Positions 1-64,000 of a stretch of DNA of 64,000 nt are shown piece by piece. This DNA comes from Spinacia oleracea (Eukaryota > Streptophyta > Magnoliopsida > Caryophyllales > Amaranthaceae), in the NCBI RefSeq assembly GCF_020520425.1, contig NC_079487.1, positions 110,766,141 through 110,830,140 on the forward strand, given 5' to 3'. The stretch's first letter is position 1. Every line of letters begins with the position of its first letter. The notes under the pieces were generated by a model. That model searched no databases. It saw nothing but the letters and a program-made list of their open reading frames with translations, and was not told the DNA's origin. The translations under genes were made by a program, and so were the position numbers.

Positions 1-288
1 GAATGATAATTGTCCATAAATCATACATAAAAGGTTATCATAAAAGAGGAATCCAAAGAGAAGATCAAAAACGGACAACACTAAGAGCCGATCTCGAAAC
101 CTGCCGGTTTCTCAAAACCGGCCGGTTTTCGGTGCACTTCAAAAAATGCATTTTAAGTCCGTTTTTCAACTCACGCTCGAAACCTGCCGGTTTTGGAAAA
201 CCTGGCAGACAGGTTTTGGGAAAACCTGCCGGTTTTCCAAAACCTGGCAGGCAGGTTTTGAGCGATTTTCCATCTTTAAATTCCAACA
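1..288 (-). repeat. 3' LTR of the copia element (partial)
   Basis: This is the first 288 bases (minus reading) of an LTR that starts TGTTGGAA at 288 and continues beyond the left edge. It matches 5364-5651 base for base. It is rich in alternating AAACCTGCC and GGTTTT words that form several imperfect inverted repeats, an unusual U3 composition. The open frames across it are by-products of that repetition. Confidence 0.93.
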
Positions 289-888
289 ATCCCCCACTAA
301 AGATGAGAAAAGATATCAAATGGAAGAGGAAAATATTGGGCATAAGAGGAGATCAATACATAGCATTCGGTGTTACATTTAAGTAAATTGAAACCAAATG
401 TTTAGTGAAGTGGAACAATGACTTACAAGTCCAAGGGTGGACTAACCTTGAAACCCTTAAACTTTTGATCAAAGAGTGGACTAACCTTGAAACTCTAAGA
501 TTTAAGTCAAGCCCCCCACAACACATACATCACCCCAAAGATCTAGTAAACTCCGCAAAGTGAACGCGTTTTAAGCCATGCGTTTACCTTAGTTCTCATG
601 GAAGCTCTAGGAAACCGCCCAAGTTTCCATGGAAGATGGCGAGTCTTCACAACCACGTAGGTGAATCCCTTGTGCTTCTCAATAGCACAAAACATCTCTT
701 AGGATTCATTAAGAGTTTAAACAAACTCAACCTCCACATAAATTACAACGGTGGATTTCTCAAATGCTTAGCTAGAGCACCTACCACGTAAGTATAAATC
801 CATTAAGAATTCCAACGAATTCAACCTACACTAAGCATTACAAACACAAACTGCCATAGGAATGGAATATTAGTAATGCTTATCATAT
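289..888 (-). other. Copia 3' untranslated region with polypurine tract
   Basis: About 600 bases between the polyprotein stop and the 3' LTR. They contain the polypurine tract at 289-298 and a short internal duplication around 430-500 (the word gactaaccttgaaa occurs twice). No open frame of note. Confidence 0.7.
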
Positions 889-3800
889 TCACTTCATGGG
901 CTTAAGCCCCATTCCCCTCGACGAGTCAAGAACTTGGTTCCTTGCCAACCCCTTAGTCAAAGGATCCGCCAAATTTCTTTCGGACCTTACATAGTTCAAT
1001 GCAATCACTCCATTTTTGAGTAGTTGCCTCACCGAACTATGTCTAAGGCGTATGTGCCTCTTCTTACCATTATAGTTGCTATTATTAGCCACACCAATTG
1101 CCGCTTGAGAATCACAATGCAAGGATACCGAGGAAGTTCTCTCCCCCCACAATGGGATATCGGCTAGGAGGCTCCTTAACCAATCCGCTTCTTGACCTGC
1201 CAACTCAAGAGCAATGAATTCAGATTCCATGGTGGAGCGGGCTAAACATGGTTGTTTCGAGGACTTCCATGAAATAGCACCTCCACCCAACATAAACACA
1301 TAACCACTAGTAGAAACCACTTCATCATTATCGGACACCCAATTAGCATCACAATAACCTTCCAAAACATTAGGAAAGCGATTAAAATGCAAACATACCT
1401 CCATGGTACCCCTTAGGTACCCAAGTAATCGATGAAGTGCTTTCCAATGTTCACTACTAGGATTGTGAGTATATCGACTTAATCTACTTACCGCATAGGC
1501 AATGTCGGGACGTGTGCAATTCATCAAAAACATTACACTTCCTATTACCTTGGCATATTGCTCTTGAGATACGCTTGAACCCTTATTCTTTGTAAGCTTT
1601 ACACTTGCATCATAAGGAGTCTTACATGGCTCCACATCATAGCAATCGAACTTCTTCAAGATTTTCTCCACATAGTGAGATTGACTCATTGAGAACCCAT
1701 CCTTGGATTTGGTCAAACGAATACCAAGGATCACATCGGCTTCACCTAAGTCCTTCATTTCAAACTTAGTAGACAAAAAATCTTTAGTGTAATTCACAAC
1801 CTCAAGGTTAGTGCCCATAATAAGCATGTCATCAACATAGAGACAAATAATAACACAAGAGGAATCAAACACTTTAGAATACACACAAGAGTCCGAAGAA
1901 TTAGTCACAAAGCCATCACTCCTAAGAGTACAATCAAACTTTTCATACCATTGCTTAGGAGCTTGTTTCAAACCATACAAAGACTTTTTAAGTCTACACA
2001 CCTTATGCTCTTGACCCTTAACTACAAAGCCTTCCGGTTGAGTCATGTAAATTTCCTCATCAAGATCACCATTAAGAAAGGCCGTTTTAACATCCATTTG
2101 ATGGACCACTAAGTCATGAATTGCCGCTAAAGCAACCAAAGTCCTAATGGTGGCAATCTTAGTCACAGGTGAGTAGGTATCAAAAAAGTCAATTCCCTCT
2201 TTTTGAGTGAAACCTCTAATAACAAGTCTAGCCTTAAACTTATCAATAGAGCCATCGGGTTTCTTCTTCTTAGTAAAGATCCATTTATTACTTATGGGTT
2301 TAGACCCCTTAGGCAAATCACATAAGTCCCAAGTATGATTAGACATGATTGAATCTAATTCACTTTTAATGGCCTCTTTCCAAAAACTAACATCTATGGA
2401 TTTCATAGCTTCACTATAAGTCTTTGGGTCTTCTTCTAAGAGAAACAAAGAAACAACAATTTCACTCAAATAATCCACATCAAAGTCTTCTACAAGAAAA
2501 ACGGTCAAGAAATCTGGTCCAAAGGTAGTCTCTACTCTAAGCCTTTTACTCTTCCTAGGTTGGACTTCTTCCACTATAGTGGGAGGAGGAGGAACACTAG
2601 GACTAGGCAAAGAAACATCCAAAGGCACATCAACACTTGACTCATGCACATGAGAAGACAAAGAGGATTTCAACGGGAAAATATGCTCAAAGAAAACTGC
2701 ATCCCTAGATTCACAAATAGAATGATCACTCAAAAGCATGAATCTATATGCGGCACTATTATGAGCATAACCAATGAACACACAATCAAAAGTTTTAGAC
2801 CCAATGGTGGTTTTCTTAAAATCTGGAAAAGCAACCTTTGCTAAGCACCCCCACACTTTCAAAATACTCATGTTAGGACTATAACCCTTCCAAAGCTCAT
2901 AGGGTGTCTTATCCAACTTCTTATGGGGCACTCTATTGAGTACATAACAAGCGGATAAAACCGCCTCCCCCCACATGTTGTTGGATAATCCGGAACTTAG
3001 AAGCATGGCATTCATAGTCTCTTTTAAAGATTTGTTTTTCCTTTCGGCAATACCATTTTGTTGTGGGGTGTAAGGAGAACTTAGCTCATGGATAATTCCA
3101 TTGGTTTCACAAAATTCTTTTAAAGACCATTTTCCATATTCACCACCTCTATCGGTTCTAACTCTTTTGATTTTAAGGTCAAGTTGATTTTCAACCTCGG
3201 CTTTATACTTTAAAAATGCACTTTCGGCCTCATCCTTAGTTTTCAAAAGATATACTTTAGTAAACCTTGAAAAGTCATCAACAAAAGTTATGTAGTAATT
3301 TTTCCCTCCTCTACTAGTAGTGCAATTTTTAAAGTCCGCTAAATCCGAGTGAATCAACTCTAACAATTTAGTACTTCTCGTTGTCACTTGCTTAAAAGGT
3401 TTCTTAGTATGTTTGGCCTCAACACAAATAGGACATTTAGAGGCTTTGTCAATTTTATCAAAAGAAATTAAGTTCATGTTTTTTAACTTTTCCATGTAAG
3501 AAACATTTAAATGTCCTAATCGATTGTGCCAAACATCCATAGACTCAACGATGTAAGCAAAAGAAGAAGTACTTTCATTATTGTTCAAAACATTCAACAC
3601 AAACAAGCCTTCACTAAGGTAGCCTTTCCCAACAAAGTCTCCATTCTTAGAGATAACAATCTTATCCGCCTCAAAGACAAGTTTTAGGCCGGCTTTGTTG
3701 AGAAGGGCACCCGAAACAAGATTCCTCCTTAGGGAGGGAACATACAAGACATTATTCAAAAACAAAGTTTTTCCGGAAGTGAGTTTAAGGTGGACCTTTC

Positions 3801-4899
3801 CTTTGCCAAGAACTCCGGCGGTGCTACTATTTCCCATGTAAACATGGTCTCCATCGGTAGCATCCTCAAATTCCGTCATGATAGCCTTGTTAGCACAAAA
3901 GTGTCTTGATGCTCCCGTATCCAAGATCCATTCTACCTTGTTCTCCACCAAATTGGCTTCAACCACCACCGCGGCTATCACCTCATTCTTTTCAACAAGG
4001 TTGGCTTGGGAGGCACCATTGGAGTTGCTCTTGTGGCGGTGATCACATTGATAGGCTTTGTGTCCTATCTTTCCACACACATAGCAAGCTCCTTTGGTCT
4101 TTTGAATCTTGTGGTTGTTAGTGAAGTTTCCTTTGGTTGAATGATTTTTCTTCTTCCCTTTGAACCTGTTTTTAGCCATAGGAGCACTAGATTCAACCAA
4201 GTTAGCTTTAGAAGAATTCAAAGAAAGGGATTCAAACTTATCCTTGAGGCGATTAGCCTCTTCGGTCCTCATATGACCAATGAGTTCTTGAAGGTTCATG
4301 TCCTTCTTCTTGTGCTTCAAAGAATTGCGGTAGTCATTCCATGATGGTGGAAATTTCTCCAAGAGTACATTGGCTTGGAGAGTTTCACACATCTTCATAC
4401 CTTCACCCAAGATGTCGGTGACGATGTTCTCGTAATCATGGACTTGATCCATGATGGACTTGTCATCCGTCATCTTGAAATTGATCCACTTACCAACAAC
4501 ATACTTTTTCTTACCGGCATCATCGGCTCCATACTTCTTTTGCAAGGTGTCCCAAATGGACTTGCTTGACCGATTGGTGATGAGGAGGTCAAACAAGATT
4601 CCATTCACATGATGGAGAATGTGAGCCCGAACAAGTTTGTTGTCTTTCTCCTTCTTGGTCAATGCTTCGGCCGCCTTCTGGACATCTTCCGCCGAAAGGG
4701 AGGGATCCGGTGCTACCGCCTTGCTTGCTTCAATTGCTTCAATCACATCCTCATAGAGCACATAATCTATTTCAAGTTGCTCAAAAAAGATCAATAATTT
4801 TTGTGACCATCTCTTGTAGTTCTTGCCATCAAGAGGCTCCAACTTAGAGAGGTCGGGAAGGGTCTTGTTCATCATAGAGTTAGCCATAACAATAGACAT
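889..4899 (-). CDS. Ty1/copia gag-pol polyprotein
   Basis: This 1,336-residue frame encodes all the proteins needed for copia retrotransposition with no internal stop. In order: a gag region with the UBN2-like capsid fold (about residues 15-220); a CCHC zinc knuckle C-x2-C-x4-H-x4-C (272-285); an aspartic protease with DTGA (327-330); the integrase HHCC zinc site (H458, H463, C489, C492); and an integrase core with D519, D583 and E619, the last two in D-x35-E spacing. Reverse transcriptase follows (about 850-1095) with YVDD at 1021-1024, then RNase H (about 1180-1320) with the aspartate of CDANW and the glutamate of STMESEF. Integrase before reverse transcriptase is the copia order. The length is normal for the family. 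The start [10 protein letters not shown] is the first methionine and a second lies five residues on. No key residue is missing, so the protein is probably functional. Confidence 0.95.
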
Positions 4900-4979
4900 A
4901 ATATCTCGTTTTCAAATTGTTGTAGATTAAGAGTTTTCAAGGCTAAAATGAAGAACAAGAAAGTAAGACTTACGGAACT

Positions 4980-5651
4980 TGTTGTGCCGTGGTAACCAAA
5001 CCACTGCCTTGAAAACGAGATTCGGTGCAACCGGGGTGCACAATTGTATTCACCGATTCGTTCCCTAAGGTTTACACAACCCTCAACACACAATGGCACT
5101 CTTGGGTGTGAGATGGAGTTACCAGAACTTATGCCCAAAAGAGAGGAAGAAAGGGAGATGATAAGGGAATGATTTTTCTGTAAACAAATCAAGAAATGAA
5201 GCATGTATTTATAGGATTAGAGGAGAATACAAAACAACCCAAAGAAACCAAAGGACTCAAAAGAATCCAATGGTATTGAATCACCAATTAAATCCATGAT
5301 AATGAAGGGTTTATAACCCCCATAATCAAGAGAAATAATGGACCAACTTAATCATCATAATCAGAATGATAATTGTCCATAAATCATACATAAAAGGTTA
5401 TCATAAAAGAGGAATCCAAAGAGAAGATCAAAAACGGACAACACTAAGAGCCGATCTCGAAACCTGCCGGTTTCTCAAAACCGGCCGGTTTTCGGTGCAC
5501 TTCAAAAAATGCATTTTAAGTCCGTTTTTCAACTCACGCTCGAAACCTGCCGGTTTTGGAAAACCTGGCAGACAGGTTTTGGGAAAACCTGCCGGTTTTC
5601 CAAAACCTGGCAGGCAGGTTTTGAGCGATTTTCCATCTTTAAATTCCAACA
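4980..5651 (-). repeat. 5' LTR of the copia element
   Basis: The outer end at 5651 (TGTTGGAA on the minus strand) is certain because it matches the other LTR. The inner end is inferred: ...CACAACA at 4980-4988 would mirror the TGTTG start and leave about 80 bases before the polyprotein start. I could not find a convincing tRNA primer-binding site to confirm it. The LTR would then be about 672 bp. Confidence 0.7.
5207..5213 (-). promoter_or_regulatory. Probable TATA box of the copia LTR
   Basis: TATAAAT on the minus strand within the 5' LTR, about 310 bases upstream of the polyprotein start codon, in the position expected of the U3 promoter. It is inferred from motif and location only. Confidence 0.5.
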
Positions 5652-6421
5652 AGACTTAGTCATATAAAGCTCCTATTATGGCATAAACTTACGAATTTTT
5701 TGCTCCAACCATGGTACAAGCTTAAAATGCGTAAGTTTATACCATAGTACAAGGTAAAAGTGCACAAGTCTCTACTTTTCGGTGGTAGCCGGATTTTGGC
5801 CGTGGCCAGAAATATGGTGGGAGGTTGGAGGTGGTAGAAGGTAAAAGTTGAAAGTGAAAATTATATATTTATATAACACTTGATTGCAATTGTTACATCT
5901 TATTAAATCTTATTAAACCTTATTAGACCTTATTGAAAACTAATTAGACCTGATTGGAACTAAATTCAGTTAAGATAAGTTCATATGAATTATAAGATAA
6001 ATTCATGAAAAATAAGGGCTATCCAAGTACAATCTATACTATATATTAAAATACGTTTATAAAAAATTTTACGTGATGATAGTGTTTTTACCCCCGTCCC
6101 TTAGTACTTTTTGATCTCAAATGAGCTCTTCGGAGCGATTTTTAGTACTAATTTGCTCCTTGTAGTGTGTTTGTAGTTTCAGGTTCGTCATTGTAGGAAT
6201 TAGCATATTTTTGTGCATTTCCTACTCATTTGAATCAATACAAGAGATTATGTACTTTCGAGAGCACAAACATTAAGTTGGAAGAGTTTTGAAGCAAAAC
6301 GAATAACGAAAGAAGTAGAAAAATAACTGTAGTCCACTATTTTGATCATAACGCAAGTTCTACAATTCCAAATGAAGTAATTCCAATTGGGTTGGATTTT
6401 AGACTTCAATAGCTTTCCAAC
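5652..6421. other. Non-coding spacer, repeat debris
   Basis: No coding frame. Around 5890-6000 the words ttattagacc and gattaga recur, suggesting old repeat sequence. At 6033 the sequence TCTATACTATATATTAAAA resembles the 5' terminus of plant Helitrons, but no matching 3' end was identified. Confidence 0.4.
5677..5746. repeat. Short inverted repeat beside the copia insertion
   Basis: Two 17-base arms, 5677-5693 and 5730-5746, are inverted copies with one mismatch and about 36 bases between them. It may be the remnant of a small foldback element. No target duplication was found. Confidence 0.45.
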
Positions 6422-6436
6422 AAGTGGTCACTCGCC

Positions 6437-6653
6437 AACCAAGTGTGTCTTGGCCTAGTGGAAAGGATTCCACCTTCCAACCAAAAGGTTGGGGGTTCAA
6501 TCCCCACTAGGGGCACTTTGAGAGAGGGTTCCCCTTATCACTCCCCCCACTCTCAAAGTGTCTAGCCTGCTAACCCGGACGGGTTGACCCGTGTGGGGTT
6601 CCGACCCGGTAGGGCTATTCATCTTACCTTGCAAAAAAAAAAAAAAAAAAAAA
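6437..6653 (+). mobile_element. tRNA-derived SINE with 15-bp target duplication
   Basis: About 217 bp with an RNA polymerase III split promoter: A box TGGCCTAGTGG at 6451-6461 and B box GGTTCAATCCC at 6494-6504, an exact fit to the usual B-box consensus. It ends in a run of about 23 A. It is flanked by the perfect direct repeat AAGTGGTCACTCGCC at 6422-6436 and 6654-6668, the footprint of LINE-assisted retroposition. The tRNA-like head is not a functional tRNA gene: the acceptor arms do not close properly. It moved recently enough that duplication and tail are unchanged. Confidence 0.9.
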
Positions 6654-6668
6654 AAGTGGTCACTCGCC

Positions 6669-8829
6669 TAATTCCGACGAATAACGAAGGATATATGGCG
6701 TTTTGAAGATAGAGGATCGTGCAGTTTGTACGCGCCCGATCGGTCGGATGGGCGCCCGATCCGGATTCTGGGCGCTGTTCTGGGCATTTCGCAACCGCCC
6801 GATCGGGCGGAATTTCGTCCAATCGGGCTGCTTGTCGAGCAGAATGCCCGATCGGGCGGCCGTCTGCCAGATCGGGCGACGCCAACGCCTACTGCTTTTT
6901 CGCGAGTTTTTATTCCGATTTTGGCCTATATTTTTGGCAAACTATAAATACTAACCCCTTTTATTTTTAGTGACATCTTATATTCTAGTTTTCAACACTT
7001 AGTTTTATTCTCTCAACTTAGTTCAAACACTTAATTTTAATTTCAATAAAAAATTCAAGCTTTCATTTTCCATTGTTCAATTCCTTAGGTATTATTTCTT
7101 ACCTGCTTCATTATTTTATTTTAATCATGTTTTCATTAATGTTAATTGTTTTGTTTATTGTCAATATGAGTGAGTAGTCAATTTTCTAGGGTTTGGAGAT
7201 CCATGAATTAATATGAAGGGATATTGAACGTTGTTGATTGTTGGTTTTATGGTTAATTCCTATTGATTGGTTTTATTTGCTATACAATTAGATTTGTGCA
7301 GGTTTATTTGCATTAGTCAAGCAATATCAAGTTACGATTCGAGATATGTAATTTGATGTTTAGGCTTGTGTCAATAGGTAGAATTGGGATTAATACGTAG
7401 CGAGAGCCCGTTAATTCTGAGTCTATGATTAGTATCGATTCGAGAGAGCATGCTAGTCTAATTAACTGTTTTATTAATTGTTGTCGATTGCCTGTCATCC
7501 TGGATTGTTGTTCATTGGTGAACCTATGCCCTAGACCTTTTAATATCTGAATTCACTTGTTTAATTATTGTCGTAGTTTTAGTATCCAAATCAACCAAAC
7601 TCTTGTTCGCAATAGTCTAGATTTTATTATTAGTAATAGAAAGAACGTTGTTTCCCTGTGGATTCGATCCTGACTTCCCTTGCTACCTAGCTAGTGATTT
7701 TAGGTTTATCTTTGATTAGGCGATACGACTTAAGTCTGTCACGTGACACGTGAAGCGAGTGGTGATTACAATTACTTATTATTACAGAGAGGCTAATTGA
7801 GCGGCTGATTGATTGACCAACTACGGAGTTAAGTCCGACCAAAAGATGGTTCTACTTGACGCTATCCTGATGGACTTTCATGCCGTTTTATTGGAGGATC
7901 TAGGGGGATTGACACGATCTCGTTTAATCCCGGGGGTGTGAGTAGTTCGAGAGAGAGCTAGGCTTGGTGTTCTAGCGTCGGTTTCTTCAAGTTTTAGTGT
8001 GTTTGCTTTATTTCCTTTCCTTTCGTGTATCTTGATGTAATTTAGTTTTGGACTTTTGTTTATGGGCCTGGCCCATCTGTTTCACCAAAAACAGAAGAAA
8101 CTATTGCTAGTTTTCTAAAGACACCACACCACACTACATAACATAAAATATCTCGTCAATTTCCTAAATACTCCGTACATATTAAAAAGGATAACAAATG
8201 AGCCCTTAATTTTAGGATTAGCGTCCTTATGTACTTGTATAGGTAATTAGCATCCCAAAAATCCTTGACCAGAATCAGTTAGTATGGCCAATAGTGCAGC
8301 CAATAGTGTCCTTATGTACTTGTTAGTATGGCCAATAGTGCAGCCATACTAACAGCTTTCTTGAGAATGTCAAGATTATCAAGTTGAGAATGAAAAGCAT
8401 CATGGTAATTGCTTTCATAAAACTAATGAAAGCTAAGAAGAGGAAGATGAGGCATAATAATACGGCATCATATATAGTTAAGATAAACTACAGAATTGAA
8501 AGAGAAAGTAAAGCAGAACCAAGAACCACGACACGATGCACAGTTTTTAGTGAACAACTTTCGAAACCTCTGATTATCTGATACAGTGAAACACTAGTGT
8601 ACAAATTGTTACATTTTATGGTACATTGCTTCAATACAGAACGTATCATGCATTCAAGGATAAATAATTCCAAATCACCATCTATTTATCCTACTAACAA
8701 GAAAAACATCCCTAAAGTTGGACATTCCCGTTAGTTGCATGATCCGCTATTTAATTATATTCCTTCCAATGCTGTCATGCAGTGCAAGCCATATACACTC
8801 GAATACTGCAGAGTATAATTGAATGAAAA
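6669..8829. other. Non-coding region, probable LTR-retroelement remnant
   Basis: No protein-coding frame. From 6725 to 6880 the word GCCCGATCGGGCGG and variants recur, giving several short palindromes in a GC-rich island. The stretch 7640-7750 (ccctgtggattcgatcc, then cgatacgactta) resembles, from memory, sequence found in plant Gypsy LTR or leader regions; this is unverified and no second copy lies in the window. Around 8220-8350 two short words (gtccttatgtacttg and a 24-base word starting gttagtatgg) occur twice. The 3' untranslated region of the PLC gene probably lies within 8600-8829. Confidence 0.4.
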
Positions 8830-11800
8830 TTAAGCAAATTGAAACCTGATGAGAAGCCGAACATTAGGGAGTTTCTCGCCCTTTCTATCAAAAAGTCGGA
8901 TTGATCTAATCCCAGTTTTGAGCTCTGATATCGGCAAACATGCTTGTCCTCCAAAATCATCCTTCTCTGACATGTCATGTTCTCTTACTTCTATTTGAAG
9001 TAGAGCCAACTCTGGAACTCTTAATGGGAAAGTGAACTCTTGATCCCACACAGGTACCCAATCATCTTCAATCACTTTTGTTTTCTGCTTTGCAAAATCT
9101 GTTGGAACTCCCAGTATGCGGAACTGCTCACACAAACCAATCAATGGTATTATGTCAATCAGAAGAACAATAATGGACTTAGCCACAGAATTTGGTTGGA
9201 GTGTTGGAGGACTGACTAACCTTGACATAGAAGTCTGGTGGAGAAAAAGTATCGAAGTGAGTTTTGCTGAAATCCAAGCGCCATCCATCCCCCAAGAATA
9301 CTCTAACCTGCAAATGCCATGTTAAAATGATGAAATGATCCATATATGTTAAAATGATCCATTAACAGTGAACACCATATATGTTAAAATGATCATTAAT
9401 AATCAGCTTACCTTCAAGATCTTCTTCACTTCTGATGGAGCCTTTGGATCAAATACCTCACCATTTGGCCCTTTTGTCATCAGAAATTCAGGCTTTTTCA
9501 CGTAACCACAACCACCGTTAGATCGAAACATCCCTTGCATTAACCAAAGAGATTTACCATATCCCTGCATTTTTACCAATATATTATTAATTACAGAAAA
9601 TAATCATCATGCCAATTCCAGAAACTGGAGATAGGAAAAACACTAACAAAGTTGAACATCAATCACAAGTTGGACATTGAATCAGATTTACCAAACTGCT
9701 ATGATAACACACAGAAACATTCTTTTAGTTCCATAATCTGTGTTCTAAATTCACTGTCATGCCTTCAGATTTCATGTCATGATTTACATAGTTGATCTGT
9801 TTGAGATTTTATCAACACGCATTGCGGTATGCTAGGTAAATGAGGCTTCTTTCAGCCAAGGACACACTCATCATTATCATTATCATTACCCCATTGCCTC
9901 AAAGAGGCTCCCGCAAGAAGCGGGGTAAGGGGGGGGTCGGACGTACGCAACCTTACCCCTGCAATTGTAGAGAGGTTGTTTCCAATTGACCCAAAAGCGA
10001 TAACAGGACGAGAACGGGACGACCATCTTCTACTTCATGGAAAGGAAGCGAAGAGGTTTAAGAGCCATTTTGATTTAGTCCATTACATCCCACAACCAAA
10101 AGAACAAATGAATCTTAGCCAAGGACACACTGTTCTTGCAAAATTCATTATACACACACATAAAAAGAGGAAGAAAAAACAGAATTTTGTTCTTAATCGG
10201 GAGAATTAGTCGAGCTGGTGTAATAGTTTAATAACCAATGTAGATAAAAAGATCTATATAATAAACGAAAATCCATAGACCATGACCACTAACCTGCATG
10301 TTAAATGCAACCATCTGAGCACCATGCATCCACCCAACTAAGGGTTCATAGTTTGAAGACCTAATGCGTGTTCCCTTGGGATAAATTCTAAGAAAGTTTC
10401 TCTGCGTGAACCTGCATTTTTAAACCCACAACAAAATCAGTGAGTCTCAAAGAAAAAGGCAGGCAGCTACTGTGAGAAAGACAATACTAAATACCTCACC
10501 TGACAACATCAGGTGCGTAATTTGTGGTTGCCCTTTCAAGAGCCTGTTCACTCAAACTGAGACGTTTAACTTTATCTAAACCAGTTCTAAGCGAATCTCT
10601 CAACCCTTTCTTTGGTTTACCCGCATGAAGAGCAATCAGACGCTTATACTGTGGTGCAACCAACTGCCCAGATTTATTCCAATCAGACGCGGTATCACTG
10701 TCTTCATCATCTTGATCACTTTCACTATCACCTGCGGTACTATTTTGCTGTGTGTCATCTCCTGATGAACTTGGTGAGGTGTTCCCCTTATCTTTTCTTT
10801 GTTTGGCCTCGAGGTATTCTTTTGGTGGTTTTGTTGAAAGAATAATTCTGAACTTGAGCTCTTCTGGTGAAGGAAAATGTTCCAAGTGCTGACAGTCCGG
10901 ACAGTATAGCAACTCCCCAAATATTTCAGTCACCATCTAGGGGTTGGAAACTAATATGTCATCAAGATAAAAAGGCGCAGGAGATATAATTTCATGGAGG
11001 TGAAAAAAAAAGAATTTTATGGAAAACTACCTTTGCAACTTTAGCTTGAAGGTCCGGAGTAAGGTGGTCTTCTAATGTTATTATCAATGGATAAGAAGAT
11101 ACTGCAAAAGCATGTTCTTTTATAGACTTCAAACATTTGATGAGCGGCACTGGAGTTGTAAAGGTCCTACAATTACAAATGAAGTGAAAATGCATAAGTT
11201 AACAAGGTCTAAACTCTAAAGAGGTATAACTTATAAGTAAGGTGTACGCATTCAGAGATAAAACAGGAGCAAGTTTACACCTTCCGTGAAGAACATTAAT
11301 ATCGTCTTTTGCTGAATTAGGCCAGATATCAAGTTCAATCACCCTGACTCCTCTCTGCAGTGCCTTGATTATTGGTACATCACTGCAGTCGCTGCTGAGT
11401 TGATTCCCCGTTAAGTAAGAATTATGACCTGTATATATGAAATAATTTTGCATTGGAGCAGTCATATCATGGTGCACCTGTCAAAAGAAAAAGAGTCAAG
11501 TTACACATAGTAGTAATCAGCAGTTGAGCACACAAGAACTCCAGTTCACTAATCACTAGTACAGGCTAAAACATTGACTAGAGAAATCCTATTAAGACAG
11601 TCCCTCGTATTTTCTACATTTTTCCAATGATATAGAACAAATAATCCTCATATGTTCTGATTACTAATCACTACAAGTCATTTACTTGATATTGATGTAC
11701 AACAAGTCGAGATAATAAATGAAAGAACAAGGGAAAAATAAACATTTACTTGACAGCAACTCAGATATTTGAGGACAGTAAAATAGAAAAGGAATCATAG

Positions 11801-12962
11801 CATAAAAAATTTGTCAGAACAAGGGAAAAACTGTTTTGATTACAGCCAAAGTAACACCTACACTTCCTCAACACAGGCAACCCACTTTCACTTTTGAGGT
11901 TTCTAAGTTAAACTCGATAAGTTAAACTCGAAAACCTCAAAGAAGCAACAAAGGGGTCTATAACAACCCAAGCCAAGAACAGATTCCGAGCAGCCGGCTC
12001 TCGCCTCATGAAATTGAAACTAGTATTGACAGCATCACCCATTTGGAAATTCGACCATTATCCCTACAAACCTACTAATCATAGTAATTTTCCCTAAAGT
12101 CAACACCAACATTGCAAACAAACTTCACCAATATACACCAAAATGACTTCCAATTTTTAACCATAAATAACCAAACACTCATTTCCTCTACCAAAAAACT
12201 CCAATCACAAAAGTTCTCCCTTCAGTCAATACCTTACCATTTTTACACACAAATATCATCTTAAAGATCTTTTAAATTAAATATTCCACATTAATCTCCA
12301 CCAAATTCCAAAATTCCAATCACAATTAACAAGTAAACAACAAGTCACTTAACATATCCTCTAAAACAAATGCAACAAGCATATCTTGTCTCTCTTTTCA
12401 AAAGCCAAAACTAACATTGTTTACATCAAAATGCCTTCCAATCACAAACACCTACTTATCCTAGACTTTGGATCAAATCCCGTCTACATCACTGCCCTGT
12501 TGGGCTCGCTGTAGGCCGAAATTAATGAGCACCCACTTATATTCTTTAGAAATATAACCCAATCATAACACACTAAAAAAAATGCAGCAAAAAAAACCAA
12601 CAAAAAAACAAATAATTAGCAACAAAGAAACCAACCTGGGAGTTAAGAGGAATATTAAGATCATCAGAAAACAAAAAGAAGAAGAAATCATCAAGAGTCA
12701 ATCCCTGCCTGGTGAACTTGCTAAGATGCCGTCGCCGCCGTAGAATGTCGTCAAGAAGACGGCTAGACTCTGCCTCCGTCGTATTCTCCCCCTGAAACTC
12801 CACCAGGAAACGGTGGAACTGGGCCGCATTCATGTGGGTACCCTTCTGAGAGTAAATTGTGAAAGCCTCAACAAGATCAAAGGGTGGTTGAATATCGTTG
12901 ATCTTAAACTTTCTGTTAAAACACATGAACATCTTGTAATTATGATGGGTACTACTCCCCAT
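8830..12962 (-). CDS. PLC: Phosphoinositide-specific phospholipase C
   Basis: The enzyme cleaves phosphatidylinositol 4,5-bisphosphate (or PI4P in plants) to a soluble inositol phosphate and diacylglycerol, at the plasma membrane and dependent on calcium. Eight exons can be joined in frame: 12962-12636, 11477-11281, 11166-11031, 10936-10500, 10411-10294, 9564-9412, 9307-9221 and 9123-8830, giving 582 residues, normal for a plant PLC. Exon 1 holds the EF-hand-like N-terminus typical of plants. Exons 2-3 hold the X domain with the catalytic-type His of [12 protein letters not shown], the metal-site residues of ELDIWPNS, and a second His in SIKEHAF. Exon 4 has a long acidic, serine-rich X-Y linker and begins the Y domain ([18 protein letters not shown]). 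Exons 7-8 encode the C2 calcium/lipid domain, including [12 protein letters not shown]. There is no PH domain, as expected in plants. An alternative start six codons upstream (12980) is possible. The isoform cannot be assigned. Confidence 0.93.
9869..10116 (-). mobile_element. SINE-like retroposon in a PLC intron
   Basis: A 248-bp insertion in the intron between PLC exons 5 and 6, bounded by the perfect 15-base direct repeat AGCCAAGGACACACT at 9854-9868 and 10117-10131. On the minus strand it contains a GC-rich core (GGGGTAAGGTTGCGTACG onward, with a second CTTACCCC) and ends in a TAATGA-type simple-repeat tail, which suggests a short interspersed retroposon. I did not find a clear A/B-box pair, so the SINE class is inferred from size, tail and target duplication. 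Confidence 0.7.
11478..12635 (-). other. First intron of PLC
   Basis: A 1,158-bp intron between a CAG|GT donor at 12636/12635 and a CAG acceptor at 11480-11478. AT-rich, with no coding sequence or recognisable element. Confidence 0.85.
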
Positions 12963-12980
12963 TTTGAGATTTTCTCCCAA

Positions 12981-14081
12981 ATTAATAGTTAATTACTACT
13001 ATAATTACAATATTTTGGGGAAATAGAATGAATTAATGGGAATAAATTGTTCGAGATTTAATCGCAAAATAATGGGAAAATGTGTTTATTTGGTTGGGGT
13101 TTTAATCGAAAAATGGAGATTTTGGAAGATAGAGTAGAAATCCAGAGAATGTGCAAAAAACAAAGGAGAAATAAGATGTCAATTTTGAGTATTTATTTGA
13201 TTATTATGATATGATTTGATTTTGATTGGTGCAAATAATAAGATGGAAATATTAAAATACAGTGACTTTTGTTCTTATCCAATAAACTACGTATAAACTA
13301 TTTTGTTGACCGTTAAAAAGAGCAGTTAGTTTTAACACGGTTTCGTTACGTTTTCCCGCTGCTTGGGTTGATCAACTTTTGTTTGTTTGGGACTATTCAG
13401 GTTTTTGTCTTTCGACTTTTTCATTTGATCAAGCAACCGTCTGAAAAGCCGGTTTAAACGAAAATAAAAGTGATGCTTGGAGATGTTAACAACGTCTATA
13501 ATCAATCCTAACACTTATAAAGCTTCATACTTTGATTACTATTCACCTAATAGTGCATCTATGTGCATGCCCCTTATTTCTTTCTTTGTTTTATTTTGTC
13601 TTATTCTTAACAATAGAGCATTTACAGTTTCACCCTTCCATTGCTATACAAAATGTTTTGTTTTTTTGAGTATAATTTCCTATATATTGTACCTTCGAAC
13701 TATCAATTAAAACGCATATAGTTTCTATTTCCTATTACATGTAAATCCAACATCTAACTTTAACATACCATTTCTAGCATTTACCATAAATTGTAAGTTC
13801 CTAGCTTTTAAGTAGCATTTTTACAAAAATAATTTTGTATACCTTGGGGGATCTTGCGCTCTAGCGCACGATCCAACAACTAGTTTAACTAAACATGTTG
13901 TAAAACTGTGATTATGATTCCAGATTTCTATCTGATCCAATCCGATCCTACAAAAATATGTGGAATGATAAGGAAATTATGCTCTTTTGTGTCCTAAAAC
14001 GAACTAGACGAGAATTTCAAGTTTGAACCTACCTAAACCATGAAAAATGAAAATCTTGATTTGCTGGCCTTACCGAACATG
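12981..14081. other. Upstream spacer of PLC
   Basis: No coding frame. The PLC promoter must lie in the first few hundred bases (minus reading upstream of 12980), but I see no single convincing TATA box to assign. Confidence 0.5.
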
Positions 14082-14094
14082 TTGGGGACTAGAC

Positions 14095-14296
14095 ATTTTT
14101 TTTTGTTCAACTACGAGGAGTTCAATTCACACATTCGGGGAGTGGACTAATCTCCCGCGGGAGTTTGCATGAGTACCTCGATGGGCAGCGTTCCTCCCAG
14201 TTGAGATTTTTTCCATACTCAATGCTCGAATCTAAGACCTTGTTTAAAGAGCAAGAGACCATTAACCACTCATGTCAACCTCAATTAATTGGTATA
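14095..14296 (-). mobile_element. Second tRNA-derived SINE, minus strand
   Basis: About 202 bp flanked by the 13-base direct repeat TTGGGGACTAGAC at 14082-14094 and 14297-14309. On the minus strand it shows an A-box-like TGGTTAATGGTC (14257-14268) and a B-box-like GATTCGAGCATT (14221-14232), about 25 bases apart, and it ends in a run of about 9 A next to the left duplication. The head differs from the SINE at 6437, so it is probably another family. The duplication carries no mismatch. Confidence 0.82.
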
Positions 14297-14309
14297 TTGG
14301 GGACTAGAC

Positions 14310-15963
14310 TTGTGCACACCCCTAACTACTTATCTAGGCCCTGTCATAAAGAGCTTATATGATTATTAATTAAGAAATTAAAAATATAAATATTTTGATC
14401 ATTAGATAACATTGAACGGATTATGGTGGTGCATGTGCTGGCATAATGGGGATGTGTATCTATAATCGCAGCTGTTGGGCAATTCTCTAGTGTGCAAGGT
14501 AATTAATTAGAGAGGGAGATGGCATGATGGGGATAAGTATGTCTTTGTAGAGATAGTTACATCTATCCACTTTTAATAGACAAATTAAAAGATAGTTAGT
14601 GAAGTTAGTTGAATTGAATGTAATACTTTCCTATCAAAACTCATACAGTTGGGGAATTTAGCCATTAATAATACTAGTGTGTATTTTTATTCTAATAGTT
14701 GTTTGTAATTAAGGTTTTGTTTTATTCACTTTATTTACACATATTTCAGGAAAAATAAATTTAGATAAGTTCAGAAAAAATAATGGTTGACTACTTAACC
14801 AAGTACAATTCATAACTAAAATAAATTTTGATGTACTAATAAGTTTTGAAAATCAGGTGAATAGAAAGTATCATAAATTAATTACCGCCTATTTATTGTA
14901 AATAAAAAGCAATACAAGATACATCAAGGCACTTTTTTCCGATTAGTATCTTCTCGCACTCGTCGTAGAGATGTAGACATGTAGTAAGAAGTTAAGGACG
15001 ATGTGTGCTTGTCCACTAAATATAAAAAAATTATCAACTTATTTTTTATCAATTTATTTGCTATTTTATTTGTCTTTGTCATGTTACATTCAACTCATTG
15101 ATTAATCAACAAAATAGATGAAGAATCTTTAAGACTTTAGTCGCCCATATTGCAAAATGGAGGGCAACTCCTCTCACAAACATCGGCATACATGTAGTCA
15201 TGCCACTCTAAACCCTCTAAAATAATTGTTTAATAACTTAACCAATAAGTACTTCATCAATTATAAAACAAAAATAGCTCACCATATATAGAAAGAATAA
15301 GCCGATAGTCTATTATAAGACTGGTTGATACTAATTTAACTGCCATACGACCATACCATACTTATTAGTTACGTAGTATTATTATGTCAACTAGATATAT
15401 AGGAGATGAGTGACGTGACATATATTCTGACAGTTAACTAAATATTGTACTATACTGTTTTTAACAAGAATTTATAACGAATAAGTTAAGAGTTGCGTGA
15501 CTTTAATAACCAACTTGATTAAAGTAGAAGATCAATGTATTAATTTCTTTTTGCAAGTCAAATGACATGGCGATGAAATTTAGAAACGTATGGGAAAAAA
15601 ATCACACATAAATAATTTCTGCGTTTTTTGTTTAAATTTACTTAAGAGTTTAAATGTTTATGCAATAATGATCGCCTTGCAGAAAAAATACCGAGTAGAA
15701 TCCGGTAAGAACCGTGGAAGATCATTTATCAAATTTACAAACGTGAATATTTTAGATTTTGCTTCCTTGACAGACAAGTCACAAGTGTCATCATCCAAGT
15801 GTTAACTTAAGAGGGATATGCAAGTCGACAACAACTATAGACACTTGCAATGTGCACTATCAAATACTCTCTTTTCAACTTTAGACATTAACTACCCTTC
15901 AAAAACCCCTTGAATCAAAATTGATCGCATCATCGTTGGTTGACCCAAACTACAACTTACTTG
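14310..15963. other. AT-rich intergenic spacer
   Basis: I see no gene, RNA or bounded repeat here. Short open frames (for example near 15600-15800) have no recognisable protein content. Confidence 0.5.
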
Positions 15964-15972
15964 AACTTTTTT

Positions 15973-16313
15973 CGAAAATGATAAAGTTCGCAACATGCGA
16001 CCTTTAAGCCGTGTCACAATGATGACATGACATGCTTATGTGTCATTATTTTAATTGGAAAATAAAATATTTAATTTATATATCCTACTTTAAATGTTTC
16101 AAAAAAAACTAGGAAATCTTAATATTCTAATTTATTTCCTTATTTATATCGACTACCTTATTTACATATTTTCATAGTAAAAATATTGCATTGATAGTAA
16201 AAATATTATTATGACTCATAGCCTACGTGTCGCCTATATGTACCAATTAAACTGCGACACGTAAGATTGCGACAACTAAATGTTGTCGCAACTTGCGACC
16301 TTTATCATCACCC
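15973..16313. mobile_element. MULE-type MITE with 9-bp target duplication
   Basis: A 341-bp non-coding element. Its ends are inverted repeats: TGATAAAGTTCGCAACATGC on the left corresponds to TGATAAAGGTCGCAAGTTGC read inward from the right. It is flanked by AACTTTTTT at 15964-15972 and 16314-16322. Nine-base duplications with long inverted ends are the mark of Mutator-like elements. It encodes no protein. Confidence 0.7.
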
Positions 16314-16322
16314 AACTTTTTT

Positions 16323-16841
16323 AACTATTCTGAAATAATTTTATCTGAATTATCTCAAAATTGGTTTAGATAGTGTCATAGTGTAGAAACAAACATATAC
16401 TTCCTCCATTCTTATTTAAATGACATAATTGGATTTTAGACATTATTGACCCAAATTTATTTGACTTCCTTTTGTGATTATACGAAGTACTTAGGAAGAC
16501 ACATAATTTTTTTTGGGTCTTGTTAGATTCGTCTCAATAAATATTTTTAATTATCAATTTTTGATAATTTTTTCTTATTCATAATTGAATATATTAATGT
16601 TTGAAATAAAGAACTTTTTTTTATGAGAAATGGATAAATTATATATCTAGGATTATTATATCAAAAAAATTTAAAACAAACAGGGTCTAAATTGAAATGA
16701 TAATCAAACCTTGTTAAAAGGATCGTAAAAATATGCCCCATTTTGCATTGAGAAAGCTCTTTTACTCCCTTTATTTCATTTTGGTATTTTTGTATGATAT
16801 GGTATTTTTGACATTCTAACTTAATACTAAGTGTATTTTTT
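16323..16841. other. AT-rich spacer before the LINE
   Basis: No gene. A word resembling a Stowaway-type end occurs near 16400 (cttcctccattcttattt), but the opposite end is not evident. The last 40 bases repeat attctaacttaata, the sequence into which the LINE inserted. Confidence 0.45.
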
Positions 16842-16926
16842 ATTCTAACTTTTTTTTTTTTTTTTTTTTTTGACATAGGATAAAGTTACAAAGTAACAAA
16901 GTAAAAACACAAAAAAGAAAAACAAA

Positions 16927-19900
16927 TTAACTATTAAAACCATCACCACTTGCCGAAGAAAATTTCAATCCATATGTAGAAGCCCTCTTTGCCAATTCAT
17001 GAGCTGGCTGAACCTGGTCACGATGCACTTTGTAGATAATGCAATTCTTAAAACTCTTGCCGATGTCGAGAATCGCCTCTATTGTCCAATGAATCTGAAT
17101 ATTAGGTTTAACTCTTCTCTGCAAGTGGGAAACCAAAATAGCAGAATCAGTATACACCACAATGTCCTCATACGATGAATCCACAGCCCATTGCAAAGCT
17201 CGGAGACAAGCCATAACTTCAACATGAAGCGCTGATTGGCCTAAACCATAGTCACAACCTCCAATAATCTCCGTGCCATTTGTATGTTGTTGCTGAAGAA
17301 CCCACCCCATTCCCGCTCTTCGGTTTCTTTTATTCCAAGCTCCATCTATTTGAATGATTGTTGTAGATATTGGCAAACTTTCCACACCTATATTTGCAAA
17401 GTAAAATCCTGGAGGGTAATCAGGTGTATGATCTGTCGAATGAAGAGATCTCAAATTTCCTTCGTCCTTACCCCTGAACACCTTGTGTTGCTCTAAAGCT
17501 AGCTGAAGCTGAATCTGAAACGTACTTAAATCTCCAGTATGAGAATTAAACACTCTTTCATTTCGTGTAATCCAAATGGCCCACAAGGTTGCGATAAAAG
17601 TAACTATTCTGTCAGTGTTTGTTCCATCCACGCTTTTAAAAAGCTGGATATAATTGAGAATCCAATCTTGCATAGAAAGATTCTCATTAAGATTTGAGAG
17701 TATGGCTAGCATACTACTTCTCCACACATCTTGAGCCAATTTACAAAGGCGGAATATATGTTGAGAGTCTTCATCGTGGTCCCCACAAAAGTCACAAGTG
17801 ATATCCAAATTAACTCCGCGTCTAAACAAGCTTGTTTTGACCGGAATCCCTTCGACAATCAGCTTCCAAATAAACAATTTCCACTTTGGGAGAATTTTTA
17901 GCGCCCAAAGTAATTTAAAGAAAGGAATGAACCTTTTAGTATCCAGGTTATTTAGCTGATGTCTTTGGTCATCAATTTCCCGAAGAAAGGCATACCCAGT
18001 TTTAAGCGTGAAATTCCCTGTATTATGCTTAGTCCAATATAAGAAATCCAGTGAAGTAGAACACGACAATTCAACCGAGAGAATATAAGATGCATCCTTA
18101 TATTCAAAAGACTTTCTAACAAGTGTAGCATTCCATTGAAGTGTTTGGCTTTGTATAAAATGACTGACCTTCCATAACTTAGCATCCATTAGTCGAATGT
18201 GGGAAGCAAAAATGGGCACCCTACCATGAACCCATTTATCCTTTGAAGCAACGACATTACTCCCATTCCCAATATTCCAAGCACACCCAGTTTGTAAAAC
18301 ATTTTCAGCTCGTCGAAGACCTCGCATTCCCCATGAAATAGGACCGTGACAAATGTTAGGGGAACCAACAGATAATGCAAACTTTGATTTGGCAGCATAA
18401 ACTCTTGATATTAAAAGTTGAGGATTCTTATGCATTCTCCAGACTTGTTTCATTAAAAAAGCTGTATTAAGCGTAGACAAACAGCGAATTCCCAGACCTC
18501 CCATTCCACGAGGTAAATGTAAAATATCTCTACGAACCCAATGCATTCCCTTTTGACCTTGCTTAGCCCAGAAGAAAGTTGCAATCATTGAATTAATCTT
18601 ATTTGCAATTGCTCCAGGTAGTTCCAAACTCATCATTACATGGGAAACCGTTGCAACAAGGACAGAATTTATCAGAATCAGTTTTTGTACTTGGGATAAC
18701 AAAACCCCATTCCAAGAAGTAATTAACTCAGCAACCTTGTCAACCAAGAAAGTAAAATGTGAACGCTTTGTACCAATAAAATCAATAGGAACCCCCAAAT
18801 GACACCCAAACTTTGCAACCTGAGGCATGCTTAAGATAGACTTGAAGAGTTGTTGTTGTGGAAGAGAGGTGTTCAGACTGAACTTGATAAAAGACTTTGC
18901 AAGGTTCAATTGTTGACCAGAAATTCGACAATAACGATCCAGAATACCCCCAATGCTTGTACAAGAATTTTCTGTTGAACGGAAAAAAAAACCATCGCAT
19001 CATCAGCGAAGAACAGATGTGTAATTTTTGGGGCCATCCTTGTCAGCTTAATACCTTGAAATAGCTTAATATCCTGTCCTAACGTTAGCATGCGTCCTAG
19101 GATGTCCATGCAGAAAAGGAATAAATAAGGTGACAACGGATCTCCTTGTCTTAGCCCACACTTAGGTCTAAAAGGCGTAGAAGTTTTCCCATTAATCAAA
19201 ACCTTGTAGGACACGGTTGAAATACACTGATAAATCAAATGAATCCACTTTGAAGGGAAACCATAAGCTTGAAGGACCCGCAACAGGAAACCCCAGTGTA
19301 TACGGTCATAAGCTTTACTCATATCAATCTTAACTGCTGCCAAAGTTGGGCCACTAAACTTCCTTCCATTAATCAAATGCAGAATATCATGACTCAGTAA
19401 AATATTATCACTCATATACCTCCCAGGTATAAATGCATGTTGTTTTTCATCAATTAGAGCATTAAGGTTAACCTTCAGCCTATTAACCAGACATTTTGAA
19501 ATGCATTTGTAAACAGTATTACACAAACTTATAGGACGAAGATGATGTACCTCTTCCGGAGAAGCAAGTTTAGGTATCATTGCTAGCAAAGAGTGATTCC
19601 ACTCTTTAAGCAAATAACCACTGGAAAAGAAACTCTGAATTCCATCAATAATCGAATCACCCACTATGTCCCAGTGCTTCTTGAAAAAGTCAACTGTTAT
19701 TCCGTCTGGACCAGGAGATTTAGAATCTTTCATTTGAAACATCGAAAATTTAATTTCCGCAGCAGAAAAAGGAAGTGAAAGTCTAGAAATGTCTTGAGTA
19801 GAAAGCTGAGGAAGATCCATTTCACGTAAGACATTATCCACTTCGTTATAGTCAATATCAGGATCATTCGTCTTGAAAACAATTTTTAAATTGTCCACCA

Positions 19901-21078
19901 CAATTTGTTGAATTTTATCCTGACCTTCCTGAAAAATACCTTGCGAATCTTTCAAAGCAATTATTTCATTTCTCTTCTGTCTTTTCTTGACCTTAGAAAA
20001 GAGTACTTTCGAAGGGCAATCACCCTTAGACACCCACAATTCCTTCATTCTTTGAGACCAGTACTGAAAATGTAACTGCGCTTGCTCCTTTGACTGGTGA
20101 ATAACAGAATTGTAATGAATACCACTTTGCAAATTATGAACCCCTACTCCTGCAATTTCAAGATCCTTTGAAAATTGGCGCCAATTAATGCCCCAAAGTT
20201 TTTTATTCTTCAAACTCCATTTTCTTAAAACCTTACGAACTGAGTCCATTTTTCGAGACAAAGTATACATAGGTGAACCAAAAATGACCAAGTTCCACAC
20301 TTCCTCAATCGATTGAACAACCTCAGGGAAGGAAAGGCACCAATTCTCTAACTGGTAAGGTCGGTTCTTATTGAAAGTTGGTTCTTGTTTGTAAAACAAT
20401 GGCTGCATGGTCTGACACTAAAATTGGTTGATTAATAAGTCGAGTGCCTGGGTAATTTGTGAACCAATCATCTGTCATGTAAGAACGGTCTAACCTTTCC
20501 ATAATTAACTTATTAGACTCTCTTTTATTAGTCCAAGTAAAGGGTGGTCCATAAAAATTAACCTCGTGTAGATTGGATGCAACTCGCCAATGAACAAATT
20601 CATCCCACCCTCTAATAATTGATGACCCTCCTAATTTGTCCGAATACAACTCTACTTGATTAAAATCTCCAATTAATAAACAAGTAGGAGAAGAAATCAA
20701 AAGGTTAAGAATTTGAATCCAAACATTATCCCTATCCTCAACATTAGGCGCGCCATAAATAAACATTACTTTCCATATTTTTCCATTAGGTTCCACTACT
20801 TTACAAAGTACAATATTAGGAGAAACATACAAGTAACTAACATCAAAAGCTGTCCAACCATAAACAACTAAACCGCCACTCGAACCTACGGCATCTATAC
20901 CAAAAACAAAATTAGGGTTACAACCCCCTAAGAAATTAGTCATGTTAGCAAGAGTGGTTTTTGTTTCTGAAATAAACATAAACATAGGCAAAAAGTTTTT
21001 AAATAACCAAGTAGCATAAGGGCGAACTAAGGAACTTGGACTATTAGTTCCTCTACAATTCCAGGAGATGAACTTCAT
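16927..21078 (-). pseudogene. LINE ORF2: endonuclease, reverse transcriptase, RNase H; two frameshifts
   Basis: Three consecutive frames together cover a whole plant L1 ORF2. 21078-20368 is the apurinic-type endonuclease with N7 (WNCRG), E38 (SETK), D138/N140 (GDFNQ) and D223/H224 (SDH), all the expected catalytic positions. 20408-18906 is reverse transcriptase, including SKAYDRIHWGFLL, GLRQGDPLSPYLF and FADD. 18909-16927 is the thumb and C-terminal part, a zf-RVT zinc region (CDFCGDHDEDSQHIF) and a plant-type RNase H (DGAWN, EVMACLRAL, YTDS, AHELAKRA). Frame is lost once near 20370-20400 and once near 18980-19000, where the coding strand has a run of 9 T that could explain a one-base slip. 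The rest is open, so decay has only begun. No functional ORF2 can be made from this copy. Confidence 0.9.
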
Positions 21079-23375
21079 TTACCACTTGGGAGCTGTGATG
21101 GGCCAGCTGCCGAACCTTTTGTATCTTTCACAAAATCATGAGTGACAGACAAACTTGAGTGAGATTTCTGCTTCTTTGAAACTGAGAACACACAGCTGGG
21201 TTGAAGACGCTTCTTACCAACATCAAACTGATTCTTAGAACTATTTGCAAACTGATGCAGAAACACGGAAGGAGTTTGATGCATAACATCTGAAACATGA
21301 GTGGACAACAGTCTAACATCCTCAAAGCTTCTATGCCTTTTATGAGTCCAAGAGCAACCCGAATATCCTAGCTTAGGCATAACCTCATATGATCTCGAAC
21401 GCACAAAAGTATTAGGTTGTTTGCGTTTCTTGCACACATGATGAGTTGCTGTTTGTGATGTAAATACCATAACTGGAAAAGTTTTTAGCTCGGCTTGTAA
21501 ATCATTTTCACCCCGTGGAGATTGAAACTTGTGAACTGAAGGTGTTGATGGATCATTAGATAATCCATTAAGTGAATCTCCAATATTTGAAATTCCTGGA
21601 AGTAACAACCTCGAAGGAGGTTTGACTGCAGAAGAACGTTTCAGAAAAGAATCTGAAAAACCTCGAGAAGGTATATAAGTCTTAGCACGATCTGAAATTC
21701 CGAATTGCCCACCTGAATAAGCTTCAACATCTCTTAACTCATCATTTATTTTTCCTTCAACAAAAGCACCTGAATTAAGAGGCGCTGCTGCAACAGAATC
21801 CACCTGAACAGGCTGGACCGAATTAGAAAATTGTGGTACTGAATGAGATGGTTCCCCTTCTTCAACATTGGACCTAAATTCAGACTGTTTTCCCTTGAAC
21901 TTGCCACCTAAGTCAGCCTCAGAAATATTGCTTTCACTACTATCACTATGAATTGAAGGAGCTCGCATATGAAAGCTTGGATTAAAGTGTTGATTGTGAG
22001 AAGAGTAATATGGCTGGACTGGGTCTCCATGAAAAGTAGAGTGAACTGATGTGTGCCTGGTCACATTAAAACGCACTGGATGATGATAATTCTCAGGCGT
22101 TAGAGGGTCTGATTCTTCAGAAATAGGAACACCATTCCCTAAATCAATTTCATGTTCATCTTCAGTTGAATTGTCTTGAGCACTAGCATAACTTCCCGAG
22201 CCAGAACTGCCATTGGAATCATCTGTCGAATTATCAGACACAACCTGAATAAAATCATTCTCAAGAGGACCGTTCTGAGCTTCCCCCAAATTCATGTAAT
22301 TTAACCCATCATTAACATCATTTTGACCATGATCATGAGGGTAATTTACATCTCCATTCTGATACACTACATTCTGCAAATTACCCCCACCTCCATCATT
22401 ATTATCATCCGAAGAGCTATCACCCGAAGAGCTACCACTACCTTGATTGTCATCACCAACCTCGGGCTCTCCTTCATCATCCTCATCTTCATTCCCTAAC
22501 TCCGCATCTAACCCAAGTAATAACAAATTAACTCTGACATTCCTATTCCTATATCTGTCTGAAAGACCTTCTATCATGTTCGAGTATAAGGGAGTTTCCA
22601 TAGGGCCATGAATAACAGATAAACCAGCAGATTCAAAACCCTCCATTCTATCATTAATAAGACGAAAAGCATGATATGCTGAATAATCACAGTTACACGT
22701 ATAATGCCCCACTAAACCACATTTCTTACAGAATTTGTAAATCCCCTCATAACAAAAATAAACCCACACAAGTTGACCCCCAGGAACAGGAACAAAGCAA
22801 CCAGGAATTAATGGTTTTGTTAAATCCAACCATACCTTTGCTCTGAATTCTGGAGTTGAGGGAAGAACATCACCATTCTGCTCCATTAACTCAACATAGC
22901 CAATGAGATTAAGGCATTTCAAAGCCCACTCAGGGTCCAGCAACCCAAGTGGTAGCCCTACAACTCGAATCCATAGCCAAGCCTTGCTGAAATCAATATT
23001 GGCCAGAATGGTGCTCACACTTCCTCTGCGGAAAGTGATTACTCTACCGTCAATTATAGTAGAATGAAGCTCAATTAGGGCTTCGACATCAGCCTGATGA
23101 GAGCAAACAAAGACATAGAACTCTCCTGTACGGTAAACAGAAATATTCTCTCTTTTCACCCAATTTGAGTCCACCAGATGTTGCACCATGCCTTGACTTG
23201 GAGGATTGGTGTCAAAGAAATGTCCCACAACTGATTTATCCCAATTTATTTCCCCCATATTAAACTCATGAGGAGGGTCAACACGGGGACCCATCCTATG
23301 AGTTTGCCAAGGATGCACTTGATTCATGAAGGAGCAAACAAAAGGAAACTTTTGAGAGTAATTTAGAATTTGCAA
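21075..23375 (-). CDS. LINE ORF1 protein, gag-like (DUF4283 + CCHC)
   Basis: A 766-residue nucleic-acid-binding protein of the LINE ribonucleoprotein. The N-terminal part (about residues 40-200) has the DUF4283 pattern of plant L1 ORF1 proteins, including AWLWIRVVGLPLG. A CCHC knuckle C-x2-C-x4-H-x4-C follows at 216-229. The rest is low complexity: an acidic Glu/Asp/Ser/Gly stretch (about 290-330), serine-rich and basic segments to the end. No internal stop. The start could instead be Met17, Met28 or Met40; Met28 or Met40 would place the start just before the conserved domain. The stop codon overlaps the ORF2 start as ATGA (21075-21078), so ORF2 may be translated by termination-reinitiation. 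Confidence 0.88.
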   Translation of the reverse strand: MQILNYSQKFPFVCSFMNQVHPWQTHRMGPRVDPPHEFNMGEINWDKSVVGHFFDTNPPSQGMVQHLVDSNWVKRENISVYRTGEFYVFVCSHQADVEALIELHSTIIDGRVITFRRGSVSTILANIDFSKAWLWIRVVGLPLGLLDPEWALKCLNLIGYVELMEQNGDVLPSTPEFRAKVWLDLTKPLIPGCFVPVPGGQLVWVYFCYEGIYKFCKKCGLVGHYTCNCDYSAYHAFRLINDRMEGFESAGLSVIHGPMETPLYSNMIEGLSDRYRNRNVRVNLLLLGLDAELGNEDEDDEGEPEVGDDNQGSGSSSGDSSSDDNNDGGGGNLQNVVYQNGDVNYPHDHGQNDVNDGLNYMNLGEAQNGPLENDFIQVVSDNSTDDSNGSSGSGSYASAQDNSTEDEHEIDLGNGVPISEESDPLTPENYHHPVRFNVTRHTSVHSTFHGDPVQPYYSSHNQHFNPSFHMRAPSIHSDSSESNISEADLGGKFKGKQSEFRSNVEEGEPSHSVPQFSNSVQPVQVDSVAAAPLNSGAFVEGKINDELRDVEAYSGGQFGISDRAKTYIPSRGFSDSFLKRSSAVKPPSRLLLPGISNIGDSLNGLSNDPSTPSVHKFQSPRGENDLQAELKTFPVMVFTSQTATHHVCKKRKQPNTFVRSRSYEVMPKLGYSGCSWTHKRHRSFEDVRLLSTHVSDVMHQTPSVFLHQFANSSKNQFDVGKKRLQPSCVFSVSKKQKSHSSLSVTHDFVKDTKGSAAGPSQLPSGK

Positions 23376-23860
23376 AAAAGAATGAAAGAAATTAAGAAAA
23401 GAACAGAGAAGAGAATAAAGAAAGGTAGTTTGAAAGAGACAGAGAAGAGGAAAAGGTAGAGAAGAGTATCCAAGAAACTAAAACACTGAGGGAGAATTTT
23501 GATCGGTTGTTATTAAAAACCTAGGAAAAGACAAGTGTTAAAGAATTAACAAAAGATTAACAACTATCAAGGGTTTTAAAAGGACAAATGTCAAAAAAGA
23601 AAATAAATCATGCAAACCAGGTGTTAAAACAAGAATTAACCAAAGGATTTCTTAAAAAGTTAACAGAAGAAACGGTGGATTAAAGGAAATTAATAAAAAG
23701 GTAAAGAAAAACTAAGGAGATCATAAGAACAAAAAGAAGAACTGGCGAAGGAAACCCTAATCGCTTAGGGAGAATTTCACTCTCTTTCTTTGAGAGGTTT
23801 TGGAGCTGTGTGCTTAAATTTGAGCTGCTTGCTTATTGAACTTTAGATGAAAAATCTATC

Positions 23861-24501
23861 ATTCTAACTTAATACGAAGTGTTGTATGTTTTTTTTATTC
23901 TAAATTAATATGATATGTTTTTTTTTAAATACAAAATTAAAAACTCATGTGTTTAGATAAATTAAATTGGGAACATCCCATGATCTATCTATCTATATAT
24001 ATTATATTAAAATAGAGGAAATCAATGCGGTGACGAAATGTCACTCATTGATTGGTCTCTCTTATAGATTTTTTTAAAAAATTATAAAGAAAATAAAATA
24101 GTTGATTCTATAATTATTTTGTTAACATTTAACTCAAAAGTATATTTGATTCTGTTTTCCTCAACATAAAAAAAGATTTCATTCTATGTATACAGAATAT
24201 TTTTTAAAATTATATATCTTTTCTATATTTGGTAACAAATATAACCAAAATAAGATTATCTTTTTATAAAAAATTAATCCATTGTCCGGAGCATGTAGTA
24301 TGATTTCTATAAAAATTCAAGAGTAGCTACTTACATAATTAGAACACAAATAAATTAGAAATCAATCAAATATGAATAAGAGTGTATAAAAAATTACACT
24401 GGTACTCTATAATATTTTAATAGATAAATGCAATAATTATAAAAGTCATTGATTGTACTATTTTATACGTAGTGTATTTATCAACTAAATGAGATAGTTA
24501 T
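23861..24501. other. AT-rich spacer with a Helitron-like 5' head
   Basis: No gene. At about 23988-24065 TCTATATATATTATATTAAA leads into a segment (gaggaaatcaatgcggtgac onward) that matches imperfectly the heads at 48444 and 48906. Their shared terminus suggests one Helitron family. No 3' end was found for this copy. Confidence 0.4.
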
Positions 24502-24859
24502 GACCGTCATCCTCAAGTCTTGTATGAGACCGTCCACACCATCAAGTTGATGGTGTGATGTGTTCACACTATATGGACTGGCCTTGATTGTCAAAACAAC
24601 CTGAAAGGTGACCAAGAGTACCAAACTATCACCCATCCCACTTCTCCTGGAAAGGACATTTGAAATTCTAATCTTATATACTTTGCATTAATTAAACCGA
24701 CTCCTTTCTGGATCTAGCTTCAAATGTTCTTATTGAAACACATAATAATCCTAAGAACATTTTCGGTTACGTTGGATTAATTTCTAGCTAATATGTCACT
24801 GGACTCACCAAGGTAAACTAAGCAATAAAGAGATAATGAATAGGAAATTAGAAACAATA

Positions 24860-25076
24860 TGTTTACTATACTTGTAAAAAAAGAAAGAAGTAGACATGTT
24901 ACTTTTTTTATACGGAGTAGTTTTAGGGGAGGTACCTTTTTAGTTTAGGTATGTTACTTCTATAGTTTAGACATGTTACTTTTTTCATACGGAGTAGTTT
25001 TAGAGGATGTACCTTTTTGGTTTAGGTATGTTACTTTTTTTATAATTTTAGAGAGGTACGTTTTTAGTTTAGGTAT
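24860..25076. repeat. Minisatellite in the MULE-like element, left part
   Basis: Degenerate tandem units of roughly 60-80 bp built on GTATGTTACTT, TATAGTTTAGACATGTTACT and GGAGTAGTTTTAG(A/G)GGAGGTAC. The retrotransposon at 25077 interrupts the array, which resumes at 46867. Confidence 0.75.
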
Positions 25077-26569
25077 TGTGAGGGGGTCGAAAAAGCGCGA
25101 GGCTAATGCGTGACCTTGTCCCTCGTGGGTGTGACGATTCTTTTTATTCAATCAAGTGTAATTGGATTTCCTGTGAGTATACACCCAATTGACTAGTAAT
25201 ATAGGAGTCGCCATTCAGTTTTTAACGACAATGAGAAAAACTGACAAAACCCGGTTATCGTGACATAAAGGGAGTGCAATTATGTTTGACCACGACGGCC
25301 GTAGGTTCCCTTGTGATCCCTGGTGTGGGGATCTCTCAATATACACCCGCAAGGTAGAGATTGAGGGTTCGGGGGACTGTAACTACCGAGAGGAGTAATT
25401 CGCTCGTCGATAACTCCAGAGGCAGGATATCCTTACTAGCTCAGCATAAATAATTGAAGGGACATGCGTTAACTATTAAACTAATCTGAGTTGATTTTAG
25501 CAATATGCAACATATAATACTAATTCGATCGTGATTATCTGATTTAAATAGCATTAAGGGACCTAGCATGATAATCCGATTTCCCAAAAATATTATATTT
25601 GTTAGGCGTGATAGAACAATCATATTAGGTTAGTTTAACAGTTCATAAAAAGGGTGAGGAAAGCAGTTAAATCATCGAAAAGGGACACATCACGACGCAC
25701 CCTTGAGAGGTGCGTCAGGGTTCTCAGAAAACTAACCACTTTGACTTTGCTATTTCTCCTTTTTATTTAACGAATCTCAATTATGGGACAGGATACGTTC
25801 TGTTCGATTTATGGATCGATTGTGACAGAACGCGTGAACAGTTTCGCAGCGAGAGGCTTAGGCTAAGGGGTTTAGAATCAATACTCAGAATATATTATGT
25901 GTTGTTGTGTCAAAACTAGGGGCCTATTTATAGGGAAGAGTTCGTGGAAAGATAGAATTGCAGAGTTCTAATCCGCAAAGAGTTAGGAAAAAACACGTAC
26001 CCAGGTACTTTCAGCGCCCAGCTCTGGGCGTCAAAGATTTCGGCGCCCAGCTCTGGGCGTTGAAAATAGGATCCTGGCAATTTCAGCGCCCAGGGCTGGG
26101 CGTTGAAATTGCTGTTTGGGCCGTTTCTTTGTTAGATTCGGATTCCTAGAATCCGAAGAGTTTGAGATTAATTCGAGTCTTTTAGCGCGTATCAATTTCA
26201 TGACGGAATGTGTCTGGGCCCGTTACGAACTCTAGGTTCGTTAGGATTTTAATTAATACGTAACTCTTATTTCCGAATCCTATTAGGAATAGGATTCTCG
26301 CAGTTTTCTATCTCATTTAGGATTTATGTTGGAGTGCAACACCTAATTCTGACAGGTTTCTATCCTTTATGTTTTGCCACTTTTAGAAGCTACCTTTTAC
26401 GACAATTACTATTTTTAGAAGGTTTCCATAAATAGCAGGTTTCGGGTGAAATGAAATGGGGAATCGAGATTCGTTTATTTTATAGGAGATGCGTTGTCAA
26501 GTGGAGTTTTTATGCTTTCATCATCGAACCTTTCCCTTGCGGGAACGGGGACAAAAGTAGGTGTCTACA
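25077..26569 (-). repeat. 3' LTR of the LARD
   Basis: 1,493 bp, matching 45374-46866 with no length difference. It carries three hairpin-forming GCGCCCAG..CTGGGCG words at 26014-26105. The short open frames inside are non-coding by-products, present in both copies. Confidence 0.95.
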
Positions 26570-26584
26570 GTTAGCCCCCACTTT
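26570..26584 (-). other. Polypurine tract of the LARD
   Basis: AAAGTGGGGGCTAAC on the minus strand, directly abutting the 3' LTR. It primes plus-strand DNA synthesis in LTR elements and fixes the orientation of this one. The CACTA element inserted 14 bases away. Confidence 0.8.
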
Positions 26585-26619
26585 GACTGAGTCTTGGACA
26601 CTACAAGAAATTGATTAAT

Positions 26620-27080
26620 TACCAACCGCTAAAATTGGTTGGTAAAACGCGAAAAACGGTTGGTAAAAGATTTTGCGACCGCCAGCGGTCGCAAAAAAGC
26701 GGTCAGTTTTCACCTGGACGGTAATTTAGGGAACTCCAACTGGAAGGCGGTCGCTAAAATTTACCGACAGAATTAGCGACCGCCACCTAAGCAGTCACTA
26801 AATTAGTGACCGCCAATGCAGTCACTAAATTAGTGACCGCTATTGCAGTCGCTAATTTAGCGACCGCTCTGACGGTCACTAAATTAGCGACCGCTTTGGC
26901 GGTCACTAAATTAGTGACTGCCTTTTTAGCGGTCACTAAATTAGTGACTGCTTTCTTGGCGGTCACTAATTTAGTGACTGCTTTGGCGGTCACTAAATTA
27001 GTGACTGCCTTGGGGGCGGTCACTAAATTAGTGACTGCTTTTGTGGCGGTCACTAAATTTGTGACTGCCTTTGCGGTCGG
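26620..27080. repeat. Left subterminal repeat array of the CACTA element
   Basis: About a dozen copies of GCGGTCACTAAATTAGTGAC and relatives. Each is close to a palindrome (GTCACTAAATTAGTGAC). In En/Spm such subterminal motifs bind TnpA and bring the ends together. The repeats lack stops in several frames, which creates misleading long open frames on both strands. Confidence 0.85.
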
Positions 27081-27382
27081 TAATTATGCAAATATCATTT
27101 GCAGCCAATTTTGTAAAATCGCATATATACCTGTATTATATGCCTGTATAAATATTATATATGTACCTGTAAATATTATATATGTACCTGTAAATATTAT
27201 ATATGCCTGTATATATACGAATTTATATAAATTCTGTAAAATCGTATGAAACCTGCTCGATGTTATAATATTAAACATGTTCAAAGTCATACAACAAAGA
27301 TTCATAATACACATAATGTTGTTCAAACATGTTAATACGAAAAGTTGTAACTAGTTCAAACTAATACAAGAATACTAACTAC

Positions 27383-30300
27383 CTAACACAAAGGTGTCCC
27401 GCCTCCGGGTGGATCTCGAGGGTCCTGCGACTGCGAGAAAGGAAAACCAGTACACTGACTGAACATCCGCTCGTAAGACTCCATTGCCTTTTTCATCTGG
27501 GCGGCATGTTCTTCTCTTTCTTGTCTCTCCCTTTCTCTCTCTTGTCTCTCCCTTTCCATCTCCCTTTGGTGCTGTAGTCGCTCTGCTTCTCTTTCTTCTC
27601 TCTCCCTTTGCCTCAAAAGTAGATCGTCCTCCATAGCCTTTAACATCTGATTTTTTGTTGTTTCAAGCTCAATGGATTTTTGGGTCAACTGTTGTTGAGT
27701 CTCTTCCAATCGAGATGACATTTGAGAATAAATAGATGGGGTGTATGAGCTAGAAGAACTACCACCCCTTCTAGATGGTGCAAAGTATAGAGAGGCTCCA
27801 CTACCCAGCCCGGGGACCTTTCCCTTCTTTCTCCCACCTACTGTCTCAAAGTAGATTTGGTTGGGATCTTTAGCAATGCCTTTTTCAACACATTCAGCAA
27901 CATTTTTTTCATAGTTTTCCTACAAGAATTAAAATGATTATCACCCATGCATAAAAAAATATATTAAATGGAGCACATTTAAACTTAAAACGTGTTTCAT
28001 AAGCTTTGTTTGAACTTGCTAAGTCACATTCTTTCCGTAGTTTTCCTACAATAATTAAAATGATTATCACCCATGCATAACAAATATATTAAATTGAGCA
28101 CATTTAAACTTAAAACATATATAGGCTAAATAAGGCATTTTCGCTCCCATTTTTCAAAAAAAAGAACTAAGGGCTGATTTTAAACTTAAAACATGTTTCA
28201 TAAGCTTTGTTTTCACTTGCTAAGTCACATTCAAACGTAGTTACTCACATCTAAGGCCTATTTGGTCGTTATAGGTCATATATTGCCTAAAATGTCATTT
28301 TCTCGCCTAACTTTGAGCTAAGGAACCAAACTTGTCATTTCAAACCATTTACATGTTTTATGTGTCATATTCAAGGTTTCTAAAACCGATTCTAAGCAAT
28401 TTAAGCACATTTAGGTCATATTTGGTCGATATAGGTCACTTATAGGCTAAATAAGGCGTTTTCGGTCCCATTTTTCAACTTAATCACCTACGGGCTGATT
28501 TTAAACTTGAAACATGTTTCATAAGGTTAGTTTGAACTTGCTAAGTCACATTCAAACGTAGTTACTCACATCTAAGGCCTATATGGTCGTTATAGGTCAT
28601 ATATTGCCTAAAATGTCATTTTCTCGCCTAACTTTGAGCTAAGGAACCAAACTTGTCATTTCAAACCATTTACATGTTTTATGTGTCATATTCAAGGTTT
28701 CTAAAACCGATTCTAAGCAATTTAAGCACATTTAGGTCATATTTGGTCGATATAGGTCACTTATAGGCTAAATAAGGCGTTTTCGGTCCCATTTTTCAAC
28801 TTAATCACCTACGGGCTGATTTTAAACTTAAAACATGTTTCATAAGGTTAGTTTGAACTTGCTAAGTCACATTCAAAGGTATTTACTCACATCTAAGGCC
28901 TATATGGTCGTTATAGGTCATATATTGCCTAAAATGTCATTTTCTCGCCCAACTTTGAGCTAAGGAACCAAACTTGTCATTTCAAACCATTTACATGTTT
29001 TATGTGTCATATTCAAGGTTTCTAAAACCGATTCTAAGCAATTTAAGCACATTTAGGTCATATTTGGTCGATATAGGTTACATATAGGCTAAATAAGGCG
29101 TTTTCGGTCCCATTTTTCAACTTAATCACCTACGGGCTGATTTTAAACTTAAAACATGTTTCATAAGGTTAGTTTGAACTTGCTAAGTCACATTCAAAGG
29201 TATTTACTCACATGTAAGGCCTATATGGTCGTTATAGGTCATATATTGCCTAAAATGTCATTTTCTCGCCTAACTTTGAGCTAAGGAACCAAACTTGTCA
29301 TTTCAAACCATTTACATGTTTTATGTGGCATATTAAAGGTTTCTAAAACTGATTCTTAGCAATTTAAGCACATTTAAGTCATATTTGGTCGATATAGGTC
29401 ATATATAGGCTAAATAAGGCATTTTCGGTCCCATTTTTCAACTAAATCACCTAGGGGCAGATTTTAAACTTAAAACATGTTTCATAAGCTTTGTTTGAAC
29501 TTGATAAGTCACATTCAAAGGTATTTACTCACATCTAAGGCCTATATGGTCGTTATAGGTCATATATTGCCTAAAATGTCATTTTCTCGCCCAACTTTGA
29601 ACTAAGGAACCAAACTTGTCATTTCAAACCATTTACATGTTTTATGTGGCATATTAAAGGTTTCTAAAACTGATTCTTAGCAATTTAAGCACATTTAAGT
29701 CATATTTGGTCGATATAGGTCATATATAGGCTAAATAAGGCATTTTCGGTCCCATTTTTCAACTAAATCACCTAGGGGCAGATTTTAAACTTAAAACATG
29801 TTTCATAAGCTTTGTTTGAACTTGATAAGTCACATTCAAAGGTATTTACTCACATCTAAGGCCTATATGGTCGTTATAGGTCATATATTGCCTAAAATGT
29901 CATTTTCTCGCCTAACTTTGAGCTAAGGAACCAAACTTGTCATTTCAAACCATTTACATGTTTTATGTGGCATATTAAAGGTTTCTAAAACTGATTCTTA
30001 GCAATTTAAGCACATTTAAGTCATATTTGGTCGATATAGGTCATATATAGGCTAAATAAGGCATTTTCGGTCCCATTTTTCAACTAAATCACCTAGGGGC
30101 AGATTTTAAACTTAAAACATGTTTCATAAGCTTTGTTTGAACTTGATAAGTCACATTCAAAGGTATTTACTCACATCTAAGGCCTATATGGTCGTTATAG
30201 GTCATATATTGCCTAAAATGTCATTTTCTCGCCCAACTTTGAACTAAGGAACCAAACTTGTCATTTCAAACCATTTACATGTTTTATGTGGCATATTAAA

Positions 30301-33300
30301 GGTTTCTAAAACTGATTCTTAGCAATTTAAGCACATTTAAGTCATATTTGGTCGATATAGGTCATATATAGGCTAAATAAGGCGTTTTCGGTCCCATTTT
30401 TCAACTTAATCACCTACGGGCTGATTTTAAACTTGAAACATGTTTCATAAGGTTAGTTTGAACTTGCTAAGTCACATTCAAACGTAGTTACTCACATCTA
30501 AGGCCTATATGGTCGTTATAGGTCATATATTGCCTAAAATGTCATTTTCTCGCCTAACTTTGAGCTAAGGAACCAAACTTGTCATTTCAAACCATTTACA
30601 TGTTTTATGTGTCATATTCAAGGTTTCTAAAACCGATTCTAAGCAATTTAAGCACATTTAGGTCATATTTGGTCGATATAGGTCACTTATAGGCTAAATA
30701 AGGCGTTTTCGGTCCCATTTTTCAACTTAATCACCTACGGGCTGATTTTAAACTTAAAACATGTTTCATAAGGTTAGTTTGAACTTGCTAAGTCACATTC
30801 AAAGGTATTTACTCACATCTAAGGCCTATATGGTCGTTATAGGTCATATATTGCCTAAAATGTCATTTTCTCGCCCAACTTTGAGCTAAGGAACCAAACT
30901 TGTCATTTCAAACCATTTACATGTTTTATGTGTCATATTCAAGGTTTCTAAAACCGATTCTAAGCAATTTAAGCACATTTAGGTCATATTTGGTCGATAT
31001 AGGTTACATATAGGCTAAATAAGGCGTTTTCGGTCCCATTTTTCAACTTAATCACCTACGGGCTGATTTTAAACTTAAAACATGTTTCATAAGGTTAGTT
31101 TGAACTTGCTAAGTCACATTCAAAGGTATTTACTCACATGTAAGGCCTATATGGTCGTTATAGGTCATATATTGCCTAAAATGTCATTTTCTCGCCTAAC
31201 TTTGAGCTAAGGAACCAAACTTGTCATTTCAAACCATTTACATGTTTTATGTGGCATATTAAAGGTTTCTAAAACTGATTCTTAGCAATTTAAGCACATT
31301 TAAGTCATATTTGGTCGATATAGGTCATATATAGGCTAAATAAGGCATTTTCGGTCCCATTTTTCAACTAAATCACCTAGGGGCAGATTTTAAACTTAAA
31401 ACATGTTTCATAAGCTTTGTTTGAACTTGATAAGTCACATTCAAAGGTATTTACTCACATCTAAGGCCTATATGGTCGTTATAGGTCATATATTGCCTAA
31501 AATGTCATTTTCTCGCCCAACTTTGAACTAAGGAACCAAACTTGTCATTTCAAACCATTTACATGTTTTATGTGGCATATTAAAGGTTTCTAAAACTGAT
31601 TCTTAGCAATTTAAGCACATTTAAGTCATATTTGGTCGATATAGGTCATATATAGGCTAAATAAGGCGTTTTCGGTCCCATTTTTCAACTTAATCACCTA
31701 CGGGCTGATTTTAAACTTAAAACATGTTTCATAAGGTTAGTTTGAACTTGCTAAGTCACATTCAAAGGTATTTACTCACATCTAAGGCCTATTTGGTCGT
31801 TATAGGTCATATATTGCCTAAAATGTCATTTTCTCGCCCAACTTTGAGCTAAGGAACCAAACTTGTCATTTCAAACCATTTACATGTTTTATGTGGCATA
31901 TTAAAGGTTTCTAAAACTGATTCTTAGCAATTTAAGCACATTTAAGTCATATTTGGTCGATATAGGTCATATATAGGCTAAATAAGGCGTTTTCGGTCCC
32001 ATTTTTCAACTTAATCACCTACGGGCTGATTTTAAACTTAAAACATGTTTCATAAGGTTAGTTTGAACTTGCTAAGTCACATTCAAAGGTATTTACTCAC
32101 ATCTAAGGCCTATTTGGTCGTTATAGGTCATATATTGCCTAAAATGTCATTTTCTCGCCCAACTTTGAGCTAAGGAACCAAACTTGTCATTTCAAACCAT
32201 TTACATGTTTTATGTGTCATATTCAAGGTTTCTAAAACCGATTCTAAGCAATTTAAGCACATTTAGGTCATATTTGGTCGATATAGGTTACATATAGGCT
32301 AAATAAGGCGTTTTCGGTCCCATTTTTCAACTTAATCACCTACGGGCTGATTTTAAACTTAAAACATGTTTCATAAGCTTTGTTTTCACTTGCTAAGTCA
32401 CATTCAAACGTAGTTACTCACATCTAAGGCCTATTTGGTCGTTATAGGTCATATATTGCCTAAAATGTCATTTTCTCGCCTAACTTTGAGCTAAGGAACC
32501 AAACTTGTCATTTCAAACCATTTACATGTTTTATGTGTCATATTCAAGGTTTCTAAAACCGATTCTAAGCAATTTAAGCACATTTAGGTCATATTTGGTC
32601 GATATAGGTTACATATAGGCTAAATAAGGCGTTTTCGGTCCCATTTTTCAACTTAATCACCTACGGGCTGATTTTAAACTTAAAAAGTGTTTCATAAGCT
32701 TTGTTTGAGCTTGCTAAGTCACATTCAAGGGTATTTACTCACATCTAAGGCCTATTTGGTCGTTATAGGTCATATATAGGCTAAATAAGGCATTTTCGGT
32801 CCCATTTTTCAACTAAATCACCTAGGGGCAGATTTTAAACTTAAAACATGTTTCATAGGTCATATTTTGTCGATATAGGACCTATATTGACCAAATAAGG
32901 CATTTTCGCTCCCATTTTTCAAATAAACGAACTAAGGGTTGATTTTAAACTTAAAACGTGTTTCATAAGCTTTGTTTGAATAATAGTAAGTTACCTTGAT
33001 TTGCTTTGCTTTGCTACTACAAGGGACTTTCCCTTTACCCGGTACTTCCTTCGTGTGTGTCTTCAAATATAAGTCACCAGCTGTAGGCATCACACCTCCA
33101 CTTTCCTTTGCCTAATAATACAAGTAATTTTTGTGAATAATCAAATTAGTAACAACGTTAAATGAAATTTAGTTACATTATTAAACTTACCATTTTCTTT
33201 GCAGCCTCAGTTGTGGAAATGGAACCTTGGAAATGTGATGGTTCAACATTGTTGGTTAATGAACCCCCTCTTCTATTTTTCTTAGCCTGCTCAGATCTTT

Positions 33301-36218
33301 TCTTGAATTCATCATCATCCACGTGCTTCATCATATTGTTTATTTTATTTTCCTTTCAATGACTAGTGTAAGTAATATTGTTTATGAATGAAAGCAAAAT
33401 ACAATTAATCTCACATGTGATTTAAACCATTCAGGGAACTGGGCTTCGCATTTACTCCAAATATCCTCCATTACTATGTGAGGTTGAGTTTGGATAATGT
33501 GCTCCTCAAATTTCCTATGGTAATTAAGGAAATAAAGGTTAAATACGTCGTTAGAAGAGTTTACAATAATTAAATTATAGTTTTTTACCTTTCATATTCA
33601 CCTAAGATGCCACTGTTTGCAAGCACATAAAGATGTGCTCGATCATACTCCATGTCTTGCAAGAAGCGCAAACGGCCATTAGTAGGTGCACGACCACAAT
33701 CCACCCTGAACATCTCGGGGATATTAACGTCATGTTGGTTCTCAACAACCGAATGGACATTTCTTCCTAGATCCCTTGCTTTGGTGTCAACCTCAGGTTG
33801 AAAATAGTGGGAACAAAAGTTCGTAATCTCCTCCATTAGGTAAGCATTGCATATGGAGCCTTCTACACGTGCCTTATTTCCAACCTTACGCTTCAAATGG
33901 TTAAGAAACCTATAAATTATGTAAGTTTGATTAATAGTTACTAGTAAACATATAAGATATTTAAAGTAATAATTTATTTACGCTAATTTGTATTATTTTG
34001 ATTACCTTTCAAATGGGTACATCCACCTGTACTGGACGGGACCACCAACCTTTGCCTCATGTGGAAGATGAACTGGCAAGTGTTCCATTGAGTTGAAAAA
34101 TGCAGGTGGAAAAATCTTCTCTAGCTTGCACAAGATCTCAGCTATATTCTTATCCAAGCGATCTATGTCACTCGCTTTGATAGTGGGGGCGCATAAGTCT
34201 CGGAAGAATTGACTAATCTCTGTAATTGCCTTCCAAACATGCAAGGGAAGCAACTCCTTCAAAGCAACCGGAAGTAACCTCTCCATGAAGACATGACAAT
34301 CGTGGCTCTTCATTCCATACAGCTTGCATGATTGAAGATTAACACACCTGCTCAAGTTTGAAGCATAAGCATCCGGGAATTTCAAGTCTCGAACCCATTC
34401 ACATAACACCTTCTTTTGAGCCTTGTCAAGTGCAAAGGGTGCTTTTGGCATGGTTTGATTTCCATTTCCAAGCTCTAACTGCCGACGTTTACAATACTTA
34501 GCCATATCTTTCCTTGCACTAGTGGTGTCCGAGGTGCTACCTTTCACATCCATCACAGTGTTTATGAGTTGGTCAAAAAAGTTCTTTTCAATGTGCATGA
34601 CATCCAAGTTGTGACGAAGAAGCAAATCCTTCCAATATGGGAGTTCCCATAGAATACTTTGTTTGAACCAACCCATTTTGGCACTCTTCAACTTCTTAAG
34701 AGCTTCAGGACCATCAGTTGCTTTAGGCAAGTCCTTCACGCATTGCCACAATTCTTCTCCACACATTATATGCGGACCCATGCCATTTTCAACTTTGTTT
34801 TTGCAGAAAGCTGTTTTATTCTTTCGAAAAGGGTGATCATGTGGAAGGAATTGTCGATGACAATCAAACCATGAAACTTTACCTCCATGTTCAAGCCAAA
34901 ATGCCTTGCTTTTATCCATACAATAAGGGCAAGCCTTCTTTCCGGCCGTGGACCATCCAGATAGCATTCCATATGCAGGAAAATCACTAATAGTCCACAA
35001 AAGGGCTGCGCGGAGGTTGAAATTCTGCTTGCTTGAGATGTCATAAGTCATAGCCCCAACCTCCCATAACTGTTTCAACTCTTCAATGAGTGGTTGCATG
35101 TACACATCCAAGTTTCCTTTAGGATTTTTAGGACCGGGAACGAGCAAAGAAAGGAACATGAATGGTCTTTTCATACACATCGATGGAGGCAAGTTGTATG
35201 GTGTAAGAATAACCGGCCAACATGAATATTGGGATCCAAATTTACCATGGGGGGCAAATCCATCTGTGCACAAACCAAGCCTGACATTTCGTGGCTCTGA
35301 TGCGAAATTAGGAAAGGTTGTATCCAAGTGCTTCCACGCTTGACTATCACTAGGATGTGCGAAGGTGTTTTGAACTCGGGGATTCTTGGCATGCCAAGTC
35401 ATATCCTCCGAAATGTTCTTGGTAGCATACAACCTTTGCAACCTCGGTGTGATTGGAAAATAGATTAGAACTTTTGCTGGAATAAGCTTACCCTTTGCAG
35501 TCTTCTTATACCGATCACTTCCGCATACTCTACATTTATCTAATTGTGCATCGCCTTTCCAGAAGAGCAAACAACCTTTAGGGCATGTGTGGATCCTCTC
35601 ATGAGGAAGTTCCAAGCCCTCAAGAACCTTCTTTGTGCTATTGAAAGTTCTACCCATTTGGTTGTTATTTGGAATCGCATCATTCATCAAAGATGCAAAC
35701 CCATCCACACACCTGTGTTGTAAGTTGAATTCACATTTCAAACTTGCAATTCTTGATGCCATCTCCAACACAGAGAGTTTGCTCCCTTCATATAATGGAT
35801 CTCCAGCTGCCTTTAGAAGGTCTATAAACTTCTTAGCTTCATCATTTGGTTCTTCTTCAACTGAATTACCCTCTTCATTCACCAAATGCTCTTGATTATT
35901 TCCAAGAGCATCAATAACCATATCCCGATATTGATTTGGCTGAACACGCGAGGACTCTACTAAGCTTTCCCCTTGACATATCCATTGATAGTAATTACGA
36001 ACAAACCCCTTCTTGTACAAATGTACTCTAACTGTTTCAGTATCATGAAAACGCCTGTTATCACACAAGGGGCATGGGCATCTTATTTTGTCACCATCAT
36101 TGCATGTTGGATGCTCTTTGCAAAACTCAATGAACTCTCCAACCCCCTTGAGAAAGTCGGGCTTAAGATTGCGCCCGTCGAGTCTATCATACATCCAACT
36201 ACGCTCTCTTCTTTTCAT
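27383..36218 (-). CDS. CACTA transposase, TnpD (tnp2) joined to a TnpA-like C-terminus
   Basis: Six exons join in frame by eye: 36218-34006, 33909-33589, 33514-33415, 33352-33191, 33111-32995 and 27919-27383, giving 1,149 residues. All junctions are GT-AG. Exon 1 has the Transposase-associated domain (C47, C49, C52 in IRCPCPLCD), then the tnp2/Transposase_21 domain with LGLCTDGFAPHG, KKACPYCMD and LDVMHIEKNFFD, then the start of DUF4218. Exons 2-3 finish DUF4218 and carry the family's FPEWFK motif. Exons 4-6 read as a Transposase_24-like segment (FETVGGRKKGKVPGLG) followed by a strongly charged Arg/Glu coiled coil. TnpD cuts the ends and TnpA-type proteins bind subterminal repeats. One continuous reading of both is the simplest interpretation, but alternative splicing into two proteins, as in Spm, is possible. 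The start at 36218 is preferred over an upstream Met because MKRRERSWMYD begins the conserved domain. Confidence 0.85.
27920..32994 (-). other. Last intron of the CACTA transposase, 5.1 kb
   Basis: It runs from an AAG|GTAACT donor at 32995/32994 to a TTGTAG acceptor at 27920. Almost all of it is the 321-bp tandem array. Near the acceptor a segment of about 120 bp (containing ttaaaatgattatcaccc) occurs twice, at about 27913 and 28035. Confidence 0.8.
28140..32900. repeat. 321-bp tandem satellite array with higher-order structure
   Basis: The word TATTGCCTAAAATGTC occurs 14 times, at 28281 and then every 321 bases exactly to 32454, with partial units at both edges. Each monomer is two diverged halves of 160 and 161 bp: GGTCGTTATAGG and GGTCGATATAGG alternate at that spacing and the rest aligns. 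Diagnostic variants recur at exactly 1,926 bases, six monomers (28501/30427, 29211/31137, 29590/31516), so a six-unit block was duplicated. No monomer has a usable open frame. Monomers show no length change, which points to ongoing homogenisation or recent amplification. Confidence 0.95.
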
Positions 36219-37384
36219 GATACCAAATTCTACATATCTCACAAAAAACATGTTACTAACCAATCTCTACACATCTCACACTAATCATGTTACTAAACCT
36301 ACTATATAGTCTAACTACCGCTCGAAGTTTTCTAAATAAACAATCAAATAATTGATTTTATTAATTATATAAAAATCAATACTTATTAATGATATAAAGT
36401 TAAATAATTTATTAATGATATAAAGATCAATAATTTATTCAAACGCACTTATAAATTATATAAAGTTCAATAATTTACTTATAATTTATATAAAGATCAA
36501 TAATTACTTAAACACAAGCCAATAAGGATAAAAATCAAATATAAATAATAAAATGCATTTACAATAAACACCTAAACATGCACGAATTTATTCAATACAC
36601 TTACTTACTACTCAAATTCATTCTCTAAATTATTCGTTGTTTCTCATATGACATTCCTTGAATCTTTGGCATAAAATTAAATTTCATAAAATCTTACACC
36701 TACACCTACATCAAAATTCTTACACCTACACCTACATCAAAATTAAATTCCTTGAAATTTTGGCATAAAATTAAATTTCATAAAATCTTACACCTACATC
36801 AAATTAAGTACGGCATTCCTTGAAAATTTCATAAAATTTCCATAATTTCCATAATTTTCCATAATTTTCTAACAAGTCATTCCATAAATTCATTGAAAAA
36901 AATACCCATTAATTATCTAACAAGTCATTCCATAGTTATGGGTCAAAAAATTAGAAGAGAAAAAAAAGATTACCTTCAAAGATCGAAGAGTTCACATACA
37001 AGATCTACAATTGATATAAACAACAAAGTTAGGGTTTGAAAAATTAAAGCATTATATTATGAAAAAACTAAGAATAAAGGTTACCTGGAGTGGAAAACAT
37101 CGACGATTGAGTAGTCCGGTCCGGTGGGTGGTCCGCCTGGGCTGCTGGCTGGGGGCGCCGTGCGCGGCTCGGGGGGGGGTTGGGCGTGGGCTGGGCTGCT
37201 GGCTGGGGGAACCGTGCGCGGCTGGGCTGGGTGGGTCGTGCACTCTGGCCGAGTCGGGGGGTTAGGGTGGCGCCGTCGGGGGAGGGGGGTGGTTCACCGG
37301 CGGGGGAGGGGGGTCGAAGGAGGGAAGGCTCTTCAAGTTTTTTTTGGTCGAAGGAGGGAATACAGATTTTTTTTTTCTTTTTTT
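36219..37384 (-). other. 5' leader region of the CACTA transposase gene
   Basis: An AT-rich stretch (36300-37080) with near-duplicate words (TTACACCTACACCTACATCA), then a GC-rich island (37090-37320). On the minus strand the island ends ACTCCAG|GTAACC near 37085, a good splice donor, so it may be a non-coding first exon and promoter. The proline- or glycine-rich open frames in it are probably composition artefacts. Confidence 0.5.
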
Positions 37385-37739
37385 AATTTAGTGACCGTTT
37401 TTGGTCATTGATTATTTATTTTTTTTTTTATTTTTTTTTTTAATTTTAGCGACCGCTTTTTTGGTCGGGTATATTATATAGGCGGTTGGTAAAATTTTAA
37501 ATTTATTTTGAAAATAGTCGGAATTTACCGACTGCTAAATAGTCGGAATGAAAGTTTATGCAGTCGATAAATTTACGACCGTTATGAAAGCGGTTGGTAA
37601 ATTTTAAATTTACCAACCGCTCTACATTCGGTCGGTAAATTTAGCGACCGTTTCTATTTCGGTTGGTAAATTTATTTTTACTGACTACTTTCACGGCGGT
37701 CGGTAAAATCAGTTGGTAATCAAGCGCTTTCTTGTAGTG
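37385..37739. repeat. Right subterminal repeat array of the CACTA element
   Basis: Several copies of the words AGCGACCG, GCGGTTGGTAAA and CGGTCGGTAAATT, related to but shorter and more varied than those at the left end. Asymmetry between the ends is normal in CACTA elements. They are presumed transposase binding sites. Confidence 0.75.
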
Positions 37740-38157
37740 GGAGTAAGACGATGGTCAAAGTATTAGACGGAGTGCATCACACAAATCATGGTGTATGTGA
37801 CCTGTTTTGCGAGGGTCTCACGAGCCCCCGAGTGATAACATTTGACTTAAGGGTCATCACTTGAAGTGTCGACATATCCCTCACGTGTCATTGGGATTTG
37901 TCAACTGATAGTATAGAAACTTCCTCACTTTGTCATTGGAAGGATCTAAAGGTGCGTAGAAACTCCCTCACTTTGTCATTGGGAGTAACTACAGATGTTT
38001 TCGAAATTAAAGCTGTAAAGTGTAATTGGGCCTGGCCAAGCCACATCACGAGGTAAAACGTTTTTAAAGATTCTCATTTTCAGGGCTAGCTAAACGAGAA
38101 AACCCCCTTGTTTTTATAGGACGTAAAACGAAGGAAAATCCAACACATCGTTCTTTT

Positions 38158-38400
38158 TTGGAAAAACGAAAAACCAATCCTTTAATTTTTGGAAAAAGGG
38201 AAAACCGATCCTTTAATTTTCGGAAAAAAGGGAAAACCGATCCTTTAATTTTCGGAAAAAAGGGAAAACCGATCCTTTGATTTTCGGAAAAAGGGAAAAC
38301 CGATCCTTTAATTTTCGGAAAAAGGGAAAACCGATCCTTTAATTTTCGGAAAAAGGGAAAATCGATCCTTTAATTTTCGGAAAAAGGGAAAACCGATAAA
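38158..38400. repeat. 31-32-bp minisatellite in the LARD
   Basis: About eight head-to-tail copies of a unit with core GATCCTTTAATTTTCGGAAA and tail AAGGGAAAACC. Variation is mostly in the length of the A run. It directly precedes the hairpin repeat block. Confidence 0.9.
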
Positions 38401-38404
38401 AGTT

Positions 38405-38820
38405 ATCGCTGCAGCGACTAAGGACCTGCGCTGTTAGTGACGCAGACCCCGCCCACTGAAGGTGGGCGAGCCTGTCCGCTGAGGGTGGACCCCCCGTCCG
38501 ATAGAAGTGGACGAATCTGTTTTGATGTTTTTGAAAATAAGGACCTACGCGGTTTGTGACGTAGACCCCGCCGGCTGAAGATGGCGAGCCTGTCCGCTGA
38601 GGGTGGACCCCCCGTCCGATAGAAGTGGACGAAACTGTTTTGAAATTTTATTTTGTTTTATTTTGAAAATAAGGACCTACGTGGTTTGCGCCGTAGACCC
38701 CGCCGGCTGAAGATGGCGAGCCTATTTTAAATTTGAAGACTTTACTTTTTGAAAACTGAGGACCTGCGCGGCTTAGAGACGCAGACCCCGCCCGCTGAGG
38801 GTGGGCGAGCCCATTTTGAA
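38405..38820. repeat. Hairpin-bearing tandem repeat in the LARD
   Basis: Three to four imperfect units of about 100-130 bp, each opening AAGGACCT(A/G)CG and containing short perfect hairpins such as CGCCCACTGAAGGTGGGCG, GTCCGCTGAGGGTGGAC and GTCCGATAGAAGTGGAC. Unit length varies through loss of individual hairpins. Loop variation with stem conservation suggests selection or a shared structural origin. Confidence 0.8.
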
Positions 38821-41800
38821 TTTTTTGTCTATGTAGAAGGGCTTTTGTGATTACAACCTGTTGGTGGGTCGTAATATTTTTAGATGTGTCCTATAAGTGG
38901 GTCCACACTGTGTATATTTTTGTTTAACAATATATTTTTTGAGATATCCAAACATGACATGGTGCATGGCGCAGTCCGGGAATGTGATTTTGATCGCGCG
39001 CTCCTCGTTGGAGTCTATTTTTTCGTGAGCCCCCAAGCACTGGGGCTCGTCGGTTGTTTTTCGCATCCTGTAATCATGTTTGGGGTCATGCTCGTATGTG
39101 CGAGCGACCTTTGTAGTGGTGTGCTACTCTTAACAAAGTCGTGAGGTGCGACTTTCAGCAATTTTCAAGTCGAATGAGTATGGCAGGGCCCACTAGAAGT
39201 TAGGGCCTTTTGAGCATGGGTACATTTTTGGCGCCCAGGCCTGGGCGTTGAAATAATTCACGCCCAGGTGGGGCGTTGAAAGTGTTGTTTGGGCTGGTCT
39301 TTTGATGACACAGTTGGCCTCTTGTTCATTCGTTTATTTCACTTGGAAGTTCTATGTATTCTCCTTTCTTTTGTTTTTTCTTTGTTTTAGAACGTGATGA
39401 TTTTCTTGACAAGCCGTAGCCGATTGGTGGACTACGGTGCTTGTCGCTTTGGGGCGATTATTTTAAGGAACTGTTGCTCTTAAGGCGTACAGTTATTGCG
39501 ATAGTTGGGCGAGTCTATATGGCCCGAGGAACATACCTTGAGGTGTAAGACTTTGATCGCTCCTATATTTTTTTTGAACGTGTTCGTGAATGATGATATG
39601 TATGTGCGAACGAGCGTTCATAGAATGGCCGTTGTGTGCGGTCCATTAATCAGTTTGCTTGAATCATATTTTTTTTGAGCAATGACTGATTTTGAATAGT
39701 TTGCTTAGAAGCTTGATAGGGTTTAGGCCTATTCATGAAGCGGGCTCAAACATCGTACCCTTTCGATTGTTCAAACATTTGCTTTTTCGATTTTTTTTTT
39801 ATTTTGCTATAGTCGTTTCGTAGCTTGGAGCCCCCAAGTATGCATGTTGGGATGCTTCCTTTTGGCGTACGATTTTTTAGGTTCTTTTGAGAAAGATGCC
39901 TTGGGGTTCCACTCGTGTAGGTGCGAGCTATCCCTTTCGTGGTAGGTAACGTTTTGCTACTTTTAATCCTTAATATGGAAGTAGTGTGGCTTGCATTTTG
40001 AATTTGGGCGATAAGTAGTCTTTGCCTCTTTTACACATGCTCTTGGTCGTGCCTACATTAGTGCAACATGCCTTACTCTTCTTTTAGACTCGTACCGTGG
40101 GACGGTTGAACTTATGGTGCAACGTAGGCTTGTGTGGCCTAACGGCGTGTCTTAGAACATTCTTCCAGGTGTTGGGATATCATTTGCATTGGAGTATGCC
40201 TTGTTCAGGTGCTCGAATAAGTGTAGCACCTTCTGCGTGGGTTTACACGGCTTATTACTTCGTTCGATGCGAGGATTCATAGGTGTTTTTTTTTTTTTAT
40301 ATCTGGGCAAAACGTGACTAGCAGAAAGAATCAGCGCCCAGGCTGGGGCGTTAAAGATATCGGCGCCCAGCTCTGGGCGTTGAAATTGATTTCTGGGCAG
40401 AACTTTGACAGTTCTTTCTTTCTTGATTTTTTCCTTTCGCTTTTGCTTTGGAACGAGGTAGACCGTGTAACGGGCGCTTATAGGGCGAGCGTTAGGTGCA
40501 GTAGTTTAATCGGAGTTTTGGTGACTCGCGATTTTCAGTTACTCTTGTTAGTGGGGTGACTTTATATATTCTAAGTAGTGCTTAGAATTTGGGAGGGGTT
40601 GTAGCCATTCTAAGGTTCGTTTTACATGATCAAACCTTAGGATTGTGCCCCTATGACGTATGTATAGCATTAGCGTCGAGAATTTGCGATGAAATCGTCA
40701 CTTCGAGTATTTTTAGAGTGTTTTTCTCAAGCCCCCAATTGTAGCTACGGGATTGGCTTGGTGCTATAATACTTTGCATACGTTTTTATGCATTCACGGT
40801 GACACGGATCATGAATAGTTTGAACCAGACTCGTTTAGTGCGAGGTCTGTTCGAGTAGTGATTTTGCTGCTTCTCTTGTAAATGTCGTATTGTGCGACAT
40901 TGCCATGGTCAAGGTAGTCACATGTTGAAGTGTGCCTTGACTAAAAGCTAGGTGCCTTTCTTTACCCATAATCATATTTAAAAATCTTTTTGACTCACTT
41001 GCAACGTTGAGATGGACGCATACTTAACTTAAACCAACGACACTCTATTATGTTCAAAGAAGTCTTTGAAATTCATTTGAAAATTATTTAAAAATCCGAG
41101 TCCTACTGTGTACAATCCGAGGTGTCCTAAGTAGGTTGACTTTATAGAAGGGTTCGTACGGGATTACATGAATCAAAATACTGTTACGATTTTTGGAATG
41201 CTGTCTAAGGATTTGCTGGAAGCTAGGGTGCAGGCGTCAAGATATTACTTGTGCCCGTTTGGCATATACTTTAGGCTTTTAGGGCCGTCTTTTCCAGAAT
41301 TGCGGGAATATAAACCGTTTTCAAATTCACTTAGATTTACTTGGTGTGTGTCTGTATAAAAGGTCGAGGTATACTTAGTTCCTTCCCTATCTCTTTCATT
41401 TCAATTTTTAGCCCCCAGTTGCTGTTATGTCTTTCCATTAATAATGTTTTCAGATTTCGATTTTAGATGCCCGTGTCATATGTCTGAGTAGGGTGAGCCT
41501 TGGTTAAGTGCCAAGTCCTATTGACAATGTCTGTTTTTTTTTTCAAAGGGGATTCGCAAGCATTTGAATTACCATGAACGGGTGCCCTGAGTTCGAAGGA
41601 ACGATGGGGTGATGTCGTAGAACAATCCTCTTTATTGCAAGCTTACTTCCCTTACTACTTGTCGGCGACTATGACTGTGTCTAGGGGTGAAAGAAGGTTT
41701 TTAAGCGAACGACTATGTCTAGTGGTGAAAGAAGGTCTTTAAGTGAGTTAGTTCGCTTTAGGGAGGGTCAAGTTGAGTATTTTAGAGGTCATGGACGCTT

Positions 41801-42679
41801 GCGCTAGCCCCCATTCAATTGAGGCAAAGCGGTCTTTTGAGTCTTGGCTAAGTGCCTAGGAGTGTGAGTGCTCCTTCTGGCAAGGGTACGTGCCCTTATT
41901 ATTTTTCGATGTGTGCTCATTAATTTGGCATCTTGGTGACTTGGATTCTTCCTTTGACTTAAATTTTTTTCTTTCGACTTGGGTTGCAAGCAATTAAATT
42001 TCAATAAGGGACTTCTATTTTTATTCTTGTTATTCTATATGCTTTAATATTTTTGTCAAATTGGTTGGACCGAATCATGGATTGCCTACATATCCGCCTT
42101 AAATAGATTTAATTTGGAATCAGGTCTTGCGTAGTTCTTAGCCTAGAAAATGGTTTCATAGAATGCCGATTTTAAACAAGTATGTTCTGAGGTGGAAACA
42201 TATTATTTGAAATGGTAGAATAAATGAAGTTTATTTTAATCTACTGCTTTGCCGTAAGCCAAAGTACATGTATTTTTTGGTGGTACGTATGTCTGAATAC
42301 GTGTTGTACCCCCCCAAGTGTTCGTTATTGTTCCGTGTATGTGCGGATAAAATGACGAGCACTTCTGGACAAATTTTAGCAAGCAGAGAGATTCAACGCC
42401 CAGGCTGGGGCGCTAAAGATTTCGGCGCCCAGTTGTGGGCGCTGAAAATTATTTCTGGGCGGATCTTTTTTGGTGCGCTAAATGCTTCTTTTCTTATTTT
42501 TGTGCGCTTTGCAAAGTTTCCTTTTTTTATTATTCACATTTTTTGTGCACTTTTCATTTGTCTTCCTTTTTTTTTACTCGTGACTCAAGACGGTTTAAAA
42601 AATGGGTTGAATGAGATAGGATAATTTGTATGGGTATTGGTCAAGCATGAGGATCACATCTACTAGGACTCACAATTTG

Positions 42680-43035
42680 TAGCCTCAAGCTAGTGTCACG
42701 AGTTTACATCAGCCAAGGCCAATTAATGAGTAGCATGGGGACAGCTCAAGGGTATATCAACAGGATGTATCCAAACAAGTTATATGGTTATTATGCTAAT
42801 GGTGGCGTAAGAACAGGTTTTGGGCTTTGGAAATAATGGGTATGACGCACGTGTCAATGGCCGTGCGTGGTTTTGCGGTTGACAACAAGTTCAAGAACAA
42901 GAGTCGAGGTAATGGTTTCTTGGGTTATGGCAATGAGAACATGGATGGGTTAGATGAGCTGAACAGGGACCGCAGAGCGAATGCGTCTAAGAGCATAAGG
43001 ATTGGAAAGGGTAAACATCGTAGAATTTTATGATT
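42680..43035 (+). pseudogene. Decayed YTH-domain (ECT-like) gene fragment inside the LARD
   Basis: Three plus-strand frames in succession read QGYINRMYPNKLYGYYANGG, then GYDARVNGRAW, then AVDNKFKNKSRGNGFLGYGN with NENMDGLDELNRDRRA. This order and spacing match what I recall of plant ECT proteins (m6A readers) just N-terminal to their YTH domain, where NENxDGLxELNRGPRA is characteristic. Two frameshifts and in-frame stops show it is not coding now. No intron interrupts the readable part, which suggests a spliced RNA source or a single exon. It lies opposite to the LARD transcript, so LARD RNA would be antisense to it. Identity is from memory and needs a search. Confidence 0.65.
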
Positions 43036-45354
43036 TGGATTGGTTGACTCAATTCTCTTCCTTCGTTTACTTGGGTAAATTTCGTACTTTGGGAGGTACG
43101 GGCTAAGTATTTCATGGCTCGCTCTTTTCGCTTTCCCTTTTCTCTTTCTATTTTTTCTTTTTGCTCGGGATTTCTCCCCAACATGAATCCTTCAATCAAT
43201 TTGGGCTAAAGGGTAGATGGTTGTGGTCTTTGAGTCACGAGGTGAGACTGAGTGAGCCTCGTTTGGTAGGCCTATAGTGGACCTTTAAATTGTCTTACTT
43301 TGCAAGCGTATTTAGTCGTTTCTTAAAATATGCAAATAGCGTAGATTCAAAATGTTGTTTTTACCTTATTGAATTTTAACGAAAGAATTGCATCGAAAAT
43401 AATTTTTTGCTTCTTTTCAGATTCCAGTTTCTGGGATTTAATTGGAAGTTGTGATTTAGACTCAAACTTTCATTAATCTTTCTGATTATAACTCGTGTAT
43501 GAACACAGGGAGGTGGCCTAGACTCAAAATAATGACGTGGCGTAAGCCTATAATACTTGACCAAGCGACTCTCAGACTTAGGCTAATTGGACCATAACTT
43601 TCGTTGGTTGACACTTTAGATTTTAACCCTTGGGTGTCCATTTGTCATGCGCCATTTTGCTTAATGTTGGCAAGGTAGTTAATTGGGGAGATCGAATTTT
43701 TATTTTTGCAAGACTAGAATTATTAGTGCGGCTTCTCTCTTAGTGTGTATTGCTTTACCCCAATGGTAGCCTTATGGTATGCCGATATGGGTATATGGTT
43801 GGTCATGTTGCATTCATGGAAAATCTTTTAGTCCGTACTTAGTAGTATTTCAAGGAGCGAGTGACTCGAGAGGACTATGATAGTCGTGACCCAATGTGAT
43901 TGTAAGCCTTGAGGCCATTAATTTTTTCTTTGCCACTGGTATTAACACCTTATGTTCACTTTGGGGGTTGTGCGACTATGGGGGAATGATTTCCAGAATG
44001 TGACCGTTTCCATTTTGCAAATACTATAATATATTCTTTTTATTGGTGAGAGAGAGTATTGAGGTCGTGGATTCTTAGCAAGGGATGACAATTACATATG
44101 GGTGCTTATTGATTTAAATGTTAGGACGGGAGACTCAATATGGTTTAACCTTTTAACTTGCAGAACGACACCAAGCATTAGGACCGATTCTATGGATAAG
44201 ACAACTAAGACTTAGGATTTGGATTGTATTTTGGCATAGCCTATTCTAGACTCGGATTTATTTGAACATTTTTTTTTTGAAGACTTTATTCGAACATTAT
44301 TTTTTTGAATATTTTGCCCATGTGACATTCAAGGTCGTTTAATTAGTATGCTCGGTTTTGGTGCCGAGGATTGTCGTCGTAGGAGGCCTAACAACGACAC
44401 AAAGAGTTATTTATTTTTATTTTTTTAGTCGCTTTTAGAATCGAGTGCCTTTTCATACGCCCTCGCAGCAATTTTTATGGAAAAGTTTTTTTTTGCTACG
44501 TATTTTCCTTTTGCTTGGGCACCGAGGCTGCTGCGCCTGACCAGAAGGCCAAGCAGCAACTTCAGCGCCCAGCTAGGGGCGTGAGAAATTCTGGCGCCCA
44601 GCTAGGGGCGTTGAAAATGCGTCCCTGGCTGGTTCTCGTTTTCTGTTTTCTGTTTATGCGACTTCGATTTGCGTGCTTGCCTAATAACGTCCTTTACGCG
44701 TAACAACGTTTGTGGGATTCGTTACAGGCCATCCCGAGCGTCGCTTATTTTGTGGCGATCATTCGGGTTTGCGGAACACGTGTTTTGGTATAACTCTTTG
44801 GCAAATTAGTCTATGAATGTTTGGGAAATTTTTAAGGTCGTTGGTTTTCTAGGATAGTTTGTCACACACAACTACATTACAAACATGGATTTAAAAATTA
44901 ACTATGCCACGTAGTTTATGGTAGGCTTCTATGGGTAGTTTATTTGCGCCTGGCTTGGTACCGCTTCTATCGTAGATCCAACACATGCCCCGGTCGAGGT
45001 AGTGTCTTCAACAGACGAATTTCGCTCAAGAGGTCAACCCGCAAGTGCAAGCCAAGGGGGCATGCAGGCGAGAGGGACCTAATGGGCGAGCGATTGGGTT
45101 CGGGATAGGTGTACTACCTGCACAAGTACCGAGTGGGAAACATGCGCGGCGTATGCACCCCCCTATTGGCGAAAAAAAGGTATCCTTAGTCCCAACTCCC
45201 GAGGGAGCCGAGATTTGTTATGATGTTCTGCCCGTTCACATTAATACGCTGATTTTCAGGTCGTCCCAACTTGATGGGGAAATAAACGCGGGGTAGGATC
45301 GTTTCACCCTTCGGCTATTTTGATTACCTACAAGCACGAGTATTTCCTTCACTA

Positions 45355-45372
45355 TCCCTAGTGGAGTCGCCA
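45355..45372 (-). other. Primer-binding site of the LARD
   Basis: TGGCGACTCCACTAGGGA on the minus strand, one base inside the 5' LTR. It starts with TGG, as expected for pairing with the CCA end of a tRNA. The tRNA cannot be named from sequence alone; similar sites are known from Tat/Ogre Gypsy elements. Confidence 0.7.
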
Positions 45373-45373
45373 C

Positions 45374-46866
45374 TGTGAGGGGGTCGAAAAAGCGCGAGGC
45401 TAATGCGTGACCTTGTCCCTCGTGGGTGTGACGATTCTCTTTATTCAATCAAGTGTAATTGGATTTCCTGTGAGTATACACCCAATTGACTAGTAATATA
45501 GGAGTCGCCATTCAGTTTTTAACGACAATGAGAAAAACTGACAAAACTCGGTTATCGTGACATAAAGGGAGTGCAATTATGTTTGACCACGACGGCCGTA
45601 GGTTCCCTTGTGATCCCTGGTGTGGGGATCTCTCAATATACACCCGCAAGGTAGAGATTGAGGGTTCGGGGGACTGTAACTACCGAGAGGAGTAATTCGC
45701 TCGTCGATAACTCCAGAGGCAGGATATCCTTACTAGCTCAGCATAAATAATTGAAGGGACATGCGTTAACTATTAAACTAATCTGAGTTGCTTTTAGCAA
45801 TATGCAACATATAATACTAATTCGATCGTGATTATTTGATTTAAATAGCATTAAGGGACCTAGCATGATAATCCGATTTCCCAAAAATATTATATTTGTT
45901 AGGCGTGATAGAACAATCATATTAGGTTAGTTTAACAGTTCATAAAAAGGGTGAGGAAAGCAGTTAAATCATCGAAAAGGGACACATCACGACGCACCCT
46001 TGAGAGGTGCGTCAGGGTTCTCAGAAAACTAACCACTTTGACTTTGCTATTTCTCCTTTTTATTTAACGAATCTCAATTATGGGACAGGATACGTTCTGT
46101 TCGATTTATGGATCGATTGCGACAGAACGCGTGAACAGTTTCGCAGCGAGAGGCTTAGGCTAAGGGGTTTAGAGTCAATACTCAGAATATATTATGTGTT
46201 GTTGTGTCGAAACTAGGGGCCTATTTATAGGGAAGAGTTCGTGGAAAGATAGAATTGCAGAGTTCTAATCCGCAAAGAGTTAGGAAAAAACACGTACCCA
46301 GGTACTTTCAGCGCCCAGCTCTGGGCGTCAAAGATTTCGGCGCCCAGCTCTGGGCGTTGAAAATAGGATCCTGGCAATTTCAGCGCCCAGGGCTGGGCGT
46401 TGAAATTGCTGTTTGGGCCGTTTCTTTGTCAGATTCGGATTCCTAGAATCCGAAGAGTTTGAGATTAATTCGAGTCTTTTAGCGCGTATCAATTTCATGA
46501 CGGAATGCGTCTGGGCCCGTTACGAACTCTAGGTTCGTTAGGATTTTAATTAATACGTAACTCTTATTTCCGAATCCTATTAGGAATAGGATTCTCGCAG
46601 TTTTCTATCTCATTTAGGATTTATGTTGGAGTGCAACACCTAATTCTGACAGGTTTCTATCCTTTATGTTTTGCCACTTTTAGAAGCTACCTTTTACGGC
46701 AATTACTATTTTTAGCAGGTTTCCATAAATAGCAGGTTTCGGGTGAAATGAAATGGGGAATCGAGATTCGTTTATTTTATAGGAGATGCGTTGTCAAGTG
46801 GAGTTTTTATGCTTTCATCATCGAACCTTTTCCTTGCGGGAACGGGGACAAAAGTAGGTGTCTACA
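45374..46866 (-). repeat. 5' LTR of the LARD
   Basis: 1,493 bp. On the minus strand it begins TGTAGACACCTACTTTTGTC and ends CGACCCCCTCACA. It should hold the promoter of the element, although I cannot place a TATA box with confidence. It carries the same three CGCCCAG hairpin words as its partner. Confidence 0.95.
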
Positions 46867-47290
46867 GGTATGTTATTCTATAGTTTACACATGTTACTTT
46901 TTTTTATATGGAGTAGTTTTAGGGGAGGTAACTTTTAAGTTTAGGTATGTTACTTCTATAGTTTAGACATGTTACTTTTTCATAATTTTAGAGGAGGTAC
47001 TTTTTTTGTTTAGGTATGTTACTTCTATAGTTTCGACGTGTTACCTTTTTTATACGAGAGTAGTTTTAGGGGAAATACGTTTTTAGTTTAAGTATGTTAC
47101 TTCTATAGTTTAGACATGTTACTTTTTTTAAAATTTTAGAGGAGGTACATTTTTTAGTTTAGGTATGTTACTTCTATAGTTTAGACATATTACTTCTTTA
47201 AACGAAGTAGTTTTAGAGGAGATATTTTTTTAGTTTAGGTATGTTACTTCTATAGTTTAGATCTGTTGCTTTTTTTTATCGTAATATTAG
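46867..47290. repeat. Minisatellite in the MULE-like element, right part
   Basis: Continuation of the array interrupted at 25076, with about five to six units built on the same words. Unit length varies because different internal pieces have been lost. Confidence 0.75.
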
Positions 47291-47384
47291 TAGTAATTAT
47301 TTTAATACCTTTAGAAAATATTAGTAGAGTTACTAAGTGATTACTTCTTTTTATTATTTCACTTACTTCTTTTTATAATCCGCC

Positions 47385-47577
47385 CATCAGACGTTCCATC
47401 CCCAAGAAATTAACAACAGAACAAGATCATCGTCATTCAGATGATCAAGTGTTTGAATTATTGCGTCAACACATCAACACCAATAATATGGAGTTTAAAG
47501 ATGTGAGCGATGCCAAGTTAATCCTAGAGAAGAAGCTTACACCTACTGATCTGAAATTAGCAAATCTTCAATGTGAA
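47385..47577 (+). pseudogene. Possible captured gene fragment in the MULE-like element
   Basis: About 64 codons without a stop, beginning RSIPKKLTTEQDHRHSDDQV and ending KKLTPTDLKLANLQCE, amid stop-rich sequence. Composition is protein-like. The end faintly recalls plant B3-type (DUF313-like) domains, but I cannot identify it. It touches the right terminal inverted repeat, the usual location for fragments picked up by Pack-MULEs. There is no start codon context or second exon visible. Confidence 0.4.
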
Positions 47578-47638
47578 TGTGTCACACCATCAAGTTGATG
47601 GTGTGACCGGTCACACAAGAGACGGGTTGGACCGTCAT

Positions 47639-47912
47639 TGATTGTACTATTTTGTACGTAATATATTTAGCAACTAAATTCGATAATTATCACCGCTATT
47701 GATAGTAATATTTTACTACTTTAAAAAAATTATGTAACTTCCTCGAACATGAGCAAAACTTGTGTAATCTAATCTATCTACTACTTTACTACATAATTCC
47801 TAAATTTTTTAGATGCAACTATTTGATTTTTGAAGTAGCTACTATGTTCACACATACCTCTACATTTTTTTTTGTATGGTTATTAATTCTTTATGATGAA
47901 CATAGCCATGTA
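47639..47912. other. AT-rich flank of the MULE-like element
   Basis: No gene. The first 70 bases (tgattgtactattttgtacg onward) closely resemble 24436-24500 on the other side of the nest, so the MULE-like element inserted into a short tandem repeat. Confidence 0.5.
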
Positions 47913-48167
47913 CTCCGTCCGTTCCATAATGTTCCTCATATTTACTATTCACATGGTCAAATTTTAAAAACTTTGACCGCAATTAGTAGCATAATTAGGA
48001 GAAAAATATTAACTTGTTGGATATCATTTGATTCGTTTAAATATAAATTTTCTAAATACAATTTTTTTATAATTTTTACTAATACAAAATTAAAACTATT
48101 AATGGTCAAAGTAGTGCATTGTAGACCGCATAATGGAAAAGTGAGTAACATTATGGAACGGAGGGAG
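47913..48167. mobile_element. Stowaway-type MITE
   Basis: 255 bp with inverted ends CTCCGTCCGTTCCATAATGT and CTCCCTCCGTTCCATAATGT, flanked by TA at 47911-47912 and 48168-48169. These are the marks of Tc1/mariner-derived Stowaway elements. It is non-coding; the open frames across it are fortuitous. Confidence 0.88.
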
Positions 48168-48169
48168 TA

Positions 48170-48592
48170 TTCCGTAGAATTTTATTGGATTTGTCTAAAT
48201 ACTTGTATAATACTACCATTTTATTAAAAAAAATATTGTTTTTACTAATTGATAATTTAAGATATTAATAGTTGAAGTTATTTTTACTAACAACCGTGAA
48301 AATAAAAGTGGTTTATCCAAAAAAAATGGAAGAAGACAAGAAAAATGATGCGCAACTAACAGGTAGTCCTCTCTACTTAAAACAGCTCCTCCAAAAATTT
48401 TAGGCTAAACAATTGACTTATATTTTAGTTGACTTAACAAACATCTATATACGAAGTATTATACTAAAGTGAGGCAAATTGATGTGGATCTGACAACTGT
48501 CGCTCTGATTTGCCACTTTAACAAAATTGGTAACTAACCTATAATAAAATAATTTATATAATTTGAATATATATTACCTAAAATCTTCTAAT
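48170..48592. other. AT-rich spacer with a Helitron-like head
   Basis: No gene. At 48444 TCTATATACGAAGTATTATA leads into a segment similar to the head at 48906, probably an older member of the same Helitron family. Confidence 0.4.
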
Positions 48593-48826
48593 ACAAACTT
48601 TTATATAAGGCGGTTTTACACAAAAGACCACCTTGATGTCATATAAGTTAAGCAATGAAATCAATTAGTTAAACACTTGAACTAATTAGTTAAGCACTGA
48701 AACCAATTAGTTAAACAATGAAAATAATTAGTTAAGCACTAGAACTAATTAGTTCACCAATAGAACCAATTAGTTTAACAATCAAAGTGGTCTTTCGGGT
48801 AAGGCGGTCTTACGCAAAAATTGTCG
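48593..48826. mobile_element. MULE-type MITE with internal 24-bp repeats
   Basis: 234 bp flanked by the 9-base duplication TCTTCTAAT at 48584-48592 and 48827-48835. The inverted ends share AAGACCACCTTGAT or AAGACCACTTTGAT and a GGCGGT(T/C)TTAC block. The middle consists of about six copies of a roughly 24-base unit built on AATTAGTTAAGCACTGAA, which is unusual for so small an element. Confidence 0.75.
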
Positions 48827-48905
48827 TCTTCTAATTACGTATGGTAATAATAGATTATACTACGAATTATTTATTTACTAGTGTCAATAAATTTCTTAAT
48901 TTAAA

Positions 48906-50694
48906 TCTATATACTCTGTATTATACTAAAAGAGAGGCAAATCGATGTATAGATGACAAATGTCGCTCTCTAATTCGTCTCTCTTATAACATAAAAAATG
49001 ACTAATTGTAGGTACTATCAAGTTTCGTTTAGAAATTTTCATATACTGAGTATGGATATGTTCGAACATTCCTTTGACCGTTTATTATTTGTAATCCAAT
49101 GAAAAATCTTTGCATACAATTCTGATAACCGATATAGAAAATCTTATAATAGTTTAACTTGGATTATCAATTAAATTATTGTAATACTATCAAATTTTTT
49201 AGAATTTGAATATGCGTAACAAAAGTTAACTATTGATTTAATGTATTTAACAAGGTTACCTCAAACATTTTATAGGTAATTTATTAACCCCCTAGCCATA
49301 TAATTTCGATAGTGCGAAGCCTATACTTAATCTTAAATATCAAAAATAACTTTTACCACATTCTCATTATCGTAATATTTTTATACGGAGCATGGATAAT
49401 AATTTATTCGCTCATATAACTAAAGTCTTAAGAGCATGTTGATTGAAAAATTGACTAATATATCATAATCAACTATGTCCAAAGTCGTACGATCTTGATA
49501 ATTAAGTTTCCTTATTATTTATATGTTTACAATAACAAAATATTTGACTAAGTTAAACATAGATGATTGACTAATTTTGACTAACAAAAAAAGATTTTTT
49601 GTGGATAGGTGTAAGGGTAACATGTACCCACCTTGGTGATGGGAGAGTTTGAAGTTATCGGATTTAAGAACACTTACACAATCCTAATTGTGTATGTCAC
49701 TTTTAAATATATTTTTTCAATATTATAGCTAATACAATCAATTTTGATAATTCGCAATAAACTTTATGTCAATATATTTAAAATTTAGTTGAAAGGAAAA
49801 TTGGATTATTTTATCGAATATAGGGATGTCACATTGTCAGTGGGGCGGGTCTTTTGGGAGATCCCTTTATGCATCCGCCCCAAGTGGGCGGCGATGGAGG
49901 AAAGTTTATTGGGTGATGTGATTAAAAAATATATTCGTCGCGTGTGAAGGAGTGATGATGGATTTAGATTGGACCCGCCCGAGTCGCTAATACTTCATCT
50001 AATTGATTATGAATATATAAAATAAATTACTATTAACTCACATGATATAAGCTTTTGTTTATATGCTCAATAACTCTAATCAGACAAACGAATTTTCAGA
50101 GGCTCTATATAATAGAGATTTCAAATTCAAAAGTCTCTTGTAAAAAAATCGAGTCTAGGGGTGGGTGTGGAACATGGGATGGGAGGTAATGAAGAGAGGA
50201 TGAATTTTATTTTGTACCTCTCGAGATGGGGGTTGGGAGGGTGGGTATCGTTCTTATCGTGGATGGAGGGGATGAAGATGAAAAATTTTAGGTGGGTGCG
50301 GGTGTGCAGGCCCTGCCCCACCTCAAAGTCATCTCTAACTAAATAAAGTAAATGGTCTAGATAGGTGTTAAGTGATCGGGTCATGAGTTTGACGGGGAGA
50401 CTGTGCGAGTATTAAGTGGGTATTACTATCGAAGTGAATGGCGGATGAGATACCTTTATGCTTGACATAAGGGGTGAATGAGAATGATTTATTTTTTTTA
50501 TCTATGTACCCTTATTTGTTTAATTTTTTTTTAATAAGTAAGACATCGAATGAACAATAACAAACTTATCAATCATTAATTATTTTTTATTTGGAGAATA
50601 TTTATAAACTTTATTTTGATGGTAATTGTCTATCAGATTTCAGACAAATTTATATTTAGATTATAAATTGTGCATCGTACGGGTACTATACTAG
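48906..50694 (+). mobile_element. Probable Helitron, decayed
   Basis: The 5' end TCTATATACTCTGTATTATA is preceded by A, and the 3' end ...GGGTACTATACTAG is followed by T, matching Helitron insertion between A and T with a CTRR terminus. Before the 3' end a degraded hairpin (GTGCATCGTAC) is in the expected position. The interior (1.8 kb) has no Rep-helicase frame, and GC-rich non-coding patches at 49850-49990 and 50150-50330. Ends were paired by proximity, so the extent is uncertain. Confidence 0.4.
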
Positions 50695-50729
50695 TTACAT
50701 TATACTAAAACAGACACCAGGAATGACAC

Positions 50730-53700
50730 ATGACACCAGGAATAATAGACGCCAATATCAAAACTTGTATTCTTATTATTCTGGATTATAAAGACACTCA
50801 ATACATTAGTTGGTCCACCTTATTCCAACTGCATTGCCGAACCTATTTGGTGATCGACCATATTATTCCCTCATCGACGCCTACTGCAGCCTCCGTGTCC
50901 ACCGAGTCTGACGCCGTCAAAGCTGCTGCACAACTGCAATGGCAACTGCTCGACGACATTGTTCATCAATGGATATACAAACCATCACCACTGACCTTCT
51001 CAACACCATCTTCAACCAGGATGATTCTGCTCTTGATGCTTGGAACAGGTTGGAACGTCTTTCTCAAGGAAGTAAGTCTACTAGGGCTCTCCATCTTGAC
51101 ACTCTATTTACCACCACCAAGATCGATCTGTTTTCCGGTGTGAAGCCATACTGCAGCCGCATAAAGTTGTTGTCCGATCACCTTCGCAGTGTTGGAGCCC
51201 TTGTGTCGAATGACCGCATGGTCCTCCTTCTTCTTCAAGGTCTTTCTGCAGACTATAAATCCTTTCGCACAAATGTGCAGCACTGCGTGCCTCTCCCACC
51301 CTTTGAAGAGGTCCGGTCTATGTTGGAGTTTGAGGAGGACTCTCTCACCAACGACGGAATTTCTGGTACACCTTTTGAAACTGCTTTCTTTTATTCTAAT
51401 AGTAATGATTCTGTTAGTCATGATACTCCACAGGACACCAACAAAAATCATCACAACAGAAACAACAATTCCAATTACAAAGGGAAAAAGAACAACTGTG
51501 GTCGCAGTGGGAACAACCACTGTAACAACAACCGACATAATGGTTCCTCTGGTGGTCAAAACCAACAGTCACTGTCCAACGACCAATAACAATACAGTAG
51601 CGTTCCAACCTACTGGAAATTCCCTACTTGGGCTGCAAATTGGTCTCCTTAACCGTGGGCCACCCCACCTTGCCGTACCCCTCTTCGGGCTGGCAGTACC
51701 GCCAACCAGCTCCTCGCCGACCATCACAGGAAGGGATTCTGGGTGCTCGGCCGCCAAAAGCTCTCTACATGGCTGCCCCACCTCCTCCAACGGGTTATGC
51801 ACCCACTAATATCGACCAATCTATGCATACTATGTCCCTACAACCGCCGGATGACAATTAGTACATGGATACCAGCGCCACGTCTCATATGACATCCTCT
51901 CAAGGTACTCTCTCGTCCTATTTTCAATTGAGTAAAGATAAAAATAATGCGATTATTGTTAGAAATGGTAGCACGATTCCAATTAACGGTTATGAAAACA
52001 CTTTCCTTACCAAAACCAGTCTCCCTTTAACCCTTACTAATGTTATCCATGCGCCCAAACTTATCAAAAACCTTTTTCTGTGCGTAAATTTACTTTTGAC
52101 AATATGGTTTCTGCTGAATTCGGTTCTTTTGGGTTTTCAGTGAAGGATTTGCGGACGGAAAACAATCTACTGAGGTGTAAGAGCTCGGGCGCCCTATATC
52201 CCTTCAACACTAACATTCAGCCACAACCATCATCTCCATTTCCTTCTGTATTTAATGTAATTTCAGCAGACATTTGGCATTGCCGTTTAGGCGGGAAATG
52301 TTATTCTTCAAACTTTACGTAGTAATTCCTTGATAAAATGTAATAAGGCATCAAACAATACTTGTCATTCTTGTCCTTTGGGGAAATTAGTTAAACTGCC
52401 TTTTTACAATTTTTTGTCGTTTACTACTATGCCTTTTAACATTGTTCACAGTGACCTATGGACTTCCTCCGTCGTCAGTACAACCGACCACAAATATTAT
52501 ATTCTGTTTTCGGATAATTATACAAGTTTCTTGTGGACTTTCCCAATTAATCAAAGTCTCAAGTCTTTAATATATTTTTATCTTTTAGAACGTATATTCA
52601 TACTCAATTTGAAAAAGAAATCAAATATTTTCAATGCGACAACGATCGTGAATTTGACAACGGTCCATTTTAAAAAAATTGTGAACAACATGGCATGTCT
52701 TTCCGATTCTCTTGCCCCCATACATCACCTCAAAATGGCAAAACCGAACGCAAATTAAAATCCAAAAAAAATATCGTTCGTGCCTTGCTTTGTCATGCCT
52801 CTCTCCCTCCCACCTTTTGGCATCATGCTTTAGAAATGTCCAAGGTTTTGGGTTACAAGTCACCTACACAAATTTTGTATCAAAAGGATCCCACATACAC
52901 TCATCTTCGAGTTTTTGGTTTATATTATCCTCTCTTCCCGTCCTCTCAAATAAACAAACCTTCAACCTCATTCCACACCTTGTGTCTTTCTTGGGTATCC
53001 GACCAACCACCGGGGGTATAAATGTTACGACATATCAAGTCGTAAAATCATTATTTCTAAGCATGTATGGTTTGATGAGCACCATTTTCCATTTTCCAAA
53101 ATCAATTCCCCAACCCCTCATTCGTATGATTTTTTAGGTGATGATATCTCACCTTTGCATTTTGATTACTTGAATGAACTTGCCCATTCTGGTACAGCAA
53201 CAGAGGCCCAACCCACTCCCACTCATGTGCCTGTTGGACCAACTACTCCCTTGGCTCCCTTGGCCCAACATGGTACTCCCGCTCCTTTGATACAGCAGCC
53301 CATTGAGTCACCAAATTAGGCCTCCCCTGCTTACCGCCCACCTCACATGCGTTCTAACCCCTCCAGCCCAATCAGCCCGGTCCCCTTTGATCCACCTAGT
53401 CCTAGTCCCCCGCCTCCTGCCCCAGCCTGGCGCATATGGACTCGAAGCCAGCATGGGGTCTTTAAGCCAAACCCCAAGTACAAAGCCGAAGCTTTACATG
53501 CCTCTACCCAAACCATTTCCCCCATTCCGAAAAATCCAATAACTGCACTTAATGACCAAAATTGGAAACATGCTATGCAGGATGCATATGATGCTCTTAT
53601 AGAAAATGGGACGAGGGAGTTAGTACCACGTCCTCCTGATGTTCATGTAATTCGGTCTTTATGAATTCTTCGGCATAAAAAGAAATATGATGGTTCATTT

Positions 53701-55085
53701 GAGAGGCGTAAAGTCCGTCTTGTAGGTGATGGCCGGTCAAACTCAGCGGGAAGGCATTGATTGTGATGAGACTTCAGCCCGGTGGTCAAACCGGCTACTA
53801 TACGAGTTGTTCTTAGCATTGCTTTATCCCGTTCTTGGTCCATTCATCAGTTGGATGTCAAGAACGCATTTCTACATGGTAATTTGAATGAAACTGTCTA
53901 TATGCACCAACCTATGGGTTTCCGGGATATGACTCGGCCCGATCATGTTTGTCTTTTGCGCAAATCTCTTTATGGTTTGAAACAGGCACCTAGGGCTTAG
54001 TATCAACGTTTTTCATATTATGTCGCTAATATTGGTTTTTGTCACAGCCAATCAGACAACTCTCTCTTCATTTTCAGTCGTGGAAATGACAGTGCCTATA
54101 TATTGTTGTATGTCGATGATATTATTCTTACTACTTCTTCAGATAATCTTCACGGCACCATCATATCCCAATTGAGCTCCGGATTTTCCATGAAGGGCTT
54201 GGGTCCTCTCAGTTATTTTTTGGGCATTGCCGTCACCCGGGATAATACTGATCTTTTTATGTCTCAGAAGAAACATGCAGAGGAAACCATTGACCGTGCC
54301 GGCATGTCACAATGTAAGCCTTGCCTCACTCCAGTTGATACGAAAGGCAAGCTTAGTGCTACTTTTGGCGTTCCCTATTCTGATCTGTCACAATACCGGC
54401 GCCTAGCCGGTGCTTTGCAATACTTGATATTCCCCAGGCCTGACATATCATATGTCGTTCAACAAGTTTGTTTATTTATGCATGATCCAAAAGTCAGCCA
54501 CATGGAAGCATTCAAATGCATTCTCCGTTACATACAAGGTACGCTTGATTTTGGTCTTCATTTGTATTCTTCCTCTATAGAGTCCCTTGTATCATATACG
54601 GATGCCGATTGGGGTGGATGTCCGGACACCATACACTCTACTTCGGGTTATTGTGTCTTTCTTGGAGACAACTTAGTATCTTGGTCGGCCAAACGACAAC
54701 CTACATTGTCCGAATCTAGCGCCGAGGCCGAGTACAGGGGCGTGGCTAACGTTGTTTCTGAATTTTTTTGGATATGTAATTTATTACTTGAGCTACATTG
54801 TCCTATTACTAAAGCCACGTTAGTTTATTGCGATAGATGTGAGTGCTATTTATCTCTCTGACAATCATGTTCAACATCAACGCACTAAACATATTGAGAT
54901 GGATATTCACTTTGTTCGTGAAAAGGTGAAACGTGGTGAATTACGTGTTTTACATGTTGCGTCCCGTTATTAGATTGCAGACATTTTCTCAAAAGGGCTT
55001 CCGCGTATACTCTTTGATGATTTTCGGGATAGTCTAACCGTACGTAAACCTCCCACTTCGGCTGCGGGGGTGTGATAAAATACAT
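50730..55085 (+). pseudogene. Decayed Ty1/copia polyprotein
   Basis: A second copia gag-pol, unrelated in detail to the one at 889-4899, broken by many stops and frameshifts. In order: gag (50730-51560, frame change near 50930) ending in an Asn/His/Gly-rich tail; protease at about 51860 with DTSATSH, where the catalytic DTGA glycine is now serine and a stop lies just upstream; remnants of the integrase zinc site (IWHCRLGG, CHSCPLGK) and core (IVHSDLW); reverse transcriptase with [20 protein letters not shown] and, after a stop near 54000, LLYVDDIIL; and RNase H (YTDADWGG, SSAEAEYR). It cannot yield protein. A purine-rich tract GGCTGCGGGGGTG before TGATAAAA (about 55061-55080) suggests where the 3' LTR began. 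No matching 5' LTR is seen. Confidence 0.88.
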
Positions 55086-55509
55086 AATATTGTAATTTAA
55101 TTATTTTGTAATTACTAGAATAGCCTTAGATAAACCCTAATCTAACTATGTATGTATTATGAGAAAATAAATGTGAAATCATGGAAAATATCTCACAATT
55201 AGTTACCTATCAACCCTGATTAGTTCGGTTCATATAAGATATTGATTAATGTGGTCGATGTGGAGTATCATTTTGTTATCGGATTACTGTTGGACTGAGA
55301 CAGTTTTTGACAACACTACGACTTGCAATTAACCGGGCTTCAAGTCCTGGAAGAAACCGGGCCTTGTTACCAAAAAACAACGGGCCTTGTTACCAAAAAA
55401 ACGGGCCTTGATCCACGGAGTTTGCTACTCCGTTAATCAAGTAATCAGTGATCTCCCACCAAAAAAGAAAGCTCAGCAAAAGTGGGAAATCAACCAAGCT
55501 CAAAAAAAC
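55074..55509. other. Upstream region of the cyclophilin gene
   Basis: The first part may be a remnant of the decayed copia 3' LTR. The rest must hold the cyclophilin promoter and 5' untranslated region. The word CGGGCCTTG(T/A)TACCAAAAAA occurs twice (about 55361-55400). No clear TATA box was chosen. Confidence 0.45.
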
Positions 55510-58500
55510 ATGGCGATATCGAAACGGATCGTATTTCCAGCTCTCCTATGGCTTCTCGCTCTCTTCGCATTCTTACTTCTTATTCTGGTATTGTTTCATT
55601 TCCCAAATTTTCAGCTTTTTGTACATTTAATTTCATACTTCAAGCTCTCTATTTTTTAGGGATGCTTTGGTTCAGCTTATTTTTTCATCTTGTCAATTGC
55701 AATTTGTGTTTGATGCGAGACCCCTTTTTTGTGTATGTGATTTTAATTTCTGATTTGTAATTTTCAGATGTTCAATTAATTTTACCATTTTATATTGCAT
55801 TAATTGCAGAACCATTTAAATGATCCTGGATCATCTGAAGTGCAGAAAGTTAGGGATCCACGCATAAATAGTGATGATCTAGGGAGTGTAAAAGAGGTGA
55901 GTAACTGAGTTTATAGTCAGCCTTTTGAATTATTAGGGTTTTGGAAATCTTATTCTATGGGTGTTTATTTGATTGGACTGATTGACTGAATGTGTTTTAG
56001 GGGAAGGCGTCCATTGATGGGATGAGAGAAGTGACTCACCGGGTTTTTTTCGATGTCGAGATTGATGGGAAGCCTGCTGGTATGTGTTGTTTTAACACAT
56101 TGTTTTGAGAATTGATGAATTGCTTGATTATGTATTGAGGTGTGGAAAAGTGGGAGATGTTAAAATAGGCAATCCGGGGGTATTATTGCATCGTAATGTT
56201 TGCTTGCGACTAAACTTCGTTGGCTAGAAATTCCGTTCCTGAGGTGTGAAGGTTTTCTGGAAGTATTGGTTTTTGTGGATCACTAGCAGTCTGCAGTGTA
56301 GCATATAGTGTTATTTATGTTTCCAAATAATCACAGTTCCGAGTCTTCTGACAGTTTGTTTAGGCGTAGTTGCTTGTCAAGGATGCATATAGGGGTGTTA
56401 ATGAGCTGAGCCGAGACCGAGCTTAGGCAAGCTCGGCTCGAGCTCGAAACCTGTGAGCTGCGTCTCGGCTCGAGCTCGAAGCTCGACGAGCCTGTAACAT
56501 TGGGCTCGAGCTCGAGCTCGAAATTTTTTAATCGAGCTCGAGCTCGGCTCGAAGCTCGAAGCTCGGCTCGAAGTACCTGTTATCCAGCAGCCTTAACACA
56601 AGTACACAACAACGATATGTAATTTAACAATCTGTTTTCAACCTGTTTTCCAGTCTTTATATAGCCTAAAACAAAAAATGTCTTACACAAAATAACTAAA
56701 AAAAAAATTTAACGTTCAAACAATAAAATTTGGTCTCAAATTCAAATGTAAAATTAATAAAATTATACATGATTCATCAATACAACATCAAAGGTTCCAT
56801 AAAATTAAAACAAACGCCTTCTTGCTCCTATTTTCATGTTTTTTTCCGAAAAACCTACACAAAAAAGTCAACATATAGTCATTATAAAAACTAAGTAATA
56901 TAAAGATTAACGAAAAGGAGTGAGGGAAAAGTAACCTAAGGAATAGGAAGAATGATTTCCTTTGGTTCATCCTCTTCAATACTCTGTACATATTATAAAA
57001 TTAATTAGTTAAGTACATATAAAACAGAAAAGACATAAAAAAAAACATTTTCCATCTTACTTTGTTCTTTCTTTGCACTCCATAACGGGACCTACACCAA
57101 TCTCCTGTGCAAATCAACATTTGCACGGTCTCGGGAAGTAATGATGCTCGATAAGAATCAATAACACGACTTCCAGCACTAAAAGTAGCCTCGGAAGCAA
57201 CAGTTGTAATAGGAACAGCTAAGATATCGGCAGCCAATTTAGACAAAATGCGATATTTTGAAGACCTTTCCTTCCACCATTGTAAAACATCAAACTTATT
57301 TGGGCTATTTCCTTCAACAACAAAGGTTTCTTCCTCAAAATACAACTCCACTTCTGATTTCTTAGGTTGAGATGTTTCCCCAATTCTCACAACTTGTATA
57401 ATTCTAGACATCGCATAAAGGTCATCTTCTTCAACATTTGACGTTCCATTTCCACATTCACCAAATTCCTCCACTAAAGGAGGATACATATTGAGATACT
57501 CATCATACAATTCAATCAGAGTATCTTTAACTTTATTTATATTCTCCCTAACTTTATCTGAAGCAAACATGGTAGGAAAAGTAATTTCAACAACCTTCAT
57601 CTTAACACGAGGATCTAACAACCCACCTAAAGCCATGATCAAATTACATTCACCCCAATACTTATCAAACCTTTCTTTCATGTTTTTAACCATATCTTTA
57701 ACAAAAACATCAGGGGAATCAGCATTACTATCCAACATTTTCTTAATGTAGTAGACCTCCGAGAGAAACAAATTAGAAGTTGGATATTCAGAGCCTGAGA
57801 TAATGTTGGTAGTACAATAAAGAACCTTTAAGATCTTTATCAATTTCTCAATTTTAATCCAATCATCAGCACTAGGACAATAAACATAATCGTTATCCTC
57901 TAAAGCAAGTCTAGAAAATACCTCCTTGAACTTGATTGCACAAGCTAACATATCATAAGTTGAATTCCATCGAGTCTTGCACTCAAGAACTAATCTCCTT
58001 TCCTTGAGATTGAATTGTTGGACAAGCTCAGTGAACTTTTTCAATCTTGCCTCACTCCCATTGAGGTATTCCACAGAATCATGGACATTCTTAATGATGG
58101 TTTTGACTTGCTTTAGACCATGCTGGACCATAATATTAAGAATATGCGCACAACACCGAACATGGAACAATTTTCCACCACATACTAACCTCTTAGTTAG
58201 TGAGAACGTATCCTTCATAATTTGTATGCATGAATCATTTGCACTGGCATTATCAACTGATACCGTGAAGACCTAAAAGAGAGAAAGAAACAAAAAAAAA
58301 ACAAAAGTTATCAATCTAATCAGTAGCTATGTTTTCAAATATAAAATTAGTAAAACATATATTTGTAAATGGATAAATAAACACTTACTTTGTTTTCAAT
58401 TTCCCACTCCTTTAAGCACCTAAATATGCAATTTGCTATGTCTTTTCCTTTTCTAGGAGGAGGTATGTGTACAAAACTCAAGACTCGCTTTTGTAGTTTC

Positions 58501-61500
58501 CAATCCCGATCAACAAAATGACCAGTAAGAACCATGTACTCAATCTTTTGTGGTCTTGCACGCCATAGATCAGTGGTTAAAGAGATCCTATCAACCTTCT
58601 TCAAAGTGTCTTTCAACTTCTTTTTTTCAACCTCATATACTTTAAATGCATCAGTTTTTATAGTTTGACGTGAAACACTAGTCCACTGTGGTATTCCCCT
58701 CTTTAACATCATATTAAACCCTACTTCTTCCACAACAGAAAAGGGTTTCTCATGCATGACAATCCAATTTGCAACCCCTTCTCTCATGATAAGCATATCA
58801 AGCTTACCATTATGTATAGCACTAACAAACCCAGAGTCAAGTGGACCCGCACTTTTATTAGATGGCAAAAAATTCAGTAAAGTTTGTTGCTTCAATAATT
58901 TTTGTGGACAAGTTTTCAGATGACGGTTTAAATGACTGGTGCAACCAGATTTTGGAAGGCTAAGAATTTTTTTACAATACTTACATCGAGTTTTTCTTAA
59001 CCCTCTTAAGACAAATGGATCCTCCAAATCCTTCCACACCTCAGACCTCCTTGCTCTCTTTGTACCTTGGGTTAGATTTTCGTCTACTGTGTCTGTAGGG
59101 GTGGTATCTGGTGCTTCTTCTTCAGCATTGTCCTCCAATTCATCATCGTCTGGCATATCTTCATCAAGAGGTTCAAAAAATGCTTCTACCGTAGGTGTAG
59201 AAGAACAAGGTGTTGATAATGGTGCTGCACAACTAGAGTCATCTGTAGAAAACATTTATTAGAATGTATTACATACACTGAGTCGCTGACTATGTCATTA
59301 ACTCATTATATCAAAGAAACTAAGTCATTCTAGCAGTAGCCAATTCAAAATAACAGATTCGTTTTTAATTAGCAGAACAGATTCAATAACACAATTTCGA
59401 CAACCAAAATAACTTCTAACCACACTACCAAATTCAAGAAACAAACAATAATAACAAATCAACTAAAAACACCTTAAAATTGACCACAATCCACAATAAT
59501 CGACTATTTAGCACCTAAAAATTGACCATAAATCCAGACTAAACGGTTATTTCTCCAAAAAAACAGTCACAAAACATTACATAAATACCAAATGATTAAG
59601 ATTTGCAGATACTACTATACTAGTACAAAACATATTATAAATTAAAACTTCCTAAGAAAAACTTAAGAGAGGGAATAACTTACCAGCCATGGATAGAGGG
59701 GGCCGGGTCGACGGTCGACGGATCTCGTAAAGTCGTCAGCCGTCGATCGTCGGAGGTGGAAACGTGAAATAGCTAGACAAGAAATTGGGTATTTGGGTGT
59801 GTCGTCGCGGGCCTCGCGGCTAGGGTTCTTGCGTGACTGTGTGAGTGCGAAAATGTGAGGTTGAGATTTGAGGAGTATAGTGAATTAGTGATTAGTGAAA
59901 GTGACGTTAAGTTACTTTGTTTAAATGATTTTTTTTAAAATTTTTTTTTGGTCCCAAATCCCAATTCCCAAAAGCCCATATATTTGTACTTTATAGTTTT
60001 ATAAGATGTATCTAGAAATCTAGACATTTAGTAGCTTTGTAAATAATAATTATTTTGGTTAAATTATTTTATATTAAATTATTTTACAAATATTAATATT
60101 AAAAAAAAACTCGAGCTTGCTCACGAGCTTTCGAGCTGAGCCAAGGGTAGCTCGGGCTTGGCTCGTTAAGATCTCGAGCCGAACCCGAGCTCGAGTCGAG
60201 CCCGCTCGAGTCGAGCTTTGACCGAACTTTGACGAGTCGAGCATCGAATAGTTCGCGAGCAGGCTCGGCTCATTTACACCCCTAGATGCATATAGGAGTT
60301 GTCAAGGATGCATCTTATAGGAGTATTACTTACTTCTCCATGAAATGACTGGTTTGAGGTTCCTGATACCCTTTGTACGTAGTTTGGGACTTCACATGAA
60401 GGAATCTTTTACTTGGATCCATCTGGATACATACACTAGCATTGACAAAGTTCAGAATGTAAAATGGCTCTCTTATTTCAGGACTCTTGACTAAAATTAA
60501 GAAACTGTCCGGGATATTGTTGGACTGCTTCCTTTCAAACGGTGTGCAACGTAGTTAGTTTGTGTCATTTTCTTTGAATACCCTAAAATCACTGCTGAAA
60601 TAGCTAAAGGTCACAGGGCAATAGTTGAGTTTAGGATTATAGTAGAAGTGTGCTTAATCAATCATTTTGCTAGAATTTTTGCTGCTTATTTGTTACAAAG
60701 TTGCAGGCTTTAGTAAATGATTTTCCAACCAAAAAGTCTTATGAAAAAGCTCCCCTAGTAAGGTTGCTTTATACTCCACCTAACATCCTCATCCTCTATG
60801 GAATATGTCGACTGTAGATGGATATGAGTAGGTACCTCCTCCCTCGAATGAGCCGATTACACTATTACAGGGTAAAGCTCTAGTGTTATATACACTGGAC
60901 CTCCAAAGTCTGCACAAGACAGGAGCCTCTACACTAGATGATGGATTTAATTATGCTCCAATCATGTGCATTATGGGGTGTAACCTAGCTGGATGCATAG
61001 TGAGAGTCTGAATTATTTGATCCAAGTCTTACACTTTCCTCCATTTGAATCAAGTGTGGATGTTCTTTTTTGTCTATTTTCCTGTTTATTTTTTTCTGTT
61101 ATTCTGGATTGAGAATGTATAATTGGTGGAGAAAATGGAGAGGTTGGAGTGGAGGGACAAAGTTGAAAACCTTGAAGCCTTCTCAACGTTACTTCAGTAC
61201 CGTAAACAAAATGTTTAACTCGTCTTCCTTCCCCTGAGTTAATTTCTGTTCATTATATCTAAGCGGAGGATTAGTGTCAAACATCTGTAAGGAGAATAAC
61301 GTTGCTTTGGTGTTTTTTTTGTCTTGGAGACCTAAGATTTCACATCAGTCACCGTCTAAATCTCTAACTGTTGAAGAGGATTTGTCTGGCCTCTTCAAGA
61401 TGTGCAACATCAAGATGGCTCAATAAATGAATTCCATGTGTGCACGTTTAGATTGTCTAGGAGCAGTCCCAAATCTTCCACTATTTATGTTTTTGAACTA

Positions 61501-63605
61501 TTGGATTAAATGACATGATATGAGGAGAATCTGATTATTGCTTTTGTATCTTTCAGGAACAATTATTATGGGCCTCTTTGGAAAAACAGTCCCCAGAACT
61601 GTAGGTATAGTTTCTTGGTTTACTTGAATGCTCCTTGTTTTGGAACTTCGTTGATTATCGATTCACTGTTGTTTAAAAAAAAAATTACTGATAGAAAGAA
61701 GTATTTTTCCTTGCAGAGAATTTTCGAGCTCTATGCACGGGTAGCCATGTAACTTTGCTCCCTTCCTTTTAATTTATTGCATCTGTTCATGAATTCAGCT
61801 TCTGCAATGAGTGTCTGCACTTCTTTAGTTTCCCAGCTGTATATAATTTCCTTATTTATTCTTTTGAAGAGAAATGATGTAGTGCTCTATTTTTCTTGTT
61901 CTTCCAGATGATGAATGCTTCTTGATCATGGTTTCTTAAGCTATAGACTTCCACGACATGTATTATCTGAATCTATTTGTGTTCTTTGATTAAATGAATA
62001 CTGCTCTGCTTTCTAATAGTTGCTTTATAGAAGTATATTTTTGGTGATCTGGGTGAATATTTTTAGAAGTTCATTTTTAGAAGTAATATGGCAACGACTT
62101 CAGAGAATTTACCTAGATTTTGTTAGAAAATTTACATGCTATTGCCTCCTTAGGCTTTGTCCTCTTCATCTTTCTAATTTCGTGTCTGGTTAGATCTAAG
62201 GCCTGGTATGAATTATGCTGGTTTGGTCGTGTTTTCTGAGAGTGTTTTTTTTTGCTTTTTCTGGTTTGGTGTGGTCTATAGACGGTTGTTGCCCGGACCG
62301 ACATGAAAAAAGACTGCCCCAACCACGAAGTCGTAGGCCGGGCCTATGCCACATTTTTTTTAGAAAAAGCACGACAAAGGCACGACCCGACACAACAAAA
62401 TAGGCGAAATTTAGTAAATGTATGCTTAAGCACGATGGTATGGCCCAACACGTGGGCCTTGGCCGTGTTTTTTGAATTTTGGCCCGGCCCGGCTCATTAC
62501 AAGGGGTTTGATGTGGGTCGGGTCTGGTCTGAAGCCCAACCCGACCCAACCCACAACCATCCTTAGTCTCGTATGGTCTGGTTTTGGCCCGGCCTGGCTC
62601 ATTACAAGGGGTTTGATGTGGGCCGGGTCTGGTCTGAAGCCCAACCCGACCCAACCCACAACCATCCTTAGTCTCGTATGGTCTGGTCTCGTTTTAAGAA
62701 GAATAAGTAATACTCCCTCTGTCCTTAAAAGATTGTCCAATACACCAAAAATGGATGTCCCTATTTGTTAGTCCCATACCTTATTTGGGTTGTGGTCCTC
62801 ACATGTCTCTCCTCACACACTACCCACTTGCTTTTGAGCATATCAATTCTTAATAAAGCAAATAAGTAATTTGGGGCAATCTTTTAAGGGACGGAGGGAG
62901 TAAGAAATAAGAATAAGATGAAGAGAACATAGCCTTAATAACTTCTTGAGCCTTTTGGTAGTATAATTCTTGTCTGTGCTGGTCTTATTATTTATGAATA
63001 TTATGGAGTACCAATTATTCCATGACTGTCATTATTTTCTTGAAAGTGTTTGAATTTCTAGCTACATACTATGTATAAATTATAGTGTGACATAAATTTT
63101 GCATTCTTGATAATAGATCATAAGAAAATTAGCCTGAGTCATGGAGGTTTGAACTGACTAGAAGCCGTGGGTCGGTATGGCTTTTCTTAAACATTGATTT
63201 CCATTAACCTAAGTGATCACTTGTTATTTCAGGGGAGAAAGGAACTGGAAACAGTGGGAAACCTCTGCACTTTAAAGGAAGCAAATTTCACCGGATCATT
63301 CCAAGTTTTATGATTCAGGGAGGAGATTTCACTGTTGGTGATGGCCGTGGTGGAGAATCTATATATGGTGAGAGGTTTGCAGATGAGAACTTCAAACTGA
63401 AGCATACCGTCCCAGGTAGCTTGAGTTACCATGTTTGCTTTTCATTATATACATGACCTGTTTTTAACGAGGGGTGACATGTCTCTTGTTAGTTTATATG
63501 TGAATCTAATTGTTGCTTACATTGGTTAGGACTTCTATCAATGGCAAATGCTGGACCAGATACCAATGGATCACAGTTCTTTATTACAACTGTTAAAACA
63601 AACTG
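55510..63605 (+). CDS. Secretory-pathway or membrane-anchored cyclophilin (peptidyl-prolyl isomerase), 5' part
   Basis: Cyclophilins catalyse cis-trans isomerisation of X-Pro bonds and assist folding. Seven exons join in frame: 55510-55587, 55810-55896, 56001-56079, 61557-61604, 61717-61740, 63233-63415 and 63530-63605; the gene runs past the right edge. Exon 1 is a hydrophobic signal peptide or signal anchor (residues 8-26, [18 protein letters not shown]). Exon 2 encodes a short polar stalk. From exon 3 the isomerase fold begins ([16 protein letters not shown]) and continues with [30 protein letters not shown] and [15 protein letters not shown]. The catalytic Arg of FHRII and the QGGD and GSQFFI motifs are intact. 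The tryptophan of the cyclosporin-binding loop follows in KTNW at the cut edge. It resembles plant CYP19-4/CYP20-1/CYP21-1-type proteins; which one cannot be decided without the C-terminus. Intron 3 is about 5.5 kb because of a hAT insertion. Confidence 0.92.
56390..60284 (-). mobile_element. hAT DNA transposon, apparently intact
   Basis: 3,895 bp inside the third intron of the cyclophilin gene. The ends are inverted repeats, TAGGGGTGTTAATGAGC on the left and its complement with one mismatch (TAGGGGTGTAAATGAGC) on the right. The 8-base duplication GATGCATA at 56382-56389 and 60285-60292 is perfect and of hAT length. Both subterminal regions are rich in GCTCGGCTCGAGCTCG words that fold on themselves. 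The transposase gene is open throughout, so the copy may be autonomous. Confidence 0.95.
56936..59690 (-). CDS. hAT family transposase
   Basis: It binds the terminal and subterminal repeats and carries out cut-and-paste transposition in the nucleus. Four exons join in frame: 59690-59684 (seven bases, ATGGCTG), 59242-58389, 58272-57061 and 56983-56936, giving 706 residues. An acidic N-terminus (about residues 20-55) precedes a BED zinc finger with C89, C92, H106 and H110. The RNase H-like catalytic core shows SLTTDLWRA and, at the start of exon 3, VDNASANDS, the usual sites of the first two acidic residues. The C-terminal hAT dimerisation domain (about residues 600-690) has [23 protein letters not shown] and FSAGSRVI. 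The seven-base first exon is inferred because it removes an out-of-place start, has good splice sites and restores MADDSS; starting at 59255 is the alternative. The last exon adds [15 protein letters not shown]. Confidence 0.9.
60293..61556. other. Remainder of cyclophilin intron 3
   Basis: Intron sequence to the right of the hAT element, up to the TTTCAG acceptor at 61551-61556. No gene or bounded repeat recognised. The word GTCAAGGATGCAT occurs on both sides of the hAT insertion, part of the original intron. Confidence 0.6.
62330..62700. repeat. GC-rich repeat with a 105-bp tandem duplication in a cyclophilin intron
   Basis: Two tandem copies of a 105-bp unit start at about 62491 and 62596 (GGCTCATTACAAGGGGTTTG) with few differences. 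The preceding 150 bases (gggccttggccgtg, cacgacccgacac) resemble GC-rich ends of hAT-derived plant repeats, but no target duplication was found. The open frames across it are composition artefacts. Confidence 0.6.
62713..62900. mobile_element. Stowaway-type MITE
   Basis: 188 bp in cyclophilin intron 5. Inverted ends CTCCCTCTGTCCTTAAAAGA and CTCCCTCCGTCCCTTAAAAG, flanked by TA at 62711-62712 and 62901-62902. Ends differ from the Stowaway at 47913 after the first 11 bases, so it is another family. Non-coding. Confidence 0.88.
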
Positions 63606-63837
63606 GTAAGTTGCTAAGCTCTGGTTTTTGTTATACGAAGTATATATTTCTTCTATATGCCATAGATAGAGGGAGTAGCCGAGTAGGGAATTTTTGAATC
63701 GAGGCTCTTATGGTCCTTTCTTTTAGAATTTCTTGTTTATTCTTGTAAATATCCAGAACTTAGGTTGGGCAAGCATCACTTGCTGCTGGCAAATCTAACT
63801 ACTGTTAATAAATGGTGAGAATAAGAATAAATGTATA

Positions 63838-64000
63838 CTAGTCTGTGCCCATGCTAATGCACGGGATTTCTATACAAATTAGAAAACTAATAAAAAAAGA
63901 GCATTAATTGTAGTTTCCTTCTTTTTTAGTACTATTATTTAACTTGACTAAAAAATTTAATGTTTTCCTTTTCTGTTAGTATTTTTTTTTATCTTGTTGA
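63838..64000 (-). mobile_element. 3' end of a probable Helitron
   Basis: Read on the minus strand, the sequence has a seven-pair hairpin CCCGTGC-ATTA-GCATGGG followed eight bases later by CTAG and then T, the 3' signature of plant Helitrons (hairpin, CTRR, insertion before T). The element would extend past the right edge, in the intron following the last visible cyclophilin exon. Confidence 0.5.

Follow-up and report, generated by a model that had tools for sequence, protein, structure and literature searches.

Tandem arrays associated with mobile elements have been described in plants and in an oyster. According to the available portions of the reports, CACTA elements in Chenopodium quinoa contain arrays of a 171-bp satellite (Belyayev et al. 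2022, PMC8978399), the Chenopodium satellite CficCl-61-40 stems from the CACTA element Jozin (PMC7320549), in Lathyrus sativus tandem subrepeats of Ogre LTR retrotransposons expand to form satellites (PMC7004042), and Cg_HINE, a group of non-autonomous Helentrons in the Pacific oyster, carries central arrays dispersed genome-wide (PMC7492417). Two spinach satellites of about 325 bp, SpSat04-324 (MN918727) and Spsat3, are described with fluorescence in situ hybridization (FISH) signals on one chromosome arm. The accessible parts of PMC4158355, PMC9659126, PMC2613891, and PMC8195511 describe no transposase intron that contains a satellite array.

The spinach array described here lies in the 64,000-bp stretch of DNA that we analyzed (the window). 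As in quinoa, it is an Amaranthaceae array whose units are of nucleosome size; it sits close to the 3' end of a CACTA element and is present in several copies. The quinoa arrays, however, were mapped outside the predicted coding sequence and attributed to capture (PMC8978399), whereas the spinach array has a coding exon on either side and is common to divergent subfamilies. We considered kinship between the two and rejected it: the quinoa consensus (a 169-letter query, from which two letters may be missing) matched no array at E <= 1 and gave only 18-bp matches inside exon 6. Like Ogre, the spinach element has short arrays that are dispersed within a mobile element and sometimes expanded, but Ogre arrays occupy a retrotransposon 3' UTR, while those of spinach occupy a DNA transposon intron, the longest reaching about 16 kb. 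Non-autonomous carriers with central arrays are shared with Cg_HINE, whose units measure 166-167 bp in three clusters; Cg_HINE belongs to another transposon class, and its authors could not relate it to known autonomous Helentrons (PMC7492417), whereas the spinach derivatives form one family with exon-bearing copies. CficCl-61-40 is likewise a CACTA-linked Amaranthaceae satellite, but its unit of ~40 bp comes from tnp2 coding sequence and is not intronic (PMC7320549). For SpSat04-324 and Spsat3 the FISH signals are reported from a single chromosome arm; clusters of the array described here lie on six contigs.

Results

A CACTA element with an array in its transposase gene

The window contains an element that belongs to the CACTA (En/Spm) DNA transposons. 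Its terminal inverted repeats are CACTACAAGAAA at 26599 and the inverse of this sequence, which ends at 37739, and it encodes tnp2-type transposase domains (Transposase_21, 3.1e-80; Transpos_assoc; DUF4218; Transposase_24, 1.9e-19). The element and its gene comprise the following features.

26599..37739, minus strand (transposase gene): complete CACTA (En/Spm-type) element, 11,141 bp, with matching ends CACTACAAGAAA and TTTCTTGTAGTG
26596..26598, partner at 37740-37742: 3-bp target-site duplication (TSD), GGA
26771..27078: subterminal palindromic tandem repeats of about 27-29 bp (TRF and sequence)
34006..36266, minus strand: exon 1, with Transpos_assoc, Transposase_21, and the start of DUF4218; open frame, 5' start not fixed
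33589..33909, minus strand: exon 2, remainder of DUF4218
33415..33514, minus strand: exon 3
33191..33352, minus strand: exon 4, 5' part lost by deletion; the modelled 5' boundary at 33352 is speculative in this copy
33336..33342: junction of an internal deletion of ~1.9 kb that took out the DUF4216 exon together with the 5' portion of exon 4
32995..33111, minus strand: exon 5, ending KQIK, with donor GTAACTTA
27383..27919, minus strand: exon 6, 178 amino acids, with the end of Transposase_24 and a charged tail; acceptor AATTCTTGTAG

The preliminary description had placed the array in an intron of a CACTA transposase, and this placement stands: the last two exons flank the array with good splice sites, and Transposase_24 continues across the gap, scoring 70.6 bits when exons 4-6 are joined versus 49.7 and 15.7 when they are kept apart. 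The exon phases agree, and divergent copies repeat the splice sequences (the donor in three, the acceptor in four). We infer that the array intron would be spliced out of the transcript. Exon-6 dN/dS is 0.19-0.29 in all eight comparisons of the window with divergent copies (dS 0.56-1.32); in one close pair of copies (L031-L032), with few changes and a dS of 0.04, it is 0.67. Judged from these ratios, purifying selection acts on exon 6, behind the array.

The window copy itself does not fit its earlier portrayal as a maker of transposase. The missing ~1.9 kb, made up of the DUF4216 exon plus the 5' portion of the Transposase_24 exon, is present in a sibling copy, L015, and the deletion is peculiar to the window copy among 40 matches, 39 of which extend no further than query position 352, the window's junction. 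A complete transposase gene, which only an autonomous copy needs, is thus absent here, and because of this loss the window copy is probably not autonomous.

Structure of the window array

The intron between exons 5 and 6 contains the following repeats.

28119..32797: 321-bp tandem array in intron 5 (TRF: period 321, 14.6 copies, 97% matches, 0% indels)
28441..29741, second copy at 30367-31667: exact internal duplication of 1,301 bp, the source of the reported "1,926-bp period"
32798..32967: degenerate partial units on the donor side of the intron (TRF and sequence)
28026..28120: second copy of the acceptor region at about 27901-27991, which contains a decoy AG and repeats the start of exon 6

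As first described, the spacing is exact: the 16-mer TATTGCCTAAAATGTC occurs 14 times between 28281 and 32454, with 321 bp in 13 of 13 intervals (shuffled-sequence control, mean 0.13 matches; 0 of 100 shuffles gave 14). A weaker sub-period of 160/161 bp is also detected by TRF. The 321-bp unit is a dimer, the two ~161-bp halves of which differ at 37% of positions.

The higher-order period of 1,926 bp fared less well. Differences between window monomers at a lag of six are 9, 0, 0, 0, 8, 9, 14, and 9, and the agreement comes from the single exact 1,301-bp block, of which the window array holds no third copy; the three variants said to recur independently at 6 x 321 are therefore all one duplication. 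The window copy has this one duplication and no multimer repeated several times, so that "centromere-like higher-order structure" does not describe it. A multimer in tandem is present in a sibling copy, L023, at 5 x 321 = 1,605 bp: its monomers show a mean of 1.3 differences at this spacing (six comparisons), 2.7 at double the spacing, and 8.5-14 elsewhere.

Satellite DNA forms long arrays, of tens of kilobases or more, and is usually heterochromatic. The window array has the head-to-tail units and high identity of a satellite, but it is 4.7 kb long (TRF), and the longest array found, in one copy, is 16.2 kb with 50 full monomers. The array is satellite-like rather than a classical satellite. 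No exact end motif was found at the left end of the 16-kb copy.

Homologous arrays in divergent copies

Arrays of homologous ~161-bp units precede exon 6 in 9 of 11 divergent copies, so the unit of 161 bp looks ancestral and that of 321 bp a dimer. Eight of the nine have exon 5 on the other side of the array, placing it between exons 5 and 6; exon 5 was not found in the ninth (L033), and the remaining two divergent copies (L031 and L040) have no array. Since the array occurs in many CACTA copies, a private expansion of the window copy does not account for it.

Between subfamilies, the unit diverges at p = 0.30-0.41; the short introns of the same gene diverge at 0.25-0.32 (intron 4), 0.26 (intron 1), and 0.405 (intron 2). 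These values give no support to special conservation of the whole unit, whose divergence is no lower than that of these introns, in a unit-by-unit comparison that is blurred by the paralogy of the two dimer halves. Within the unit, conservation is higher in the middle (GAAAATGnCATTTTTAGGCATAAATGACCTATAACGACC) than elsewhere; the best window of 50 columns has p = 0.0025 in a column permutation that ignores relatedness.

Genomic placement

When arrays inside and outside CACTA copies were counted, as the preliminary description had proposed, all 36 clusters of the 321-bp type placed among the matches listed lay inside. Thirty of these come from the array matches listed (part of 395) and six from the 16-mer (about 100 exact places listed of 297). 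In 25 of the 30, the distance between the array edge as listed and an exon-6 match is 235-5,388 bp, the other five have CACTA parts on reading the sequence, and the further six, also read, are all inside CACTA; 15 of the 36 assignments were made from coordinates only. Clusters of the 161-bp type among the matches listed are likewise all in CACTA (17/17; 15 with an exon-6 match 95-508 bp away, 2 read). Because the clusters come from part of the matches, arrays beyond CACTA could be missed. By sequence, the array clusters among the matches listed are spread over six contigs (C1-C6). At L029, on the outer side of the array at C3:146.18M, array sequence occurs in both orientations.

Mobility and length change

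The proposal that the transposon carries the satellite to new sites is borne out by two elements, L026 and L027 (3,338 and 3,339 bp), which contain the array, in which no exons were found, and which are 98.3% identical over 3,167 bp. They lie at unrelated sites, with no similarity in 597 bp on either side, and each has its own TSD (GAT and TTT). Matching TSDs flank all seven elements in which both exact ends are present. A third derivative, L011, also keeps the array; no exon was found in it.

The array intron ranges from 431 to 7,864 bp in 36 copies and is shorter than 6 kb in 34 of them; most lengths are coordinate-based and may contain other insertions. Lengths cluster modulo 160.5 in the 23 copies whose exon 5 is at least 99% identical (R = 0.758; 0 of 100,000 jittered sets) and do so more weakly across all 36 (R = 0.43; 103 of 100,000). 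The intron at C6:150825307 is counted as 4,913 bp, not 9,298 bp, as an insertion splits exon 6 there; the larger value gives R = 0.731 and 0.419, respectively. A 21,621-bp outlier at C4:158086433 was excluded, and 3 of 40 exon-5 matches, which have no exon-6 partner, were not counted. The 431-bp intron belongs to a copy with flanking exon matches 100% identical to those of the window.

Discussion

We interpret the locus, with a probability of roughly 0.85, as a tandem array that is old, sits in the last transposase intron of one CACTA lineage, is inherited with the element, changes fast in length, and is dispersed by transposition. This reading draws on sequence for the intron position, the homology across subfamilies, the length steps, the mobility of derivatives, and the selection on exon 6, and it adds to these a presumed splicing and recombination process. 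The ancestral unit would have been ~161 bp, and the 321-bp dimer would have arisen from a pair of diverged units in the subfamily of the window copy. The array would pass down with the element, gaining and losing whole units, presumably by unequal exchange or repair slippage. Transposition would carry it along, even in exon-less derivatives, and so seed the same satellite at many sites, with occasional local expansion of a single array (one copy reaches about 16 kb).

The quinoa authors prefer capture of a pre-existing host satellite for their species, in which arrays lie in or near CACTA elements; C. sosnowskyi has a related array without a CACTA link (available text of PMC8978399). For spinach, we regard capture as improbable: among the matches listed, every cluster of either type lies in CACTA, and the quinoa consensus matches no array at E <= 1. 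Homologous arrays before exon 6 in subfamilies at an exon-6 dS of 0.56-1.32 from the window speak against recent capture, so that any such event must be very old. An artefact of assembly, in the array or its copy number, is very improbable. Tandem arrays are prone to collapse, and PacBio CLR reads underlie the assembly if it is that of spinach Monoe-Viroflay, but arrays of differing length occupy unrelated sites, each with its own TSDs, and 34 of 36 introns, at under 6 kb, are shorter than the ~20-kb library fragments described in the accessible text on that assembly (PMC8668906).

It is also conceivable, if unlikely, that the array is a functional intron element under selection, acting in nucleosome phasing, silencing, or protein binding. 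Nine of the 11 divergent copies retain it, with a unit near 161 bp, it survives in L011, L026, and L027, where no exon was found, and the middle of its unit is the better conserved part by the permutation above. Whole-unit divergence that is not below that of the gene's short introns argues against this, as does an intron reduced to 431 bp beside exon matches identical to the window's. A broader and similarly doubtful idea is that the last intron is a long-lived satellite nursery, in which copy number might act in each element as a rheostat on transposase splicing and thereby on autonomous activity, while mini-elements with the array seed dispersed satellites in the host. In this view, the nucleosome-sized unit of ~161 bp would have stayed in tandem at one intron over about 0.6-1.3 synonymous substitutions per site of subfamily divergence.

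The reading of an inherited, length-changing, and mobile array bears on the quinoa arrays, behind which the spinach case suggests a possible unannotated last exon. The origin of dispersed satellites is an open question, for which CACTA copies with an array offer one possible route. A single genome holds, at one homologous intron, a graded series that runs from no array through few units, steps of ~160 bp among copies with nearly identical exons, and array-carrying mobile derivatives in which no exon was found, to a higher-order repeat and a 16-kb expansion. With exon divergence as a clock, the rate and mode of array change can be measured directly in this series.

The array lies within a CACTA transposase intron

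The 321-bp repeat occupies the last intron (intron 5) of a transposase gene whose minus-strand exons encode Transpos_assoc, Transposase_21, DUF4218 and Transposase_24 domains, with consistent phases in the gene model.

26599-37739: CACTA element enclosing the array, bounded by inverted ends and flanked by a GGA duplication
28119-32797: tandem array, period 321, 14.6 copies, 97% matches (TRF)

Transposase_24 spans the array-bearing intron, scoring 70.6 bits when joined versus 49.7 and 15.7 for the separate parts, which upholds the placement made in the preliminary description. The intron would be spliced out; donors resembling the window's occur in three copies from divergent subfamilies (L031, L034, and L035) and acceptors in four (L031, L033, L034, and L035). 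Between its exons 3 and 4 the sibling copy L015 carries approximately 1.9 kb that is missing here, a stretch that includes an exon for DUF4216 (E 1.2e-15) and the 5' portion of the exon encoding Transposase_24; when 32985-33352 was searched against the genome, 39 of 40 matches stopped by query position 352, the deletion junction. Because of this deletion, the modelled exon 3/4 boundary is tentative, and, to judge from the sequence, the copy is probably non-autonomous.

The 16-mer TATTGCCTAAAATGTC occurs 14 times in the window (0.13 copies expected in shuffled sequence), and all 13 intervals are 321 bp, exactly the spacing first described; TRF also reports a weaker period of 160/161 bp. The 1,926-bp higher-order period claimed earlier was rejected. 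Monomers six apart differ at 9, 0, 0, 0, 8, 9, 14, and 9 positions, and the zeros arise from one exact 1,301-bp duplication, a single event.

Other repeats and local features of the window are as follows.

92-260 and 5455-5623: one TRF consensus at both, suggesting (unaligned) two LTRs of the Ty1/copia element
889-4911, minus strand: open Ty1/copia polyprotein, 1,340 aa, with gag, integrase, and RVT_2 domains
16927-23477, minus strand: LINE-like element with four ORFs, three of them scanned (zinc knuckle/DUF4283; RVT_1; zf-RVT and RNase H-like)
26771-27078: tandem, palindromic subterminal repeats in the CACTA element, of the AATTAGTGACCGC...GCGGTCACTA type (TRF)
27901-28120: acceptor region of the array intron, present twice, which creates a decoy AG and repeats the exon-6 start ~125 bp upstream
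38155-38397: second tandem array just outside the CACTA element, 31-bp unit, 7.8 copies, 95% matches (TRF)
57001-58272, minus strand: C-terminal part of a hAT transposase (hAT-like_RNase-H, Dimer_Tnp_hAT)

Array clusters placed elsewhere in the genome lie in CACTA elements

We searched 894,210,420 bases in 242 contigs. TATTGCCTAAAATGTC has 297 exact places (108 forward, 189 reverse; reversed control, 1), about 100 of which were listed. The 321-bp search returned 395 matches, and those listed form 30 clusters: 25 have an exon-6 match lying 235-5,388 bp away from the listed edge of the array, on the side where that exon should be, and the remaining five (L025-L030), read as DNA, each contain CACTA parts. 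Six further clusters from the listed TATTGCCTAAAATGTC places, also read as DNA, are all in CACTA. The proposed count of arrays inside versus outside CACTA copies thus gives 36 of 36 placed clusters inside, among the matches listed (21 placed by reading DNA, including the window, and 15 by coordinates only). All listed array clusters and census matches are on six contigs of 115-189 Mb (C1-C6). One cluster, L029, carries both array orientations at its outer edge (2863-4101; C3:146181362-146182600), and no CACTA end was found within the 4.1 kb fetched. In another copy, an insertion of ~4.3 kb splits exon 6 (L046 1631-5951; C6:150830630-150834950).

Array-bearing elements have moved

The 3-bp duplications match in all seven elements with both exact ends (GGA, GAG, TAG, ACA, TAT, GAT, and TTT). 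Two short CACTA derivatives, L026 and L027 (3,338 and 3,339 bp), are 98.3% identical over 3,167 bp and each retain 1,385 bp of array; a search for exons found none in either, and their flanks, 597 bp on each side, show no similarity. This near-identity in unrelated surroundings is direct sequence evidence for transport of the array to new sites by a CACTA derivative, as had been proposed.

Array length changes in steps

Pairing exon-5 with exon-6 matches gave 37 introns (three exon-5 matches had no partner). With a 21.6-kb outlier left out and one length of 9,298 revised to 4,913, 36 introns span 431 to 7,864 bp (median, 2,522), lengths that come from coordinates and may contain other insertions. 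The introns of the 23 copies whose exon 5 shows 99% identity or more have lengths that cluster modulo 160.5 bp (R 0.758, a value that 0 of 100,000 jittered sets attained), and this period outperforms every other from 100 to 500; the full set of 36 gives R 0.43 (attained by 103 of 100,000). Siblings L013, L015, and L022 match the window copy at 99.8, 99.5, and 99.2% identity across 1,321 bp of non-array sequence and hold 8, 12, and 0 full-length monomer matches versus its 14. The largest array counted, on C3, reaches 16.2 kb and 50 full monomers, and another sibling, L023, contains a true 1,605-bp multimer. A recombination step may underlie these length changes.

The array is shared by divergent subfamilies

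Among 11 divergent copies read (exon 6 46-80% identical), nine have a tandem array ahead of exon 6, with a period of 161 in L033, L034, L036, L037, L039, and L041, 162 in L038, 169 in L035, and 320/321 in L032. Exon 5 lies beyond the array in eight of the nine; it was sought and not found in L033. The L031 intron is 811 bp long and contains one remnant, and in L040 neither such an array before exon 6 nor exon 5 was found. Fourteen unit consensuses align across their full length. Among the matches listed, the 161-bp unit forms 17 clusters, 15 with an exon-6 match 95-508 bp away and two, read as DNA, in CACTA remnants. Comparing exon 6 of the window with that of eight divergent copies gives dN/dS of 0.19-0.29 (dS 0.56-1.32), which is what translation of the exon behind the array would predict; L031 and L032, a close pair with few changes, give 0.67.

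Conservation is higher in the middle of the unit than elsewhere in it (p 0.0025). A comparison with the gene's short introns speaks against a function for the repeat: taken whole, the unit shows divergence equal to or above theirs (divergence p 0.30-0.41, versus 0.25-0.32 in intron 4, 0.26 in intron 1, and 0.405 in intron 2; shuffled-control means, 0.54 for the unit and 0.44 for intron 4), and we therefore find no evidence of unusual constraint on it.

The CACTA arrays of quinoa (PMC8978399) are close in kind to the spinach intron arrays, although the quinoa consensus has no match in them. The spinach arrays are a DNA-transposon counterpart of those described in Ogre elements of Lathyrus (PMC7004042) and in Helentron derivatives of oyster (PMC7492417). 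The data are most economically explained by an ancient tandem array, held in an intron and inherited within one CACTA lineage, that would change length in ~160-bp steps, be spread by transposition, and occasionally expand locally.
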